The notes below the pieces were generated by a model, which was not told the DNA's origin, searched no databases, and worked only from the letters and a program-made list of their open reading frames with translations. The position numbers and the translations under genes were made by a program. A stretch of 64,000 nucleotides of DNA from Hyphomicrobium sp. (GTDB lineage Bacteria; Pseudomonadota; Alphaproteobacteria; Rhizobiales; Hyphomicrobiaceae), in the NCBI RefSeq assembly GCF_019744875.1, contig NZ_JAIETU010000004.1, positions 1-64,000 on the forward strand. Direction: 5' to 3'. Of the stretch, positions 1 to 64,000 are shown piece by piece; position 1 is the first letter of the stretch, and the number at the start of each line of letters is the position of its first letter.

Positions 1-1014
1 CGTCGGTGGGACGAGTACCAGCGAACCCGCGAGCCGACCGAAGCTGAAAAGCTCGAGATGGACTACAAGCGCGCGCAGGCGGAAAAGCTGCGGCGAGACG
101 CGGCGGAAGCCGGCACAACTTACGGCAAGTCGGGATCCATCTTTCAAGGTCCGGACAGCAAGTTCTATAGCATCCAGTTTGGTGGTGACGGCAGCAGGGT
201 CATCCTGCCTCTCGAGGTGCCTGGACAGGGGCAGGCGTCGAGCGGCTCAGGGCCCGCGCAACCTCAGGCGCCTATGCCTCAAGAAGGCGCGGGTCGTTTT
301 GCGGCGCCAGGCATGTCCGCCGCACAGCCGCCGCCCATGCCTCTTACGCCGTCGCGCGGCGTCGATGTGGTAGGCGATCAAATGTACGACAAGGCAACAG
401 GCGCTCCTATCCGAGATGTAGGAGGAAATATCGCGCAAGCTGAGCGTCAGAAGACCTTGGGGGAGGGGCAGGCCAAGGGGCAGCTGGGACTCCCGAAGGC
501 GAAAACGGCGCTTGCCGACTACGAGATCAAGAGCCGCCTCGTGAATGATGAAATCGACCGCGCGATCTCTCAAGCGGGGCCGTGGACCACTGGCTTCGTC
601 GGCAACGTCGCCAGCTACGTCGCTGGAACGCCAGCGCACGACCTTTCAAAGACCCTTGTCGGCATTCAGTCAAACCTTGGGTTCGATACACTCCAGCAGA
701 TGCGCGAGAACTCTCCAACTGGCGGTGCACTCGGCTCGGTCACGGAACGCGAAATCGAGCTTCTGCAGTCGACGTGGGGCTCTCTCATGCAGTCCCAGAG
801 CGAATCGCAGTTCCGCTATAACCTAAATCGGCTCAAAGAGATCAAGCGGGAATACGCCGTTCTAAAGCGGCAGGCGTATAATGATGACGTCGCGCGCTTC
901 GGTGAGGGTAACGTGCCGAATCCGAATGGCACATCGGCTAGCCCGGCGCACGCCGGGGACGGCTGGACTGAAATCAACGGCGTTCGTATCAGAGAGAAGA
1001 TGGAGCAGCGCTGA
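1..1014 (+). CDS. Phage virion-associated protein, 5'-truncated
   Basis: The reading frame is open from the first base, so the true start lies left of the window; an in-frame ATG at 58 is probably internal. The visible part has a charged N-terminal stretch (many Lys/Arg/Glu), a Pro/Gln/Gly-rich linker, then a helical C-terminal half with the pattern GALGSVTEREIELLQSTWGS and an Arg/Lys-rich helix. This resembles minor structural or DNA-ejection proteins of tailed phages. The stop overlaps the next ATG (TGATG), so the two are translationally coupled. The precise function is not established; phage origin is inferred mainly from the downstream tail and lysis genes. Confidence 0.7.
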   Translation, partial: RRWDEYQRTREPTEAEKLEMDYKRAQAEKLRRDAAEAGTTYGKSGSIFQGPDSKFYSIQFGGDGSRVILPLEVPGQGQASSGSGPAQPQAPMPQEGAGRFAAPGMSAAQPPPMPLTPSRGVDVVGDQMYDKATGAPIRDVGGNIAQAERQKTLGEGQAKGQLGLPKAKTALADYEIKSRLVNDEIDRAISQAGPWTTGFVGNVASYVAGTPAHDLSKTLVGIQSNLGFDTLQQMRENSPTGGALGSVTEREIELLQSTWGSLMQSQSESQFRYNLNRLKEIKREYAVLKRQAYNDDVARFGEGNVPNPNGTSASPAHAGDGWTEINGVRIREKMEQR

Positions 1015-2720
1015 TGCCCGTTTTCGAGCTTCAGGACCCGGCGTCCGGAAAGACGTTCGAGGTCGAGGCCCCGGATGTCCAGGCGGCCGTTGGAGCGTTC
1101 AAGCAATTCAGCGGCCCGAAGCAGCAAGACCCCATGTCGTGGGGCCAGGCGGCTGGCACAGCCGTTTCTAACATTCCGGCCAGCGCTCAGCGGTTCGGTG
1201 AATCGATCTGGCATGCGGTGACGAACCCGGTTGAAACGGTGAGCAACATTGCCGAGGTGGGGTACGGCGCTGGTTCGAAAGCCGTCGGAGCGGCCGCCGA
1301 TGCTGTCGGTATCGACATGGACCAAGAAGCCAAGGCGAACCGTGAGGCCAAATTCAACGCTGTAAAAGACTTCTTTGCGGAACGTTACGGCGGCGAGGAG
1401 AATATCAAGCGCACCCTCGCGGAAGATCCGGTTGGCATGGCCGCGGATCTCGGCACCATCCTATCGGGCGGCACCGCAGTGGCGTCACGCATCCCTGGTG
1501 TGGCTTCGGCAGCATCAAAGGCAGGCCGGATCGCCGACACAGCGGTTAGCGCAACCGGCAGGCTCGAACAACCACTGCGGGCCGCTGGAAGCAAATCCGC
1601 TGCCATCGCGCGCGGCGTTTTGAACCCTGTCGAAGGCGCAATCAACGCGACGAAATTTGCCGGGAGGAATGTCGTCGCTCCGATCATTGGCACTATGACC
1701 GGCGCCGGTACCGAATCCGTCCGCGCTGCGGGCCAGGCAGGCGCTCAGGGAAACCGCGCGTTCCTTGAGAACATGCGCGGCCAAGCCGGTATCAACGACA
1801 CCATTGATATGGCCCAATCCGCCATGGGTCAGATCCGCAAAGAGCGCTCTGACGCCTACAAGGCGGGCATGGAGACCGTAAAGGCGAGCGACGCTCCGGT
1901 CAGTTACGCGCCGATCATGAAGTCGCTCTCGGAGGCTCATAAGAAAGCCTACTACCGCGACGTGCCGATCGATGACGTGGCAGCGAAGACGCTGGACGAG
2001 ATCCAAGGCAAGATCAATCAGTTCCGGGAGATTGAAAAGGCGTCCCCCGCGGACGTCTCATACCGGTCCGCAGAGGCGCTCGACGCCCTGAAGCAAGCCG
2101 TTGGCGAGATCCGGCAGCGGACAATGCCCAACACGAAGGCGCGCAGCGTTGCCGACGGCATTTACAACACGATCAAATCTGAGATTACCCGGCAGGTTCC
2201 TGAGTACGCCAAGACTATGAAGGCGTACTCGCAGGCGTCGGATCAGATCAATGATCTCTCCAAGACCTTCTCATTGGGCGAGCGCGCCGCGCCAGACACG
2301 ACGGCGCGTAAGCTCCAGTCGGTCATGCGCAACAACGTCAACACCAACTACGGCCGACGCACTCGGCTGATGGAAGAGTTGGCGCGCTACGAGCCTGATC
2401 TACCGGCTTCTCTAGCCGGTCAAGCGATGAGCAGCCCGACGCCGCGCGGCCTCCAAAGCCTGGCGGCCGTAGGCACTGGCCTCACTGGCCTCGGTGGCGC
2501 GACTGGCGTGGCAGCGGTCAATCCTATGTCGCTTGCTGCGCTGCCATTCATGTCGCCTCGCTTGATGGGCGAGGCAGCGTATGCCACCGGTACGGCCGGC
2601 CGCATGCTTGAATCTCTCTCGCGCAAAACGGGCCTCAGCAAAGAAGCGCTTGCACAGATCCTGCTAGGCGCTCGCGGCGCTGGTGAACTCAGTTCTGCAT
2701 CTGAATTGAGCGGCGAGTAG
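1014..2720 (+). CDS. Phage structural or ejection-type protein, 568 aa
   Basis: Starts at the ATG overlapping the previous stop by one base. The N-terminus (MPVFELQDPASGKTFEVEAP) looks like a small beta-rich tail or virion domain. The middle is Ala/Gly-rich and alternates with amphipathic helices; a Lys/Arg/Gln-rich helical region lies around residues 270-440. The C-terminus (about 475-555) is hydrophobic and Ala/Gly/Leu-rich, which would fit an ejected, membrane-interacting internal virion protein. No enzymatic motif is seen. Its last 32 bases overlap the 3' end of an antisense HNH-type gene. The virion role is inferred from composition and from the adjoining tail gene. Confidence 0.65.
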   Translation: MPVFELQDPASGKTFEVEAPDVQAAVGAFKQFSGPKQQDPMSWGQAAGTAVSNIPASAQRFGESIWHAVTNPVETVSNIAEVGYGAGSKAVGAAADAVGIDMDQEAKANREAKFNAVKDFFAERYGGEENIKRTLAEDPVGMAADLGTILSGGTAVASRIPGVASAASKAGRIADTAVSATGRLEQPLRAAGSKSAAIARGVLNPVEGAINATKFAGRNVVAPIIGTMTGAGTESVRAAGQAGAQGNRAFLENMRGQAGINDTIDMAQSAMGQIRKERSDAYKAGMETVKASDAPVSYAPIMKSLSEAHKKAYYRDVPIDDVAAKTLDEIQGKINQFREIEKASPADVSYRSAEALDALKQAVGEIRQRTMPNTKARSVADGIYNTIKSEITRQVPEYAKTMKAYSQASDQINDLSKTFSLGERAAPDTTARKLQSVMRNNVNTNYGRRTRLMEELARYEPDLPASLAGQAMSSPTPRGLQSLAAVGTGLTGLGGATGVAAVNPMSLAALPFMSPRLMGEAAYATGTAGRMLESLSRKTGLSKEALAQILLGARGAGELSSASELSGE

Positions 2721-3486
2721 CTCGGTAATCCCGCGCAGCATCACGCCTACAAAGGCGGCATACTCGCTGTTTGCCATTCCAATGAGTGTTCGCCTCGTCG
2801 AACAGATGACCCCGCTTACAGTGCGTCAGGGCCTTCAATCGTTCGCCGTTCGCCTTTCCACCCCTTGAGAGACCGGATAAGTCCATTTTGTGCTCTGGCG
2901 ACAGAACGGCTGACGCAGGCCACCCCATGTCTATCCGCCTCGTGATTGTGTTGTGGTGCACACCGGTCAACCTGGACCACTCTGCCACAGTGTGCGTCAC
3001 GCCATCCGAGGTGAAAGACCGATTGCAGCGCCGGTTATTTTGCTGAGTACGACGGCTAGCCCAAATGCAGTTCGACGTTGAGTATGGCCCGTCGTTGTTA
3101 CGACGTTCAATGGTGTAGCCGTCAGGCGGGTCTCCCATGTCGGCATGAAAGGCGGAGAACGTTCGCCATTCCGGCGCCAGTGTGATCCCGCGTCCGCCGT
3201 AGTGACAAAAGAAACGGGACTTCGGGTTCTCGCATCGCTGAACAATGCCGCACCATATTGAGTAACAGCGGCTCCTGCTCTTCCCGTGCTTCGTCGTGGC
3301 TTCACGCAACCTGCCTGATCGAGCGCTTGATAGCTCGGAATGAAGGCAACCGCAGGAGCGGGTTGCGCCGCTGCGAAGATGGTCAGCCCTGACCTCCTTT
3401 TTTGATCCGCAACTGCACATGCAAACAGCGTATCGGCCTCGCATGCCGATGACAGTTAGCCGCGTGAACACATCACCTTTTTGCAT
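2689..3486 (-). CDS. HNH-type (homing-like) endonuclease, antisense to phage late genes
   Basis: 265 aa. The ATG at 3486 has GGAGG six bases upstream; an in-frame TTG at 3516 is less likely. Parts in order: an N-terminal Cys cluster (CMCSCGSKKEV then SCGC, about residues 20-48); a core with YGGRGI, ERRNNDGPYSTSNCIWA and RRTQQNNRR (about 85-150), the pattern of phage HNH nucleases; a helix-turn-helix-like stretch VAEWSRLTGVHHNTITRRI (about 165-185); and a C-terminal zinc motif HCKRGH...CRLC (about 220-250). It lies opposite in strand to the flanking structural genes and between them, as expected for a selfish homing endonuclease. Classical homing activity is an inference. Confidence 0.75.
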   Translation of the reverse strand: MQKGDVFTRLTVIGMRGRYAVCMCSCGSKKEVRADHLRSGATRSCGCLHSELSSARSGRLREATTKHGKSRSRCYSIWCGIVQRCENPKSRFFCHYGGRGITLAPEWRTFSAFHADMGDPPDGYTIERRNNDGPYSTSNCIWASRRTQQNNRRCNRSFTSDGVTHTVAEWSRLTGVHHNTITRRIDMGWPASAVLSPEHKMDLSGLSRGGKANGERLKALTHCKRGHLFDEANTHWNGKQRVCRLCRRDAARDYRATRRSIQMQN

Positions 3487-3515
3487 TGCGCGCCTCCATG
3501 TGGCCGTAGCATGCA

Positions 3516-4352
3516 ATGGAATTGGAGGACGGTCAATTGTCTTTTAATGGTTCCGGGACGTTTCAGCGCGTCCACTCTTGGACTGCAGACCGCTCCAACG
3601 GCATCAAGGTGCGCTCAGATCGAATGGACGCCGAAGACGACGGCTTCGCCGCGGGTCTCTCCAACTGCATTGCTCGCGACGGGCAGTCCACGATTACCGC
3701 CGACATTCCATTCAACAACAAGAAGATCACGGCGCTGGCCGACGCCACGGGAGATACGCACGCGCTCAACCGACAAACGGCGGATGGGCGCTATTCGCGC
3801 AACGCAAACGATCTCCCCAACGAGACGGCTTTCGCCACTGATGACGAGATCTCGTTCTGGGACGCGTCCGCGGGCGCCAACAAGGCGATGGCCTATTCGG
3901 CGCTGCGCGCACTGCTCGGTTTCCCGACAGGGACTAAGATGCTGTTTCAGCAGACAGCGGCGCCGACGGGCTGGACCAAAGACACCACCCACAACAACAA
4001 GGCGCTTCGCATCGTAAACGGCACGGCATCGACCGGTGGCACCACGGCATTCACGACCGTGTTCGGAGACCGCACGCTGACGCAGGCCAACCTTCCGAGC
4101 TACACGTTGCCGAACACGCTCGGGCACAACATCGCACTGTCCGGGGACACTACGTTAATCCGGCGCAGCGGTGGCAATACGATTGGTGGCCCTGGCAGCG
4201 GCGGCGGATTGTCCGACATCTTGCGCGCAACGGACACCACAACGCTCGGCATCACAGGTGGGATTACCGGATCTGTTACTTCCGGCGGCTCAGGCACAGC
4301 GCTTGATTTCGCCGTGCAGTATGTCGACGTCATCATCGCCACGAAGGACTAG
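3516..4352 (+). CDS. Phage tail fibre / tail collar-like protein
   Basis: 278 aa from the ATG at 3516. A TTG at 3537 is a serious alternative because GGAGG lies eight bases before it and the product would start at the family-like SFNGSGTF. The N-terminal part (FNGSGTF, RSDRMDAEDDGFAAGLSNCI, DGQSTITADIPFNNKKIT) is typical of short phage tail-fibre N-termini. The C-terminal half has the PTGTKMLFQQTAAPTGWTKD pattern of tail-collar/fibre proteins, followed by a Gly/Thr/Ser-rich tip. It probably forms the trimeric receptor-binding fibre. Gene order (structural, fibre, lysis) supports this. Confidence 0.8.
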   Translation: MELEDGQLSFNGSGTFQRVHSWTADRSNGIKVRSDRMDAEDDGFAAGLSNCIARDGQSTITADIPFNNKKITALADATGDTHALNRQTADGRYSRNANDLPNETAFATDDEISFWDASAGANKAMAYSALRALLGFPTGTKMLFQQTAAPTGWTKDTTHNNKALRIVNGTASTGGTTAFTTVFGDRTLTQANLPSYTLPNTLGHNIALSGDTTLIRRSGGNTIGGPGSGGGLSDILRATDTTTLGITGGITGSVTSGGSGTALDFAVQYVDVIIATKD

Positions 4353-4355
4353 CGC

Positions 4356-4664
4356 ATGCTCCCAGATGAAAAGGTGATGTGCCACCACACGGGGTTCGAG
4401 AAGTCGTGCTTCGACATGGTGACGCGGTGCAAGTGCAGGAAGTGGGTTCAGGTCCACGGAGCGAACCCACAGACTGGCGACATCGTGAGCAGGTGGGAGT
4501 GCGTAGACGCGCTGATGCCGATGCTGATGATTGAGAATTCGCAACAGCAGCGGCAGACCGGCGCCGCGGTGGAATCGTTCCGCAACGAGATGGTGAGGGC
4601 AAACGAGGTCGCCGGGCTCATCGACGCGCCCCGGCGCCAGGCTCTCGTCGAGGGTGCGCGGTGA
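4356..4664 (+). CDS. Small phage protein, Cys/His-containing, unknown function
   Basis: 102 aa starting three bases after the tail-fibre stop. The N-terminal half has a Cys/His set (MCHHTGF, SCFDMVTRCKCRKW) that could bind a metal; the C-terminal half is helical with several Gln/Arg/Glu residues. The stop overlaps the next start as GTGA, so the genes are co-translated. The position between tail fibre and endolysin is common for small accessory genes. No function is recognised. Confidence 0.65.
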   Translation: MLPDEKVMCHHTGFEKSCFDMVTRCKCRKWVQVHGANPQTGDIVSRWECVDALMPMLMIENSQQQRQTGAAVESFRNEMVRANEVAGLIDAPRRQALVEGAR

Positions 4665-5059
4665 AGGTCTCCATCCAGCACGACATGGCGGAAGACGAGT
4701 TCGCCAAGCGCTTTGGCGGGTTGGCGGCGGCCGGCTACGACGAGGCCCACGCGGCGCTACTTCGCGCTCAGGGCATCAAGCCGGTCAGCGTGGAGACGGT
4801 GTACGGCACGAGTGTGCCTCAAGTGCCGGCCGTCGTTGAAACGCAGGCTGTCGTCCCCTATTCGCCGCCGGCGGAGCCGACCGATCTTGCCCCACTGTAC
4901 GGCCTGCTGGTGCAAATGGCTGACATGCTGACAGAGACGCGCGAACGCCTCGAGGCGCGGATCGTCGATCAGGAAAAGGTCAACCAATTTTTGGTGACGA
5001 AACTCGAAGTGATCGAGCAGATCGACATCACCCTCTTGGACGAACGAAAGGCGGGCTGA
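4661..5059 (+). CDS. Small phage protein with C-terminal coiled coil, unknown function
   Basis: 132 aa from a GTG at 4661 that overlaps the preceding TGA by four bases. The N-terminal 50 residues look globular (KVSIQHDMAEDEFAKRFGGL), followed by a Pro/Val-rich linker and a C-terminal helix of about 55 residues with heptad-like Leu/Ile/Met spacing, suggesting a coiled coil. It belongs to the late-gene transcription unit. No known domain was recognised. Confidence 0.6.
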   Translation: MKVSIQHDMAEDEFAKRFGGLAAAGYDEAHAALLRAQGIKPVSVETVYGTSVPQVPAVVETQAVVPYSPPAEPTDLAPLYGLLVQMADMLTETRERLEARIVDQEKVNQFLVTKLEVIEQIDITLLDERKAG

Positions 5060-5105
5060 GCCATGATGTTGCCGGGCGCTGTCGGCGCGGGCTCATCATG
5101 TCGCT

Positions 5106-5297
5106 CTACTTCGGTGGAATGTCGCGCTGAACGTACTTCTGGCAGGTCCACCGCACGAGTTTCATGTCGTCGGGCATGAACGTCTTCACGGCGGCAGCGT
5201 AGCGTTCGCATTCTGGGACCGAACGGAATTCTTCAGTCCGAGTCCGCTCCTGACCGTCTAGGAGCACCGTCAAAATGAGCGTCGCGCCAAAATCCAT
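5106..5297 (-). CDS. Small hypothetical protein, antisense before the endolysin
   Basis: 63 aa. The ATG at 5297 is preceded on the minus strand by AAGGAG about ten bases upstream, and the product begins MDFGATLILTVLLDGQERTR with a hydrophobic start and ends CQKYVQRDIPPK. It faces left between the rightward small genes and the endolysin, and its start lies 41 bases before the endolysin ATG. The two Cys and short length resemble small exported or membrane-anchored accessory proteins. Function unknown; the good ribosome site is the main support. Confidence 0.55.
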   Translation of the reverse strand: MDFGATLILTVLLDGQERTRTEEFRSVPECERYAAAVKTFMPDDMKLVRWTCQKYVQRDIPPK

Positions 5298-5337
5298 ATC
5301 GCAATCACTCCTTGATGATTCAGGCGAGAGAAAGACC

Positions 5338-6030
5338 ATGATCCTGAACGAACGATCGCTCAAGAACCTCGAAGGTGTCCATGCCGATCTCGTGCGCGTT
5401 GTGCACCGGGCGGCGGAGATCTGCTCTGTGCCATTCGTCGTGACGGAGGGCCTTCGCAACCTCAAGCGCCAGAAGGAGCTCAAGGCGGCCGGCAAGAGCT
5501 GGACGCTCGACAGTAGGCATTTGACTGGCCATGCCGTCGACGTCGTGGACGCAAACGACTTCAAATACGACATCCCGGATCTGACCAAGATCGCCGCTGC
5601 GATGAAGCAGGCGTCACGAGAGCTCGATATCCCGATTGTCTGGGGTGGGGATTGGAAACAGCGGGACACGCCGCACTTCGAGCTCGACAGGAAGGTCTAC
5701 CCGGCGAGCGGCATCAGCCTGACGGCGAAGGCTACGGAAATCGCGTCCAAGGTCATCACCTCCAGGCCGGTTCTGACGGTGGCCACTGGTGGTACGGCCG
5801 CGAAGGTGGCCTCGGCACCGGCCTCCACACCAGTTCCAGACCCGGCTCCTGCCGTCGCACTGCCGAGCCCGCCCGATACCTCGTGGCTCACCGGCTGGAA
5901 GGGTACTGGAACCACCCTCGCCGACATCGGAAGCTGGGCCTGGGCCAACCCGCTCATCACGCTCGGCCTCGCTGCGTGGATCCTCGCAGCCATGTACCTC
6001 GTGCCCAAGATCACGAGGAAGGCGACATGA
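5338..6030 (+). CDS. Endolysin, M15 peptidase (VanY / L-Ala-D-Glu type) with C-terminal membrane segment
   Basis: 230 aa; ATG at 5338 with GAGAG upstream (an in-frame ATG at 5275 has no such site and overlaps the antisense gene). Residues 1-120 form an M15 domain with the zinc motif SxHxxGxAxD: S59, H61, G64, A66, D68, plus WGGDW (102-106) and the third ligand H113 in DTPHFEL. It should cut peptidoglycan cross-links for host lysis. A Pro/Ala linker (about 150-195) joins it to a single transmembrane helix (about 208-225) and a Lys/Arg tail, an unusual anchor for an endolysin. Its stop overlaps the next ATG (ATGA). Confidence 0.85.
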   Translation: MILNERSLKNLEGVHADLVRVVHRAAEICSVPFVVTEGLRNLKRQKELKAAGKSWTLDSRHLTGHAVDVVDANDFKYDIPDLTKIAAAMKQASRELDIPIVWGGDWKQRDTPHFELDRKVYPASGISLTAKATEIASKVITSRPVLTVATGGTAAKVASAPASTPVPDPAPAVALPSPPDTSWLTGWKGTGTTLADIGSWAWANPLITLGLAAWILAAMYLVPKITRKAT

Positions 6031-6269
6031 TCAATCTAGGCCTCGACAAGCTCATCCTCCCGGCGCTCATCGGCGGCGGGGTGCTCATCTTCCTCGGTAT
6101 CTTTGCGTATGACCAACGCCAGCGCGGCGCCGAGAAGGCAGTCGCAAAGATCGAAAGGAAAGACAATGCCGCGGCTCAACACATTCGCAAGGCTGACGCT
6201 CTGTCTCGCGCTGCCCAGCCTGGGCGGGTGCGCGGGCTGGTTCGAGACCCAAACTCCGTCTCTGAGTGA
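6027..6269 (+). CDS. Rz-like inner-membrane spanin
   Basis: 80 aa. Starts at an ATGA overlap with the endolysin. One N-terminal transmembrane helix (LILPALIGGGVLIFLGIFAY, residues 8-27) is followed by a charged periplasmic stretch. It is probably the inner-membrane half of a spanin pair, because a lipoprotein gene in another frame starts inside it at 6166, the classic nested Rz/Rz1 arrangement. The sequence itself has little family signal; the call rests on topology and gene order. Confidence 0.6.
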   Translation: MINLGLDKLILPALIGGGVLIFLGIFAYDQRQRGAEKAVAKIERKDNAAAQHIRKADALSRAAQPGRVRGLVRDPNSVSE

Positions 6270-6474
6270 CGGCAAGGCGGTGAGCGAGCTTCTGAAGCCG
6301 GTCCCGGTTTACGACAAGGCTCCGTGCTGGATGCAGAAGGAATGGAGCGCCGACAACACCCGCAAGGAAGCGGCCGGCGGGGGCAAGAAGGTGTTTGCAC
6401 CACCGTGCGTGTACGACAAAAAAGAAGCTCCGAAACCAGTGCCCGCGTCAGAACCCGACCAGAAAACCTCGTGA
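6166..6474 (+). CDS. Rz1-like outer-membrane lipoprotein (o-spanin)
   Basis: 102 aa from the ATG at 6166 (GGAAAG upstream); it overlaps the previous gene by 104 bases in another frame. The signal peptide MPRLNTFARLTLCLALPSL ends in a lipobox LGGC with Cys near residue 22. The mature part is rich in Pro, Lys and Glu and has two further Cys. Lipobox, nesting in an upstream membrane-protein gene and position after the endolysin fit the o-spanin that completes lysis by outer-membrane disruption. It is longer than the coliphage lambda Rz1. Confidence 0.65.
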   Translation: MPRLNTFARLTLCLALPSLGGCAGWFETQTPSLSDGKAVSELLKPVPVYDKAPCWMQKEWSADNTRKEAAGGGKKVFAPPCVYDKKEAPKPVPASEPDQKTS

Positions 6475-6514
6475 GGTAAACTCATGCTCGCGCGCACCCC
6501 AGGGGCGGATATCC

Positions 6515-6796
6515 ATGAACACACGACGCCCGAACCAAGACCCGACGCATCGGAACGATTGGCAGCAGTCGTGGATTTCCTTGCAAGGCCAGGCGCAATT
6601 CCTGCTCGGCAACCTGTCGGGGAGAGTGGACGGCCTAGAGCGGAGGGTGACGGTGCTGGAAGACAGAAAGCCCCGATGGTGGCACGGCCTTCCGTGGGTC
6701 CAACTGCTGGGCATGTTGGTGCTGACAGTGCTCGGTCTCACCGGAGCCATCAGCCCGTCAGAAACCAAAGAGTACGCGCAACATATTCTCCGGTGA
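6515..6796 (+). CDS. Small phage membrane protein, holin candidate
   Basis: 93 aa from the ATG at 6515, with AGGGG about nine bases upstream. The N-terminal half is polar and partly coiled (LSGRVDGLERRVTVLEDR), followed by RWWHG and a single transmembrane helix (WVQLLGMLVLTVLGLTGAI) and a short C-tail. One membrane helix next to an endolysin and spanin cassette fits a holin or a holin-associated protein, but no family motif is recognised. The stop overlaps the next tiny gene as TGATG. Confidence 0.5.
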   Translation: MNTRRPNQDPTHRNDWQQSWISLQGQAQFLLGNLSGRVDGLERRVTVLEDRKPRWWHGLPWVQLLGMLVLTVLGLTGAISPSETKEYAQHILR

Positions 6797-6864
6797 TGCG
6801 GGTGGGCTGGGCTCTCGTCACGCTGATTTGCGTGGTCGGGATTGTTCGTGTGATCGTGGCTTAA
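6796..6864 (+). CDS. Possible 22-residue transmembrane micropeptide
   Basis: The ATG at 6796 overlaps the stop of the holin-candidate gene (TGATG) and the frame ends at a TAA at 6862. The predicted peptide is almost entirely a transmembrane helix (WALVTLICVVGIVRVIV). Coupling and composition suggest a real lysis-region micropeptide, but a frame this short can arise by chance and there is no independent ribosome site. Confidence 0.3.
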   Translation: MRVGWALVTLICVVGIVRVIVA

Positions 6865-6869
6865 TCTGT

Positions 6870-6888
6870 TCTGTTCCCTTCCTGCGGG
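6870..6888. repeat. Copy 1 of a 19-bp exact repeat in the leftward phage cluster
   Basis: The 19 bases tctgttcccttcctgcggg recur exactly at 7865-7883. Read on the minus strand the core is CCCGCAGGAAGGGAACAGA, which contains an SD-like AGGAAGG, similar to the leader sequences before several leftward genes here. This copy lies just beyond the end of the last leftward gene and has no start codon behind it. Confidence 0.6.
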
Positions 6889-6889
6889 A

Positions 6890-7144
6890 TTAAGAGGGGG
6901 CTACCTTATTCGACGTGCTAAGGCGATGCAGATTCTCGACCAGGGCATTGCACTGCCGGACCGCTTGGTCGCGCTCTGCCCGTAAGGTTTCAATCTCTTC
7001 TTCTGCCCACGCTATAGCCGCTGCGTCTCTGTCAGAGCGAGCGTTTTTGCGGGCGCACGTCAGGGCGAAAATCCTGTCGTCGTCTTGCTCGTTGTAGGGC
7101 GAGATGTCCATTGCCGTCCCTCTTCCTGAGGGATTATCTTTCAT
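6890..7144 (-). CDS. Small phage protein, coiled-coil region, unknown function
   Basis: 84 aa from the ATG at 7144, which overlaps the upstream gene's stop as ATGA. An internal ATG at 7111 has a good site (AGAGGGA about five bases upstream) and gives 73 aa, so both starts are possible. The product contains a Glu/Arg/Ala-rich helix (IAWAEEEIETLRAERDQAVR) likely to form a coiled coil. Last gene of a five-gene leftward run. No domain recognised. Confidence 0.55.
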   Translation of the reverse strand: MKDNPSGRGTAMDISPYNEQDDDRIFALTCARKNARSDRDAAAIAWAEEEIETLRAERDQAVRQCNALVENLHRLSTSNKVAPS

Positions 7145-7626
7145 ACGTCGTCAACGGTCAGGAAGTTACGTCCTCGCTCTCGGTAGTCCCCAGTTCCTCC
7201 GCACCATGCGCAATCGATCTCTCCGCCCGAGGCGCGGTCGCCAAACGTTCCAGCGCCCTCGCAATGCGGGCAGAGTTTAACACCCAAATCCGAGACTGGC
7301 GCGCGGAGCGCCGCACGTATGGGGGCGCCACCCTTTTCAAAGTGCCACCGTATTTCGTCCAACGTGGGGCCCATCATCGACGGATCGAAGTTCGCATCCG
7401 CGTATCTAGCCAGCAATTCGCGAACGAAGGTGACATCCGCTTCGAGCGCCGCAATGCGTGATGCGGCCGCTCGTTCAAGCTCAGACGGCGTATTTTCCCA
7501 ATAGGTAACGTCCTGGCCGGCAGAGAACCAACTCACCCGATTGAGCGATAGGCGTTCCGTCGGCGTTGCTGCGTCCCACGCGGCCCGAAGTTCCTCCGCG
7601 CGTTGTTCTGAAATCTCAGTCGCCAT
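7141..7626 (-). CDS. Phage protein with C-terminal CxxCxGxG-type zinc motif
   Basis: 161 aa. The C-terminal part has two Cys knuckles, CPHCEGAGTFGD and CAWCGGTGDY (about residues 118-147), like the DnaJ-type zinc-ribbon repeat; the N-terminal part is helical with Trp/Arg/Glu residues. Such knuckles occur in many short phage early or accessory proteins. The stop overlaps the next gene's ATG. A specific role is not known. Confidence 0.6.
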   Translation of the reverse strand: MATEISEQRAEELRAAWDAATPTERLSLNRVSWFSAGQDVTYWENTPSELERAAASRIAALEADVTFVRELLARYADANFDPSMMGPTLDEIRWHFEKGGAPIRAALRAPVSDLGVKLCPHCEGAGTFGDRASGGEIDCAWCGGTGDYRERGRNFLTVDDV

Positions 7627-7632
7627 CTCTCC

Positions 7633-7842
7633 TCACCCTTTCCTTAGGCTGTCATCGGCTAGTTCCGCGACAAGCTTTGCGTGCTCGTCATCGCTGCACG
7701 AGTAGACCAAATCACAGTCGGATAGCTTGGCCTCGCCGGGCGGCCACCCGCACCATGACAAGCGGTCTTCCTCCGGCTTGACGCAGCGGACAACCCACTT
7801 CTCGCCGGTCGGCTTGTGCAGGACATGGTCGCCTGTTCGCAT
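7633..7842 (-). CDS. Conserved short phage protein, unknown function
   Basis: 69 aa; ATG at 7842 with AGGAG about nine bases upstream (minus strand). The sequence (GDHVLHKPTGEKWVVRCVKP, then WCGWPPGEAKLSDCDLV) looks like a small beta-barrel fold and resembles short proteins I know from other alphaproteobacterial phages. The stop lies six bases before the next gene, so it belongs to the leftward operon. Function not established. Confidence 0.6.
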   Translation of the reverse strand: MRTGDHVLHKPTGEKWVVRCVKPEEDRLSWCGWPPGEAKLSDCDLVYSCSDDEHAKLVAELADDSLRKG

Positions 7843-7864
7843 CTCGTCGTCTCCTATGTAGTCG

Positions 7865-7883
7865 TCTGTTCCCTTCCTGCGGG
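7865..7883. repeat. Copy 2 of the 19-bp exact repeat
   Basis: Identical to 6870-6888. Here it lies on the minus-strand side between the genes ending at 7894 and starting at 7842, about 20 bases before the AGGAG used by the latter. It looks like a duplicated translation-initiation leader. Confidence 0.6.
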
Positions 7884-7893
7884 GTTATGACGG

Positions 7894-8184
7894 TCAGAAA
7901 TCTAGTTGAAGAACTTCGGCAGTTGTCGTCGGTCCGACTTCGCGCGTCACCCACTCGATAGCTTCGCGCTGTTCGGCCTTGGTTAGCGTCCCCAGCAGCA
8001 ACTTGCGCGCCCGGTGTATGAGTGGCGATGCGGTGTGGTCTCGCCAGAGGAGGCCATAGGCCATTTGCGCTGCCGTTGGTTCGCGCGCTCCACAGATGTC
8101 GCACGTCTCGCCCTGGGGGAGGTGGCATTCGCCACAAGGCGGTTTTCCCTTTCGTGCGTCTTTCGGTATTTCGATCAGTGGCAT
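7894..8184 (-). CDS. Phage protein with two CxxC pairs, unknown function
   Basis: 96 aa; ATG at 8184 with GGGAAGG directly upstream on the minus strand. The N-terminal third carries CGECHLPQGETCDICGARE, two CxxC pairs that could bind zinc. The rest is helical (YGLLWRDHTASPLIHRARK and LTKAEQREAIEWVTREVG). Part of the leftward gene run. No family assigned. Confidence 0.55.
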   Translation of the reverse strand: MPLIEIPKDARKGKPPCGECHLPQGETCDICGAREPTAAQMAYGLLWRDHTASPLIHRARKLLLGTLTKAEQREAIEWVTREVGPTTTAEVLQLDF

Positions 8185-8227
8185 CCTTCCCTCTTTTCCT
8201 TGTCCTGTGTGTTGAACCGCTACTGGG

Positions 8228-8476
8228 CTATCTCAATCCCATTTTGGGTCTGCTGAAGTCGCGCCGCGGCATGTCCGGCCACATGTGCTCAACCGGATTG
8301 GGCCTGGTCCAACCGTTATCATCGATAATGGCTTGCGCGTCCTGAGCGCGGCAAAAGCGGATAGCCTTGTTGTGATCCTTCGCCCACCCGCACACGCCGT
8401 CTTCATCGTCTAGACGGCACCAGTACATCGGACGGCCGCCATCCTGCATCTCAATCAGCCACGCTCGTTCGTCCAT
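8228..8476 (-). CDS. Conserved short phage protein, unknown function
   Basis: 82 aa; ATG at 8476 with AGGAAAGGA upstream on the minus strand. The pattern AWLIEMQDGGRPMYWCRL with [18 protein letters not shown] matches a short protein type common in phages of this bacterial group. It is the first gene of the leftward run, so a promoter should lie in 8477-8678. Function unknown. Confidence 0.6.
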   Translation of the reverse strand: MDERAWLIEMQDGGRPMYWCRLDDEDGVCGWAKDHNKAIRFCRAQDAQAIIDDNGWTRPNPVEHMWPDMPRRDFSRPKMGLR

Positions 8477-8678
8477 GTTTGTCGTCCTTTCCTGTTGAAC
8501 CGGGGTTACGCACCTACCGCACGCACGACGGGGATCGGCACGTCACAGACTGTCGGTGATTCTTGTTGGGACTCTCGGCAACCGGCTCACGTTTCGTTCC
8601 GTCCGGTTCTGTCCATGTTCCACACCCCTTGCCACCCCTGCAAAACCCCTGTAAGCACCGGCCTCCCATGACGATTTC
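8477..8678. other. Intergenic region between phage-like genes and tRNA-Lys
   Basis: About 200 bases without a coding frame. It should hold the promoter of the leftward phage genes and the right boundary of the prophage. I see no duplicated tRNA fragment, integrase gene or clear direct repeat inside it, so the attachment site cannot be placed from this window. Confidence 0.4.
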
Positions 8679-8753
8679 GGGCCGGTAGCTCAGCGGTAGA
8701 GCACGTGACTTTTAATCATGGGGTCGAGGGTTCGACTCCCTCCCGGCTCACCA
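8679..8753 (+). tRNA. tRNA-Lys(UUU)
   Basis: A full cloverleaf can be drawn: acceptor GGGCCGG with CCGGCTC, D arm GCTC/GAGC, anticodon stem CGTGA/TCATG with loop CTTTTAA (anticodon TTT), T arm GAGGG/CCCTC with TTCGACT, discriminator A and an encoded CCA. It sits at the right edge of the phage-like region. Confidence 0.95.
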
Positions 8754-8936
8754 AACTTTGCCAACATTGTCAGTGTGTTGCTTTTCAAGGTCTCCTTGAT
8801 TGCGCACGCTTTCGATGGGTTGGCGGCGCTTTCCGCTAAATGGAATGTATTTCAAAGCGTTATGTGCGCGCGGAAGCCTGGGATGCCGGCTTCCGCTCTT
8901 CAGGCTGTGCTTTCCGCACGGTGCCTCTCGCCGGTG

Positions 8937-11900
8937 CTAGGCGGCCAGCGGCTCGGCGAGCTGGACGTGGGGCGTGTCCAGGTCGACGAAGCCGGGTCTG
9001 AAAACGCGCTCGCACGGAATTCCATGCCAGGACGTGCGCGAGGGCAAAATCTCGCCCTTGAGAAGGACCGAGAGCGGACCCAGCACCGATTCCCGCTGCA
9101 TCTCTGTGCCATAGAGCACCACGGCCATGTTGCCGACCGTGCAGCCGTCCCCGATCTTGAGGCGATCGGCCTTGAAAATGCGATCCTCGAACAGATGCGT
9201 CTGAACGGTGGCGCCGAGATTGAGGCACACGTTGTCGCCGATCTCGACGAGATCGAACTCGGAAAACAGCGTGGTGTCGATGAAGCACCACTTGCCGATC
9301 TTGCAGCCCATCATGCGCAGGCATGGCGCGATCAGCGGCGTGCCCATGAGCGGCTGCATGGCGGCCGCTGCAATGGTCTCGTACACCCCGTTGACGAGCT
9401 CGTTGTGCCAAACGTATCGCGACCACAGCGGCTTCACGACCGGACCGTGCGTGCCGGTCAGGAGCGCTTTGATCACGGCGGTGACGAGAATAGCGGCAAA
9501 GGCGAGTGAAACCGCGACAGCCGGCATGAGGGCCAGCACCTGCCACAGCGGCATCGTGCGCGAACCGGCAACGACGAACGCGACGAACGCCACGATGCAG
9601 GCGACTGCGATCACGCTCGGCAGCAGGACACGCATTGCGTCCGTCAGCGCCCGCTCCAACCGCGCAAGAAGGCTCGGCTTGAAGGTCTCGGTCTCCGCGA
9701 AGCAGCTATCATTCTGCGTTTTGGGCAGGGCAAAGCTCGGCGAGCCGAGCCAGCGCGTGCCGTTCGGCACGACGGGGGTGTCTGCCGGCGGTGTCGAGGA
9801 GACGCCGATCAGCACGTCGTCGCCGATGGTGTGGCCGCCCGTGACCACGGCGCTGTTGCCGATGAACGTGCGCGAGCCGATCTTGACCGCGCCGATCTCG
9901 AGCCTGTCGTTGTGAATGCGTTCGCCGCCGACGAGGCAGGAGTCGGCCAGGAAGCTCGAGTCGCCGATTTCGAGCACGTCCGGGCAGACATGCGACACCG
10001 TCGAGATCTCGACGCCCTTGCCGATCTTCGCACCGAACGCGCGCAGCAGGCTGGGCAGGTAGATCGTCGCGTACACCGGCATCAGCAGCGTCTTGGTGTT
10101 CTCGAGCAGGTACGCCGAGAACCAGTGCCGAAGGTACTTGAAGCTGTAGATCGACATCGTGCCGGCGCTGAGCGGACCGATCAGGCGCTTGAGCATGATC
10201 GCGCCGCGGATGTACACGAATATTCCGAGCGGGATCGACGCGAACGCCGCCGCGACGCCCCACCACGGGCCGCCCAGGTACAAGGCGCCGAGAACCAGCG
10301 CGATGGAGGGCAGCGACGTCATGAGCAGGAAGTAGCCCATGGCGTAGATGAGGGCGAGGTGCAGGAGGCCGTAGTAGACACGAACGAGCTTGTGGCCGGT
10401 GCGGCGCACCGTCGAGGCGTTCTTCAGGTCGCGCGTGCGTTCAGGCACGGGAACGGTTGCCGGCAGCGCGGGAATGCCGCGCCGGGCGTCGCCCTCGGGC
10501 ATCTCGATGCCGTCGGGAAGGAGGGACATGTCGTCGAGGCGCGCGCCGTCGCCCATGCGCGATCTAAGGCCGAGCGCGCACTGCATGCCGACGAAGCAAT
10601 CGCTGCCGATGGTGACCGGTGCGATCACGAGATAGCCGTCTTCGACGCGATAGCCGAGGATCTGGGTCTCGACGCCGACGCTCGAGTTGTCGCCGATGGT
10701 CACCATGTCCCACGCGCTGGATAGTTGCGTGGAAATCGTGACGTCGCGGCCGATCCTTGCGCCCATCGCGCGCCAGTAGAGGCTCATGAGCGGCGTGCCC
10801 TTGAACATCTCGGCCCAGGCGAGAGCCTGGAAGCGGTTGGCGATCCACCAGCGCAGGTAATAGAAGCCCCACACCGGATAGCGGCCTTCCTTGTACCGGC
10901 CGATCACGATCCATTTCACAGCGATGCTGAGCAGCAGCAGGAACGGCCAGGCGAGAAAGCCAACGACCGTCGAGAGCTGTGCGGCGACCGTCCAGTGCAT
11001 CTTGCCGTCGACAACGGCCGTGATGACGAGTGCGACGTACGTGAGGGGCAGCGCGAGAATGGCATAGTAGCTCGCGGCGAAGACCGCCTGCAGCGTGGCC
11101 GTGGTCCAGCGCACCAGCGGATGCACGTCCGCGTTCGCGCTTTCGGCCGCGCGGGTCTCGCGGGCTTCGTCTTCGGCGAAGAGGGCTGCGTCCGCCCCGT
11201 GGTCCGAGGATTCGGATAGGTGAGCGGCGAGGCCGCGGACGGTCCGGTGTTCGTAGATGTCGCGCACCGAAAGGGATATCGATCCGGTGGTTTCGCGCGT
11301 GCGCGCCACGGTCTGGGCCGCGAGCAGCGAATGGCCGCCGAGGTCGAAGAAGAAGTCGGCTTCGACGGAGATCTCGGGGATGCCGAATGCGCGCTGCCAG
11401 GCGTCTGCAACGCGCCGCTCGAGGTCGTTCGCCGGGGCGACGGCCGCGCCGGTGTCGATCAGAAGCTTCTGCGGCGCGGGCAGCGCGTTGCGGTCGATCT
11501 TGCCGCTCGACATCATCGGCAGCGCGTCCGTCACGTCGAGATACTGCGGCAGCATGTAGGCCGGCATCCGCTCGCGCATCAGCGCGGCGAGCTCGTTGCG
11601 ATCGAAGGTTTCGCTGCCGTTCTCGGTGACGACGTAGGCGGCGAGCTCCTTGAGGTCGCGCGTGTTGACGACGGTAACGGCCGCGGCCTTGATGGCGGGA
11701 TGCGACAGCAGGACCGCTTCGATCTCGCTCAGCTCGATGCGGAAACCGCGGATCTTGATCTGGTCGTCAAGGCGTCCGAGAAAATAGAGCTCGCCCGTGT
11801 CGGAGAGTTGGACATGGTCGAACGTGCGATAGAGGGTTTCGCTCGCGTCGGTCGGATTGGGAATGAAGCGCTGGGCCGTCAGCTCGGGCAGGTTCATGTA

Positions 11901-12998
11901 CCCGCGCGCGACGCCCGCGCCGCCGATGTACAGCTCGCCCGTCTCTCCCGCCGCGACGGGATTGAGGTTCTCGTCGAGCACATGGGTGGTGTATCCGGGG
12001 AGGGCAAAACCGATGGAGACCGGCTGGCCGGGTGTGCACTCGCTCCAGGTCGCAACGACGGTGGCTTCCGTCGGGCCATAGGTGTTGAGCATGCGCCGTT
12101 CGGGAGTGGCCCAGCGGGCTACCAGCTCGGCCGAGCAGGCTTCACCGCCGAGGACAAGCGTCCGCACCGTGGGGAGATCGCGATCGATCATCGCCAGCAT
12201 CGTGGGCACGGTGGAGAAGTACGTTATTTCCTGCTCGTCGATGAAGTGGGCCGCGTCGGACGGCGAACGCAGAATCTCCTCGGTGGGGACGACGAGCGTA
12301 CCGCCGAGCGAAAACGCGGCCCAGATCTCTTCGACCGAGGCGTCGAACGCCGTCGAGAAGCCCTGATAGACGCGGTCGTCCGGCGTGATCTTGTAGACGG
12401 TCTTGAGGGTGCGCACGAACGCGGCGGCGTTGCGATGCTCGATCATCACGCCCTTGGGCCGTCCGGTGGAGCCAGACGTGTAGATCACGTAGCAGAGGTC
12501 GGTGGGATCGATCGCGCGCGAAAGCAACGGCTGCGTCACGGGCGAGCGCGAGATCGCCGGGTGGTCGCGGTCGAGGTTGACGATGGCGGTGTCGATGGCG
12601 CCGTCGACTGCGCTGAACAGCGCATGTTCCGTCACGAAAGCCTTGGCGGCCGAGTCCTCGAGGATCGCGCGGATGCGCTCCAGCGGAAACCTCGGATCGA
12701 TCGGCACGTAGGCCGCGCCTGCTTTGAGGATGCCGAGCATCGCCGCATAGAGGCGGTGGGACTTGTTGAGGTAGAGCGCCACGAGGTCGCCCGGGCGCAC
12801 GCCGCGCGAGATCAGGCCGTGCGCAATCTGGTTCGCGTAGGCATCGAGCTCGGCATACGTGATGATGTCGTCGGAGAACTCGACCGCCGGCTTGTCCGGA
12901 TGCAGCGCGACCTGTGCTTCAAAATAGAGATGAAGGAGGCGCAGAGCTGGCGTCTCGTAGGATCGCCGCGTTTGCGTTCCCTGGCCCGTATTGAGCAT
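8937..12998 (-). CDS. Membrane-bound single-module NRPS, Pls (poly-lysine synthetase)-like
   Basis: 1353 aa; start at the ATG at 12998 with GAGGCG upstream (an in-frame ATG at 13031 is less likely). Order: adenylation domain (about 15-505) with YTSGSTGRPKGV (173-184), NTYGPTE, LGRLDDQIKIRGFRIE and the catalytic Lys500 in SSGKIDRNALP; a carrier domain with LGGHSL, Ser557; then no classical condensation domain but several membrane helices alternating with three left-handed beta-helix regions. That is the layout of epsilon-poly-lysine synthetase. By-eye alignment to GrsA gives the pocket code D-A-E-S-V-G-T-V-V-K, near the lysine code I recall for bacitracin synthetase. A polymer of lysine or a similar basic amino acid made at the inner membrane is likely but unproven. 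Confidence 0.9.
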   Translation of the reverse strand: MLNTGQGTQTRRSYETPALRLLHLYFEAQVALHPDKPAVEFSDDIITYAELDAYANQIAHGLISRGVRPGDLVALYLNKSHRLYAAMLGILKAGAAYVPIDPRFPLERIRAILEDSAAKAFVTEHALFSAVDGAIDTAIVNLDRDHPAISRSPVTQPLLSRAIDPTDLCYVIYTSGSTGRPKGVMIEHRNAAAFVRTLKTVYKITPDDRVYQGFSTAFDASVEEIWAAFSLGGTLVVPTEEILRSPSDAAHFIDEQEITYFSTVPTMLAMIDRDLPTVRTLVLGGEACSAELVARWATPERRMLNTYGPTEATVVATWSECTPGQPVSIGFALPGYTTHVLDENLNPVAAGETGELYIGGAGVARGYMNLPELTAQRFIPNPTDASETLYRTFDHVQLSDTGELYFLGRLDDQIKIRGFRIELSEIEAVLLSHPAIKAAAVTVVNTRDLKELAAYVVTENGSETFDRNELAALMRERMPAYMLPQYLDVTDALPMMSSGKIDRNALPAPQKLLIDTGAAVAPANDLERRVADAWQRAFGIPEISVEADFFFDLGGHSLLAAQTVARTRETTGSISLSVRDIYEHRTVRGLAAHLSESSDHGADAALFAEDEARETRAAESANADVHPLVRWTTATLQAVFAASYYAILALPLTYVALVITAVVDGKMHWTVAAQLSTVVGFLAWPFLLLLSIAVKWIVIGRYKEGRYPVWGFYYLRWWIANRFQALAWAEMFKGTPLMSLYWRAMGARIGRDVTISTQLSSAWDMVTIGDNSSVGVETQILGYRVEDGYLVIAPVTIGSDCFVGMQCALGLRSRMGDGARLDDMSLLPDGIEMPEGDARRGIPALPATVPVPERTRDLKNASTVRRTGHKLVRVYYGLLHLALIYAMGYFLLMTSLPSIALVLGALYLGGPWWGVAAAFASIPLGIFVYIRGAIMLKRLIGPLSAGTMSIYSFKYLRHWFSAYLLENTKTLLMPVYATIYLPSLLRAFGAKIGKGVEISTVSHVCPDVLEIGDSSFLADSCLVGGERIHNDRLEIGAVKIGSRTFIGNSAVVTGGHTIGDDVLIGVSSTPPADTPVVPNGTRWLGSPSFALPKTQNDSCFAETETFKPSLLARLERALTDAMRVLLPSVIAVACIVAFVAFVVAGSRTMPLWQVLALMPAVAVSLAFAAILVTAVIKALLTGTHGPVVKPLWSRYVWHNELVNGVYETIAAAAMQPLMGTPLIAPCLRMMGCKIGKWCFIDTTLFSEFDLVEIGDNVCLNLGATVQTHLFEDRIFKADRLKIGDGCTVGNMAVVLYGTEMQRESVLGPLSVLLKGEILPSRTSWHGIPCERVFRPGFVDLDTPHVQLAEPLAA

Positions 12999-13596
12999 TT
13001 GCGTGCGCCTCGATGACGAGGCGAGGCACAAATCGATCCCGTTGCTGGAGTCGGTGTTCGACCACAGCTTGCAAAGGCTTCGATTGTCAGGATCGGCTAG
13101 GCCGCGGCCCGCATTTCGGACGTCCCGAAAGAACGATGTCGCAAACTCAGACGGTCTACCTCGCTTCGATTTCTAGTTTTGAGGAGACGGTCGCAAGGCG
13201 TATGCCACGGCTTTTCGGGAGGGTTGCAAAGTCCCCCCATGCGCACCGGAGGCGCGTAAGCCGCTTATTTTGTTGGTACTTACGTATGCCGGCCAGCGGC
13301 TCAAAACGGCCGGCAGAGTTGTGCTCAACTCTGCACGGAGCCCCCGCCAGGGGTGGCGTCGCTCCGAAATGCTTCACCCGTGTCCTAGAGTGGTACGCGC
13401 CCGCAGCGCACCCGCGATCCGGGCTCGGGCCGCCCGCGGTGATACCGAGGCGGTTCAACAGGGGTGATCGTGCGGCGCATTCGCAACGGGGGCCGCATTA
13501 AATTGTGCGTGCAATCGGCGCTTAAATTCGTTCTTATCCAATAAGATGCGAGCGATATAAGATAGTTAATATTAACCCTCGCCGGGGTAGACCACA
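12999..13596. other. Long divergent intergenic region with three stacked hairpins
   Basis: Separates the Pls-like gene (left) from the M23-like gene (right). Short frames here have no ribosome site or family features. Three hairpins follow one another: GCCGGCC/GGCCGGC (13288-13314), GCAGAGTTG/CAACTCTGC (13313-13334, nine pairs, four-base loop), and GGAGC..CGCCA/TGGCG..GCTCC (13337-13365). An AT-rich stretch at about 13498-13580 probably holds the rightward promoter. The region may encode a structured leader or a small RNA. Confidence 0.5.
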
Positions 13597-14346
13597 GTGC
13601 TGCGTTTCGTGCTTCCTATAGGATCAATTCTCGTGCTGGGCGCCACGGGTGTCTCGGCTGTGGCGCATTACCTCGAGGGCGGATCTGCCGACGTGAACAA
13701 GGGGTATGACATCACTCGGAGCAAGCTCGTTCCGATCTATCCTGAGGGCTATCGCTGCTCCCCATTGACCTCTCTCTATGCGAGCTGGCGCGACGTCGAC
13801 GGTTCGCGCCGGGATGAGGCGCACTCCGGTGTCGATGGTGGAGCGCTCGGGGACGACATCCTCGCGCCCGCATCAGGCGCCGTGAAAGCCGTGTGGGAAG
13901 CCAACTGGGGATGGGGCAAGGAAGGCGCGCTGCTCATCTCGCATACGGCCGCCGAGCTCAATCTCGATGACGGCGCGTCTCATTACCTCTCGGTCTATGA
14001 CCATCTGAGGTATCAGGACATCAAGCACCTCAAGGCCGGTCAGCGGATTTCGCGCGGGGAGCGGCTCGCGACCGTCTACCGGCCGGGCGGTCACGCCTTC
14101 TACCTGCCTGAGGTGCACTGGGAGGTGTGGGAGGTTCAATCCGAGACGCTGACGTGGGTCACGAACCGGCACGGCGGCCAGGAATGGCGCAATCCCGAGG
14201 CCCGGCTCATCGATCCCTTGTACATGCTTGGCATTCACGAGCCGCCGCAAGACGGCAAATCCGTCCGCATCGTCCCGTTCGACCCAAAGGCGGATTACAC
14301 GAATTTTCGTGGGTTTACCTACATCTTCCCCTGCCGGAAGGCCTGA
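13597..14346 (+). CDS. Exported M23-family (LytM-like) protein with altered active site
   Basis: 249 aa from a GTG at 13597 with weak GGGG upstream. An N-terminal hydrophobic segment ([20 protein letters not shown]) is a signal or anchor. The M23 pattern is visible: [19 protein letters not shown] (HxxxD, about residues 76-80) and a C-terminal HWEVWE. Active enzymes usually have HxH there, but the first position is Glu (EVH), so the general-base His seems missing. It could act as a binding or activating LytM protein rather than a hydrolase. It stands alone behind a long hairpin-rich leader. Confidence 0.75.
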
Positions 14347-14425
14347 GTCTGAGTCCAGGCGGCGGCGCGGTGGCATCCGGCTTGCAGACGGTGCTTTCAG
14401 TTTCCCTTTCCGACAGGAGCTGAAA

Positions 14426-14962
14426 ATGCGTCGCTCGAAGTCCACCTCTGTCACCAAGTTCGCGCGTGGCCTCGCCATCGCCGGCCTCGCGGCCCTCGCC
14501 GTCAACTCCGGCGTGGCCCTTGCTGAAACTCCGGCCGCGGGCACGGGCTCTGAAACGGGCACGGTTTGGTGGTCCGAAATCCTGAGTTCCAATCCCGCCC
14601 GAACCCGCGATTTCTATGCCGGTGTCGCTGGCTGGACCGCGAAGACCGTGGCGGCCGTCGATACAACGCGCGCGCCGAACCCGGGCGAAGCCGAGTACAC
14701 GGTCTTCATGCGCGACGGCGTGGAAGTCGCCGGTGCATCGAAGCTGGAAGCCGGCGATATGGATGACAGCCGCCCCGGCTGGATCACCTACATCCAGGTG
14801 GCGAGCGTCGATGACGCCGTCGTCGAGGCGCTGAAGAATGGCGGCCGCGTGCTGAAGGCGCCCTTCGACGATGCCAACAGCGGCCGCATGGCGATTGTCG
14901 CCGATCCCGATGGAATTCCGGTCGGTCTCGTGACGCCGAAGGCGGCTACTCCGGTGAACTGA
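14426..14962 (+). CDS. Exported VOC (glyoxalase-fold) family protein
   Basis: 178 aa; ATG at 14426 with AGGAG eight bases upstream. A Sec signal peptide (to about residue 32, ALA-ET) precedes a single VOC domain: [20 protein letters not shown], then [20 protein letters not shown] and [19 protein letters not shown] proteins of this type are usually cytoplasmic, so the clear leader is notable. The metal ligands of glyoxalase I are not obvious, and no substrate can be named. It follows the M23-like gene by 79 bases. Confidence 0.8.
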
Positions 14963-15216
14963 CCCGAGCCTGATGAGGCGTCAGGCGAGTTGATCTTATC
15001 CACAACATGCCTGGCGCATTTGGGTTGCTCAATCGTCCCTATCGAGGGGGGCGCGGGAAAATCTGTATCCTTTGCGCCAGCTTAGGGCCGGAAAATCGCG
15101 CCATGAGCGATACGGCCGTCGACAGACCGGCGTGAATCATTTGTTTAGGGGTATAGAGCTAAAATTTCGCCGGGACTGTAACTGCGTTTTTCCCGCACCG
15201 TTTATGGGGGCTTCCT

Positions 15217-16632
15217 ATGGGAAAGCGCATTTTCACGTCTGTAATGGGCGGCTTCGCACTTGCGCTCATGGCAACGCCGTCACTCGCAGATGGCATGGTG
15301 TCGCTCAAGGACACGATTGAAGAGCCCGCCGCGCCGACGTGGTCCGGAATGTATTTCGGCGGCAGCATCGGCTACGGCTGGAACGATTCCGACAACGTCT
15401 ACAACGACACTGACGGCGTACACTCGGTCGTCGGCGAAGACGCCGATGGCGGTCTCGTGTCGCTCGTCTGGGGCTACGACTGTCAGTGGGACCGCATCGT
15501 CGTCGGCGTGTTCGGAGACATCGACTGGTCGGACATTAGCCGTGGCCGCGACCAGGACGGCATGACGATCGACCGCTCCTACAACATTGGCGGCCGCATC
15601 GGTTATCTCGTGAGGCCGACGACCCTTGCCTTCGTGACGGCGGGCTACTCGCGCGCTCACTTCGATAACGACGGCTGGTGGGACATCAACGACGGCGGCG
15701 TGATCTATCCCGGCAGGGGCGACGCAAACTTCGACGGCTACTTCATCGGTGGCGGTCTCGAAACGATGCTCGGCAACGGCTTCTTCCTGCGCGGCGAAGT
15801 TCGCTACGCGAAGTATGATGCCGAGACCACGAACGCGAACAGCGATGGCGTCACGAGCTGGGTCGACAAGGAAGACCCTGAGATCGTTACCGCCAAGCTC
15901 GGCCTCGTCTACAAGTTCGACCGTGGCAGCGGACCGCTCGGTGGCGGATCGTCTGACGGCAACATCAAGGTCATCAGCTATGGCGGCGTCGATGTCGCCA
16001 AGGACATCTGGACCCTTTACTCGGGCAACCTGGTCGCTCTGAACGGTGACTTCACGCGCAGCGGCATGGTCGCTCGTACGTTCGGCTGGTATTCGGAATA
16101 CGAGTACGGCGACAGCACGGGCTCGGTTGACGCCGAAGACCGCGCACTCGACGTCATGCTCGGCTACATGCACTACATGGGCCCGATGGTGGCCATCGGT
16201 TATGTCGGTATGGAAGTTCGCGACATCGATCTTTCGCCGGATGACACGGGCAACAAGGTGCGCGGCACTGAGACCGGCTTCAAGCTCGCCTTCGAGCTCG
16301 AGACGGGCGATGAGCAGCCGTACTACTTCGCGCTCGACACGAGCTACTCGACGGCGTTCGACACCTTCTACGGCAACGCACGCGTCGGCTGGAACCTCAA
16401 CGGGACCAAGTTCGGTCCTGAGGGTGAGATCTGGAACGAGGAAGGCGACTCGACCTATCGCCTCGGCGCCTTCGCGGTTCTGCCCTTCAACCTGCGTCCC
16501 ACGCTCCCGGCTGAAGTCTCGGTTAGCGGCGGCTACCAGTGGGTCGAGGACAACGATCGCGGCATCACCTTCGGCGGCGTTCGCGGTGGCGAGGGCGCCT
16601 ACTTCAACTCCAATCTGAAGATCAATTTCTGA
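15217..16632 (+). CDS. Outer-membrane beta-barrel protein
   Basis: 471 aa. Signal peptide MGKRIFTSVMGGFALALMAT ending near SLA-DG (residue 25). Residues about 45-235 read as an Omp25/Opa-type barrel with GMYFGGSIGYGWNDSDN, alternating strands such as IVVGVFGDIDWSDISRG, GRIGYLVRPTTLAFVTAGYS and FLRGEVRYAKYDAE. Residues about 250-471 give a second strand-rich half (LDVMLGYMHYMGPMVAIGYV, FNSNLKINF). The protein ends in Phe, the usual insertion signal. About twice the size of single Omp25-type barrels. A strong terminator follows. Probably a porin or surface protein; cargo unknown. Confidence 0.8.
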   Translation: MGKRIFTSVMGGFALALMATPSLADGMVSLKDTIEEPAAPTWSGMYFGGSIGYGWNDSDNVYNDTDGVHSVVGEDADGGLVSLVWGYDCQWDRIVVGVFGDIDWSDISRGRDQDGMTIDRSYNIGGRIGYLVRPTTLAFVTAGYSRAHFDNDGWWDINDGGVIYPGRGDANFDGYFIGGGLETMLGNGFFLRGEVRYAKYDAETTNANSDGVTSWVDKEDPEIVTAKLGLVYKFDRGSGPLGGGSSDGNIKVISYGGVDVAKDIWTLYSGNLVALNGDFTRSGMVARTFGWYSEYEYGDSTGSVDAEDRALDVMLGYMHYMGPMVAIGYVGMEVRDIDLSPDDTGNKVRGTETGFKLAFELETGDEQPYYFALDTSYSTAFDTFYGNARVGWNLNGTKFGPEGEIWNEEGDSTYRLGAFAVLPFNLRPTLPAEVSVSGGYQWVEDNDRGITFGGVRGGEGAYFNSNLKINF

Positions 16633-16662
16633 TCCGGCTCGTCTGGATTGGCGAAAGACTGC

Positions 16663-16700
16663 GACCGCCCTATCGGACAGCCGATGGGGCGGTTTCTTTT
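16663..16700 (+). terminator. Rho-independent terminator after the outer-membrane gene
   Basis: ACCGCCC at 16664-16670 pairs with GGGCGGT ending at 16693 across a TCGG/CCGA inner stem, followed by TTTCTTTT. Confidence 0.85.
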
Positions 16701-17036
16701 GTGGCCCCACCCACTGCCGGCAGGCGCTCTGGTCGCTTGCAAGCGCGGCGGAGCCCGGTTTTCCGGGCTATCCGCCATGTTGGACGAAACGGGCGCCTAG
16801 AGTGCCGCGCGCGCTACTTGCGGCCGTCACATGTCGCCATTAGGGTACGGCGCGCTTCGGTGCCCGGGCATTCCGCCTGCGGCCCGCGCCGCCCCTTGGA
16901 GCCGCCAAGCTTCGCGGACCGGGGCGACGAGATGGCGCCGCTTCACGCCACGTTCCGGCCGCGACCCAGTGGCCACATGGACGTCGGCCTCGTGGACGAC
17001 AAGCACTCGCGACAACACGCACTCAAGGAGGATTTC
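16701..17036. other. Leader region before sseA with a strong hairpin
   Basis: No gene is supported here. A hairpin at 16747-16776 pairs GGCGGAGCCCGG with CCGGGCTATCCGCC across TTTT (12 pairs with a TA bulge); no T run follows, so it is more likely a leader structure or dispersed palindrome than a terminator. The last bases carry AAGGAGG (17025-17031), the ribosome site of sseA. Confidence 0.45.
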
Positions 17037-17909
17037 GTGCCGGTGACCGCCAAGAATTGGATCGTCGAGACAGAGTGGCTCGCCGAGCATTTGGATGCGC
17101 CGGACCTGATCGTGTTCGACGGCTCTTGGCATCTGCCGAACTCGGGGCGCGATGCGAAAGCCGAATACCTCGCAGAGCACATTCCGGGAGCGCTGTTCTT
17201 CGACATCGACGATCTCGTGGACGAGAAGTCATCGCTGCCGCACATGCTGCCGCCGACGCCGAAGTTCGCCTCGCGCATGAAGAAGATCGGCGTGGGCGAC
17301 GGCATGCGCATCGTGGTCTACGATACCTACGGGCTGTTTTCCGCCGCGCGCGTGTGGTGGACGTTCCGCGCCATGGGGCATCAGGACGTGGCGGTGCTGA
17401 ACGGCGGCCTCAAGAAGTGGAAGGCCGAGGGCCGGCCGCTTGAGGATATGGCTCCGGTTTCGCGGACCGCGCGTCATTTCACGCCGCTGCAGAACACGTC
17501 GCTGATCCGGGATATTGACGACATGAAGGGTTATGTCGCCGCCGGCAACATGCAGATCGTCGACGCGCGCCCCAAGGCGCGTTTCGAGGGCACGGAGCCT
17601 GAGCCGCGTCCGGGCCTGCGTTCGGGGCACATCCCCGGCGCCGCGAACGTTCCGTCGCCGACCATTCTCAACGCGGATGGCACGCTCAAGTCGAAGGCCG
17701 AGCTTGAGAAGATTTTTGCCGATGTCGGCATCAATCCGCTGAAGCCCGTGGTGACGACCTGTGGATCGGGTGTCACCGCTTCGATGCTGTCGCTGGCGTT
17801 GGCCGTGATCGGGCAGACCAACGCCGCCGTGTATGACGGATCGTGGGCCGAGTGGGGCCAGGAAGGGCTCGATACGCCGGTCGAAACGGGCCCCGCGAAG
17901 GCGCGCTGA
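17037..17909 (+). CDS. sseA: 3-mercaptopyruvate sulfurtransferase (two-rhodanese protein)
   Basis: 290 aa from a GTG at 17037, placed five bases after AAGGAGG. Two rhodanese domains: the first (about 5-150) has IPGALFFDIDDL and VVYDTYGLFSAARVWWTFRA; the second (about 165-280) has VDARPKARFEG, HIPGAANVPSP and the active loop CGSGVTA with the catalytic Cys. It moves sulfur from mercaptopyruvate to thiol acceptors or cyanide. CGSGVTA is the mercaptopyruvate-type loop. The gene is flanked by terminators and so is monocistronic. Confidence 0.9.
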   Translation: MPVTAKNWIVETEWLAEHLDAPDLIVFDGSWHLPNSGRDAKAEYLAEHIPGALFFDIDDLVDEKSSLPHMLPPTPKFASRMKKIGVGDGMRIVVYDTYGLFSAARVWWTFRAMGHQDVAVLNGGLKKWKAEGRPLEDMAPVSRTARHFTPLQNTSLIRDIDDMKGYVAAGNMQIVDARPKARFEGTEPEPRPGLRSGHIPGAANVPSPTILNADGTLKSKAELEKIFADVGINPLKPVVTTCGSGVTASMLSLALAVIGQTNAAVYDGSWAEWGQEGLDTPVETGPAKAR

Positions 17910-17943
17910 GGCTGCCCCACTTCGACGTAATCGTGTAACATCT

Positions 17944-17980
17944 GGCCGGTGGCGCGCTCGCGCCTCCGGCCGTTTTCGTT
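17944..17980 (+). terminator. Rho-independent terminator after sseA
   Basis: A nearly perfect stem, GGCCGG-T-GGCGCG with CGCGCC-T-CCGGCC (12 pairs, two-base loop), followed by GTTTTCGTTT. Confidence 0.9.
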
Positions 17981-18000
17981 TCCCCTGAAGGAGGCGCTCC

Positions 18001-18684
18001 GTGCGCGGCTCCGTTCCAGCATGCGTGCTGCTCGGCCTGCTTGCCCTGGTCGCGGGGCAGGCGTGGGCGGGCGACGATACGCGGTGCCTCGACGACGCCA
18101 TGCTCGTTTTCGACGCGTCCGGATCCATGGCCGGAACGGACATGAACGAGCAGCGGCCGCACATCGCCAAGGTGCGCGATGCGCTCGACAAGGTTCTTCC
18201 CCAGGTCGCGCCGCGCCGCGATCTCGGCCTCATCGTCTACGGGCCGGGTCCGCATTCGCGCTGCGATAACGTCGAGCTGCGTTTGCCGCCTGCTCGCAAC
18301 AGCGCCCAGACGATCATGGGCGAGGTGGACGGTCTGGTGCCGGCCGGGCAGACGCCGATCACGACGGCGGTGCGAGAGGCGGCTGAGGCGCTGGCGTTCC
18401 GGGAGAAACCCGCGGTGGTCGTGCTGTTGACGGACGGCGAGGAGACCTGCGGCGGCGATCCGTGCAAGCTTGCGCGGCAACTGAGGGCGGAAGCCAACCA
18501 GCTCACCATTCACGTCATTCAGTTCAAGGTGGCGGGTTCGACGTGGCTCGCGAGCGGGACGGGATCTGCGTGCATGGCGGAAGAGACCGGTGGACTCGCG
18601 CTCACGGCGCGCAACCGACAAGAGCTCGTCGAAGCGCTGCAGAAGACGCTGACGTGTCCGCTTTTTTCCCACGCGCGCAACTGA
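18001..18684 (+). CDS. Exported VWA-domain protein
   Basis: 227 aa from a GTG at 18001, preceded by AAGGAGG. A signal peptide (to about residue 23, AWA-GDD) precedes a single von Willebrand A domain with an intact MIDAS: DASGS (about 38-42), a Thr in GQTPITTAV, and Asp in LLTDGEE. Four Cys in the mature part may form disulfides (CGGDPC and later). It probably binds protein or peptidoglycan in the periplasm in a metal-dependent way. The gene starts right after the sseA terminator and stands alone; the partner is unknown. Confidence 0.8.
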   Translation: MRGSVPACVLLGLLALVAGQAWAGDDTRCLDDAMLVFDASGSMAGTDMNEQRPHIAKVRDALDKVLPQVAPRRDLGLIVYGPGPHSRCDNVELRLPPARNSAQTIMGEVDGLVPAGQTPITTAVREAAEALAFREKPAVVVLLTDGEETCGGDPCKLARQLRAEANQLTIHVIQFKVAGSTWLASGTGSACMAEETGGLALTARNRQELVEALQKTLTCPLFSHARN

Positions 18685-18813
18685 ACCGCGAGGGCTGCGC
18701 AGGGGTCTGCTCCGCGCAAAACGACAGCGCGCGATGACATCGGAACCAACCGATCGCTTGAGCGTTGGTCCCACGCTCGCAATGCCGCGAGCATTTTCGC
18801 GAGGTTCTGATCC

Positions 18814-19029
18814 ATGGGTAGCACGTCAGACAAGATTAAAGGTTACGCCAACGAGGCCGCCGGCAATATCAAGCAGGGCGTGGGCAAGGTTGTCGGTTCG
18901 AAGAAACTGCAAGCCGAAGGCGCCGTTCAGGAACTCAAGGGCGAAGCTCAGGTTGCCGTTGGCAAGACCAAGGAAGCCGTAAAGGACGGGGCCAATAAGG
19001 TCGCCGACAAGATCAACGAAAAGCTCTGA
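18814..19029 (+). CDS. CsbD-family stress protein
   Basis: 71 aa, highly charged, all-helical. The pattern [20 protein letters not shown] with [20 protein letters not shown] is the CsbD duplicate. These small proteins are induced in general stress and have no known enzymatic role. A strong terminator follows, and the next gene is another stress-type protein (DUF892), so a shared stress regulon is plausible. Confidence 0.9.
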
Positions 19030-19053
19030 TACGGATTCGTTCTCCCCAAAAAG

Positions 19054-19079
19054 GCCGGTCACCTGACCGGCTTTTTTTT
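19054..19079 (+). terminator. Rho-independent terminator after the CsbD gene
   Basis: GCCGGTCA/TGACCGGC (eight pairs, two-base loop) at 19054-19071, followed by eight T. Confidence 0.95.
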
Positions 19080-19103
19080 CGTTGAAGCTTCTGGAGGAAA
19101 CAC

Positions 19104-19595
19104 ATGAAAATCGAAAAGCTGAGCGACCTGTTCCTGCATACGCTGCAGGACATCTATTACGCTGAGAAGCGCATCGTACGGGCGCTGCCAAAGATGGTGA
19201 AGACCGCCGATTCTTCAGAACTTGCCAAGGCATTCGACGGTCATCTCGCCGAAACCAAAGAGCATGTCGCGCGCCTCGAAGACGTGTTTGCAACCCTCGA
19301 TAAGAAGCCGAAAGCCGCTAAATGTCCGGCGATCGACGGCATTCTGGAAGAGGCGGGTGAATTGATGGAAGAAATCAAGGATCCCGATACGCGCGACGCG
19401 GCCATGATCGCCGCCGCTCAGGCCGTTGAGCACTATGAGATCACGCGCTACGGAACTCTCGTGTCGTGGGCAAATCTGCTCGGCAATACGAAGGCTGCGC
19501 AGATACTCGGCAAGACACTTAAAGAAGAGCACGGCGCGGATGCCAAGCTCACGAAAATTGCCGAGAGCCATCTCAATGAGGAGGCCGTCGCGTAA
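19104..19595 (+). CDS. DUF892 (YciE/YciF-type) ferritin-like protein
   Basis: 163 aa; ATG at 19104 with GGAGG upstream. Four-helix pattern with the family signature LSDLFLHTLQDIYYAEKRIV at the N-terminus, then HLAETKEHVARLEDVF and AAAQAVEHYEITRYGTLVSW, in which the Glu and His residues can form a di-metal site. YciE/YciF proteins are associated with stress responses; the reaction is unknown. It lies just after the CsbD terminator and is convergent with the OpgG/D-like gene. Confidence 0.9.
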   Translation: MKIEKLSDLFLHTLQDIYYAEKRIVRALPKMVKTADSSELAKAFDGHLAETKEHVARLEDVFATLDKKPKAAKCPAIDGILEEAGELMEEIKDPDTRDAAMIAAAQAVEHYEITRYGTLVSWANLLGNTKAAQILGKTLKEEHGADAKLTKIAESHLNEEAVA

Positions 19596-19626
19596 TTCGT
19601 AGCACGAAGGTGCGTGCCTTCTCCGG

Positions 19627-21246
19627 TCAGGTTTCCGGGAAGTACTGAAAAACCCACGTTTCGGTGAGCGCGCGGTCGTCCTTGCGCAGGAACATGCGGA
19701 TGTCGACCGGCTCTTCTCCGGACGCTTCGAGATCGAATAGCGCGCGCCAGCGCTCGCGCTGATCGACCACCGGATGGCAGTAGGCGTTGCTCAGCGTGCC
19801 GCGCGAGGGCGTGACGACGATCTCGACGCCGTCCTCGCGGCCGATGCCGCGGAAGACGCTGCCCTGGAAATCGACGACGAACTTGCGCACGCCTTCGGGC
19901 CGCTTGTGGCCGGGTCGGCCGCCGATGCCGGTCCAGGTCGCGGTCGCTTTAGCCAGCGCGCGTGGGAACGGAATGTCGTCGAGCCAGCGCAGCCGGTAGA
20001 CATACGTGCGGCTCTCGCCCGCCTTGAACGGCGCCTTCGGGCACCAGTAGGCGGCGATGTTGTCGTGGATCTCGTCGTCGGTCGGGATTTCGAGCAGGTG
20101 TACCTCGCCCTCGCCGAACGGCGTGATGGGCTCGACCCAGACGGAGGCGCGCCGCTCGTAAAACACGCTGTCGTCGAGGTAGTGCACGAAGTCGCGGTCG
20201 CGCTGGAGCAGGCCGAAGCCGCGGATGTCGTTGTCGACGAAGGCGTTGCCCATGACGCGCGGGGGATTGTTGAGGGGGCGCCAGATGCGCTCGCCCGAGC
20301 CGGTCCAGATCGCGAGCCCGTCCGAGTCGTGGATCTCCGGGCGCCAATCGACGATCTGGCGGCGGCTCGTCTCGCCGTACCAGTACATGCTCGAGAAGGG
20401 CGCGATGCCGAGACGCGTGATGTCGGCGCGCGCGAACAGCCTGGCTTCGACCTCCATTTCCACGCGCGCGATGTTGCGGGCATCGACGTTGCGCTTGGCC
20501 GTGATGCGGTAGGCGCCTGTCACGCGCTGGCTGTCGAGATAGGCGTAGACGGTGAAGATCTGGGCGTCGTTGTCGCCGCTTTCGAGCCAGAAATCGGTGA
20601 AGCGGGGGAATTCCTCGGGAGTTGGCGCGCCGGTGTCGATGGCCAGGCCGCGGGCCGAGAGGCCGTACTGGTTGAAGGGGCCGGAGGTGCGGAAGTAAGA
20701 CGCGCCGAGGAAGGCCAGCCAGTCTGTCTTGAGGTCGGGCGCCATGACGCGGAAGCCCGCGAAGCCGACGTCGGGGGGAAGATCGCGGGCGGGATGGCCT
20801 TCGGGCGTGTCGAACAGGGCGGAGCTGTAGAGCACCTCCTGCGCCTCGCCGTCCTGGTAGAGGTAGACCTTGACGGAGTCGCGGGTCTGCTTGCCGAGAT
20901 GGAAGAGCTGCACCGGCACCGCGCGATCTTCATCGAGCATCAAGGTGGCTTCGCGCCGGAAGCGGATTTCCTGGTAGGCGTCGTAGGTGATGCGGTCCAG
21001 GAGGTCCGGGGCGACGGGAACGGGCGGCTCCCAGGGCAGGGCTGCGCGCTCGCGGGCCCGCTGTTCGAGCAGGGCATACGAGAACTTTTCAGGCGCGCCG
21101 AGCTTCAGGCCGGCCTTTACTCCTGCCTTGGCGGCGACGCTCTCGGCGGCTGCCGGATCGGCAGCGGCCACGTTCAGCGTTGCGGCGAGGCCGGTGGCTG
21201 CGACCCCTGAGAGGATCTGCCGCCGATCGAATTTAGAGCCCGTCAC
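19627..21246 (-). CDS. Periplasmic glucan biosynthesis protein, OpgG/OpgD family
   Basis: 539 aa from a GTG at 21246, which places a twin-arginine leader (FDRRQILSGVAATGLAATL) at the N-terminus. The mature protein has the family body: KFSYALLEQRARERAALPW, ITYDAYQEIRFRREATLM, QLFHLG, FLGASYFR, and YGLSARGLAIDTG, then WVEPITPFGEGEVHLLEIPT. These proteins act on the osmoregulated periplasmic glucan backbone. A Tat signal is typical of OpgD, but OpgG and OpgD are close and I cannot separate them. No opgH is seen nearby. Convergent with the DUF892 gene. Confidence 0.85.
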   Translation of the reverse strand: MTGSKFDRRQILSGVAATGLAATLNVAAADPAAAESVAAKAGVKAGLKLGAPEKFSYALLEQRARERAALPWEPPVPVAPDLLDRITYDAYQEIRFRREATLMLDEDRAVPVQLFHLGKQTRDSVKVYLYQDGEAQEVLYSSALFDTPEGHPARDLPPDVGFAGFRVMAPDLKTDWLAFLGASYFRTSGPFNQYGLSARGLAIDTGAPTPEEFPRFTDFWLESGDNDAQIFTVYAYLDSQRVTGAYRITAKRNVDARNIARVEMEVEARLFARADITRLGIAPFSSMYWYGETSRRQIVDWRPEIHDSDGLAIWTGSGERIWRPLNNPPRVMGNAFVDNDIRGFGLLQRDRDFVHYLDDSVFYERRASVWVEPITPFGEGEVHLLEIPTDDEIHDNIAAYWCPKAPFKAGESRTYVYRLRWLDDIPFPRALAKATATWTGIGGRPGHKRPEGVRKFVVDFQGSVFRGIGREDGVEIVVTPSRGTLSNAYCHPVVDQRERWRALFDLEASGEEPVDIRMFLRKDDRALTETWVFQYFPET

Positions 21247-21542
21247 GATCCAACTCTCTCGTTGCTGCTTTTTTGAGCGCCGTCCCTGTGTTCCCCGTAC
21301 CGCAGAATGGCGGATGTTGCCAGCATCGACCGTGCACTGTCTTGCGAAACGCTTGGCGGGCGGAGCCCGTTTTGCCGTGCGCATGCTGACGACCGGCCTC
21401 CTCACGTCCGCGCACGGAGTGCTGCCGCTGGCGCGTGGGGACGAAGCGGAGGCCGGGCTGGGATTCTGCTGGTGCCACGTATAAAGAAGGGGTTCCAGAT
21501 TTGCGTTTCATTCCCGTCCGCTCAGAATTCGAGAGATTAGCG

Positions 21543-22694
21543 ATGCGCTGCTGCCGCGAAGCGCTTGGCACCCTGCTCCTGGGATTGCCGGCCGTGTTTC
21601 TGTTCTACTCCGCCGCGATCGCGCAAGCGCCTCCGGCGCCGAAAGTTACGGTCGCGCCGCCGATCGCGAAGCACATCACGACATGGGACGAATATTCCGG
21701 CCGCTTCGAGGCGGTCGAGTCTGTGGAGGTGCGTCCGCGCGTCTCGGGCTTCGTCGACAAGGTGCATTTCAAGGACGGGCAGATCGTCAAGGCGGGCGAT
21801 CCGCTCTTCACCATCGATCCGCGGCCGTTCGAGATTGCGGCGGAAAGCGCGCGTGCCGAGATTGTCCGGGCAAAGGCGACCGTGGCGCTGGCGTTGAGCG
21901 AGGTGGAGCGCGCAGCACCCCTGGTGAAATCGGGTGCGGTGACGGAGCGCGACTATACGCAGCGCAGCGCCAACCTCAGCGTCACGGAAGCTCAGTTGCA
22001 GGTGGCGGAAGCCAACCTCAAGAACGCCGAGCTCAACCTTGAATGGACAATCGTCAAGGCGCCCATATCGGGGCGGATCTCGGACCGCAAAGTAGATATC
22101 GGCAATCTCGTCATCGGCGGCGCGCAAGGCACGACGCTGCTGACGACGATCGTTTCGCTCGACCCGATCCATTTCCTGTTCGACGTTTCGGAGTCCGACT
22201 ATCTGCGCTATTCGCGCCTGGCGACGTCCGGCAAGCGGGCGTCGTCCCGCGACAGCTCCAATCCTGTGCGCATCCGGCTTTCGGACGAAACCGACTGGCC
22301 GCATGAGGGCGCGATGGATTTCGTCGACAACCAGCTCAATCCCCGGTCTGGCACGATGCGCGGGCGCGCGCTGGTGCCCAACAAGGATCAGCTGTTTGCG
22401 CCGGGAATCTTCGCCCGCCTGCGGCTGTTCGGCGGGGAAGTCGACGCATTGCTGGTGCCTGATGCCTCGATCGTGTCCGACCAGATGAAGAAGATGATCT
22501 TCGTGGTCGGAGACGACGGCCAGGTGCAGGGCCGCTCGGTGACGCTCGGGCCCATCTACGAGGGGCTGCGCGTTGTGACGGCCGGGATCGAAGCAAAAGA
22601 CAAGATCATCATCGACGGCCTCGCCAATCCGATGGTGCGGCCGGGGACGAAAGTCACGGTCGAGACGGGCGAGATCAAGGCGGCGGCACCTTAA
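21543..22694 (+). CDS. RND efflux periplasmic adaptor (membrane fusion protein)
   Basis: 383 aa; the ATG at 21543 begins a leader (ALGTLLLGLPAVFLFYSAA...AQA). Domains follow the AcrA/MexE order: barrel-lipoyl half (VRPRVSGFVDKVHFKDGQIV then LFTIDPRPF), an alpha-hairpin (about 95-165), the second lipoyl half (WTIVKAPISGRISDRKVDIG) and a beta-barrel. There is no lipobox Cys, so it is probably anchored by an uncleaved signal. It lies 71 bases before the pump gene and should link it to an outer-membrane channel. Confidence 0.9.
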   Translation: MRCCREALGTLLLGLPAVFLFYSAAIAQAPPAPKVTVAPPIAKHITTWDEYSGRFEAVESVEVRPRVSGFVDKVHFKDGQIVKAGDPLFTIDPRPFEIAAESARAEIVRAKATVALALSEVERAAPLVKSGAVTERDYTQRSANLSVTEAQLQVAEANLKNAELNLEWTIVKAPISGRISDRKVDIGNLVIGGAQGTTLLTTIVSLDPIHFLFDVSESDYLRYSRLATSGKRASSRDSSNPVRIRLSDETDWPHEGAMDFVDNQLNPRSGTMRGRALVPNKDQLFAPGIFARLRLFGGEVDALLVPDASIVSDQMKKMIFVVGDDGQVQGRSVTLGPIYEGLRVVTAGIEAKDKIIIDGLANPMVRPGTKVTVETGEIKAAAP

Positions 22695-22765
22695 GTTCAC
22701 GGCGGACACCTTTACGGGACACCCATTTTTATCGGGACTGGGGCAATCGCCCACGGAACACACCC

Positions 22766-25700
22766 ATGCGCTTTTCTCACTTCTTCATCGACCGGCCGAT
22801 CTTCGCGACCGTGCTGTCCGTGATCCTCACCATCGTGGGTGTGATCGCGGGCGCGTCCCTGCCGATTGCCGAGTACCCCGAGATCGCGCCGCCGACCGTG
22901 AACATCTCCGCCACCTATCCGGGCGCCTCGGCGGCCGTGATCGCGGAAACGGTCGCGGCGCCGATCGAGCAGGAGGTCAACGGCGTCGACAACATGCTCT
23001 ACATCGTGTCGCAGTCGACGGGTGACGGGCGGCTTTCGATCAGCGTGGTGTTCAAGCCGGGCACCGATATCGACCAGGCGCAGGTGCTGGTGCAGAACCG
23101 CGTCTCGATCGCCGAGCCGCGGCTGCCGGAAGACGTGCGCCGTCTCGGTTTGACGGTTCTCAAGGCGTCTCCCGACCTGATGATGGTCGTGCATATGATC
23201 TCGCCGGACGGCACGCGCGACCAGCAGTACATCTCGAATTATGCCACGCTCTACATCCGCGACCGGCTGGCGCGCATCGACGGCATCGGCGACAGCCGCG
23301 TGTTCGGCGCGCGCGACTATTCCATGCGCGTCTGGCTCGATCCGGACAAGGTCGCCTCGCGCAACCTGACGGCGAGCGAGGTCGTGGCGGCGCTCCGGGC
23401 GGCGAACCTGCAGGTGGCGGCCGGCTCCATCAACCAGCCGCCGGCATCGTCCCCCGGTGCGTTCACGCTTTCCGTGCACACGCTCGGGCGCCTGACGACG
23501 CCGGAGGAATTCGAAAACATCGTCGTTCGCGCCGAGACGGGCGGCGAGGTGGTGCGCGTGAAGGACATCGCGCGCGTGGAGCTCGGCTCGCAGGATTACA
23601 CCGTCAACGCCTACCTTTCGAATAAGGTGGCGACGGCCGTCGTGCTGTTCCAGCGGCCGGGGTCGAACGCGTTGGCGACGGCCGCTGCCGTCAAGGCGGA
23701 GATGGAAACGCTGGCGAAGGATTTCCCGCCCGGCGTCGCTTACACCATCGTCTACAACCCGACGGACTTCATTCGCTACTCCATCGACGCGGTGATCGAC
23801 ACGTTCATCGAAGCGCTGGTGCTGGTGGTGCTGGTCGTTATTCTTTTCCTTCAGACGTGGCGGGCGGCGGTCATTCCGATCATCGCCATTCCGGTGTCGC
23901 TGATCGGCGCGTTCATCGTCATGGGCGCGCTCGGGATCTCGTTCAACACGCTGTCGCTGTTCGGACTGGTGCTGGCCATCGGCATCGTCGTCGACGACGC
24001 CATCGTCGTGGTCGAGAACGTGGAGCGCAAGCTGACCGAGGGGCTGTCGCCCAAGGAGGCGGCGCATCAGACGATGGACGAAGTGGGCGGCGCGCTGATC
24101 GCCATCACGGCGACGCTGATCGCGGTGTTCGTGCCGACGGCGTTCATCTCGGGCCTGCAGGGTACGTTCTACAAGCAGTTTGCGATCACGATTGCCGCGT
24201 CGACGGCGATCTCGTGCTTCGTGTCGCTGACGTTGTCGCCGGCGCTGGCGGCGCTGCTGCTCAAGCCGCATGCGCATCACGATGCGCCGAAGAGTTGGGC
24301 GTCACGGATTTTCGGCGCGCCAGTGCGGCTGTTCTTCCGCGGCTTCAATGCGATGTTCGAAGGGCTTTCGCACGGGTATGCGAGCGCGACGAGCAAGATG
24401 ATCCGGTTGCCGCTCATCCTGCTGCTGCTCTACGGCGGGCTCTTGTTCCTCACCTACAACCGCCTTGCGAGCACGCCCACGGGTCTCATCCCGCAGCTCG
24501 ACCGGACGTATTTCATCACCGCGTTCCAGCTTCCGCCGGGCTCGACGCTCGACCGGACCGACGCGGTGGTGCGCAAGGCGTCGGAGCTCATGCTAACGCG
24601 TCCTGGCGTCTCGGATGCCGTCGCGTTCGCGGGCTTCGACGGCGCGACATTCACCAACGCGCCGAACACGGCGGTGATCTTCGTGCGGCTCGATACGTTC
24701 GAGGACCGCATCAAGGCGGGCATCACCAAGGATCAGATTTTGGGTGACCTGCGCCAGCAGATGGCGACCATCAAGGAGGCGTTCGCGTTCGTGATCGAGC
24801 CGCCTTCGGTGCCGGGCATCGGCACGGGCGGCGGTCTCAAGGGCTACGTGCAGGATCGGGCCGGGCGCGGCTATCCGGCGCTCGAGGGCGCGGCGTGGGC
24901 GGTCGCGGGCGGCGCGGGGCAGGTGCCGGGCATCGTGCAGCCGTTCACGCTCTTTAATACGCGTACGCCGCAGATCTGGGCCGACATCGACCGTACGAAG
25001 GCCGAGCAGCTCGGCGTGCCGATCGGGCGCGTGTTCGAGACGCTCTCGATCTACATGGGCTCGGCGTTCGTCAACGACTTCAATATTCTCGGCCGCACGT
25101 ACCGCGTGACCGCGCAGGCGGACAATCCGTTCCGCGAGACGCTGCGGGACGTGTCTAACCTCAAGACGCGGAGCGATTCCGGCGAGATGGTGCCGCTCGG
25201 CTCGGTGGCGACCTTCTCGGATACGACGGGCCCGTACCGCGTGCCGCGCTACAATCTGTTCCCGGCGGCGGAAGTGCAGGTGGGGCTCGCGCGCGGGTTC
25301 TCGTCCGGGCAGGGGATCGCGTCGATCGAGCACATCGTCGACAGCGGACTGCCGTCGGGCTTCGGCTTCGAGTGGACCGAGATCGCGCTGCAGGAAAAGC
25401 TCGCGGGCAGCACGGCGGTGGTCGCGTTCGGGCTTGCGGTCGTGTTCGTGTTCCTGGTGCTGGCCGCGCTCTACGAAAGCTGGCTGTTGCCGCTGGCGGT
25501 CATCCTGATCGTGCCGATGTGCATCCTGGCGGCGATGATCGGCGTCAACTACATGGGCCTCGACCGCAACATCCTGGTCGAGATCGGGCTCGTGGTGCTG
25601 GTCGGGCTCGCGGCCAAGAACGCGATCCTGATCGTGGAGTTCGCCAAGCAGGCCGAGGAGCAGGGATTGAGCCGCTACGACGCCGCGGTGAGCGCGGCGC

Positions 25701-25951
25701 GGACGCGGCTTCGTCCGATCCTCATGACGTCGCTGGCCTTCATCCTCGGCGTGGTGCCGCTGGTGCTGGCGACGGGAGCGGGCGCGGAGATGCGCCAGTC
25801 GCTCGGCACGGCGGTGTTCTCGGGCATGCTCGGCGTGACGCTGTTCGGCCTGATCTTCACGCCCGTGTTCTATGTGCTGACCAGCCGGTTTGCGGGCCGG
25901 AAAGCGGAAGCGCGCGCGGGCGAGCCGGGGGCGGAGGCGGCTGGGGGGTAA
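22766..25951 (+). CDS. RND multidrug efflux pump, HAE-1 family permease
   Basis: 1061 aa, the usual length. N-terminus MRFSHFFIDRPIFATVLSVI is typical of HAE-1 pumps. Twelve membrane helices in two groups, with large porter loops after TM1 and TM7. The proton-relay Asp pair is present (GIVVDDAIVVVENVE, about 405-420), as are TM5-6 (ALIAITATLIAVFVPTAFI) and LVVLVGLAAKNAILIVEFAK near the C-terminus. It exports amphiphilic drugs or solvents using the proton gradient. No OprM/TolC-type gene follows, so it must borrow one. No regulator gene is adjacent. Confidence 0.95.
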   Translation: MRFSHFFIDRPIFATVLSVILTIVGVIAGASLPIAEYPEIAPPTVNISATYPGASAAVIAETVAAPIEQEVNGVDNMLYIVSQSTGDGRLSISVVFKPGTDIDQAQVLVQNRVSIAEPRLPEDVRRLGLTVLKASPDLMMVVHMISPDGTRDQQYISNYATLYIRDRLARIDGIGDSRVFGARDYSMRVWLDPDKVASRNLTASEVVAALRAANLQVAAGSINQPPASSPGAFTLSVHTLGRLTTPEEFENIVVRAETGGEVVRVKDIARVELGSQDYTVNAYLSNKVATAVVLFQRPGSNALATAAAVKAEMETLAKDFPPGVAYTIVYNPTDFIRYSIDAVIDTFIEALVLVVLVVILFLQTWRAAVIPIIAIPVSLIGAFIVMGALGISFNTLSLFGLVLAIGIVVDDAIVVVENVERKLTEGLSPKEAAHQTMDEVGGALIAITATLIAVFVPTAFISGLQGTFYKQFAITIAASTAISCFVSLTLSPALAALLLKPHAHHDAPKSWASRIFGAPVRLFFRGFNAMFEGLSHGYASATSKMIRLPLILLLLYGGLLFLTYNRLASTPTGLIPQLDRTYFITAFQLPPGSTLDRTDAVVRKASELMLTRPGVSDAVAFAGFDGATFTNAPNTAVIFVRLDTFEDRIKAGITKDQILGDLRQQMATIKEAFAFVIEPPSVPGIGTGGGLKGYVQDRAGRGYPALEGAAWAVAGGAGQVPGIVQPFTLFNTRTPQIWADIDRTKAEQLGVPIGRVFETLSIYMGSAFVNDFNILGRTYRVTAQADNPFRETLRDVSNLKTRSDSGEMVPLGSVATFSDTTGPYRVPRYNLFPAAEVQVGLARGFSSGQGIASIEHIVDSGLPSGFGFEWTEIALQEKLAGSTAVVAFGLAVVFVFLVLAALYESWLLPLAVILIVPMCILAAMIGVNYMGLDRNILVEIGLVVLVGLAAKNAILIVEFAKQAEEQGLSRYDAAVSAARTRLRPILMTSLAFILGVVPLVLATGAGAEMRQSLGTAVFSGMLGVTLFGLIFTPVFYVLTSRFAGRKAEARAGEPGAEAAGG

Positions 25952-26313
25952 GCCCCGCTCTCCGCCTATCGCGGGTGTCGTCCCTGCAACCCAAGTTCCT
26001 CCCTCGCGATGGATGAGTGGCGCTTGCGCGGATGCACCAACGGCGGAGCGTGCGCCCCGGTGCATCGGCACCCTTTTCCCTTACGTTGCGGGAAGAGGGA
26101 GAATGCCTTGATCTTCCGGGGGGGCCGCTAGTATATGTGCCCATCCTGGCGCGGCCCGTTGGCCCGAGCGGGGCCGGCTTCCTCTTTCTTTGCTGGTCCA
26201 TCCGGGCCGGGACGTGCCTGTCCCGGCGTGCGGTCGCCGTGCCTTACCGATTTGAATTACAAGCGGGATTTGCGCCCAGCCTGACAACGGGCGCGCGGTC
26301 CCGGTCAAAAAAT
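25952..26313. other. Intergenic region between the RND pump and tRNA-Leu
   Basis: No supported gene. An inverted repeat GATGCACC (26031-26038) / GGTGCATC (26059-26066) is followed by GGCACCCTTTT and could terminate the efflux operon weakly. The last 60 bases probably hold the tRNA-Leu promoter, but I do not see a clear consensus. Confidence 0.4.
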
Positions 26314-26398
26314 GCGGGCGTGGCGGAATTGGTAGACGCACTGGATTTAGGTTCCAGCGGCGAAAGTCGTGGGGGTTCAAGTCCCTCCGCCCGCACCA
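26314..26398 (+). tRNA. tRNA-Leu(UAG)
   Basis: Acceptor GCGGGCG/CGCCCGC, D arm with GGTAGACGC, anticodon stem CTGGA/TCCAG with loop TTTAGGT (anticodon TAG), a variable arm, T arm GGGGGTTCAAGTCCCTC, discriminator A and encoded CCA. The 85-base length and long variable arm fit a class II leucine tRNA. Confidence 0.95.
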
Positions 26399-26499
26399 GG
26401 GGACCTATCGGAGACGGGCTCGTCGGCTGACGGGTTCAGCAGTTCGCCTCCCGCGGGAGGCGCAGGATTATTCGAGCGAAGCGAAGGCAGCAGGACGTC

Positions 26500-27855
26500 A
26501 TGCAGGTTACGGAAACGAGTTCGGAAGGCCTCAAGCGCAAGCTCAAGGTCGTGGTCGGTGCAGATGAGCTTGGCGAGCGCTATACGGCGCATCTCGACAA
26601 GATCAAGGACCAGGTGCAGCTCAAGGGCTTCCGCAAGGGCAAGGTTCCGATTGCGCACATCAAGAAGGTTTATGGCCGCTCGGTCATGAACGACGTGCTG
26701 CAGGAAGCAATCCGCGAGACGAGCAGCAAGGCCATCAAGGACCGCCAGGAGCGTCCGGCAATGATGCCCGACATCTCGCTCGGCGAGAACGCAGCCGAGA
26801 TCGAGAACGTCGTCGCGGGCAAGGCCGACCTTGCCTACGAGATGAGCTTCGAGGTGCTGCCCGAGGTGAAGCTCGCCGATTTCAAGTCGCTGAAGCTCGA
26901 GCGCCTCGTGTCCGAGGTCGAAGACGAGCAGCTCGAAAAGGCGCTGGCCGAGATCGCCGAGCGCAACCAGACGTTCGTTTCGGAAGAGGGTCGCGCGATC
27001 GAGACCGGCGACCGTGCAACCATCGACTTCAAGGGCACGATCGACGGCGTGGAGTTCGAGCGTGGCTCGGGTGAGAACCTGCAGCTCGTGATCGGCAACG
27101 CCAACTTCATTCCCGGCTTCGAGGACGGCCTCAAGGGCGCGAAGAAGGGCGAGAGCCGCGACGTCAAGGGCACGTTCCCGGCCGAGTATCCGGTGGCCGA
27201 TCTGGCCGGCAAGGATGCCGTGTTCGCCGTCACCGTGAAGGACGTCGAAAAGCCCGTGAAGAGCGAGATGAACGACGAGTTCGCCAAGTCGCTCGGCACC
27301 GAAGGCATCGACCAGCTCAAGAGCCTCGTGTCGGCGCAGATCCAGCGTGAGCTGGACCAGGCCTCGCGCATGAAGCTCAAGCGCGAGCTGCTGGATGCGC
27401 TCGAGAAGGCGCATGATTTCGAGCTGCCGCCGACGCTGGTGGAGCGCGAGTTCGAGGCGATCTGGAAGCAGGTCACGGACGGGCTTGCCCGCGAGAACAA
27501 GTCGTTCTCGGATGAAGGCAAGACGGAGGACGAGGCGAAGGCCGAGTATCGCGCCATCGCTGAGCGCCGCGTGCGTCTCGGCCTCGTGGTCGGCGAGATC
27601 GGCGACAAGAACAAGATCGAAGTGACGCAGGACGAGCTGCGCCGCGCGCTCATGGAGCAGGCTCGCCAGTTCCCGGGCCAGGAAAAGAACGTCTACGAAT
27701 ATTTCGAGAAGACGCCCGGCGCGATCCAGGAGCTGCGGGCGCCGATCTTCGAGGACAAGGTGATCGATTTCGTTCTCGAGCTGGTGAAGCCGGCCGAGAA
27801 GAAGGTGTCTCGCCAGGAGCTCTTCGACAGTCTCGAAAAGGCGACGGAAGCCTAA
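26500..27855 (+). CDS. tig: Trigger factor, ribosome-associated chaperone
   Basis: 451 aa. The N-terminal ribosome-binding domain contains the signature GFRKGKVP (about 47-54). The central FKBP-type prolyl isomerase domain (about 155-240) shows GDRATIDFKGTIDGVEFERG, FIPGFEDGLKGAKKGE and AVTVKDVEKP; the C-terminal helical domain (about 260-440) has the arms that hold nascent chains. It binds new polypeptides at the ribosome exit. Gene order tig-clpP-clpX-lon is the standard proteostasis cluster. Confidence 0.98.
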   Translation: MQVTETSSEGLKRKLKVVVGADELGERYTAHLDKIKDQVQLKGFRKGKVPIAHIKKVYGRSVMNDVLQEAIRETSSKAIKDRQERPAMMPDISLGENAAEIENVVAGKADLAYEMSFEVLPEVKLADFKSLKLERLVSEVEDEQLEKALAEIAERNQTFVSEEGRAIETGDRATIDFKGTIDGVEFERGSGENLQLVIGNANFIPGFEDGLKGAKKGESRDVKGTFPAEYPVADLAGKDAVFAVTVKDVEKPVKSEMNDEFAKSLGTEGIDQLKSLVSAQIQRELDQASRMKLKRELLDALEKAHDFELPPTLVEREFEAIWKQVTDGLARENKSFSDEGKTEDEAKAEYRAIAERRVRLGLVVGEIGDKNKIEVTQDELRRALMEQARQFPGQEKNVYEYFEKTPGAIQELRAPIFEDKVIDFVLELVKPAEKKVSRQELFDSLEKATEA

Positions 27856-27872
27856 GGCCGAGTTGGCCTTTT
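27854..27872 (+). terminator. Weak terminator candidate after tig
   Basis: AAGGCC/GGCCTT with a five-base loop directly at the tig stop, followed by only two further T. It may give partial read-through control between tig and clpP. Confidence 0.4.
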
Positions 27873-28040
27873 GCCGCCAGGCGGGCGCGTTTTTGCAGGC
27901 GCGCTTCGCCGGTGTGTGTGGCAAGGGGCTTGAAGTGGCGCGCCGCTATGCTGATTTGATGTCTCGCCTGCCGACCGATTCGGAGGCTTGAGGCCGCGGC
28001 CCAAAGCCGGGTGCGGTCAATCCAAGGAGCAACACCTCAC

Positions 28041-28688
28041 ATGCGCGATCCCGTCGCCACTCTCACCGGTTCCTTCTGGCCCATGGTCGTCGAGCAGACG
28101 GCACGCGGCGAACGGGGCTACGACCTGCCCTCGCGCCTGCTCAAGGAACGCATCATCTTCGTGACGGGGCCTGTCGAAGACCACATGGCCGCGTCGATCT
28201 GCATGCAGCTTCTCTTCCTCGAGGCCGAAAACCCGAAGAAAGAGATCTCCATGTACATCAACTCGCCCGGCGGCGTCGTGACCGCCGGCATGGCGATCTA
28301 CGACACGATGCAGTTCGTGAAACCGCCGATCGCCACGCTGTGCATCGGCCAGGCGGCCTCCATGGGCTCGCTGCTGCTCTGCGCCGGCAACAAGGACATG
28401 CGCTTTGCGCTCCCCAACGCCCGGATCATGGTGCATCAGCCGTCCGGCGGGTTCTCCGGCCAGGCATCGGACATCGAGCGGCACGCCGAAGACATTATTA
28501 AGATGAAGCGGCGTCTGAACGAAGTTTACGTCAAGCATACCGGCAAGCCGTATGAGACGATCGAAAAGACGCTCGATCGCGATTACTTCATGACTGCTGA
28601 TCAGGCCAAGGATTTCGGCATTATCGACCGGGTGCTCAGCCAGCGCGACGACGTCGAGATCAAGAGCGGCGACGGAAAGCCGGCGTAA
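28041..28688 (+). CDS. clpP: ATP-dependent Clp protease proteolytic subunit
   Basis: 215 aa from the ATG at 28041 with AAGGAG about 12 bases upstream; a GTG at 28011 is less likely. The catalytic triad is intact: Ser107 in GQAASMGS, His132 in [11 protein letters not shown], and Asp181 in LDRDYFM. It forms the two-ring serine peptidase that receives unfolded substrates from ClpX. A possible -35-like CTTGAA lies at 27929, but its -10 element is poor. Confidence 0.97.
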
Positions 28689-28700
28689 AGCCTGGCGTTT

Positions 28701-28749
28701 ATCGGACGTTGGCCCCAGCGGTGTGCCGTAGGGTCGCATAACGTCCGAT
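28701..28749. repeat. Perfect 10-bp inverted repeat in the clpP-clpX gap
   Basis: ATCGGACGTT (28701-28710) is exactly complementary to AACGTCCGAT (28740-28749) with a 29-base loop. It starts 12 bases after the clpP stop and has no T run, so it could stabilise the clpP mRNA end or act as a weak attenuator. Confidence 0.6.
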
Positions 28750-29083
28750 CTCCGTGCCCCCGGCACGCCTTTTGATATGCTGGGATCTGCCCGCCTGCGT
28801 GGCCGCATTGGGGCCACGCAAGGTTGGCACGCTAGGCTGATCTGTCGGTCCGACAAGCAACCTTGGCAACGTCGCGTCAAGGCTGTGGTAATCGGGCCGT
28901 CAGGCTCGTCAGGGCTTGGATAGACATTAATCGAATCTTGATCTCGGGAACGCTAGCGTGCTGAGATCGGGTTTAGCGGTTTTATGTCATCGCAGCGGAT
29001 GGCTTGGACCCTTTCGTAAGGCTCAATAGAGTCTCGTATTTTCGCAAATTCCGGCACTTCCCGGCTGCGGGTGAGAGAACAGA
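28750..29083. other. clpX leader and promoter region
   Basis: About 330 bases with no supported gene. It contains a nested inverted repeat, GATCTC (28940-28945) / GAGATC (28963-28968) around the palindrome ACGCTAGCGT (28950-28959). The clpX promoter should lie here, giving transcription partly independent of clpP; I cannot identify the -35/-10 with confidence. Confidence 0.4.
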
Positions 29084-30337
<1,254 letters not shown>

Positions 30338-30748
30338 CGGACGCCGCCGGCTTCGCTCGCCGCCGCCGCGCCCAACCGGGAGACCGGGGGCGAAGGGCGC
30401 GGAGCACGCGAACCGGCGATCACCGGCGATCTGGGGCCTTCAGCCGAGCCTCTGGCTTACCGGGATGCTCGGGCTACCGGGATGGGCGCGCACGGGGCTA
30501 GGTGCTTGCGGCGGCATCGGCCGCGGCGAATGCACATCCTCGATAAGGCCGGATTGATAAGGTGGGGAACCATCCCCATCTTTGTTTATGACGCCGACTT
30601 TCGACCATTTCCTACCCTTATGATCTCGATCACAGATGCCACGTGGGTTTCCCGCTTTCGGCCTTAATGAGGCGGGTCTCGACAGTTAAGGTGGGCTCGT
30701 GAGGCCAAGGGTAGGCTGCGCGGCACAACGCTAAACGGGTGACGATAC
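30338..30748. other. lon leader and promoter region
   Basis: About 410 bases. Short frames here have no ribosome site or recognisable product. It contains a candidate heat-shock promoter at 30553-30581 and would give a lon 5' leader of about 160 bases. Confidence 0.5.
30553..30581 (+). promoter_or_regulatory. Candidate RpoH (sigma-32-type) promoter for lon
   Basis: ATTGATAA with TTGATA at 30554-30559, then 14 bases, then CCCCATCT at 30574-30581. The -10 matches the sigma-32 CCCCATNT exactly; the -35 matches CTTGAAA partly. Lon is a heat-shock protein in many proteobacteria, so the assignment fits. Confidence 0.45.
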
Positions 30749-33172
<2,424 letters not shown>

Positions 33173-33507
33173 CACGCCGACGCTTCGGCGCCTTCCGTGA
33201 GGCGCCGAAGTGCAACGTTTGACCTTATCAAAGCGAGCGGTGAACGAGGTTTTGCAACCCTCCGAGCCGCTCGCTTTTTATCGTTTCGAAACAGGCGCCG
33301 AGGCCGGCTTTCGTGGGGCTCGGCTGCTCAATTTTTACCCCGGATTTTCGGGCCCTCAGGGTCGATTTGCCCCTTGACGAGGCCCGTATTTCGGGGCTTT
33401 TGTGCGCCCACTAGCGCTGATCGTTCGAGATCTCGGCGCGCGCCAGCGGCGCTTCTCCCAGCCATTCTGGACACTCGAAAAATAATTCCAGTCACGAGGA
33501 AGTAGAA
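33173..33507. other. lon-hupB intergenic region
   Basis: It begins with an 11-bp hairpin CTTCGGCGCCT/AGGCGCCGAAG (33183-33210, six-base loop, no T run) and the lon terminator (33232-33280). The rest holds the hupB promoter; a TTGACG at 33373-33378 is a possible -35, but the matching -10 is weak. Confidence 0.45.
33232..33280 (+). terminator. Rho-independent terminator after lon
   Basis: AGCGAGCGG (33232-33240) pairs with CCGCTCGCT (33267-33275), nine pairs with a 26-base loop, followed by a T run. Confidence 0.7.
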
Positions 33508-33780
33508 ATGAGCAAGAAAGATTTGATCGACGCTGTTGCCAAGGAATGCGAGCTGACGAAGGAGAAGGCGGGCACGGCCGTTGATGCAGCTTTGGCGCAC
33601 ATCCGCAATTCGCTCAAGAACGGCGACGAAGTGCGCATCCCCGATTTCGGAACGTTCAAGGTTACGAGCCGCAAGGCGCGCGAGGGCCGCAATCCCGCGA
33701 CCGGCGCAACGATCAAGATCCCCGCTTCGCGCGTCGCCAAGTTCACGCCGTCGAAGGGCCTGAAGGACGCGCTGAACTAA
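33508..33780 (+). CDS. hupB: DNA-binding protein HU (HU-beta type)
   Basis: 90 aa with the complete HU fold: N-terminal helices SKKDLIDAVAKECELTKEKA, the signature GDEVRIPDFGTFKV, and the DNA arm with the RNPATG tip (REGRNPATGATIKIPAS). It bends and compacts DNA as a dimer. GAGGAAG lies upstream of the ATG. A terminator and a set of repeats follow. Confidence 0.97.
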   Translation: MSKKDLIDAVAKECELTKEKAGTAVDAALAHIRNSLKNGDEVRIPDFGTFKVTSRKAREGRNPATGATIKIPASRVAKFTPSKGLKDALN

Positions 33781-33827
33781 GCGCGCCGCATTGTTGGGGC
33801 GTGGGAAGGCTGACATTGGATACAGAG

Positions 33828-33859
33828 AGCGCCGTGGCCATGCCGCGGCGCTTTTTTTG
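33828..33859 (+). terminator. Rho-independent terminator after hupB
   Basis: AGCGCCGTGGC and GCCGCGGCGCT form a stem of about 11 pairs with one mismatch around CAT, followed by seven T starting near 33852. Confidence 0.85.
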
Positions 33860-33935
33860 TTTTCGGACACAAGCTGAGAGAGGCTTCGTTCGACAAACGT
33901 GGTGCTTTGTGGAGGGCCGGCGCATTGGCGCCGGG
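33849..33935 (+). repeat. Hairpin-rich dispersed repeat, copy 1
   Basis: The unit runs from the hupB terminator's GCGC-T run through gttttcggacacaagctgag, aggcttcgttcgaca, acgtggtgctttgtggaggg and ends in the hairpin CCGGCGC-ATT-GGCGCCGG. It is nearly identical to 34008-34093 and clearly related to 34316-34400 and 36440-36480. Confidence 0.8.
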
Positions 33936-33978
33936 GGCGCAGTCGCGCCCCGCGGTTGCGGCCTTGCCGGCCGCAACC
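33934..33978. repeat. Two perfect hairpins between repeat copies 1 and 2
   Basis: GGGGCGC-AGTC-GCGCCCC (about 33934-33951) and GGTTGCGGCC-TTGCC-GGCCGCAACC (about 33954-33978, ten pairs). No coding frame is supported. Confidence 0.7.
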
Positions 33979-33997
33979 GACGTGGGGGCTTGTGTGG

Positions 33998-34016
33998 GCG
34001 CCGTTGGCGCTTTTTT
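33998..34016 (+). terminator. Second terminator-like hairpin, part of repeat copy 2
   Basis: GCGCC-GTT-GGCGC (33998-34010) followed by six T. It starts the second repeat unit in the same way as the hupB terminator starts the first, so the terminator and repeat look duplicated in tandem. Confidence 0.65.
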
Positions 34017-34093
34017 GTTTTCGGACGCAAGCTGAGAGAGGCTTCGTTCGACAGACGTGGTGCTTTGTGGAGGGCCGGCGCATTGGCGCCGGG
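34008..34093 (+). repeat. Hairpin-rich dispersed repeat, copy 2
   Basis: Differs from copy 1 over the core by only a few bases (cggacGcaagctgagagagg, cgacaGacgtggtg) and continues beyond it with gtcgctttgctcccgggcgc, a tail shared with copy 3. Confidence 0.8.
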
Positions 34094-34231
34094 TCGCTTT
34101 GCTCCCGGGCGCTTCGCGCCGCGTGGGTGACAAAGAAACTCGCGGGTGTGATTGCCTGGGCGGCCGCGGGCGAGAATGGTCTGTCAGGCCCGCTTGCAGT
34201 TGCTGCCAGAGGCCGGTAAGGAATGCCTACC

Positions 34232-34306
34232 GGGCGATTAGCTCAGCGGTAGAGCGCCTCGTTTACACCGAGGATGTCGGAGGTTCGATCCCTTCATCGC
34301 CCACCA
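34232..34306 (+). tRNA. tRNA-Val(UAC)
   Basis: Acceptor GGGCGAT/ATCGCCC, D arm GCTC/GAGC, anticodon stem CCTCG/CGAGG with loop TTTACAC (anticodon TAC), T arm GGAGGTTCGATCCCTTC, discriminator A and encoded CCA. A repeat copy begins about ten bases downstream. Confidence 0.95.
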
Positions 34307-34315
34307 TTTTCCAGC

Positions 34316-34400
34316 GACACAAGCTGAGAGAAGCTTCGCTTAATCCGCGTGGTGCTCTGTGGATGGCCGCGACACTTGTCGCGGGTCGCTTTGCTCCCGA
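34316..34400 (+). repeat. Dispersed repeat, copy 3 (after tRNA-Val)
   Basis: gacacaagctgagagaagct, cgtggtgctctgtggatggc, then a gcgacac-ttgtcgc hairpin and gggtcgctttgctcccgag. Alignment with copy 2 is clear, with several substitutions. Confidence 0.75.
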
Positions 34401-34490
34401 GCCCTCCGGGCCCAAGTACAAGGCAAACCCTTTGGGCCAAGTGCGACACAGCCGAGGCGAGCGGCGCGATGCGGATGGCCAATGCTCAAC

Positions 34491-34871
34491 TCACTTCGGC
34501 GCGAGTAGCTCTTTGGTGCGGATGCGATAGGATGCGTTGGCGCTGAGCACGATTTCGGTTTGACGCTGTGGGTTCCGCGGCATTGCGGTCTGCACGTTCA
34601 ACCTGCTCAACTGGCACTGACTGGCGATCGTCTTGAGGAGTTTGGCGCACTCGCTGCCTGCGATCTCGTAGAGCTTGCTGCGGCCAGCCTGCAGCGCGGT
34701 CTCTTGCGCATCGATGTCGGCGCTCTGATACGGCACGATCAGGCTGAAATTCACGCTGACGTCGGTGGCGCGCAATTGCGGGTCATCGAGGGGCGATTGC
34801 GCCTGCGTGGCGGCCAGCGGCAACATCACAACGGCGGCGGCAAGGAGGGCTGTTGAATGGAAGCGTTGCAC
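34491..34871 (-). CDS. Small exported protein of unknown function
   Basis: 126 aa. A Sec signal peptide (FHSTALLAAAVVMLPLAATQAQ, cleavage near residue 25) precedes a mature domain of about 100 residues with two Cys (SECAKLL and SQCQLSRL), probably disulfide-linked in the periplasm. The rest (ATDVSVNFSLIVPY, TEIVLSANASYRIRT) reads as alternating beta strands. No family recognised. It is divergent from the DUF1993 gene, with about 120 bases between them for two promoters. Confidence 0.65.
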   Translation of the reverse strand: MQRFHSTALLAAAVVMLPLAATQAQSPLDDPQLRATDVSVNFSLIVPYQSADIDAQETALQAGRSKLYEIAGSECAKLLKTIASQCQLSRLNVQTAMPRNPQRQTEIVLSANASYRIRTKELLAPK

Positions 34872-34993
34872 GACTTAAATCCGCGATGACTTGAACAGAC
34901 GCAGTGTTTGCGATCCCTAGTCCTAAGTGCCTTTCATCAACAGCGGCTGAACGACTGCGGCATGTGGTTAAGGCCGGCTCAACGAAGCGAGAA

Positions 34994-35515
34994 ATGAAAA
35001 TGACGGTTTCGATGTATGAGATCGCGGTGCCGAGCTTTACGAAGCATCTCGAGGCGCTCGATGCGATCCTCGACAAGGCGGCGGCGCACTGCGAGGCGAA
35101 AAAGATCGAGCCCGAGGTGCTGCTCACGGCCCGGCTCTATCCGGACATGTATACCTTCACGAAGCAGGTGCAGTCGGCCTGCGATTTCGCGAAGCTCTCC
35201 ATCGGGCGGCTCGCGGATCTGAAACCGCCGGTGCACAACGACACCGAGAAGACCTTCGCCGAATTGAAGACGCGCATCGCCGAGACGCTTGCCGTGCTCG
35301 CCGAGGCGAAGGCGGAGCCGATGGAGGCCGCCGCCGACCGCGAGGTGTCGATCAAGGCGGGGCCGCGTGAGCTCAAGTTCTCGGGCCGCGAGTACCTGCT
35401 GCACTTCGCGCTGCCGAACTTCTATTTCCACTGCGCGACGGCCTACGGCATCCTGCGCCACAACGGCGTGGAGATCGGCAAGCGCGATTTCATGCGTCGC
35501 ATGCCTCCGGCGTGA
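34994..35515 (+). CDS. DUF1993-family protein
   Basis: 173 aa from the ATG at 34994 (34904 and 35000 are possible alternatives). The sequence VSMYEIAVPSFTKHLEALDA, the central LYPDMYTFTKQVQSACDFAK and the C-terminal LPNFYFHCATAYGILRHNGV are the DUF1993 pattern, a DinB-like four-helix fold. Function is unknown; some relatives may bind metal through His residues. The stop codon lies inside the first unit of a direct-repeat array. Confidence 0.8.
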   Translation: MKMTVSMYEIAVPSFTKHLEALDAILDKAAAHCEAKKIEPEVLLTARLYPDMYTFTKQVQSACDFAKLSIGRLADLKPPVHNDTEKTFAELKTRIAETLAVLAEAKAEPMEAAADREVSIKAGPRELKFSGREYLLHFALPNFYFHCATAYGILRHNGVEIGKRDFMRRMPPA

Positions 35516-35620
35516 CATGCGACGCACGCCTTCGGCCAGTCTATGGCTTTGCACGCCTCCGGCATGGCACTTTGCTTCGCACGCCTCCGGCATGACTTAG
35601 GTTTGCACGCCTCCGGCATG
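35499..35620 (+). repeat. Five-unit direct repeat array, period 25-28 bases
   Basis: Core gcacgcctccggcatg occurs exactly at 35551-35566, 35579-35594 and 35605-35620, with two diverged units at 35499-35514 (gcatgcctccggcgtg) and 35524-35536 (gcacgccttcggc). Spacing is 25, 27, 28 and 26 bases. The first unit includes the end of the DUF1993 gene; the last ends 13 bases before the next gene's ribosome site. Confidence 0.75.
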
Positions 35621-35632
35621 ACCGCCATTTTC

Positions 35633-35648
35633 AGGAGAGCCCAGCATC
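35633..35648 (+). promoter_or_regulatory. Ribosome site pointing to an ATC codon
   Basis: AGGAG at 35633-35637 is followed by eight bases and then ATC at 35646. No ATG, GTG or TTG lies in that frame between the stop at 35619-35621 and the GTG at 35664, so the site fits initiation at ATC. Confidence 0.45.
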
Positions 35649-36179
35649 GAGCGCTTCATCGTCGTGACCGGAGGGCCGGGATCGGGCAAGACGACGCTCA
35701 TCGAAGCGCTGGGCGCACAGGGCTATCCGGCGATGCCCGAGGCGGGGCGGGCGATCATCCAGGATCAGGTGGCGATCGGCGGCGCGGCGCTGCCGTGGGG
35801 TGATCGCCTTGCGTTCTCCGAGCTGATGCTCGGCTGGGAACTCAGATCCTATCGCGAGGCGCAGCGGCACGCCGGCACAGTTTTGTTCGATCGCGGGATC
35901 CCGGATGTGGCGGGGTATCTCGCGCTCTCGGGATTGCCGGTCGGGGCGCATGTCACGCGGGCCGTGGCGGCCTTTCGCTATCGGCCGGACGTGTTCATTG
36001 CGCCGCCGTGGCCCGAGATCTTCACGTCCGATGCCGAGCGCCGGCAGTCGCCCCACGAGGCGGAGGCGACCTATCACGCTTTGGCGCAGGCTTATTCCGA
36101 GGCCGGATATAGACTTGTCCCGCTGCCGCGCGCACCGGTAGCGGAGCGCGTGCGGTTCGTTCTGTCGCGGATCGGCTGA
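35646..36179 (+). CDS. P-loop AAA-type ATPase/kinase-like protein
   Basis: 177 aa if translation starts at the ATC at 35646, 171 aa from the GTG at 35664. The P-loop GGPGSGKTT is intact and lies next to the strand ERFIVVTG; a GTG start would delete that strand, so the ATC reading, supported by AGGAG eight bases upstream, fits the fold better. Further motifs: EAGRAIIQDQ, VLFDRGIPDVAGYL (Walker B-like) and PPWPEIFTSDAERRQS. Proteins of this type resemble nucleoside kinases or NTP-dependent enzymes (AAA_28 group); the substrate is unknown. Confidence 0.75.
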   Translation: MERFIVVTGGPGSGKTTLIEALGAQGYPAMPEAGRAIIQDQVAIGGAALPWGDRLAFSELMLGWELRSYREAQRHAGTVLFDRGIPDVAGYLALSGLPVGAHVTRAVAAFRYRPDVFIAPPWPEIFTSDAERRQSPHEAEATYHALAQAYSEAGYRLVPLPRAPVAERVRFVLSRIG

Positions 36180-36351
36180 TCGGATCGGGCAGCCGTGGCG
36201 GCCTGCGGCAATCCTCCCTGGGCCGGCAATCCAGGCCCGCGAAAAAACTGCGCGAATTGGCCCTCCGCGTCGCTTGACTTGAGGGCCGTGACCTCGTATT
36301 TCGACGCTTCGCTTTTGCGTCGCGGCCCCACGACAGGGTCCGATGCGGATT

Positions 36352-36428
36352 GCGGGAGTAGCTCAGTTGGTTAGAGCGCCGCCCTGTCACGGCGGAGGCC
36401 GCGGGTTCAAGTCCCGTCTCTCGCGCCA
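36352..36428 (+). tRNA. tRNA-Asp(GUC)
   Basis: Acceptor GCGGGAG/CTCTCGC, D arm GCTC/GAGC, anticodon stem CCGCC/GGCGG with loop CTGTCAC (anticodon GTC), T arm GCGGGTTCAAGTCCCGT, discriminator G and encoded CCA. Discriminator G is typical of tRNA-Asp. Confidence 0.95.
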
Positions 36429-36439
36429 TTTTTTCTGCT

Positions 36440-36480
36440 GACACAAGCTGAAATAGGCTTCGCTCAAAGGGCGCGGTCGC
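36440..36480 (+). repeat. Dispersed repeat, partial copy 4 (after tRNA-Asp)
   Basis: gacacaagctgaaataggct followed by tcgctcaaagggcgcggtcg; it matches the 5' part of copies 1-3 and begins 12 bases after the tRNA CCA, as copy 3 does after tRNA-Val. Confidence 0.6.
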
Positions 36481-36523
36481 GCCCCGCAGCCGCGGTCTGG
36501 CTGGCTGTGTCCCGTTCCCTTTC

Positions 36524-37890
36524 TCAGAGATCGTCGACGAACGCGAACCGGTTGCCGCCGGCGCTTTTCGCTTTGGTCAGTGCGTTGTCTGCTTGGGCGA
36601 GCAGGGGCTCGACCGTGGACGGCGCTCTGAAGGCGAGAGCGACGCCGATGCTGACGGACGGTCTGAGTGCCGGGTCGCTCGCCAACTGGGCCACCTTGTC
36701 GGCGAAGTCCTCGCAGATGACTTTTGCAAGTCGCGCCGCCTCATCGCGCGCGCAATCCGGCAGCAGAACCGCAAATTCGGTGCTGCCGAGGCGGCCGAAA
36801 TCGTCCGCGTTGGGGAGGGCCGCGCGTGCGACCCGCGACAGGATCTTGAGCACGTCGTCTCCCACGGCATGGCCGAAGATCGCGTTGATCTGCTTGAAGC
36901 GGTTGATGTCGAAGAGGAGCAGGGCAACGTTGGAGTTCGACGGTGCCGCGTCGGCGAGGAGATTGCGGCTGCGTACGTTGAATGCCCGCCGGGTAAGTGC
37001 GGCCGTGAGCGCGTCGTTCGTCACGAAGCGTTGCAGCAGGACCTGGAACTCGCTTTGCGCGGCCATCATGCTCGCGACGGTGATGGGTGTGAGAGCCACC
37101 ATCGCAACGGCAATGCGTATAGACAGGGCTGAATGGACGTCGCTGGCGTTTGCGCCGATTTGAATGGCCCCGGCCGAAATTGCAGCCAAGGTCCAGGCAC
37201 TGAAGAGCAACGTCACGATGGCTGTACCGGGCAAGCCGATGATCAGCGCGCACCAAAGCAGGGCCGGCACCGGAAATGCCAATGCGCCCGGCCCTCCGAT
37301 CCAAAGACTGGCGATGCATGTTGCGATCAACGCGAGCAGCGGCGGTGCGCGCGCGAGCCACACGCGCCGATCGGGATTTCGCCAGTTTCGAAAGGTCGAT
37401 GCATTGAGTGCCGGAAACGTCAGGATCACGGGCAGGATGGCGATGTAGTTCACGAACTCCGTGACGAACCAGAACGTCAGGCCCATCAGCATGGTGCCGT
37501 GGAACAGGACTGGATTGATGAATGCGCCGACGATGCCGGCGGCTGCCGCCGCGGCCGTGGTGATCAGGCACATGCGGAGCACAGAGGACGGGTGTTTGAG
37601 GTTCCGTTCCGGCTCTTCAAAAAAAGACATGTAGAGGGCGTAACCGAAGGCGACGCCTGAAACATTGCCGGCCGTCAGGAGGAGCGTTTTTAGGACGGTC
37701 GAGCCCGTTGCAAGATCGGCGGTCATGTAGGCCGCGATGGCGGCCGTCCAGCCTAAGGGCGTCGCCAGCTCGGGTCTGCGCACGAAGATGCCAAGCAACA
37801 CGGCGTTGGCGGGCCAAATGCTGCGAGCAAGCCCGCCGGGCGGGTGACGATGCCCAGCATGCAGGCCGCCAGAACGAGGCCAAAAACCAT
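36524..37890 (-). CDS. MASE1-GGDEF protein with a frameshift and degenerate active site
   Basis: Membrane sensor with about eight helices (MASE1 type) followed by a GGDEF domain (about the last 160 residues). The active loop reads RLGSTEF instead of RxGGD/EEF, so diguanylate cyclase activity is doubtful. The C-terminal frame is open to 37972, but its N-terminal part is Arg/Pro-rich and unlike a membrane protein. In the +1-related frame an ATG at 37890 with CAGGA upstream starts VFGLVLAACMLGIVTRPAG, which joins SIWPANAVLLGIF if one base is added near 37817. This is a real decay or a sequence error. Confidence 0.7.
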
Positions 37891-38170
37891 TCCTGCCTGG
37901 CCTGCGGCCTCTAGGGGGGGATCGTTGGGCAGTCGGTGTGGCCACGGACGGGTCGAGGTCAGGGGGAGGCACTATTGTGTAGTCGGAGTGTCAGATTTTT
38001 CTCTATGCGGGACAAGGGGCAATCGATGGGCTATGGGCAATTTTGCCTGCCTGTGATTCCCGACTAGGCCCTCAGTAGCAGTTGCGCGGAGAAGCCCCGA
38101 TAGGTTAACACCAGGGCTGTGATTTTGCGGTGCGAAAGTCCTGAGTGCGGGCTGCCAAGGACGTGACTTC
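37891..38170. other. Divergent intergenic region before nuoA
   Basis: About 280 bases separating the GGDEF gene from the nuo genes. No supported gene. It must contain the nuoA promoter; an AT-richer stretch lies at 37973-38060, but no convincing -35/-10 pair is visible. Confidence 0.35.
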
Positions 38171-38536
38171 ATGAATGACCTGCTGACCAACTACCTGCCG
38201 CTTGCGGTGTTCCTCGGCGTTGCGCTCGCCATCGGCGGCGCGCTGATGGTGGCGCCGTTCCTGATCGCCTACCGCAATCCGGATCCCGAGAAGGTTTCCG
38301 CCTACGAATGCGGCTTCAACGCCTTCGACGACGCGCGCATGAAGTTCGATGTGCGCTTCTACCTCGTGGCGATCCTGTTCATCATCTTCGACCTCGAAAT
38401 CGCGTTCCTCTTTCCCTGGGCGGTGGCGTTCGGGGATGTCGGCACGTTCGGCTTCTGGTCGATGATGCTGTTCCTGGGCGTGCTCACGGTGGGCTTCATC
38501 TACGAATGGAAGACGGGAGCTCTCGAATGGGATTGA
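38171..38536 (+). CDS. nuoA: NADH-quinone oxidoreductase subunit A
   Basis: 121 aa, three membrane helices: [40 protein letters not shown] and the C-terminal [18 protein letters not shown]. The conserved loop [20 protein letters not shown] is intact, including the Cys at the quinone channel. Part of the complex I membrane arm. The end overlaps nuoB by ten bases. Confidence 0.97.
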
Positions 38537-39114
38537 TCGTTCCGCCGGAGTTCACGTTCGACAAGGTCAGGGAAGGTGCGGGGGCAAGTGCCGCGCGCGC
38601 CAAGCCCATCGTTCGGCCCGACGATCCGTTCTTCACGGATCTTTCGAACGAGCTTGGCGACAAAGGCTTCCTCGTCACCTCGACCGACGAACTGATCAAC
38701 TGGGCGCGCACCGGCTCGCTCATGTGGATGACGTTCGGGCTTGCGTGCTGCGCCGTCGAGATGATGCAGGCGTCGATGCCGCGCTACGATCTCGAGCGCT
38801 TCGGATTTGCGCCGCGCGCTTCGCCCCGCCAATCGGACGTGATGATTGTCGCCGGCACGCTGACCAACAAGATGGCCCCCGCGCTGCGCAAGGTCTACGA
38901 CCAAATGCCGGAGCCGCGTTACGTGATCTCGATGGGAAGCTGCGCCAACGGCGGCGGCTACTATCACTATTCCTACGCCGTCGTGCGCGGCTGCGACCGC
39001 ATCGTGCCGGTGGACGTCTACGTGCCCGGCTGCCCGCCGACGGCCGAAGCGCTCGTCTACGGTGTGCTGCTGCTGCAGCGCAAGATCCGGCGCACGGGTA
39101 CGATTGAGAGATAA
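38527..39114 (+). CDS. nuoB: NADH-quinone oxidoreductase subunit B
   Basis: 195 aa; ATG at 38527 inside the end of nuoA. It holds the N2 4Fe-4S cluster ligands: the paired Cys in [11 protein letters not shown] (about 77-78), Cys in [11 protein letters not shown] and Cys in [12 protein letters not shown]2 passes electrons to quinone. The sequence is complete and typical. An inverted repeat lies between it and nuoC. Confidence 0.98.
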
Positions 39115-39119
39115 ATCGT

Positions 39120-39183
39120 GGCAGCCGGCAACGGGCAGCCGGCAGCAGTTGAGACGCGACGCGGTTGCCCGCTGCCTGCTGCC
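39120..39183. repeat. 21-bp inverted repeat between nuoB and nuoC
   Basis: The arm at 39120-39140 (ggcagccggcaacgggcagc plus c) is complementary to 39163-39183 at 18 of 21 positions. The left arm also contains the direct repeat GGCAGCCGGCA at 39120 and 39135. It ends 14 bases before the nuoC ATG and could influence nuoC translation or mRNA processing. Confidence 0.65.
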
Positions 39184-39197
39184 TTGGGACCAAACGC

Positions 39198-39794
39198 ATG
39201 CTGACCGAACTTGAAGCGCACGTTACGTCAAAGCTGGGGGCCGCCGTTCTCGACAAGCGGATCGCCGTCGGTGAATTGACGGTGACGGTTCCAGCAGCTG
39301 ACATCGTGCAGGTTCTGACGACTCTGCGCGACGACCGGAGCTGCCAGTTCGTGGTGCTCATCGACATCTGCGGTGTGGACTGGCCGTCGCGCGCGATGCG
39401 CTTCGACGTCGTCTATCACCTGCTGTCGCCGCGCCTCAACCAGCGCATCCGCATCAAGGTGCATGCCGACGACGAGACGCCGGTGCCGAGCGTGATCGGC
39501 GTTTATCCGGCGGCGAACTGGTATGAGCGCGAAGCCTTCGACATGTACGGCATCCTGTTCTCCGGCCATCCCGATCTCCGGCGCCTGCTGACCGACTACG
39601 GCTTCCAGGGCTATCCGCTGCGCAAGGATTTCCCGCTCACAGGCTATGTCGAGGTGCGGTACGACGACGAGGCCAAGCGGGTGGTGTATGAACCCGTCAA
39701 GCTGGTGCAGGAATTCCGCTCGTTCGATTTCGAAAGCCCGTGGGAAGGATCGCCGTACGCGTTGCCGGGCGATGAAAAGGCCGGGCTGTCATGA
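39198..39794 (+). CDS. nuoC: NADH-quinone oxidoreductase subunit C
   Basis: 198 aa from the ATG at 39198. The 30-kDa subunit signature [20 protein letters not shown] and the C-terminal [20 protein letters not shown] are intact, as is the N-terminal [13 protein letters not shown]. Part of the peripheral Q-module arm. It is not fused to nuoD. The last bases overlap the next gene as ATGA, although that gene is not a complex I subunit. Confidence 0.97.
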
Positions 39795-40225
39795 CACTCG
39801 CGGGCGAGTGGCTTGCGCAGGTTCGCGACAACGCGGCTTTCGCGATCCGCGGGTTCAGCGAGGTCAGCGGCACGGAGTTCACGCTCGACCGGGAGTCGGT
39901 GGCGTGGGTCGAGGGGTTCATCGAGCGCATGCGGGTTCGCTACGGAGATGAGGGCGCGCCGAGTGGCGTCGTGTCCGTAATCGGCAGCTACCTCGGCGAA
40001 GCCATCATCGCGAAGACCGGCGGGGAATGGCGGAGCGACGACGCAGGCGTTGGCGTCGCGTTCGCAAACGGCGATATGGCCTATCCGTTCGCCAAGGTGA
40101 GCAAGCAATTCGACCAGGGGCTCGCGGCCGGCGAGTCGATCCTCAGCTTCTACGACGTCTGCGTGGATTTCATCGCGACCGGAAAGCTCGCCGAGCAGGC
40201 GCGCAGCAACGGCGGGGCGTCATGA
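39791..40225 (+). CDS. DUF3806-like protein between nuoC and nuoD
   Basis: 144 aa, coupled to nuoC by ATGA. The motif set [35 protein letters not shown] and [20 protein letters not shown] resembles DUF3806-type proteins, whose function is unknown. No signal peptide or membrane helix. Its overlap with nuoC and with the following thioesterase gene puts it inside the nuo transcript. Confidence 0.65.
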
Positions 40226-40683
40226 AGGATACGCTCAAAGTCGGCGACCGGTCGCGGCTCGAGTTCACGGTTCCGGCGAGCAAGACCGTGCCGAACCTCT
40301 ACCCGGAATCGCCCGACTTCCAGGCGATGCCAGCTGTGTTCGCCACGGGCTTCATGGTTGGGCTGATGGAATGGGGATGCCTGGAGGTCTTGAAGCCGCA
40401 TCTCGAAGCGGGTGAAGGCTCGCTCGGCATTCACGTCAACGTCTCGCACAGTGCGGCGACCGTTCCCGGCCAGACCGTGACCGTCGATTGCGAGTGCACG
40501 GCCGTCAACGGCCGACGCGTCTCGTTCAAGGTCGTTGCGCATGACGGCATCGAGGCGATCGGGTCCGGCACGCACGATCGCATGGTTGTGCCGTGGAAGC
40601 GGTTCGTCGGGCTCGTCAACGCCAAGGCCGCGCGCGCGGGCGCGGCGGAGATCGCGGTTCCCGGGCAGGGAGGGCAGGCATGA
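40222..40683 (+). CDS. Hot-dog thioesterase, FlK-like
   Basis: 153 aa, start overlapping the previous stop as ATGA. The order of motifs TVPNLYPESPDFQAMPAVFA, TGFMVGLMEWGCLEVL and HVNVSHSAATVPGQTVTV is that of fluoroacetyl-CoA thioesterase (FlK)-like hot-dog proteins, with Thr, Glu and His candidates for catalysis. The natural acyl-CoA substrate is unknown. It overlaps the first GFA gene by ATGA. Confidence 0.8.
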   Translation: MKDTLKVGDRSRLEFTVPASKTVPNLYPESPDFQAMPAVFATGFMVGLMEWGCLEVLKPHLEAGEGSLGIHVNVSHSAATVPGQTVTVDCECTAVNGRRVSFKVVAHDGIEAIGSGTHDRMVVPWKRFVGLVNAKAARAGAAEIAVPGQGGQA

Positions 40684-41117
40684 CGTCAGAGCCTTCATCA
40701 ACCGTGACGGGACATTGCCTCTGCGGCGCGGTCAGCTACCAGGTCGAAACGCAAAAGAAGGACGCTGACGTCTGCCATTGCGGCATGTGCCGGCGGTGGT
40801 CGGCGGGGCCCTACATCGCGTTCGGCCACAACGGGCCGGTGGCGTTCAGCGGGGCTGAGAACATCGGCGTCTACAAGTCGTCCGAGTGGGCGGAGCGCGC
40901 GTTCTGCAAGGTGTGCGGCAGTCCGCTCTACTATCATCTGCTCGGAAGTGAGTTCTATGCGCTGTCGGCCGGCACGCTCGACGACCAGGCGCGCCTCAGC
41001 CTCTCCAAACAGATCTTCATCGACGAAAAGCCAGACTACTATGAGTTCGCGAACGACACGCCGAAACTGACCGGCGAGGAGTTCATTGCGGCGTTCCAGG
41101 CCGAGGGGACGGAGTAA
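40680..41117 (+). CDS. GFA-family zinc protein, paralogue 1
   Basis: 145 aa, coupled to the thioesterase gene by ATGA. The GFA fold (Mss4-like) is marked by its zinc ligands: [23 protein letters not shown] and FCKVCGSPLYY. Family members are named after glutathione-dependent formaldehyde-activating enzyme, but most, including this type, have no proven reaction. The second copy follows after five bases. Confidence 0.85.
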   Translation: MTSEPSSTVTGHCLCGAVSYQVETQKKDADVCHCGMCRRWSAGPYIAFGHNGPVAFSGAENIGVYKSSEWAERAFCKVCGSPLYYHLLGSEFYALSAGTLDDQARLSLSKQIFIDEKPDYYEFANDTPKLTGEEFIAAFQAEGTE

Positions 41118-41122
41118 CGAGG

Positions 41123-41554
41123 ATGGCAGGCGAGCACGATGTTTCCGGAGGGTGCCTCTGCGGCGCGGTGCGGTTCACGGCGGCGCTGACGTCGCACGAC
41201 GTGGCTGTGTGCCATTGCGGCATGTGCCGGCGCTGGACGGGCGGGCCGCTGATGTACGTCGAGGTCGCGGGCGTGCCGGCGTTCGAGGGGCGCGAGGCCA
41301 TCGGCGTCTACCGCTCTTCGGACGTGGGGGAGCGCGGTTTCTGCGCGCGCTGCGGCTCGATACTGTTCTGGAAGGTGGCGGGCGAGGATCGCTATACGTT
41401 CGCCGCCGGCGCGCTCGACGATCCGTCCAAGCTGGTGCTCACGAAGGAGATCTTCGTCGAGGACAAGCCCGGGTTCTATGACTTCGCGAATGCAACCGAG
41501 AAGCAGGCCGGCGCCGAGGCGATGGCGGGCTATATCGGCGACAAACCCAACTGA
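41123..41554 (+). CDS. GFA-family zinc protein, paralogue 2
   Basis: 143 aa, five bases after paralogue 1. The same zinc motifs recur: [23 protein letters not shown] and [11 protein letters not shown], and the C-termini align ([16 protein letters not shown] versus KQIFIDEKPDYYEFAN). The two are an old tandem duplication with clear divergence. It lies eight bases before nuoD. Function unknown. Confidence 0.85.
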
Positions 41555-41562
41555 GATGCACA

Positions 41563-42753
41563 ATGGCTGAGACAGAGATACGTCCGTTCAACATCAACTT
41601 CGGTCCGCAGCATCCGGCCGCGCATGGCGTGCTGCGGCTCGTGCTCGAACTCGACGGCGAAGTGGTGGAGCGTGTCGATCCGCATGTCGGGCTGCTGCAC
41701 CGGGGCACCGAGAAGCTGATCGAGGCCAAGACCTACCTGCAGGCCATCGGCTATTTCGACCGTCTCGACTATGTCGCGCCGATGAACCAGGAGCATGCGT
41801 TCTGCCTCGCGGCGGAGCGGCTGCTCGGTATCGTTGTGCCGCGCCGCGCGCAGCTTATTCGCGTGCTCTATTCCGAGATCGGGCGCCATCTCTCGCATCT
41901 TCTCAACGTGACCACGCAGGCTATGGACGTGGGCGCGCTGACGCCGCCGCTGTGGGGCTTCGAAGAGCGCGAGAAGCTGATGGTGTTCTACGAGCGCGCG
42001 TCGGGCAGCCGCATGCACGCCAAGTATTTCCGCATCGGCGGCGTGCACCAGGATCTGCCTCCCAAGCTCGTCGAAGACATCTACGCGTGGTGCGATCCGT
42101 TCCACAAAGTTCTCGACGACATCGACGGTCTCCTGACGGAGAACCGCATCTTCAAGCAGCGCAACGTCGACATTGGCGTCGTGAGCCTCGAGGACGCGTT
42201 CGCGTGGGGCTTCTCGGGCGTGATGGTGCGCGGCTCGGGCGCGGCGTGGGACTTGAGAAAGTCGCAGCCCTACGAGTGCTATTCGGAACTCGATTTCGAC
42301 ATTCCGATCGGCAAGAACGGCGACTGCTACGACCGCTACCTGATCCGCATGCTTGAGATGCGCGAAAGCATCAAGATCATGAAGCAGTGCTGCGAAAAGC
42401 TGATGAGCGCGGACGGCGGAGGCCCGGTGACGGCGGCCGCATCCAAGGTCGTGCCCCCGCGTCGCGGCGAGATGAAGCGTTCGATGGAAGCGCTGATCCA
42501 TCACTTCAAGCTCTACACCGAGGGCTTCCACGTGCCGGCAGGCGAGGTATACGCCGCGGTCGAGGCGCCGAAGGGCGAATTCGGCGTCTACCTGGTGGCG
42601 GATGGCTCCAACAAGCCATATCGCTGCAAGATCCGCGCGCCGGGCTTTCCGCACCTCGCCGCCATGGATTTCCTCAACAAGGGCCACATGCTGGCTGACG
42701 TCTCGGCGATCCTTGGGTCGCTCGACATCGTGTTCGGCGAGATCGACCGGTAG
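41563..42753 (+). CDS. nuoD: NADH-quinone oxidoreductase subunit D
   Basis: 396 aa, the usual 49-kDa subunit. N-terminus [29 protein letters not shown], the conserved [20 protein letters not shown] and the C-terminal [12 protein letters not shown] are all present. It forms the quinone-binding cavity with NuoB. Unlike the common order, nuoE does not follow; the next gene encodes an exported SH3 protein. Confidence 0.98.
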
Positions 42754-42898
42754 GGCTTCGAACCGGCCCCTGGCGAGCTGGACGACGTGATTGGCTCAGT
42801 TTCCGGCGGCCGTCAGCAAACTGATCTCTTGCCCGCGTTCGGTGTTTGCCCGAAGGTGTCTTGCCGTTCCGGCATGGCCTTGTGGGGAATCCAATCCA

Positions 42899-43765
42899 AT
42901 GACGTCGACGATCTCCGGTCTCGTAGTGCGGGCCGGTCTGTGTTTCGCCGTACTGTGCGCGCCGTCATTCGATGTCCGCGAGCCAATGTCGTGGCCCCAT
43001 GGCGCGGCCTTCGCGCAGGCGCCAAATGCTTCCGAAAAGTCTGGCACGTCGGAGAAGGAGGCCTTCGAAGCGGCCAAGGAGCTCGGCACCGTCGAAGCCT
43101 GGGACGCGTTCCTGTCGAATTTTCCGACCGGCTTTCATGCCGATCTGGCGCGCGCCTACGTGAAAAAACTAGGCGAAGCGAAGCCCGCACCGGCGGCGGC
43201 GCCCGCTGCTGCATACGACGATTTTCCGGTGGTGGCGGGATCGTGGGGCGGCATCGTGCGCGACAAGCCCGGCAAACAGTATCGGCAAATCGACAGTCTC
43301 GAAGAGGGCGAAGAGATTACGCTGATGGGTCGCTCCAACGTGATGGAGGACGGCTACCCCTGGTTCAAGATCGCCTATCGCGACGGAAAAATCGGCTTCA
43401 AATGGGGCGGCATTCTCTGCGCTGTCGGAGTTGAGCGAGCGGACGTTTACAAGGTTTGTCCGACGCCTCTCAAGCGTCACGTGGAGCAGCCCCGGCGTGA
43501 AGAGCCGAAGCGCGAAGAACCGAAGAAGGCCGCACAGGGGTGCGCAAAGGGGCGCGTGAAGGTCGACGGCCGGTGTGTGCTCAAGCAGGACGCCGCGACG
43601 CACTGCGGTCCTGGGTTCCGCCTGCAGGGCAACAAATGCGTGGCCGGTTACAAGCCGCCGAAGCCGCAGGAGAAGCTGCCCTCGTGGCAGATCGAGGCGA
43701 TCAAGAAGGGCTGCCCCAAAGGCATGGGCTGGAACGCGCAGGAAGGTTGCCACGAGAACGATTGA
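42899..43765 (+). CDS. Exported SH3-domain protein with Cys-rich C-terminus
   Basis: 288 aa from the ATG at 42899, which starts a signal-like N-terminus ending near AFAQAP (about residue 42). An Ala/Pro linker is followed by a bacterial SH3 domain (about 115-180: GSWGGIVRDKPGKQYRQIDS, then GYPWFKIAYRDGKIGFKWG). A charged Pro/Glu/Lys linker leads to a C-terminal part with paired Cys (GCAKGRVKVDGRCV, HCGPGFRLQGNKC, GCPKGMGWNAQEGC), likely disulfide-bonded. It may bind peptidoglycan or an envelope partner. It follows nuoD by 145 bases. Confidence 0.7.
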   Translation: MTSTISGLVVRAGLCFAVLCAPSFDVREPMSWPHGAAFAQAPNASEKSGTSEKEAFEAAKELGTVEAWDAFLSNFPTGFHADLARAYVKKLGEAKPAPAAAPAAAYDDFPVVAGSWGGIVRDKPGKQYRQIDSLEEGEEITLMGRSNVMEDGYPWFKIAYRDGKIGFKWGGILCAVGVERADVYKVCPTPLKRHVEQPRREEPKREEPKKAAQGCAKGRVKVDGRCVLKQDAATHCGPGFRLQGNKCVAGYKPPKPQEKLPSWQIEAIKKGCPKGMGWNAQEGCHEND

Positions 43766-43778
43766 GAGCGCTGCGCGC

Positions 43779-44540
43779 CTAGGGCTCGTAGCCTTCGAAG
43801 ATGGGGGCGTCGGCGTGTTCGGTGGCGGCGCGGCGGTCGGCCTCAGTTCGCACGGTCCAGGTGAACAGCGGCAGGCGAAGCTCGTTCCGGATGCGCTGGG
43901 CGACGGGCGAGGGGAGCCCGCGCACGTCGTAGGCATAGAAGTACGGATCCGCCAGTGTGCTCTCTGCGATGTTTGCGAGGGCCGTTCGGCGGGCGTCCGT
44001 GAGCTTGTCCGGATACCAGGGCTTGCCATCTGGATAATGGTAGGTGCCCGTGACGATGCCGCGGGGGACGCCGGGCGCGAGCCGGCGCATCTCGGCCATA
44101 ACGTCCGGATCGAACGACATCAGCGCCAGCGGACCCGTGTAAGCCGTCGCGAGATTGGCGATCGCCACCAGGAAGGCGGGCGAGGGGCTATCCCACTCGC
44201 TTTTGATCTCGGCCAGCAGGGGCACGCGTCCGGCTACGAGCGCCAGTAAGTCCGCAAACGTCAGGATGCCGGTGAGGCGCGCACCCTTGAAGGGAAGCTT
44301 GGCCGCACAGCCGGGCGCGAGGCTCGTGATGAGCCCGGTGCCGGAGGTGAGGCGATCAAGCTCCAGATCGTGAAAGACGAGCGGAGTGCCGTCTGCCGCG
44401 GGGCGCAGATCGCATTCAATGCCATAGCCTTTCGCGATCGCGGCTTCGAATGCGGGCGCCGTGTTCTCGACGATGCCTTTTGCGGCGTCGTGCAGCCCGC
44501 GATGGGCGATAGGGCGCAGGAACTTGCCGCGATCGAGCAT
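43779..44540 (-). CDS. Glycerophosphodiester phosphodiesterase (GDPD)
   Basis: 253 aa; ATG at 44540. The GDPD active set is visible: IAHRGLH (His-Arg), ENTAPAFEAAIAKGYGIECDLRP (Glu and Asp metal ligands) and LVFHDLELDRLTSG (His). It is expected to release sn-glycerol-3-phosphate from lipid-derived diesters. No signal peptide, so cytoplasmic. It lies 38 bases downstream of the RidA gene on the same strand and is convergent with the SH3 gene. Confidence 0.9.
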   Translation of the reverse strand: MLDRGKFLRPIAHRGLHDAAKGIVENTAPAFEAAIAKGYGIECDLRPAADGTPLVFHDLELDRLTSGTGLITSLAPGCAAKLPFKGARLTGILTFADLLALVAGRVPLLAEIKSEWDSPSPAFLVAIANLATAYTGPLALMSFDPDVMAEMRRLAPGVPRGIVTGTYHYPDGKPWYPDKLTDARRTALANIAESTLADPYFYAYDVRGLPSPVAQRIRNELRLPLFTWTVRTEADRRAATEHADAPIFEGYEP

Positions 44541-44578
44541 GCCGGATGATCCCGCGTTGAAGTGGCTCGCGCGCCGTC

Positions 44579-45046
44579 TTATCCAGCGATGGCGATGATG
44601 GCGTCGATCTCGACGGCGGAGGCCATCGGCAGGCTCGCGACGCCGACCGCGGCGCGTGTGTGGCGGCCCTTGTCGCCCAGCACCTCGACCATCAGGTCGG
44701 AGGCGCCGTTGACGACCTTCGGGTGGTCGGCGAAGTCGGCCGTTGCCGCGACGAAGCCGGTGAGGCGCATGACCTGCGCGACGCGGTCGAGGTCGCCGAG
44801 CGCGGCCTTGGCTTGGGCCAGGATGTTGAGCGCGCAGAGGCGGGCGGCTGCCTGCCCGGCCTCTACCGTCACGTCGCGGCCGAGAAGGCCGGTCACGATC
44901 GTGCCGTCGGCCGCCTTCGAAATCTGGCCGGAAATGAAGAGCAGGTTGCCCGAAACCGCATAGGGGACGTAGTTGGCGACCGGATTGGGGGCCGGGGGAA
45001 GGGTCAGGCCAAGCTGGGCGAGGCGGGCCTCGATGGTTCCGGTCAT
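44579..45046 (-). CDS. RidA-family (YjgF-type) enamine/imine deaminase
   Basis: 155 aa. The family pattern is clear: IEARLAQLGLTLPPAPNPVA, YVPYAVSGNLLFISGQ, LCALNILAQAKAALGDLDRV, GDKGRHTRAAVGVASLPMAS and the final VEIDAIIAI. The long subgroup (about 155 aa) is usual in alphaproteobacteria. It hydrolyses reactive enamines from PLP enzymes if the catalytic Arg (GRHTRAAVG) works as in RidA. It forms a pair with the downstream GDPD gene. Confidence 0.9.
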   Translation of the reverse strand: MTGTIEARLAQLGLTLPPAPNPVANYVPYAVSGNLLFISGQISKAADGTIVTGLLGRDVTVEAGQAAARLCALNILAQAKAALGDLDRVAQVMRLTGFVAATADFADHPKVVNGASDLMVEVLGDKGRHTRAAVGVASLPMASAVEIDAIIAIAG

Positions 45047-45213
45047 GTTCGGGGTCTCTCTGGTCGTTGGGCGATATGGGGTCGTTGAGGCGATAGTGTG
45101 CTGTGCGTCCTTTTCTTGTTAACGCGTCGAACGCACTTTGCAACGGCCTGACAGTACCCTAGATTCCGCTCAGAGGGCGCGGCGTTGCCGCATTTGGGGC
45201 CCAAGGTAACAGG

Positions 45214-46104
45214 ATGACTGGAATGCGGAATGCCGCCCGGAACCGGGCTCTCGGATGTGTGGTCGCGGCGTTGGCGGCGGTCTTGACGGGCGCGGTCTCG
45301 TTCGCCGTGACGGAGGGGCACGCGGCTCCTCAGCTCAAGGATGTCGTGTTCGCGCCGCACCGGGCAGTCTACGAGCTGTCGCTCGACAGCACGCGCTCGG
45401 GATCGAGCGTGACGGGCGTCAACGGCCGGATCGTCTATGAGCTGTCCGGCAATGCGTGCGAAGGCTACGCGCAGAGCATGCGGTTCGTGACGCAGACGGT
45501 CAATCAGGACGGCAACCTGCAAACGACGGACCTGCGCACATCGAGCTGGGAAGAGGTTCCGGCCAAGCGGCTGCGCTTCTCCACCAGCACGTACCAGAAC
45601 GAAATCCAGGCGGAGCAGACGCAGGGCGTGGCGCGGCGCACGGCTGCGACCGGCACGGCGACTGTCGATCTCGTGCGCCCCAGCACGCGGCAGGTGAAGC
45701 TCGCGGGCGATGTTTATTTCCCGATCCAGCATTCGATGGCGATCATTCGGGCCGCGCGCGCGGGGCAGACCATCCTGGCCGCCGATCTCTTCGACGGCTC
45801 GGAGAGCGGCGACAAGATCTTCTCCACGTCGACGGCGATCGGGCGCGAAAGCAAAGGGCCGATCGTGTCGCTGGCCAAGGGCACGAACCTCGACCAGGTG
45901 CCGTCGTGGCCGATCTCGGTGAGCTATTTCCCGACGACGCCCGAGCCCGGCGATACGCTGCCGCTCTACGAGATGAGCTACCGGTTTCACGACAATGGCG
46001 TCACCAGCAGCTTGCGCATCAACCACGGCGACTTCGCCATCCGCGGCGAGCTGAAAGAGCTCAAGTACTTCGAGGCGTCGCCCTGCAAGGCGCCGACGCC
46101 TTAG
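45214..46104 (+). CDS. eipB: Cell-envelope integrity protein, EipB family (DUF1849)
   Basis: 296 aa. Signal peptide to about residue 37 (VTEGHA-AP). The mature protein has the EipB signature APHRAVYELSLDSTRSGSSV, VNGRIVYELSGNACEGYAQS, TTDLRTSSWEE and the C-terminal LRINHGDFAIRGELKELKY. Two Cys (NACEGY and SPCKAP) fit the conserved disulfide. EipB is a periplasmic spiral-barrel protein needed for envelope integrity in Brucella. Divergent from the ridA gene. Confidence 0.85.
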   Translation: MTGMRNAARNRALGCVVAALAAVLTGAVSFAVTEGHAAPQLKDVVFAPHRAVYELSLDSTRSGSSVTGVNGRIVYELSGNACEGYAQSMRFVTQTVNQDGNLQTTDLRTSSWEEVPAKRLRFSTSTYQNEIQAEQTQGVARRTAATGTATVDLVRPSTRQVKLAGDVYFPIQHSMAIIRAARAGQTILAADLFDGSESGDKIFSTSTAIGRESKGPIVSLAKGTNLDQVPSWPISVSYFPTTPEPGDTLPLYEMSYRFHDNGVTSSLRINHGDFAIRGELKELKYFEASPCKAPTP

Positions 46105-46120
46105 GCTTCCGAAGCGCTTC

Positions 46121-47053
46121 TCACGTGTTCCACAGCCAGGCGGCGCCGCGGACGCCGCTGGCGTCGCCCCATTTCGGCGGGCGGATGTCGAGTGCCGCGA
46201 CGTCGGAAAATACATACGGCGCGGCGAGCTTCGGCAGCACCTCGTAGAGATGGGGCAGCTTCGAGAGGCCGCCGCCGAGCACGATCACATCCGGATCGAT
46301 GACGTTGACGATGTGGGCGAGGCCGCGTGCGAGGCGCGAGGCATGGCGGTCCAGGCTGGTTCGCGCGGCAGGCTCGCCAAGATGAGCGCGCTCGACGATC
46401 TCGTGGCCTGAGACCAGCTCGCCCGTGCGGCGGCGGTAGTCGGCCGACAGGCCCGTGCCGGACGCCCAGATCTCCATGCAGCCGTTGCGGCCGCACCAGC
46501 AGGGAGCCCCCGGGTGCTCGTCCGCATCCGCCCAGGGCAGGGGATTGTGGCCCCATTCACCGCCGATGCCGCGTGCGCCTTCGAGAACCTTTCCGTCGAT
46601 GACGATGCCGCCGCCGCAGCCCGTGCCGACGATGACGCCGAACACCGAGCGCGCGCCCGCAGCGGCGCCGTCGACGGCTTCCGAGAGCGCAAAGCAGTTG
46701 GCGTCGTTGGCCATGCGCACCGGGCGGCCGAGGGCGGCCTCGAGGTCCTGGCGCAGCGGACGGCCGTTGAGCCAGGTGGAATTGGCGTTGCGGACGAGGC
46801 CGGTCGAGGGGGACAGCGAGCCTGGCATGGCGATGCCGACCGTGGCGTCGCCGCCCGCGTCGCCCATCAACGCTCCGATGATGTCGGTGAGGGCACGCAC
46901 GCTGGCGTCGTAGTCGCCCTGGGGGGCCAGGATGCGCCGGCGCGCGATTTCCTCTCCGCCCGGCGAGAGGACGCGCCCCTCGATCTTGGTGCCGCCGAGG
47001 TCGATGCCGAGGCGGGATGTGCCTGCCGCCGGCGGAGGCTCGCGGTCAGTCAT
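46121..47053 (-). CDS. ROK-family sugar kinase
   Basis: 310 aa; ATG at 47053, overlapping the end of the DUF3572 gene. ATP site LGIDLGGTKIEGRVL (about 14-28), the ROK signature GTGCGGGIVIDGKVLEGARG, then GEWGHNPLPW, and the zinc-binding CWCGRNGCMEIWASG with three Cys. It is close to fructokinase (Mak) and N-acetylglucosamine kinase; the substrate cannot be fixed from the sequence. Cytoplasmic. Convergent with eipB. Confidence 0.9.
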   Translation of the reverse strand: MTDREPPPAAGTSRLGIDLGGTKIEGRVLSPGGEEIARRRILAPQGDYDASVRALTDIIGALMGDAGGDATVGIAMPGSLSPSTGLVRNANSTWLNGRPLRQDLEAALGRPVRMANDANCFALSEAVDGAAAGARSVFGVIVGTGCGGGIVIDGKVLEGARGIGGEWGHNPLPWADADEHPGAPCWCGRNGCMEIWASGTGLSADYRRRTGELVSGHEIVERAHLGEPAARTSLDRHASRLARGLAHIVNVIDPDVIVLGGGLSKLPHLYEVLPKLAAPYVFSDVAALDIRPPKWGDASGVRGAAWLWNT

Positions 47054-47351
47054 GCACCGCCTCGCTTCCAAGCTCACGCGCCAGCGCCGCGCGGGCGGGC
47101 GCGATCTGGTCCGGGGAAATGCCTTTCGAGGCGGCGAACACCAGGAGGAGGGATTCGTCCGTCAAGAGATGATCCAGCACGGCGAGCAGGGTGTCGTTCG
47201 CGCCTGCCGCCTCGCGCAGGTGGTCCGGGCCGATGCCCGTCAGGGACAAAAAGCGCACGAGGCGGGGGGCGTCTTCAGCCAGGAACGCCAGGCCGGACAA
47301 GGCCAGAGCCGCCGCATTTTCCGCGGTCGGTTTGGGTGCGGGTTTTGCCAT
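47046..47351 (-). CDS. DUF3572-family small protein
   Basis: 101 aa from the ATG at 47351 (GGAG with an eight-base spacer; the ATG at 47357 would be too close). Helical, with TAENAAALALSGLAFLAEDA, PRLVRFLSLTGIGPDHLREA and LAVLDHLLTDESLLLVFAAS, the DUF3572 pattern found next to kinases and divK in Rhizobiales. Function unknown. The stop overlaps the kinase start. Confidence 0.8.
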   Translation of the reverse strand: MAKPAPKPTAENAAALALSGLAFLAEDAPRLVRFLSLTGIGPDHLREAAGANDTLLAVLDHLLTDESLLLVFAASKGISPDQIAPARAALARELGSEAVHD

Positions 47352-47530
47352 CGGCATTTCTCCGTTTTGCGTGTCCGGACGGGCACTTGGGACACGTTTG
47401 ATCCTCATTACGCATGTTTCAACAGTTGCTTAAGCTAAAGCGGGCACACTGCCGCTCGAGGGCCCGCAGAATCGGTGCAGTTTCGCAGCGGGAGCAAAGA
47501 TCTTCGACGATGACCTATCAGGAGACCAGA

Positions 47531-47938
47531 ATGGCCGTCGAGGCCCCGACGCAGGGCGCTGCCCGCGCGGCTAAAACCGTGCTGATCGTCGAGGACAATG
47601 AGCTCAATATGAAGCTCTTCCACGACCTGCTCGACGCTTATGGCTACCTGACGGTTCAAACGCGCAATGGGCTCGACGCGCTGACGCTCGCCCGGGTGCA
47701 TCGGCCCGATCTCATTCTCATGGACATCCAGCTACCGGAGGTTTCGGGGCTCGAGGTGACCAAGTGGCTCAAGGAAGACGAGGACCTTCGCGACATACCG
47801 GTCGTGGCGGTCACAGCCTTCGCCATGAAAGGCGATGAGGAGCGGATTCGTTCCGGTGGCTGCGAGGCTTATGTGTCGAAACCGATTTCAGTCGCAGTAT
47901 TTCTCGAAACTGTCCGGCGTTTTGTGGGGGATGCCTGA
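47531..47938 (+). CDS. divK: Single-domain response regulator DivK
   Basis: 135 aa from the ATG at 47531 with AGGAG six bases upstream. A lone receiver domain with phospho-acceptor Asp65 in [13 protein letters not shown], acidic pair VEDNE, Thr in [10 protein letters not shown] and Lys in YVSKPISV. Near-complete identity to the DivK consensus ([20 protein letters not shown]). It relays polarity signals from PleC/DivJ to the CtrA pathway. It pairs with pleD 44 bases downstream, as in Caulobacter. Confidence 0.97.
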
Positions 47939-47982
47939 ACGGCGTGCCGTTTGTTTGCGTGCGTTCCGGTGTGTGAGTCAGC

Positions 47983-49353
47983 ATGACTGCTAGAGTTCTT
48001 ATCGTCGACGATATTCTGGCCAACGTGCGCCTTCTGCAGGCCCGGCTGGAATCCGAGTATTTCGATGTCGTCACGGCCACCAACGGGTTGGACGCGCTGG
48101 CCATCTGCGAGCGCGAACGTGTCGATGTCGTGTTGCTCGACGTGATGATGCCCGGCATGGACGGCTTCGAAGTCTGCCGCCGTCTCAAGGCTTCGACGCA
48201 AACGCTGCATATCCCCGTCGTGATGGTGACCGCGCTCGACCAGGCCGCGGACAAGATCCAGGGTCTCGACAGCGGCGCCGACGATTTCCTCACCAAGCCC
48301 GTCGACGACATCGCGCTCGTCACGCGTGTGAAAAGCCTCGCGCGCCTCAAGATGCTCAACGACGAGATGCTGATGCGCGTCTCGACGAGCCGGCAAATGG
48401 GCCTTTCGGACGAAGAAACGGTGGCCCGCATCCTGGGCGACCGGCCCGGGCGCGTGCTCGTGGTGGACGATCACCCGCGCTCGTCCTCGCGCGTCATGAG
48501 TGCGCTGGCCAAGGTGCACGAGGCCTACATCGAGCCGGATCCGCAGGTTGCACTGATGCATCTGGCGGAGCAGCCGTTCGACCTCGTCGTCGTGGCGCTG
48601 CGGATGGAAAATTCGGACGGGCTGCGGTTCTGCTCGCAAGTGCGCTCGCTCGACCGGACGCGCCATCTGCCTATCCTGATGATGGTGGACACGGGCGACG
48701 AAGCCCGCCTGCTGCGCGGCCTCGACATGGGCGTCAACGACTACCTGATGCGTCCGGTGGAACGGCACGAGCTGCTCGCGCGCGTGCGGACGCAGATCCG
48801 GCGCAAGCGCTTCTCGGATTACCTGCGCAACCAGATCCGCGAAAGCGTGGAGCTGTCGATCACGGACCCTCTGACGGGGCTGCACAACCGCCGCTACATG
48901 GAACGGCACCTCAAGACGCTGATCGCGGACGCCAAGCGGTCGGGCCGGTCGCTGTCGGTGCTGATCGCGGACATCGACCACTTCAAGGCCGTCAACGACA
49001 CCTACGGCCACGACGCGGGCGACACGGTGCTCAAGGAGTTCTCGGATCGCTTCCGGCGCTACACGCGCGGCGTGGATCTGGCCTGCCGGCTCGGCGGCGA
49101 AGAGTTTCTGATCATCATGCCGGACACCGACAAGGGGCTGGCCTGGCAGGTTGGGGAACGCGTGCGCGAATGTGTCGCATCTCAGGGCTTCCGGATCGCG
49201 CCGGGCCAAGAGATATCGGTCACTGCGAGTGTGGGTCTTGCAACCTGGGAAGGTGAGCACGACACGTCCGAAGCGCTCTTCAAGCGGGCCGACAACGCGC
49301 TCTATGCCGCCAAGCGGCGCGGGCGCAACCAGGTGGTTGCCGACGCGGCGTAA
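47983..49353 (+). CDS. pleD: Diguanylate cyclase response regulator PleD
   Basis: 456 aa, REC-REC-GGDEF. The first receiver has Asp53 (LLDVMMPGMDGFEV), Thr and Lys (FLTKPVDD). The second (about 150-275) lacks the acidic phosphorylation pocket and acts as an adaptor. The GGDEF domain (about 290-450) has RLGGEEFLIIMPD with an intact GGEEF and, five residues before it, the inhibitory RGVD site, so product feedback is expected. It makes c-di-GMP at the stalked or dividing pole. Confidence 0.97.
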   Translation: MTARVLIVDDILANVRLLQARLESEYFDVVTATNGLDALAICERERVDVVLLDVMMPGMDGFEVCRRLKASTQTLHIPVVMVTALDQAADKIQGLDSGADDFLTKPVDDIALVTRVKSLARLKMLNDEMLMRVSTSRQMGLSDEETVARILGDRPGRVLVVDDHPRSSSRVMSALAKVHEAYIEPDPQVALMHLAEQPFDLVVVALRMENSDGLRFCSQVRSLDRTRHLPILMMVDTGDEARLLRGLDMGVNDYLMRPVERHELLARVRTQIRRKRFSDYLRNQIRESVELSITDPLTGLHNRRYMERHLKTLIADAKRSGRSLSVLIADIDHFKAVNDTYGHDAGDTVLKEFSDRFRRYTRGVDLACRLGGEEFLIIMPDTDKGLAWQVGERVRECVASQGFRIAPGQEISVTASVGLATWEGEHDTSEALFKRADNALYAAKRRGRNQVVADAA

Positions 49354-49976
49354 CGCGTCCTCTGGTTATAAGTCATTTATAGGATTTAGGAATCTGCGCC
49401 GTCTCGCGCGGATTGGCCGGGCTGTCGGGACAAGCGTGCAGAAAAGCGCTCGAGTCATTTCGCGTTGAAATCGCCGGAGATTGCCCGTCGGCGCACGAAT
49501 CGAAGATTTGTGCCTGCCACGCTATGGTCAAGCTCTAAACTTGCAATCCTCTAAGTGTTCTGCCAGACTTACCTTGAACGGAGGGGATTTCAATCTTTGC
49601 CCGGAACGTGATCGGCTGCGGATCTGCCAAGGCGTGATCGTGTGGGCAATCGGTTCCCGCGGCCCGTTGGGTCCGCCGCATCTCCTGATGGAGCGGGAAA
49701 TTGTAGTGGGTCGGCTACGGCTTGGAGTTACCTCCGATAGTTTACCGTTACCTACCGCTACGACACCAGGTGGAACGTCAACGCCCTCTTTGACCCCATC
49801 TGGTCACTAGGCCAGGGTCCGTGGCTAACCTCGGAAATGCTTACCCCGCTGCCGAGAGCGGTTACGGACCCTGGTTGAGCCCTTCCAGCACCACAATTTC
49901 CGATAGGGTTAGTCGCGAGAGGCGGCCGCGCATGTTGGCGGCCCGGGCAGCGGCTGCGCGAGCGCAGCCCCGACAC
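49354..49976. other. Long intergenic region between pleD and rpmG with a structured element
   Basis: No conserved gene is supported. An 11-bp perfect stem (49812-49822 with 49864-49874) encloses TCGG/CCGA. One frame (about 49749-49878) reads VTYRYDTRWNVNALFDPIWS without a start, possibly a relic of a coding gene. On the minus side a hairpin GGCTGCGC/GCGCAGCC (about 49951-49968) lies just after rpmG and may end its transcript, though without a T run. Confidence 0.4.
49812..49874. other. Candidate structured RNA or palindromic element
   Basis: CCAGGGTCCGT and ACGGACCCTGG pair perfectly; inside, AACC can pair with GGTT and TCGG with CCGA. The element is symmetric enough to fold on either strand. 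It lies in a gene-free stretch between convergent pleD and rpmG. Confidence 0.4.
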
Positions 49977-50144
49977 CTACTTGATCTTGGTTTCCTTGAA
50001 CTCGACGTGCTTGCGGACGACAGGGTCGTAGCGCTTGAACACGAGCTTTTCCGTCGACGTGCGCGGGTTCTTCTTGGTGACATAGAAGAAGCCAGTCCCG
50101 GCGGACGAGAGCAGCTTGATCTTCTGGGTAATCTGCTTGGCCAT
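49977..50144 (-). CDS. rpmG: 50S ribosomal protein L33
   Basis: 55 aa, the standard alphaproteobacterial length. [20 protein letters not shown], then [20 protein letters not shown] and a basic C-terminus [10 protein letters not shown]. The zinc-binding Cys of the C+ form are absent, so this is a C- (zinc-independent) L33. AGACC precedes the ATG. Too short to appear as a long reading frame. Confidence 0.97.
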
Positions 50145-50314
50145 TGGTCTTCAGACCTCGAAAGTGGAATAATTCTCGAATTCGGATTGGGCACCATACT
50201 GACCGCGCTTTCGGTGTCAAGCTGGAGATCGGCGACACGCGCGCACGGGCGGGTTGGCGTGTCCTCAGCGTTGCGCGGGGCCGGGACCTCGGCCTACGCC
50301 GCCTAAGCACGTGA

Positions 50315-51061
50315 TCAGCGCGGCTGAAGAGTGCGGTGAAAAACACCGTTGCGGTGGGCGTACTGCGGCACGGCCTCAGCGCGCCGCTCCGCCTCCGTTG
50401 CGGCCATGAAGCGGGTGATGTCCTCCAGCACGACACGCGTGATGGAGGGCAGCTTCAGGGCTTTCGCGTCGGATACGGTGTACCAGCCGATGTCGAGGAG
50501 CTCTCCGTCGTTCGTCTCCGCGCGATGGGCAATGCGGGCCGCATCGACGAGGAAAAAGCGCGTGTCGAAGCGGCGCGGGCGCGCGGGCGGGGTGATGGCG
50601 CGGGCGAAGTAGGTCAGGTGGTCGAGGCACGGGCCGAAGCCGGTCTCGTGGAACGTATCCCAGCCGCCTGCCAATCGTGCGGGCTCTTTCGTATGGGCGG
50701 TGCCGATCACGACGCCCGTTTCCTCGAACGTTTCACGGACGGCCGCGAGGGCCAGTGCGGCGGCGCGCGCATCGGACGGAGTGCCGCGCAGGGACGCCTG
50801 CACGGTGGCGCTCTCGGTGCTGGGAAGGCGGACGTGGCGCGACAGGGTGCGGTCGCCGGGTTCGACGCGTCCTCCCGGAAAGACATACGTGTCGGGCAGG
50901 AAGACCTGGTCCGGGCGGCGCCGTCCCATCAGCATGCGCGGCGCGGGGGCGCTCCAATCCACCACGATGAGCGTTGCGGCGTCGCGCGGGCGCAGGCGCT
51001 TGGCTGGCGCGCGCGACGGCGTGGCGGCCTCGTTACGGGCTGGTTTCTGCGGAGGGCTCAT
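50315..51061 (-). CDS. NUDIX hydrolase
   Basis: 248 aa. NUDIX fold with FPGGRVEPGD (about 60-70), then an insertion of about 30 residues before the rest of the box, AAVRETFEETGVVIG (about 106-120); this split is typical of the larger CoA/ADP-ribose-type alphaproteobacterial subgroup. The N-terminus is basic (KRLRPRDAATLIVVDW). The C-terminal half includes the FLVDAARIAHRAETNDGELL segment. It lies next to the DUF983 gene in the conserved rpmG-rnr block. Substrate unknown. Confidence 0.88.
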   Translation of the reverse strand: MSPPQKPARNEAATPSRAPAKRLRPRDAATLIVVDWSAPAPRMLMGRRRPDQVFLPDTYVFPGGRVEPGDRTLSRHVRLPSTESATVQASLRGTPSDARAAALALAAVRETFEETGVVIGTAHTKEPARLAGGWDTFHETGFGPCLDHLTYFARAITPPARPRRFDTRFFLVDAARIAHRAETNDGELLDIGWYTVSDAKALKLPSITRVVLEDITRFMAATEAERRAEAVPQYAHRNGVFHRTLQPR

Positions 51062-51074
51062 GAAAGCGGACGGG

Positions 51075-51521
51075 TCACGTCTTCATGCTCACGTCGGGCT
51101 CGGTCGTCTCGTCGTCGGTCTCGCCGCCGAAGCCGTGCATGCGCAGTGCCCACTGGAGGCCGACGAGCGCGCCCTTGACGCGCGGCAGGAGCCAGAGACT
51201 GAGGATCACAGTCAAGGGAAGCCAGAGCGCGAGATGCACCCAGCTCGGCGGGGCATAGGCCTTTTCAAGCACCAGCACGCCCGCGATGACGACGTGCCCG
51301 ACGATGACCATGGTGAAGTAGGGCGGCGCGTCGTCGGCGCGCTGGTGGTGCAGGTCCTCGCCGCAGTGCGGGCAGGTGTCGACGACCTTGAGATAGGCGC
51401 GAAACAGCTTGCCTTCGCCGCAGGCGGGGCAGCGCTGGCGCCAGCCGCGCAGCATGGCGTCGGCGACGGAGCGTCTCGGCTCTGCCGGGGCGGGTGATGG
51501 TGCCTTGAACTCGATCGTCAT
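51075..51521 (-). CDS. DUF983-family membrane protein
   Basis: 148 aa. An N-terminal zinc ribbon, RCPACGEGKLFRAYLKVVDT followed by CPHCGED (CxxC pairs about residues 31-34 and 50-53), then two membrane helices (YFTMVIVGHVVIAGVLVLEK and LALWLPLTVILSLWLLP). This is the DUF983 layout. Function unknown; it always accompanies rnr or NUDIX genes in this order, so a role in nucleic-acid or envelope quality control is only a guess. Confidence 0.9.
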   Translation of the reverse strand: MTIEFKAPSPAPAEPRRSVADAMLRGWRQRCPACGEGKLFRAYLKVVDTCPHCGEDLHHQRADDAPPYFTMVIVGHVVIAGVLVLEKAYAPPSWVHLALWLPLTVILSLWLLPRVKGALVGLQWALRMHGFGGETDDETTEPDVSMKT

Positions 51522-51608
51522 GGTGAACGGTCCTCTCGAAGGCGCCAGTCTAGCGCCGCGTGTGGCCTGCTCAACGGTGCAAATCGCCCCGCGGCCATCG
51601 CGCCATGC

Positions 51609-53924
51609 TCACCTGCGCCGGCCGCGGCGCTGCTGGAAGCGGCGCGCGCCCTTGATCTGGGCGAATGCGCTCTTCTTGCCGGGTGTCAGCATCTCGAAGC
51701 GGACGGCGCCGGCGGATGGAATGACTTCCACGAGGCGGACCGTGACCGGATCGCCGAGCTGGTAGGTTTCGCCGCTGCGATTGCCGACCAGCGCGTGCGC
51801 CTCTTCGACATAGTTGAAGAAGTCCTGGCCCAGCGTCGACACCGGGACGAAGCCGTCGGCGCCGGTGTCCTTGAGCTTCACGAACAGGCCCGAGCGCGTG
51901 ACGCCCGCGATGCGCCCCTCGAACGAGGCATCGACGCGATCGGCAAGATGAGCGGCGATGAGGCGGTCGATCGTCTCGCGCTCAGCGGCCATGGCGCGGC
52001 GCTCGGCATCGGATATGTCTTTCGCGACATCGACGAGGCGCGTGGCCTCTTCGTCCGTCAAGCCATCGGGGCCGAACTTCATGGCGCGGATCAGAGCGCG
52101 GTGGACGATGAGGTCGGCGTAACGGCGGATGGGCGACGTGAAGTGGGCGTACTTCGCGAGATTGAGGCCGAAGTGGCCGATGTTCTCGCGCGTGTATTCG
52201 GCCTGGGCCTGCGAGCGCAGGATGACCTCGTTGACAAGCTCGGGCACGGGAAGCGTCTTGGCGCGGGCGAGGATGCGATTGAATGCTTCCGGCTTCAGGC
52301 CCGTGCCCGGGGCGAGCTGGAGATCGAGCGTTTCGAGGAAATCGCGCAGGTTCTTGAGCTTCTCCTTCGAGGGCTCATCGTGCGTGCGGTAGATGAGCGG
52401 CGTCTTGGCGGCCTCGAGCGTTTCGGCGGCGGCGACGTTGGCCTGGATCATGAACTCTTCGATCAGGCGGTGGGCATCGAGGCGTTCGGGAATGATGACG
52501 CGTGCGACGCGGCCTGCGGCGTCGAGCAGGATCTTGCGCTCCGGCAGATCGAGGTCGAGGGGGCCGCGCTCGTCGCGGGCGCGCGCAAGTGCGGCGTAAG
52601 CCTGCCACAACGGGCGCAGCGCGCGCTCCATGAGGGGCGCGCACTTCTCGCTGACGTTGCCGTCGATGGCGGCCTGAGCTTCCTGGTACGAGAGCTTGGC
52701 TGCGCTTTTCATGACGCCGCGCAGGAACTCGTGGCGGCGCTTGCGGCCGTTGGCGTCGAAGATCATGCGCACGGCGAGGCAGGGGCGGTCTTCGAGCTCG
52801 CGTAGCGAGCAGAGGTCGTTCGAGATGCGCTCGGGCAGCATCGGCACGACGCGATCGGGGAAATAGACCGAGTTGCCGCGAAGCTGGGCTTCCTTGTCGA
52901 GGCGCGAGCCGGGGCGGACGTAATGGGCGACGTCGGCGATGGCGACGAGAACGACGAAACCGCCGCGATTTTTCGGATCCGTGTCGGGTTCGGCGTGGAC
53001 GGCGTCGTCGTGGTCGCGCGCATCGACGGGATCGATGGTGAGCAAGGGGATGGCGCGCAGATCGGTGCGGTCTTCGACGGAGAATGGGATCAGCGCTTCG
53101 CTCTCGGCCATGACGGAGGCCGGGAAGTCGTCCGGCAGCCCGTGGGCGTGGACGGCGATGAGGCTGATCTTGCGCTGGTCGTTCGGGTTGCCGAGCGTTT
53201 CGAGAATGCGCGCTTCCGCCATCGACTGGCGATTGCGTGCGGAGAGGTCGAAGCGGACGAGATCGCCGTCCTTCGCGTCGCCCGTGTTGCCCTGGCGGAC
53301 CTGCCAGGCGCGCAGCTCGCGGCGGTTGACGGGTTCGATCGTGCCGCCGCCGCCCGAACGCGAGCGGAAGATGCCGAGCAGCCGGCGCTTGTCGCGCGGC
53401 AGAATCTTGATCGGCTCGGCTTCGTAGGCGTGGCCTTCGACGTCCGGCGTTTCGAGGCGCGTGATGCGGGCCAGGATGCGGTCGCCGACGCCGAGGGCGG
53501 CTTCACGCTCCTCGCCGCGCGCGCGATGGGCGAGCACGAGCACGGAGGGCGGATCGCCGTCGGAGGATTTCCAGACGGCAGGATGGGCGATCAGGTCGCC
53601 GTCGTCGTCACGGCCGGTGATTTCGAGCACGGTAACGGGCGGCAGCTTGCCGGTTTCGTGCATCTCCTTGCGGGTGCCGGAGAGGAGGCCTTCATCGGTC
53701 ATTTCGGCAAGAAGGCGCTTGAGGCCGATGCGCGCGTCGCCCTTGATGTTGAAGGCGCGGGAGATCTCGCGCTTGCCCGCCTTGCCTTCGCTTTCGCGCA
53801 CGAAGGCGAGGATCTCCTCGCGGGAGGGCAGGGTGTCCTCGCGCCCGCGACGCGGCGCTGGCTTGGTGCGGAAGCCCTTTGATCCTTTGTGGGCCGATCG
53901 TTTGGCAGGCGGCTTTTTGGCCAT
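51609..53924 (-). CDS. rnr: Ribonuclease R
   Basis: 771 aa from the ATG at 53924, which gives the usual Lys/Arg-rich N-terminus (MAKKPPAKRSAHKG). A winged helix (about 35-90), two cold-shock/OB domains, the RNB catalytic domain with TIDPVDARDHDDAVHAEPD (about 300-320), and the C-terminal S1 domain (GRIAGVTRSGLFVKLKDTGA, about 655-730). The acidic residues for the two metal ions are intact. It is a 3'-5' exonuclease that handles structured RNA. Confidence 0.95.
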   Translation of the reverse strand: MAKKPPAKRSAHKGSKGFRTKPAPRRGREDTLPSREEILAFVRESEGKAGKREISRAFNIKGDARIGLKRLLAEMTDEGLLSGTRKEMHETGKLPPVTVLEITGRDDDGDLIAHPAVWKSSDGDPPSVLVLAHRARGEEREAALGVGDRILARITRLETPDVEGHAYEAEPIKILPRDKRRLLGIFRSRSGGGGTIEPVNRRELRAWQVRQGNTGDAKDGDLVRFDLSARNRQSMAEARILETLGNPNDQRKISLIAVHAHGLPDDFPASVMAESEALIPFSVEDRTDLRAIPLLTIDPVDARDHDDAVHAEPDTDPKNRGGFVVLVAIADVAHYVRPGSRLDKEAQLRGNSVYFPDRVVPMLPERISNDLCSLRELEDRPCLAVRMIFDANGRKRRHEFLRGVMKSAAKLSYQEAQAAIDGNVSEKCAPLMERALRPLWQAYAALARARDERGPLDLDLPERKILLDAAGRVARVIIPERLDAHRLIEEFMIQANVAAAETLEAAKTPLIYRTHDEPSKEKLKNLRDFLETLDLQLAPGTGLKPEAFNRILARAKTLPVPELVNEVILRSQAQAEYTRENIGHFGLNLAKYAHFTSPIRRYADLIVHRALIRAMKFGPDGLTDEEATRLVDVAKDISDAERRAMAAERETIDRLIAAHLADRVDASFEGRIAGVTRSGLFVKLKDTGADGFVPVSTLGQDFFNYVEEAHALVGNRSGETYQLGDPVTVRLVEVIPSAGAVRFEMLTPGKKSAFAQIKGARRFQQRRGRRR

Positions 53925-54102
53925 ACGTAACCCTGGAGTTCCTTCGTCGACGAGCGGGGCGCGGTGGGGCAAGACTGCCTCATGCGCGCCCTGTGGCCAT
54001 CCGGCAGAGCAAGGAACACGGTTGGGCGTCCCGCGTCCACGAAATCCTGCCCGAAGGGTCGGCGCGAAGGCCGAGGGCCGGCGGCTGCCGGCCCCCGCTA
54101 CT

Positions 54103-54837
54103 CTAGAGGGGGCTGGCCGTCGGGCGGACGACGACCTCGTTGACCTCGACGTCATCGGGCTGCGCGATGGCATAGGATACTGCGCGGGCGATGGCGTCCG
54201 GAGTCAAAGCGGCCTTGCGGAGGCCGACCAGCATGTCACGGGTTGCGGGATCGGAGATGTCATCGCCAAGCTCCGTTGCGACGACGCCGGGCGAGATCGT
54301 CGTGACACGGATGTCGGGGTTCTCCTGGCGCAGACCTTCCGAGAATGCCCACACGGCATGCTTTGTCGCGCAGTAGACCGCGGCCGTCGGCATCACCAAA
54401 TGGGCGGCAATCGATGCGACGTTGACGATCTGGCCCGATCCGCGCGCCTTCATTTCAGGAAGCACGGCCGCGACACCGTAGAGCACGCCGCGGATGTTGA
54501 CGTCGATCATGCGCTCCCATTCGTCGATTTTCATCGCCGAAACCGGCGCGAGCGGCATGACGCCCGAATTGTTGACGATGACGTCGACGCGTCCGAACGC
54601 CTCGCGGGCAAAGTCTGCGAACGCCTGTACCTGCGCGAGGCTCGTGACGTCGACTGTCTTGGCCTTCGCTGTGCCGCCCTTGGCGGTGATGTCCGCGACG
54701 AGCTTGTCCAGCCGGTCTGTGCGCCGTGCGCCGACCACGACCTTGGCGCCCTGTTCGGCCAGAAGGCGGGCGGTGGCCTCGCCGATGCCGCTCGATGCGC
54801 CCGTCACGAGGACGACCTTGTCCTTGATACCACTCAT
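54103..54837 (-). CDS. Short-chain dehydrogenase/reductase, classical type
   Basis: 244 aa; ATG at 54837 with GGAGAG upstream. Rossmann motif VTGASSGIGEA (11-21), NNSG, catalytic Ser in VASIAAH and Tyr-Lys in YCATKHA. An Arg in GARRTDRL suggests NADP. Substrate unknown. It is divergent from an AraC regulator gene 196 bases away, the usual layout for local control. Confidence 0.9.
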   Translation of the reverse strand: MSGIKDKVVLVTGASSGIGEATARLLAEQGAKVVVGARRTDRLDKLVADITAKGGTAKAKTVDVTSLAQVQAFADFAREAFGRVDVIVNNSGVMPLAPVSAMKIDEWERMIDVNIRGVLYGVAAVLPEMKARGSGQIVNVASIAAHLVMPTAAVYCATKHAVWAFSEGLRQENPDIRVTTISPGVVATELGDDISDPATRDMLVGLRKAALTPDAIARAVSYAIAQPDDVEVNEVVVRPTASPL

Positions 54838-55033
54838 GATCACTCTCCATTTGGGGTTATCGCGGCGTGTGCCGCCGGTGAGGAGAAGATGAGGTCGAAG
54901 GGCCGAAATCCGATAGACAGATCCTCCGAACGTCTTGCACGATCCTCCGCCTGAGCGTGACAGCGCTGGCGAGTTTGTTGGCCAAGGGGTAGTGTAGGAT
55001 GCGAAAATTCGAACGATAGCAGGGGCGTAAGCC
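54838..55033. promoter_or_regulatory. Divergent control region of the SDR and AraC genes
   Basis: 196 bases between divergent starts. Both promoters must lie here, and the AraC-type product is expected to bind it. I do not see an obvious operator repeat. Confidence 0.4.
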
Positions 55034-55942
55034 ATGGCGGAGATCGCAGAGCTTGCTGCGTTGATTGAACGATTTACCGACGGAGACGGCGCGCACGCCA
55101 CGGCCATCCCGCACCTTTTCCTGCATCGGCTGTCTGAGTCTGCGGTGCAAATGCACGCTGTCTACGAGCCCGCGTTCTGCATCATCGCGCAGGGTAGCAA
55201 GCGGGTGCTGGCCGGCGATCAAGTCTATGTCTACGATCCCGCCAACTATCTGATCGTTTCGGTCGACGTACCGATTGTCGCCAGCATTACGGACGCCAGC
55301 GCGTCCAAGCCCTTTCTCGGCCTGCGCCTCGACCTCGACAGCGCTGCGATCGGCGCGCTCATGATGGAAAGCGACGTGAAGCGGGCCGCGACCGCGCCGC
55401 CGAGCTCGGCGCTCGGTGTCAGTGATCTCTCGGGCGAAATCGTCGATGCCGCGATACGCTTGCTGCGGCTTCTGGAAACACCGCGCGACATTCCGATCCT
55501 GGCGCCGCTGGCCATGCGTGAAATTCTTTATCGCCTGTTGCGCGGTGATCAGACTTCGCGACTCTCCGAGATCGCCTTCGCGGAGAGCAAGCTTCAGCAG
55601 GTGAATCGTGCCATCCGGTGGATCAAACGCACTTACCGCGAGCCGTTCCGCATCGAGGATCTGACAGGGGCCGCGGGCATGAGCGCATCCGCTCTGCATC
55701 AGCATTTCAAGACGGTGACGGGGATGAGCCCCCTTCAATATCAGAAGCAGCTTCGTCTGCAGGAAGCGCGCAATCTGATCGTCACGCAGAGTCTCGATGC
55801 GGCCAACGCGGGGCACGCGGTCGGCTACGACAGTCCATCGCAATTCAGCCGAGAGTATCGGCGCCTGTTCGGCGCGCCGCCGCTCCGCGATGCGGAGCGA
55901 CTGCGGGGCATCATCGAGGACGGGCAGCGGTTGCCGACTTAG
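55034..55942 (+). CDS. AraC-family transcription regulator (AraC_N type)
   Basis: 302 aa. The N-terminal AraC_N cupin domain (about 20-170: YEPAFCIIAQGSKRVLAGDQ, YLIVSVDVPI) senses a ligand, and the C-terminal pair of helix-turn-helix motifs is intact (IEDLTGAAGMSASALHQHFK and ANAGHAVGYDSPSQFSREYR, about 215-290). It probably controls the divergent SDR gene. The ligand is unknown. It is convergent with topA, with a gap of 11 bases. Confidence 0.92.
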   Translation: MAEIAELAALIERFTDGDGAHATAIPHLFLHRLSESAVQMHAVYEPAFCIIAQGSKRVLAGDQVYVYDPANYLIVSVDVPIVASITDASASKPFLGLRLDLDSAAIGALMMESDVKRAATAPPSSALGVSDLSGEIVDAAIRLLRLLETPRDIPILAPLAMREILYRLLRGDQTSRLSEIAFAESKLQQVNRAIRWIKRTYREPFRIEDLTGAAGMSASALHQHFKTVTGMSPLQYQKQLRLQEARNLIVTQSLDAANAGHAVGYDSPSQFSREYRRLFGAPPLRDAERLRGIIEDGQRLPT

Positions 55943-55953
55943 GCGTCGCCAGC

Positions 55954-58704
55954 TCAGCCGTCGGCTTTGGCGGAGGTCTTCTTAGGCTTCGGAGCGGCCT
56001 TCTTGGCGGGCTTCTTTGCGGCGGGCGCCTTGGCCTTTGCGGCTTTCGGTTCCACATCGCTGTCGGCCTTCTTGGCCTTGGGTGCGGCCTTGGCTTTCGG
56101 AGCCGCTGCCGCCTTCGCGCCGCCTCTTGCGGGCTTCTTGCCGCCTCCCTTGGCCGCGCGCTCCTGAAGCAGGCGGACCGCTTCGTCGACGCTGAGGTTT
56201 GCGGGCTCGGTGCCCTTCGGCACCGTGGCGTTGACCTTGTTCCAGCTCACGTAGGGGCCGTACTTGCCGTCGAGCACCTGGATCTTGCCGCCGCCGCCCG
56301 GATGCTCTCCGAGATCCTTCAGCACGGTCTTGGCCGCGGAGCGCCCGAACCGGCTCGCGCCCTTGCCGGCGCGCTTTTCTGCGAGCAGCGTCACGGCGCG
56401 GTTGAGGCCGATGGTGAAGACGTCATCGATGCTCTCGACGTTGGCGTAGGTGCCGTCGTGCTGGATGAAGGGGCCGTAGCGGCCGAGGCCGGCCATGATC
56501 GGCGTGCCGGTCTCGGGATGGATGCCGACCTCGCGCGGCAGCGAGAGAAGCTGCAGCGCCTTTTCGAAATCGATGGTGGCGGCGTCGATGCCCTTCGGGA
56601 TCGACGAGCGCTTGGGCTTCTCGTCGCCCTCGCCCTCGCCAAGCTGGAGATAGGGGCCGAAGCGGCCGGCCTTGACGACGACCGGCAGGCCGGTGTCGGG
56701 ATCGAAGCCGAGCTCACGCTCGCCGCCGCCCGTCGCCTCGCCGGAGAGCTGGCGGGTGTACTTGCAGTCGGGATAGTTGCCGCAGCCGATGAAGGCTCCG
56801 GATTTGCCCGAGATCTTGAGCGAGAGACGGCCGGTGCCGCACTTCGGGCAGGTGCGTGAATCCGATCCATCCTCCTTGGCGGGGAAGATGTGCGGCCCGA
56901 GCATCTCGTTCAGCGCTTCGAGCACGTCGCCGACGCGCAGATCCTTGATGCTGTCGATGGCGCCCGTGAAATCCCGCCAGAAGTCGCGCAGCACCTCTTT
57001 GTACTCCATCTCGCCTGACGAAATGAGATCGAGCTTCTCTTCGAGGGCAGCCGTGAAATCGAATTCGACGTACTTGCCGAAGAAGCTTTCGAGGAAGGCG
57101 ATGACGAGGCGGCCCTTGTCCTCGGGCACGAGGCGCTTCTTGTCGATGCGGACGTAGTCGCGCTCCTGCAGCACGGCGAGCGTGGATGCGTAAGTCGACG
57201 GGCGGCCGATGCCGAGCTCTTCCATCCGCTTGACGAGGGTGGCTTCCGAAAAGCGGGGCGGGGGCTGCGTGAAATGCTGCTCGGGCTCGATGGCGCGGTC
57301 GCGCACGGTGTCGCCCTCGTTGAGCGTCGGCAGGCGGCGGCTCAGGGCGTCGTCTTCGGATTGATCGTCCTTGCCCTTGTTGATGGTCAGGACGCGGTCG
57401 TCGCGGCCTTCGTCGTAGACCTTGAGGAAGCCCTCGAACTGCATGACGGAGCCCGTCGCGCGCATGCCGTAGACCTTGCCGTCGCGGCCCTTAACCTCGA
57501 TGTCGGCCGTCGTCTGCTTCATTTCGGCGGACGCCATCTGGCTTGCCACCGCGCGTTTCCAGATCAGCTCGTAGAGCTTGGCCTGATCGGCCTGGAGGTA
57601 ACGGGCGACGGAGGCCGGCGTGCGGGTGACGTCGGTCGGGCGGATGGCTTCGTGCGCTTCCTGCGCGTTCTTGGCCTTGGTCTTGTATTCGCGGATGAAG
57701 GGGGCGACGTAGCGCTGCGAATATTCGCGCGCGATCAATCCGCGGATGGCGTTGATGGCCTCGGGAATGATCGTGACGCCGTCGGTTCGCATATAGGTAA
57801 TGAGGCCGACGGTCTCGCCGCCGACGTCGACGCCCTCATAGAGGCGCTGGGCGACCTGCATGGTCTGCTTGGCGGAGAAGCCGAGCTTACGCGAGGCGTC
57901 CATCTGCAACGTCGAGGTGGCGAACGGCGCGTAGGGGTTGCGCTTCACGTCGCGGCTCTCGACGCTCATGACGCGGAAGTCGCCCTTCTCGATGGCGCGC
58001 TTGATGGCGAAGGCGGAGGCCTCGTCCTTGATGTCGAGCTTCTTCAGCGTCGTGCGGTCGATGGCCTGCAGGCGGGCCGGGAATTCCTCGTTCGCCGCGG
58101 TGGCGAGGGTTGCCTCGACCGTCCAGTACTCGTCGGTGCGGAAGGCTTCGATCTCGGCCTCGCGGTCGCAGATCAGGCGCAGCGCGACCGACTGCACGCG
58201 GCCCGCCGACTTGGCGCCGGGCAGCTTGCGCCACAGCACAGGAGAGAGCGTGAAGCCGACCAGGTAGTCCAGCGCGCGGCGGGCGAGATAGGCGTCGACG
58301 AGCGGCTCGTCGATCTGGCGCGGGGCGGCGATGGCGGCCAGGATGGCCTGCTTCGTGACCGCGTTGAACGCGACGCGCTCGATTTCGAGGCCCTTTTTGA
58401 TCGCCTTCTTCTGGGTGAGGATCTCGAGGAGATGCCAGGAAATGGCCTCGCCTTCGCGATCAGGGTCGGTCGCGAGAATCAGTTTGTCGGCGCCTTTGAC
58501 GGCCTCGGTGATCTCGCGGATGATCTTCTGGGAGCCGCTGTCGATCTCCCACGTCATCTCGAAATCGCGGTCGGGGGCGACGGAGCCATCCTTCGACGGC
58601 AAGTCCCGCACATGACCGAACGACGCGAGCACTTTATAGTTGCTGCCCAGGTACTTATTGATCGTCTTCGCCTTGGCGGCCGATTCAACAATAACGACGT
58701 TCAT
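55954..58704 (-). CDS. topA: DNA topoisomerase I
   Basis: 916 aa from the ATG at 58704 (MNVVIVESAAKAKTINKYLG). TOPRIM domain with ATDPDREGE, the active-site Tyr in GLITYMRTDGV (about 320), and the IA core. C-terminal parts include one Cys4 zinc ribbon (CPKCGTGRLS...CGNYPDCKY, about 620-655), repeats of the ARG-type (FGPYLQLGEGEGDEKPKRSS, GRYGPFIQHDGTYANVES), and a Lys/Ala/Pro-rich tail of about 80 residues. The tail is longer than in E. coli TopA. It relaxes negative supercoils. Part of the rnr-topA block. Confidence 0.96.
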   Translation of the reverse strand: MNVVIVESAAKAKTINKYLGSNYKVLASFGHVRDLPSKDGSVAPDRDFEMTWEIDSGSQKIIREITEAVKGADKLILATDPDREGEAISWHLLEILTQKKAIKKGLEIERVAFNAVTKQAILAAIAAPRQIDEPLVDAYLARRALDYLVGFTLSPVLWRKLPGAKSAGRVQSVALRLICDREAEIEAFRTDEYWTVEATLATAANEEFPARLQAIDRTTLKKLDIKDEASAFAIKRAIEKGDFRVMSVESRDVKRNPYAPFATSTLQMDASRKLGFSAKQTMQVAQRLYEGVDVGGETVGLITYMRTDGVTIIPEAINAIRGLIAREYSQRYVAPFIREYKTKAKNAQEAHEAIRPTDVTRTPASVARYLQADQAKLYELIWKRAVASQMASAEMKQTTADIEVKGRDGKVYGMRATGSVMQFEGFLKVYDEGRDDRVLTINKGKDDQSEDDALSRRLPTLNEGDTVRDRAIEPEQHFTQPPPRFSEATLVKRMEELGIGRPSTYASTLAVLQERDYVRIDKKRLVPEDKGRLVIAFLESFFGKYVEFDFTAALEEKLDLISSGEMEYKEVLRDFWRDFTGAIDSIKDLRVGDVLEALNEMLGPHIFPAKEDGSDSRTCPKCGTGRLSLKISGKSGAFIGCGNYPDCKYTRQLSGEATGGGERELGFDPDTGLPVVVKAGRFGPYLQLGEGEGDEKPKRSSIPKGIDAATIDFEKALQLLSLPREVGIHPETGTPIMAGLGRYGPFIQHDGTYANVESIDDVFTIGLNRAVTLLAEKRAGKGASRFGRSAAKTVLKDLGEHPGGGGKIQVLDGKYGPYVSWNKVNATVPKGTEPANLSVDEAVRLLQERAAKGGGKKPARGGAKAAAAPKAKAAPKAKKADSDVEPKAAKAKAPAAKKPAKKAAPKPKKTSAKADG

Positions 58705-58957
58705 CTTGTGCTTTCTTGGCCTTGAACTTGTTGTGGCGCCCTGAGGAAAGTGCGGCGGGCGCTCCACCTAAAATTGTCGGACGCGTTGCTTTGCGCGCAG
58801 GCGGTTCAATGCTCGAAACTCGGGGCGGGAACATGGGAGAGGAACTGCCGCCTGTCAAACGGCCTGCTTTTTGGCCCCGTCCGGCCGGGAGGGGCGGCAT
58901 TAAGCATAATTTCAGGCACAAGGGCGGGAAAATGGCCCTGGCCCGTGGCTTAGACGG
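58705..58957. other. Intergenic region between topA and gph
   Basis: About 250 bases with no supported gene; both flanking genes face left, so it includes the topA promoter. Several short frames have no ribosome site. Confidence 0.4.
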
Positions 58958-59650
58958 TTAACCGGAGGGGCCGGCAGAAGCGGGCGCCAGCAGCCGGCGG
59001 ACGGCCGCGTCAAGCTCCGAGAAGTGACCGATCACCGCATCGGCGCCGAGAGCGTCCACGGGCTGGTCCGAATAGCCGAAGGTGCAGACGACGGCCGGGA
59101 CGGCGGCGGCCTTGGCGGCCGAAACGTCGATCGCGGTATCGCCGATCATGACCGCGTGCCGGGGATCGCCGCCGGCCATGCGGATCGCGCCCAGGACGTG
59201 GTCGGGATGCGGTTTGAAGACCGGAAAGCTGTCGCGTCCGGCGACGGCGTCGAACAGCCCGTCGAGGTTGAGCTCGGCCAGCAGATGCGTGGCGAGCGCG
59301 AGGCGCTTGTTGGTGCAGACGGCGAGGCGTGCGCCGCGGCTGCGGAAGCTTTCGAGAGCGGCGACCACACCGTCGAAGGGCCGGCTTTCACGCGCGATGT
59401 TGGGCTCATAGTAGGCGAGGAAGCGGGCGAGCAGGCGATCGACCTCGGCCTCCGGAAGCGTGCGGCCGGTCTGGTTCAGACCCTCCAGGATCATGCGGCG
59501 CGCGCCGAAGCCGATCGTGCCGCGCAACGTTCCGGCGGCGATGGGCTCAAGGCCGAGATCGGCCAGCGCGTGATTGGTGGCGGCGACGAGATCGGGGGCG
59601 CTGTCGACGAGGGTGCCGTCGAGGTCGAAGACGAGTGTGGCGTTTTTCAT
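58958..59650 (-). CDS. gph: Phosphoglycolate phosphatase (HAD family)
   Basis: 230 aa; ATG at 59650 with GAGGGG upstream. HAD motifs: I FDLDGTLVDSAPD (8-20, nucleophile Asp), II VCTNK, III Lys in VFKPHPDH, IV MIGDTAIDVSAAK. The cap region (EPIAAGTLRGTIGFGARRMI) fits Gph-type phosphatases, which remove 2-phosphoglycolate formed in DNA repair and oxygenation side reactions. It is divergent from rpiA, consistent with a sugar-phosphate theme. Confidence 0.88.
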   Translation of the reverse strand: MKNATLVFDLDGTLVDSAPDLVAATNHALADLGLEPIAAGTLRGTIGFGARRMILEGLNQTGRTLPEAEVDRLLARFLAYYEPNIARESRPFDGVVAALESFRSRGARLAVCTNKRLALATHLLAELNLDGLFDAVAGRDSFPVFKPHPDHVLGAIRMAGGDPRHAVMIGDTAIDVSAAKAAAVPAVVCTFGYSDQPVDALGADAVIGHFSELDAAVRRLLAPASAGPSG

Positions 59651-59787
59651 GGCCCCTCGTTTAGGCCCATCGCACGGCCGCAGCAAGGCCATGCAGCAAC
59701 GGGTCAATTCGCTTGGGCGCGGCGTCGTTTGACCCTTGCTCTCGCCGCCAACGACTGGCAGACAGGAAGGCATTAGAAGGATGCGTG

Positions 59788-60510
59788 ATGTCGGTGAAAG
59801 ACCACAAGCTGGCCGCAGCGCGGCGTGCGCTCGGTTTTGTCGAGCCCAAGATGCGTCTCGGGCTGGGAACGGGCTCGACGGCCTCTCTCTTCGTCGAGCT
59901 GCTTGCGGCCGAGGTGCAGAGCGGACTGTCGGTGCTGTGCGTGCCGACGTCTGAAGAGACGCGGGCGCTTGCCGCCAAGCTCGGCGTGCCGCTGACGACG
60001 CTCGACGAGACGCCGCTCCTGGATCTCACGATCGACGGCGCCGACGAGGTCGACGGAGAGCTGCGTCTGATCAAGGGCGGGGGCGGCGCGCTGTTGCGCG
60101 AGAAGATCGTCGCGACTGCCTCCGACCGCATGATCGTGATCGCGGACGAGAGCAAGCGCGTCGACAAGCTCGGCACGTTTCCGCTGCCCGTCGAGGTCGT
60201 TCGCTTCGGCGTGACCGCGACGCGCAACATGATCGAGATGCTGGCGCACGATTCAGGCTGTCAGGGCGACATCACGCTCAGGCTTGCGCGCGACGGCACA
60301 CCGTTCGTGACGGACGGGGGCAACTACATCTTCGACTGCTCGTTCGGAAGCGTCGACGATCCGGAGTCGCTCGATGAGGCGCTGAAGTTCATTCCGGGCG
60401 TGGTCGAGAACGGCCTCTTCCTCGGCATCGCAGACGTCGCGATCATCGGAGGGGCCGATGGCGTTTCGGTGCTCGAAGCCCACTACGGCGAAAGCGCGGA
60501 GGCGGTTTAA
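59788..60510 (+). CDS. rpiA: Ribose-5-phosphate isomerase A
   Basis: 240 aa from the ATG at 59788. RpiA motifs [74 protein letters not shown] and the C-terminal [18 protein letters not shown] are intact. It interconverts ribose-5-phosphate and ribulose-5-phosphate in the pentose phosphate pathway. A short inverted repeat, CGTGCGCG/CGCGCACG (60517-60541), follows the stop without a T run. It leads to gor, which needs NADPH from the same pathway. Confidence 0.96.
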
Positions 60511-60640
60511 GGCGGGCGTGCGCGCCCTCTTGTCGCGCACGTGTTGCGGGCGTGGCGCGCTTCCGGCACGGTGCGTCCGATCCTGATCGACCTCACTTCA
60601 TCTCTGAGGCGTCTATTTCCTGCGGCCGGAAGCGCGAGCC

Positions 60641-62005
60641 ATGACAGCGACGGACTACGATCTCTTCGTCATCGGCGGCGGCTCGGGGGGCGTGCGCGCC
60701 GCGCGGATCGCAGCCGGGTATGGGGCCAAGGTCGGCATTGCCGAAAGCGATCGGTTCGGCGGCACGTGCGTGATCCGCGGCTGCGTGCCGAAAAAGCTGC
60801 TCGTCTATGCGTCGCGCTACGGCGACGACTTCGAGGACGCGCGGGGCTTCGGCTGGAGCGTCGGAGACACGAGCTTCGACTGGGCGAGCCTGATCGCCAA
60901 CAAGGATCGTGAGATCGCGCGGCTCGAGCGGATCTACGAAGGAAACCTCAAAGCGCGCGGCGTGACGACGATCGCGGCGCGGGCGCGCCTCGAGGGGCCG
61001 GGCGTGGTGGCGCTTTCGGACGCCACGCGCATCAAGGCGCGCACGATCCTCATTGCAACCGGCGGACGGCCTGTGCGCTACGGCGACATTCCGGGTGCCG
61101 CGCACATCGTGACGTCGAACGAGATTTTCGAACTCCCGCGCCTGCCGAAGCGCATCGTGGTGTGCGGGGGCGGCTACATCGCGGTCGAGTTCGCGGCGAT
61201 CTTCGCGGGGCTCGGCGTCGAGACGACGCTGATGCATCGCGGGGCCAAGATCCTGCGCGGCTTCGACGAGGAACTGCGCGACGGCCTGATGGAAGCGCTT
61301 GCCGGTCGCGGCATCACGCTGCGGATGGACACGGTGCTGGAAGGCGTCGCGGAATGCCCCGGCGGTTTCAATCTCGCGCTGCGCGGAGGTGAGACGGTCG
61401 AGACCGAACTCGTGCTGTCGGCGATCGGGCGCGAGCCCGCAACGCACGACCTCGGCCTCGAGACGGCGGGTGTGCGGACGGGGCCGCGCGGCGAGATCAT
61501 CGTCGATGCCTATTCGGAGACAAGCGCGCCGGGCATCTACGCCGTGGGAGACGTGACGGACCGGATCAACCTCACGCCGGTCGCCATTCGCGAGGGCCAC
61601 GCGTTCGCCGACACGGTGTTCGGCAAGAAGCCGGTGAAGGTCGATCACTCGCTCGTGCCGACGGCCGTGTTCACGACGCCGGAGCTCGCAACGGTCGGTC
61701 TCTCGGAAGAGGCGGCGCGGGCGCAGGGCTTCGAGATCGACCTCTACAAGTCGCGGTTCCGGCCGATGCGCAACACGCTCTCGGGGCGCGAGGAGCGGAC
61801 GTTCATGAAGCTCGTGGTCGATGCGGCGACGGACCGGGTGCTGGGCTGCCATGTCATCGGGCCGGACGCGGCGGAGATGGTGCAGATGGCCGCCATTGCG
61901 CTGCATCTCGGCGCGCGGAAGGCCGACTTCGACGCGACCGTGGCGCTGCACCCGTCGGCGGCCGAGGAGTTCGTGACCATGCGCGACAAGTGGGTCGCGC
62001 CCTGA
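60641..62005 (+). CDS. gor: Glutathione-disulfide reductase
   Basis: 454 aa. FAD site FVIGGGSGGVRAARIAA, redox pair C43/C48 in GGTCVIRGCVPKK, NADPH-binding CGGGYIAVEFAAIFAGLGVE, FAD/interface GDVTDRINLTPVAIREGHAF, and the C-terminal catalytic His in VALHPSAAEEFVTM (about 441). CVIRGC is the glutathione-reductase form rather than dihydrolipoamide dehydrogenase. It maintains reduced glutathione in the cytoplasm. Confidence 0.95.
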   Translation: MTATDYDLFVIGGGSGGVRAARIAAGYGAKVGIAESDRFGGTCVIRGCVPKKLLVYASRYGDDFEDARGFGWSVGDTSFDWASLIANKDREIARLERIYEGNLKARGVTTIAARARLEGPGVVALSDATRIKARTILIATGGRPVRYGDIPGAAHIVTSNEIFELPRLPKRIVVCGGGYIAVEFAAIFAGLGVETTLMHRGAKILRGFDEELRDGLMEALAGRGITLRMDTVLEGVAECPGGFNLALRGGETVETELVLSAIGREPATHDLGLETAGVRTGPRGEIIVDAYSETSAPGIYAVGDVTDRINLTPVAIREGHAFADTVFGKKPVKVDHSLVPTAVFTTPELATVGLSEEAARAQGFEIDLYKSRFRPMRNTLSGREERTFMKLVVDAATDRVLGCHVIGPDAAEMVQMAAIALHLGARKADFDATVALHPSAAEEFVTMRDKWVAP

Positions 62006-62068
62006 TCCTTTACTTTAGCAGGCGGGAAGCCGTTTCCGCGTGCCCAGAACCGCGCTAGAGAGCACGCC

Positions 62069-62824
62069 ATGACAAGATTGAAAGACAAAGTGGCCGTCGT
62101 GACTGGCGCGGGCGCCGGCATCGGCCGGGCGATTGCGACGCTGTTTGCGTCCGAAGGCGCGCATGTGTTCGTGACCGACCTCAATGGCGGGAGTGCGGAG
62201 GAGGCGGCCGCCTCGCTCACCGGGCAGGGGCTCCGCGCGACGGCGATGACCGTGGACGTCTCGCGCGGCCAGGACGTGACGGCGCTCTGCCGTGAGGTCG
62301 AGCGTGCGTTCGGGCGGGCGGACGTTGTCGTGAACAATGCCGGCCTCAACGTGCGCAGCGACTTTCGCCACCTGTCGGATTCGGACTGGGTGAAGATCCG
62401 CGAAGTGAACCTCGACGGCGTGGTGCGGATCGCGCGCGATGCGTTCGGCCTGCTCAAGGCGTCGAGCGCGGGATCGCTGATCAACGTGTCGTCGATCATG
62501 GGCCATCGCGGGCTGCGCCAGCTTGCGGCCTATTCGGCCACCAAGGGCGCGGTGACGGCGCTGACCAAGGCGCTGGCGGTCGAGTACGCGCAGTACGGCA
62601 TCCGGGTGAACACGCTGGCGCCGGGCTACATCGATACGGCGCTGACCGAGCGGTTCCTCAAGAACCCGTTCGTGAGCAAGGCGCTGCTGGACAAGACGCC
62701 CATGCGCCGCTTCGGGACGCCGGAAGAAATCGCGCGCGCGGCGCTGTTTTTCGCCAGCGACGATTCCCTTTACGTGACGGGCGCGGAACTGACCGTGGAC
62801 GGCGGCATGTCGGCGGGGCTGTAG
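62069..62824 (+). CDS. Short-chain dehydrogenase/reductase, FabG-like
   Basis: 251 aa. TGAGAGIGRA (12-21), an Asp in FVTDLNGG suggesting NAD, NNAG, catalytic Ser in NVSSIMGHRG and Tyr-Lys in YSATKGAVTAL, and the C-terminal signature YVTGAELTVDGGMSAGL. It follows gor by 63 bases. FabG-like by sequence, but no acyl-carrier gene is near, so it may act on another alcohol. A palindromic element lies downstream. Confidence 0.9.
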   Translation: MTRLKDKVAVVTGAGAGIGRAIATLFASEGAHVFVTDLNGGSAEEAAASLTGQGLRATAMTVDVSRGQDVTALCREVERAFGRADVVVNNAGLNVRSDFRHLSDSDWVKIREVNLDGVVRIARDAFGLLKASSAGSLINVSSIMGHRGLRQLAAYSATKGAVTALTKALAVEYAQYGIRVNTLAPGYIDTALTERFLKNPFVSKALLDKTPMRRFGTPEEIARAALFFASDDSLYVTGAELTVDGGMSAGL

Positions 62825-62926
62825 ACGCCGTCGTCCGTAAGACGGTCATCCTCGGGGTGACGGCGTTGGCCCGTCGTGTTGGCCCGTCGGGCTACCTCGC
62901 TGCTGCTTTCCCACGCGGAGGATTGG

Positions 62927-62949
62927 GTCCTAGGCACAAGGCCTAGGAC
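62927..62949. repeat. Perfect 9-bp palindrome after the FabG-like gene
   Basis: GTCCTAGGC-ACAAG-GCCTAGGAC. It lies within a stretch of about 100 bases (from 62843) that also contains gacggtcatcctcggggtga and gcggaggattggg, so it reads like a dispersed palindromic element rather than a terminator. Confidence 0.5.
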
Positions 62950-63013
62950 GACAGGGTGGGAGGGATGCGCGGCGTCGAGGGTCGTCGCGCTTCGGCGTCA
63001 GCACGCGCGATGC

Positions 63014-63196
63014 TCACGCGAGCGGGCTGAGCACCTTGAGAGACGGGGTGGCGTTGAGGCGGGCCAGCTTGACGGGATGGCGGCGGGCCTTGATCGATAT
63101 CTCGACGACGGTTTCGCGGCGGGCATCGGCCGAAGGCTTGGGTGCGATGGCGCGGCGCGAGGGCTGGGCGCGGAACGGGGGAAGTGGACGCTGCAA
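63014..63196 (-). CDS. Possible small basic protein with TTG start
   Basis: 60 aa. On the minus strand AAGGAGG is followed five bases later by TTG at 63196, an excellent site. The product is Pro/Arg/Lys-rich (QRPLPPFRAQPSRRAIAPKP) and ends with VEISIKARRHPVKLARLNAT. No family recognised. The strong ribosome site is the only support, so confidence is modest. Confidence 0.4.
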   Translation of the reverse strand: MQRPLPPFRAQPSRRAIAPKPSADARRETVVEISIKARRHPVKLARLNATPSLKVLSPLA

Positions 63197-63609
63197 TGAC
63201 GCCTCCTTGAGGTTTGCTGCTGTCGACAGGCGGCGGGAGTAGCACCCGGTGTTCTGCGCAGGCAATCGGTGCAGGTCGTTCGCCCACAGGCGAATTGGCC
63301 GTCATGTCCCGAAGCCCGCTCAGCGCCCGCCCATCGCTTGATCGGCAATCGAATTCGCAATCGTTCTCTCAGCCGTTCTCTCAGCAATCGTCGTGCCAGC
63401 GCACCGCGCGCAAAAAAAGCCGCGCGCGGCCAAGCTGTTGGCTGAAGCATCTTCGTTTGCATGGCAGCTCGGGCGCGAACGGCGATCAAAGAATCGGCGG
63501 ATCGTGCCTCACGCGTCGGCAGTTCCGGGCCGCGTCGGGGTCAAACGACTGGAAAGCAACCCGTCTCTGACGCTATGGTCGGCGAATTGGAAGGCAATAC
63601 GGGTGTCTC
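63197..63609. other. Intergenic region before the YpfJ-like gene
   Basis: No supported gene. It contains a direct repeat of cgttctctcagc (about 63363-63387) and GCGCGC around AAAAAAAGCC (about 63404-63430). The promoter of the rightward gene at 63610 and of the leftward small gene should lie here. Confidence 0.35.
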
Positions 63610-64000
63610 ATGCGCTACGAAGACGACGACCGCCAAAGCAACAACGTCGATGACCGGCGCGGCCAGGGTGGCGGCTTCCGGTTTCCAGGCTCCGGCGGCG
63701 GACGCGGGATCCAGATCCCGATCGGCGGACGGGGAGGCATGAGCCTCACATCGCTGCTGATCCTCGGCGCGATCATGCTGTTTTTCGGAATCAATCCGCT
63801 CGAAGTGCTGCTCGGCGGCGGGCAGGGCTTCCCCGACATCTCCCAGCAGATGCCCCAGCAGCAGGAAGCGCCGCAACGGCGCGCCGATCGCGGCCCGCTC
63901 GACATTCCGGGTCTGCCCGGCTCCGAGCCTGGCACCAAGGGCACGCCCGTTCCGAAGGGCGAAGACGAGATGAAGGTGTTCATCTCGCGCGTGCTGGCCG
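63610..64000 (+). CDS. YpfJ-type neutral zinc metallopeptidase, N-terminal part, cut by the window end
   Basis: ATG at 63610; 130 codons are visible before the window ends. The start MRYEDDDRQSNNVDDRRGQG followed by a Gly-rich segment, one membrane helix (SLTSLLILGAIMLFFGINPL) and a Gln/Pro linker matches the N-terminus of the YpfJ/KPN_02809 putative zinc metallopeptidases. The catalytic HExxH lies beyond the window, so activity cannot be checked here. The product is anchored in the inner membrane and faces the periplasm by family precedent. Confidence 0.8.
   Translation, partial: MRYEDDDRQSNNVDDRRGQGGGFRFPGSGGGRGIQIPIGGRGGMSLTSLLILGAIMLFFGINPLEVLLGGGQGFPDISQQMPQQQEAPQRRADRGPLDIPGLPGSEPGTKGTPVPKGEDEMKVFISRVLA

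Follow-up and report, generated by a model that had tools for sequence, protein, structure and literature searches.

By "the window" we mean the whole stretch of 64,000 nucleotides from Hyphomicrobium sp. that was analysed here. It carries a gene whose product is probably (we would put this at roughly 70%) a stand-alone synthetase of the epsilon-polylysine type in an alphaproteobacterium, working by the mechanism described below. Epsilon-polylysine itself is an antimicrobial polymer. What is new is that the clade of synthetases to which this protein belongs is inherited together with genes for an M23-type metallopeptidase-like protein and an outer-membrane barrel. We propose that this gene set may act as an export and self-protection cassette of a producer with two membranes.

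The synthetase gene lies on the reverse strand at 8937..12998, with its ATG at 12998 and its stop codon ending at 8937, and forms an intact frame of 1353 amino acids. Pfam detects AMP-binding at residues 26-367 (310 bits), AMP-binding_C at residues 425-500, one PP-binding domain at residues 529-594 and hexapeptide repeats; neither a condensation nor a thioesterase domain is among the seven families that match the protein at E<=0.001. Together with the alignments, this delimits an adenylation domain (residues 26-500; 11499..12923, reverse strand) and a carrier domain (residues 529-594; 11217..11414, reverse strand), whose Ser557, in the motif GGHS, is invariant across an alignment of 15 sequences. 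The rest of the protein, residues 612-1353 (8940..11165, reverse strand), is a membrane polymerisation domain. Residues 636-1328 align from end to end with the NCBIfam profile TIGR02353, "Pls/PosA family non-ribosomal peptide synthetase" (profile positions 5-694 of 695), and the score of 561 bits, far over the cut-off of 423.1, places the protein in this family. In the AlphaFold model of the membrane domain (mean pLDDT 92.1, pTM 0.91), a unit made of a pair of long helices, some short ones and a beta-helix is predicted to recur three times, giving the six membrane helices in three pairs and the three left-handed beta-helix regions by which the family is recognized. The first-pass annotation had described this same plan, with one adenylation and one carrier domain, membrane helices, three beta-helices and no condensation or thioesterase domain, and Pfam, TIGR02353 and the model all agree with it.

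A fold search with the membrane domain returned mostly hexapeptide acyltransferases among the 50 matches listed (TM-scores, normalised by query length, of 0.08-0.16), which would indicate the fold class and nothing more. The resemblance of the beta-helices to those of acyltransferases fits with a product other than a polymer, namely a single lysine amide or a very short conjugate formed on an amine of the envelope, with the linked envelope proteins as its putative acceptors or handlers. The linked genes do include a predicted outer-membrane protein and the M23-type protein, and in vitro products in the family can be short, as with the 7-12 units made by PosA. However, the characterised relatives of the same plan in the literature covered make homopolymers, and the membrane domain fits the family model over its entire length, so that we consider such an amide very unlikely and infer that the window synthetase forms a polymer.

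The protein is 51-82% identical to 12 relatives over nearly its whole length, which excludes a chance resemblance. Within the genus, the synthetase of this clade is present in only four of the eight searched genomes (its own included), which could point to a relic that has decayed or fallen silent. The intact frame, the conserved motifs and the 82% identity to the copy in genome G003 along nearly the full length make this highly improbable.

With respect to the substrate, the multiple alignment gives the pocket as D-A-E-S-V-G-T-V-V-K (residues 219, 220, 223, 262, 282, 284, 306, 314, 315 and 500), identical to the code that had been read by eye in the first-pass annotation, and pairwise alignment with the solved adenylation domains of PosA and Pls places the first nine positions alike. 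The code had originally been likened to that of a lysine domain of bacitracin synthetase; the pocket is indeed lysine-like, but bacitracin is not the best comparator, differing at three positions, and this analogy was replaced by the alignments with 8G95 and with the adenylation domain of the Streptomyces epsilon-polylysine synthetase Pls (PDB 7WEW). Nine of the ten positions are identical to the Pls code D-A-E-S-I-G-T-V-V-K, the only difference being Val for Ile, and the same single exchange separates the window protein from a Streptomyces gene annotated as "epsilon-poly-L-lysine synthase Pls". This position makes no substrate contact in PosA (PMC10522769). Asp219 and Glu223 align with Asp217 and Glu221 of PosA, such that the anchors of a diamino-acid pocket are present. 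At the second position, Pls enzymes have Ala, as here, whereas PosA has Met and the PDAP/PDAB enzymes have Phe (PMC10522769). Thus, L-lysine is the best prediction for the substrate.

Pocket codes are imperfect predictors of substrates, and PosA is a case in point: although its code is nearest to that of a lysine domain, its preference is for ornithine, by more than 160-fold (PMC10522769). The synthetase might therefore activate another diamino acid (ornithine, beta-lysine or 2,4-diaminobutyrate) and make the corresponding polymer, and this is also suggested by its nearest clade in the tree, which has a beta-lysine pocket and aminomutase-family genes, as well as by one KamA/EpmB-like gene elsewhere in the genome (40% identical to the copy at locus L040). 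Against this, the pocket agrees with that of the annotated Streptomyces Pls gene at nine positions, the exception being the one without substrate contact in PosA, the second position is Ala rather than Met, Gly or Phe, and, of the 50 aligned rows that have a DAES pocket (counting duplicate loci), none has a KamA-family gene in the flanks covered. No aminomutase-family gene was found beside the window synthetase either. A substrate other than lysine is for these reasons unlikely, though it is the alternative that we take most seriously.

By its sequence, the window gene belongs to a Hyphomicrobiales clade that is sister to proteins with the pocket of epsilon-poly-beta-lysine synthetases. The pockets were taken from an alignment of 121 open reading frames plus the window protein, drawn from 123 loci; L068 (best match below 600 residues) and L071 (no match at 1e-60) were left out. 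The first tree comprised 114 rows, after removal of exact duplicates, of frames with fewer than 1150 residues after trimming, and of L055 and L114, and the second comprised 59 chosen rows. The sister relation appears in both trees, and the joint clade has an SH-aLRT value of 100. Proteins of the sister clade carry the pocket D-G-E-S-[VI]-S-[VA]-V-N-K; that of epsilon-poly-beta-lysine synthetases is D-G-E-S-I-S-V-V-N-K (PMC10522769), and it is by this pocket that the sister clade is tied to beta-lysine, the trees having contained no characterised epsilon-poly-beta-lysine synthetase. A lysine-aminomutase-family (KamA) gene is present at seven of the ten sister-clade loci, whereas the window has neither this pocket nor such a gene beside the synthetase.

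As to the characterised systems, Streptomyces Pls has the same domain plan and, except for the one Ile-to-Val exchange, the same pocket, and a close Streptomyces homologue likewise scores above the TIGR02353 cut-off. However, the window protein is only 33% identical to Streptomyces Pls and lies in a separate clade: in the 59-row tree, the 23-row clade with the window gene does not include the two rows for Streptomyces Pls, whose own placement is weakly supported. Because of this identity and the lack of grouping, orthology is not established. PosA, the delta-poly-L-ornithine synthetase of Acinetobacter baumannii (PDB 8G95-8G98), shares the plan, the Gram-negative host and the Asp and Glu anchors, but has the pocket D-M-E-H-N-G-T-V-S-K.

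Divergent from the synthetase, at 13597..14346 on the forward strand, lies the gene for the M23-type protein, whose HxxxD and PEVH motifs are conserved in ten aligned copies, with Glu in the place of the usual first His of an HxH motif. In G003 this gene is split over two frames. It is followed on the same strand by a VOC/glyoxalase-fold protein (14423..14962), with what by eye looks like a signal-peptide-like N-terminus, and by an outer-membrane protein (15217..16632) with an OMP_b-brl half and a BcsS half (PF17036), predicted as two stretches of beta-strands. The model of this barrel has moderate confidence (pLDDT 67.1), and a fold search with it found generic outer-membrane barrels only, which adds the fold class alone. 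These partner genes upstream of the synthetase were absent from the first-pass annotation. Streptomyces Pls has the M1-type peptidase PldII as its neighbour; no such gene lies beside the window synthetase, where the M23-type, VOC and barrel genes are found instead, and the rest of the genome has no more than a partial match (31%) to the M1 peptidase of Streptomyces.

Across genomes, the clade synthetase travels with the M23-type protein and the OMP/BcsS barrel, and often with the VOC protein and a phosphopantetheinyl transferase. The M23-type protein (E<=1e-10) occurs in ten of 149 genomes, its own included, and these are exactly the ten with a synthetase of the clade; it is absent from the other 139, of which 32 carry other Pls-family genes above the cut-off. 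The within-genus chance of the two genome sets coinciding comes to 3e-6, a figure that takes no account of common ancestry or linkage and is not treated as a probability here. The phosphopantetheinyl transferase gene adjoins the synthetase at eight of 13 clade loci, though not in the case of the window gene, and the M23 and barrel genes are missing nearby at two of the 13 (L049, L069). Linked genes co-inherited in related genomes represent few independent events.

The carriers are related Hyphomicrobiales in which linked genes can move together, such that the M23, VOC and barrel genes might be chance neighbours kept by general synteny. However, the order and orientation of the neighbouring genes vary between loci, and the next gene outwards, just past the barrel (17067-17906), served as a control: it is present in 141 of the 149 genomes, and in none of the other nine genomes of the clade is its best match linked to the synthetase. 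In genome G117, the M23, barrel and transferase genes stay together on one contig (C3) while the synthetase is on another (C7), and in three genomes the VOC protein and the BcsS barrel also accompany synthetases with the beta-lysine pocket. Mere synteny is therefore rather improbable.

In the proposed mechanism of the epsilon-polylysine-type synthetase, the adenylation domain would activate L-lysine, the substrate suggested by the pocket, as the adenylate. A phosphopantetheinyl transferase encoded elsewhere in the genome would prime Ser557, on which the lysine, as in the family generally, would be held as a thioester. Within the membrane domain, predicted to be a pseudo-threefold arrangement of helix pairs and beta-helices, the side-chain amine of free lysine or of the growing chain might then attack the thioester to give a short, isopeptide-linked chain. 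The M23-type, barrel and VOC proteins are candidates for limiting or trimming the polycation and for carrying it across the outer membrane. A bolder version is possible, but we hold it only tentatively and rather doubt it as a whole: Hyphomicrobiales would possess a complete diderm epsilon-polylysine system with a lysine-specific synthetase, an OMP/BcsS export barrel and an extracytoplasmic PldII-like M23 hydrolase, the barrel type being common to the lysine and beta-lysine versions. If this were true, BcsS would have a part in polymer export that is independent of cellulose synthesis. A role of this domain in cellulose synthesis is unsupported here, as the best score in its own genome was 58.6 bits against the TIGR03030 cut-off of 699.1, with no cellulose synthase above it.

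Reports of the Pls/PosA family cover Rhizobia, Methylobacterium and a wide range of other bacteria, and pockets matching the epsilon-PL, delta-PO or PDAP synthetases occur in many bacterial genera (PMC10522769). In Methylobacterium, nearly every genome studied is reported to carry gene clusters for non-alpha poly-amino acids, epsilon-polylysine being one example (PMC8561711). The synthetase by itself is thus one more member of a known family, and the earlier suggestion that such an enzyme was undescribed for this group holds only narrowly, for Hyphomicrobium: literature searches on the genus listed no paper evidently on such an enzyme there. Among the papers listed or read, there was also no work on BcsS or other outer-membrane proteins as partners of a polycation synthetase and no proposed route for such a polycation across the outer membrane, and PosA was described without partner genes (PMC10522769). 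The "Pls" of PMC12282271 is an unrelated plasmin-sensitive protein. Characterised producers in the literature covered are mostly actinomycetes.

The findings bear on the question of how a diderm bacterium can produce and release a polycation that damages membranes, and survive it. In this clade, the co-inherited genes are few, and the role of each is open to testing by deletion. The lysine-pocket and beta-lysine-pocket clades, with the aminomutase-family gene absent from the one and frequent in the other, constitute a natural experiment on what governs substrate choice among these enzymes.

Finally, a membrane-fusion protein (21435-22694) and an RND pump (22766-25951), together spanning 21435..25951 on the forward strand, have strong matches near the synthetase only at L041 and L044 besides the window (L075 being the L044 locus again), and weaker, generic ones at L052, L106, L116 and L134; they are weak candidates for membership of the gene set.

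As an enzyme, the Pls-like synthetase of the Hyphomicrobium window is a further member of an already reported family and is not new in kind, because this family has been described across many phyla, Rhizobia and Methylobacterium among them (PMC10522769). Likewise, PMC8561711 mentions epsilon-polylysine-like clusters in almost all of the Methylobacterium genomes studied there. In a literature search covering mainly open-access main texts, none of the papers listed for Hyphomicrobium appeared to concern a Pls-type enzyme there, and none of the matches listed concerned an outer-membrane partner of such synthetases. The novelty rests on the envelope gene set that is co-inherited with the synthetase, not on the enzyme.

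The gene (8937-12998, minus strand) has an intact frame of 1353 residues and is the only one in its genome above the cut-off of TIGR02353, the NCBI model for the family of Pls (epsilon-polylysine synthetase) and PosA (the delta-poly-L-ornithine synthetase of Acinetobacter baumannii), with 561 bits against a required 423.1. The protein carries one AMP-binding domain, one phosphopantetheine carrier domain and a long region with hexapeptide repeats. A structure model of its last 742 residues, built on a 48-sequence alignment (mean pLDDT 92.1, pTM 0.91), predicts three pairs of long helices, six in all (model residues 16-88, 252-329 and 499-569), with a beta-helix after each pair, which is the same pattern as in the predicted PosA structure given in PMC10522769.

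When the window protein was aligned with 121 ORFs, its ten pocket positions read D-A-E-S-V-G-T-V-V-K, identical to what the first-pass annotation had read by eye. Pairwise alignment to the solved domains gave D-A-E-S-I-G-T-V-V for the first nine positions of epsilon-polylysine synthetase (7WEW) and D-M-E-H-N-G-T-V-S for PosA (8G95), the latter matching the published code (PMC10522769). A Streptomyces gene that carries the annotation epsilon-poly-L-lysine synthase has D-A-E-S-I-G-T-V-V-K. The sole pocket difference from the epsilon-polylysine synthetase is thus Val in place of Ile, at the position of PosA Asn280; according to PMC10522769, this residue makes no substrate contact, and Ala at the second code position is a mark of lysine enzymes. 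Since the pocket matches that of Pls bar one non-contact position and has this Ala, lysine is our best prediction for the substrate. Codes call for caution, because PosA is nearest by code to a lysine domain, yet prefers ornithine more than 160-fold (PMC10522769). The same paper gives D-L-E-D-I-G-T-V-[TVI]-K as the pocket of Rhizobia and Methylobacterium, a type that our pocket alignment also contains among the relatives.

In both of two trees (114 rows, then 59 rows including two Streptomyces Pls), the window gene falls in a clade of 13 Hyphomicrobiales rows (SH-aLRT 100), where the variable pocket position is Val in 10 and Ile in 3. Its sister is a 10-row clade (SH-aLRT 99; 100 for the joint 23-row clade) whose pocket is D-G-E-S-[VI]-S-[VA]-V-N-K, and PMC10522769 lists D-G-E-S-I-S-V-V-N-K for an epsilon-poly-beta-lysine synthetase. 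A gene of the lysine-aminomutase family KamA is present at 7 of the 10 loci of this beta-lysine-pocket clade. Of the 50 DAES-pocket rows in the alignment, with duplicate loci counted, none has such a gene in the flanks examined. With 234.5 bits, the copy at one of the KamA-carrying loci, L040, exceeds the cut-off of the NCBI KamA-family radical SAM model (199.2); it scores highest with the lysine 2,3-aminomutase model, though under that model's cut-off. In three genomes of the window's family, beta-lysine-pocket loci (L037, L040, L045) share the synthetase, a KamA-family gene, a C45-family hydrolase, a BcsS barrel, a VOC gene and, by eye, another hydrolase-like protein. Streptomyces Pls falls outside the 23-row clade, with weak support for its own placement, and shows 33% identity to the window protein, so that the window gene looks like Pls by its pocket and orthology is unsupported by the tree.

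Within the 13-26 kb examined around each of the 13 clade members, an M23-type gene and an outer-membrane barrel gene are each found near 11, a VOC gene near 9 and a phosphopantetheinyl transferase (PPTase) gene near 8. In the window, the M23-type (13597-14346), VOC (14423-14962) and barrel (15217-16632) genes form a plus-strand series that runs divergently from the synthetase. The four Hyphomicrobium copies all lack a neighbouring PPTase gene; two PPTase-domain genes exist in the window's genome, both away from the synthetase. The window barrel protein is a fusion of an OMP_b-brl half and a BcsS half (model confidence moderate, pLDDT 67.1). Some relatives have a single half, OMP at L043 and L050 and BcsS at L077, and the former two additionally encode a Gcw_chp-type protein, taken as an outer-membrane protein. 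The two clade loci without M23 and barrel genes are L049, a second copy in genome G032, whose other copy has both, and L069 of genome G117. In the latter genome, contig C7 has the synthetase, and the M23, barrel and PPTase genes are grouped on C3; this set stays together separately from the synthetase.

In a survey of 149 genomes, made up of the window's own plus 148 relatives, a match to the M23 protein at E<=1e-10 occurs in 10, identical to the 10 that carry a synthetase of the window clade, a coincidence to be read in the light of the carriers being related and linked genes moving together. A Pls-family match above the cut-off occurs in 42 genomes, and the other 32 of these, whose Pls-family genes are about 45% identical or less to the window gene (identity was checked for all 42), have no M23 match at this threshold. 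In one carrier, G003, whose assembly is fragmented, the M23 gene is divided between two reading frames. Full-length barrel fusions of at least 45% identity occur in seven genomes, every one a carrier of the window clade; any barrel match, including weaker or one-half matches, is widespread (73 of 149). The twelve best VOC matches, the window's own included, all adjoin Pls-family genes, among them both G032 copies and the loci with a beta-lysine pocket in G009, G027 and G046; in total, VOC matches occur in 42 of the 149 genomes, the weaker ones scattered. A control gene directly beyond the barrel (17067-17906) is found in 141 of the 149, and its best match in the other nine clade genomes maps to a different contig or lies over 30 kb away from the synthetase.

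With respect to possible functions of these partners, Streptomyces PldII degrades the polymer and has been postulated to protect the producer (PMC8117764, PMC9223678). In the Streptomyces record examined, an M1 peptidase gene lies immediately 3′ of pls, and a C45-family hydrolase is found at 5 of the 10 beta-lysine-pocket loci. With the M23-type gene of the window clade, the kind of amide-hydrolase-type neighbour thus differs among three synthetase groups, and by this analogy the M23-type protein is a candidate for such a partner. Its HxxxD and PEVH motifs are kept in all ten aligned copies. The M23 fold usually has HxH, but Glu replaces the first His here, so that hydrolase activity is uncertain. 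The barrel is a natural candidate for the route of passage through the outer membrane. The name BcsS derives from cellulose synthesis, and no cellulose synthase scores over the family cut-off in the window's genome.

Elsewhere in the window, phage-like genes (58-7626, with a virion structural protein and an endolysin) end near a tRNA-Lys gene (8679-8753) just downstream of the synthetase, and are possibly a prophage beside its tRNA site. A second, divergent Pls-like family, about 27% identical, exists in Hyphomicrobium and relatives (L035, L036, L070, L071, L176); its pocket, where read (all but L071), is DGSFVATTDK, without the Glu anchor. At L035 (G007:C3:1666000-1684000, gene 3103-10689; TIGR02353 166.9 bits, under the cut-off), SbnA and SbnB genes, both above NCBI cut-offs, precede the synthetase-like gene, and an upstream protein also weakly matches the arginine-deiminase type, a combination that hints at chemistry with 2,3-diaminopropionate and perhaps at a new polymer. 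Split forms at L055 (G098, 1562-7458) and L169 (G088; pocket DIWQSTANHK, not of the diamino-acid type) encode an adenylation protein and a separate Pls-type membrane-domain protein, and may represent a relative of the family made of two proteins. PPTase matches lie inside the same ORF as the Pls-family gene (e.g., L039, L108, L120, L125) or in the next ORF after it (e.g., L090, L095, L103, L105, L116, L118, L126), in several phyla and on archaeal contigs as well. Finally, a Pls/PosA gene locus on a Sphingomonas parapaucimobilis plasmid (L073, 5992-11107) has the ornithine-type pocket DMEHNGTVTK, followed by genes for a PPTase and a GNAT acetyltransferase, the latter of which might serve in polymer modification or detoxification.
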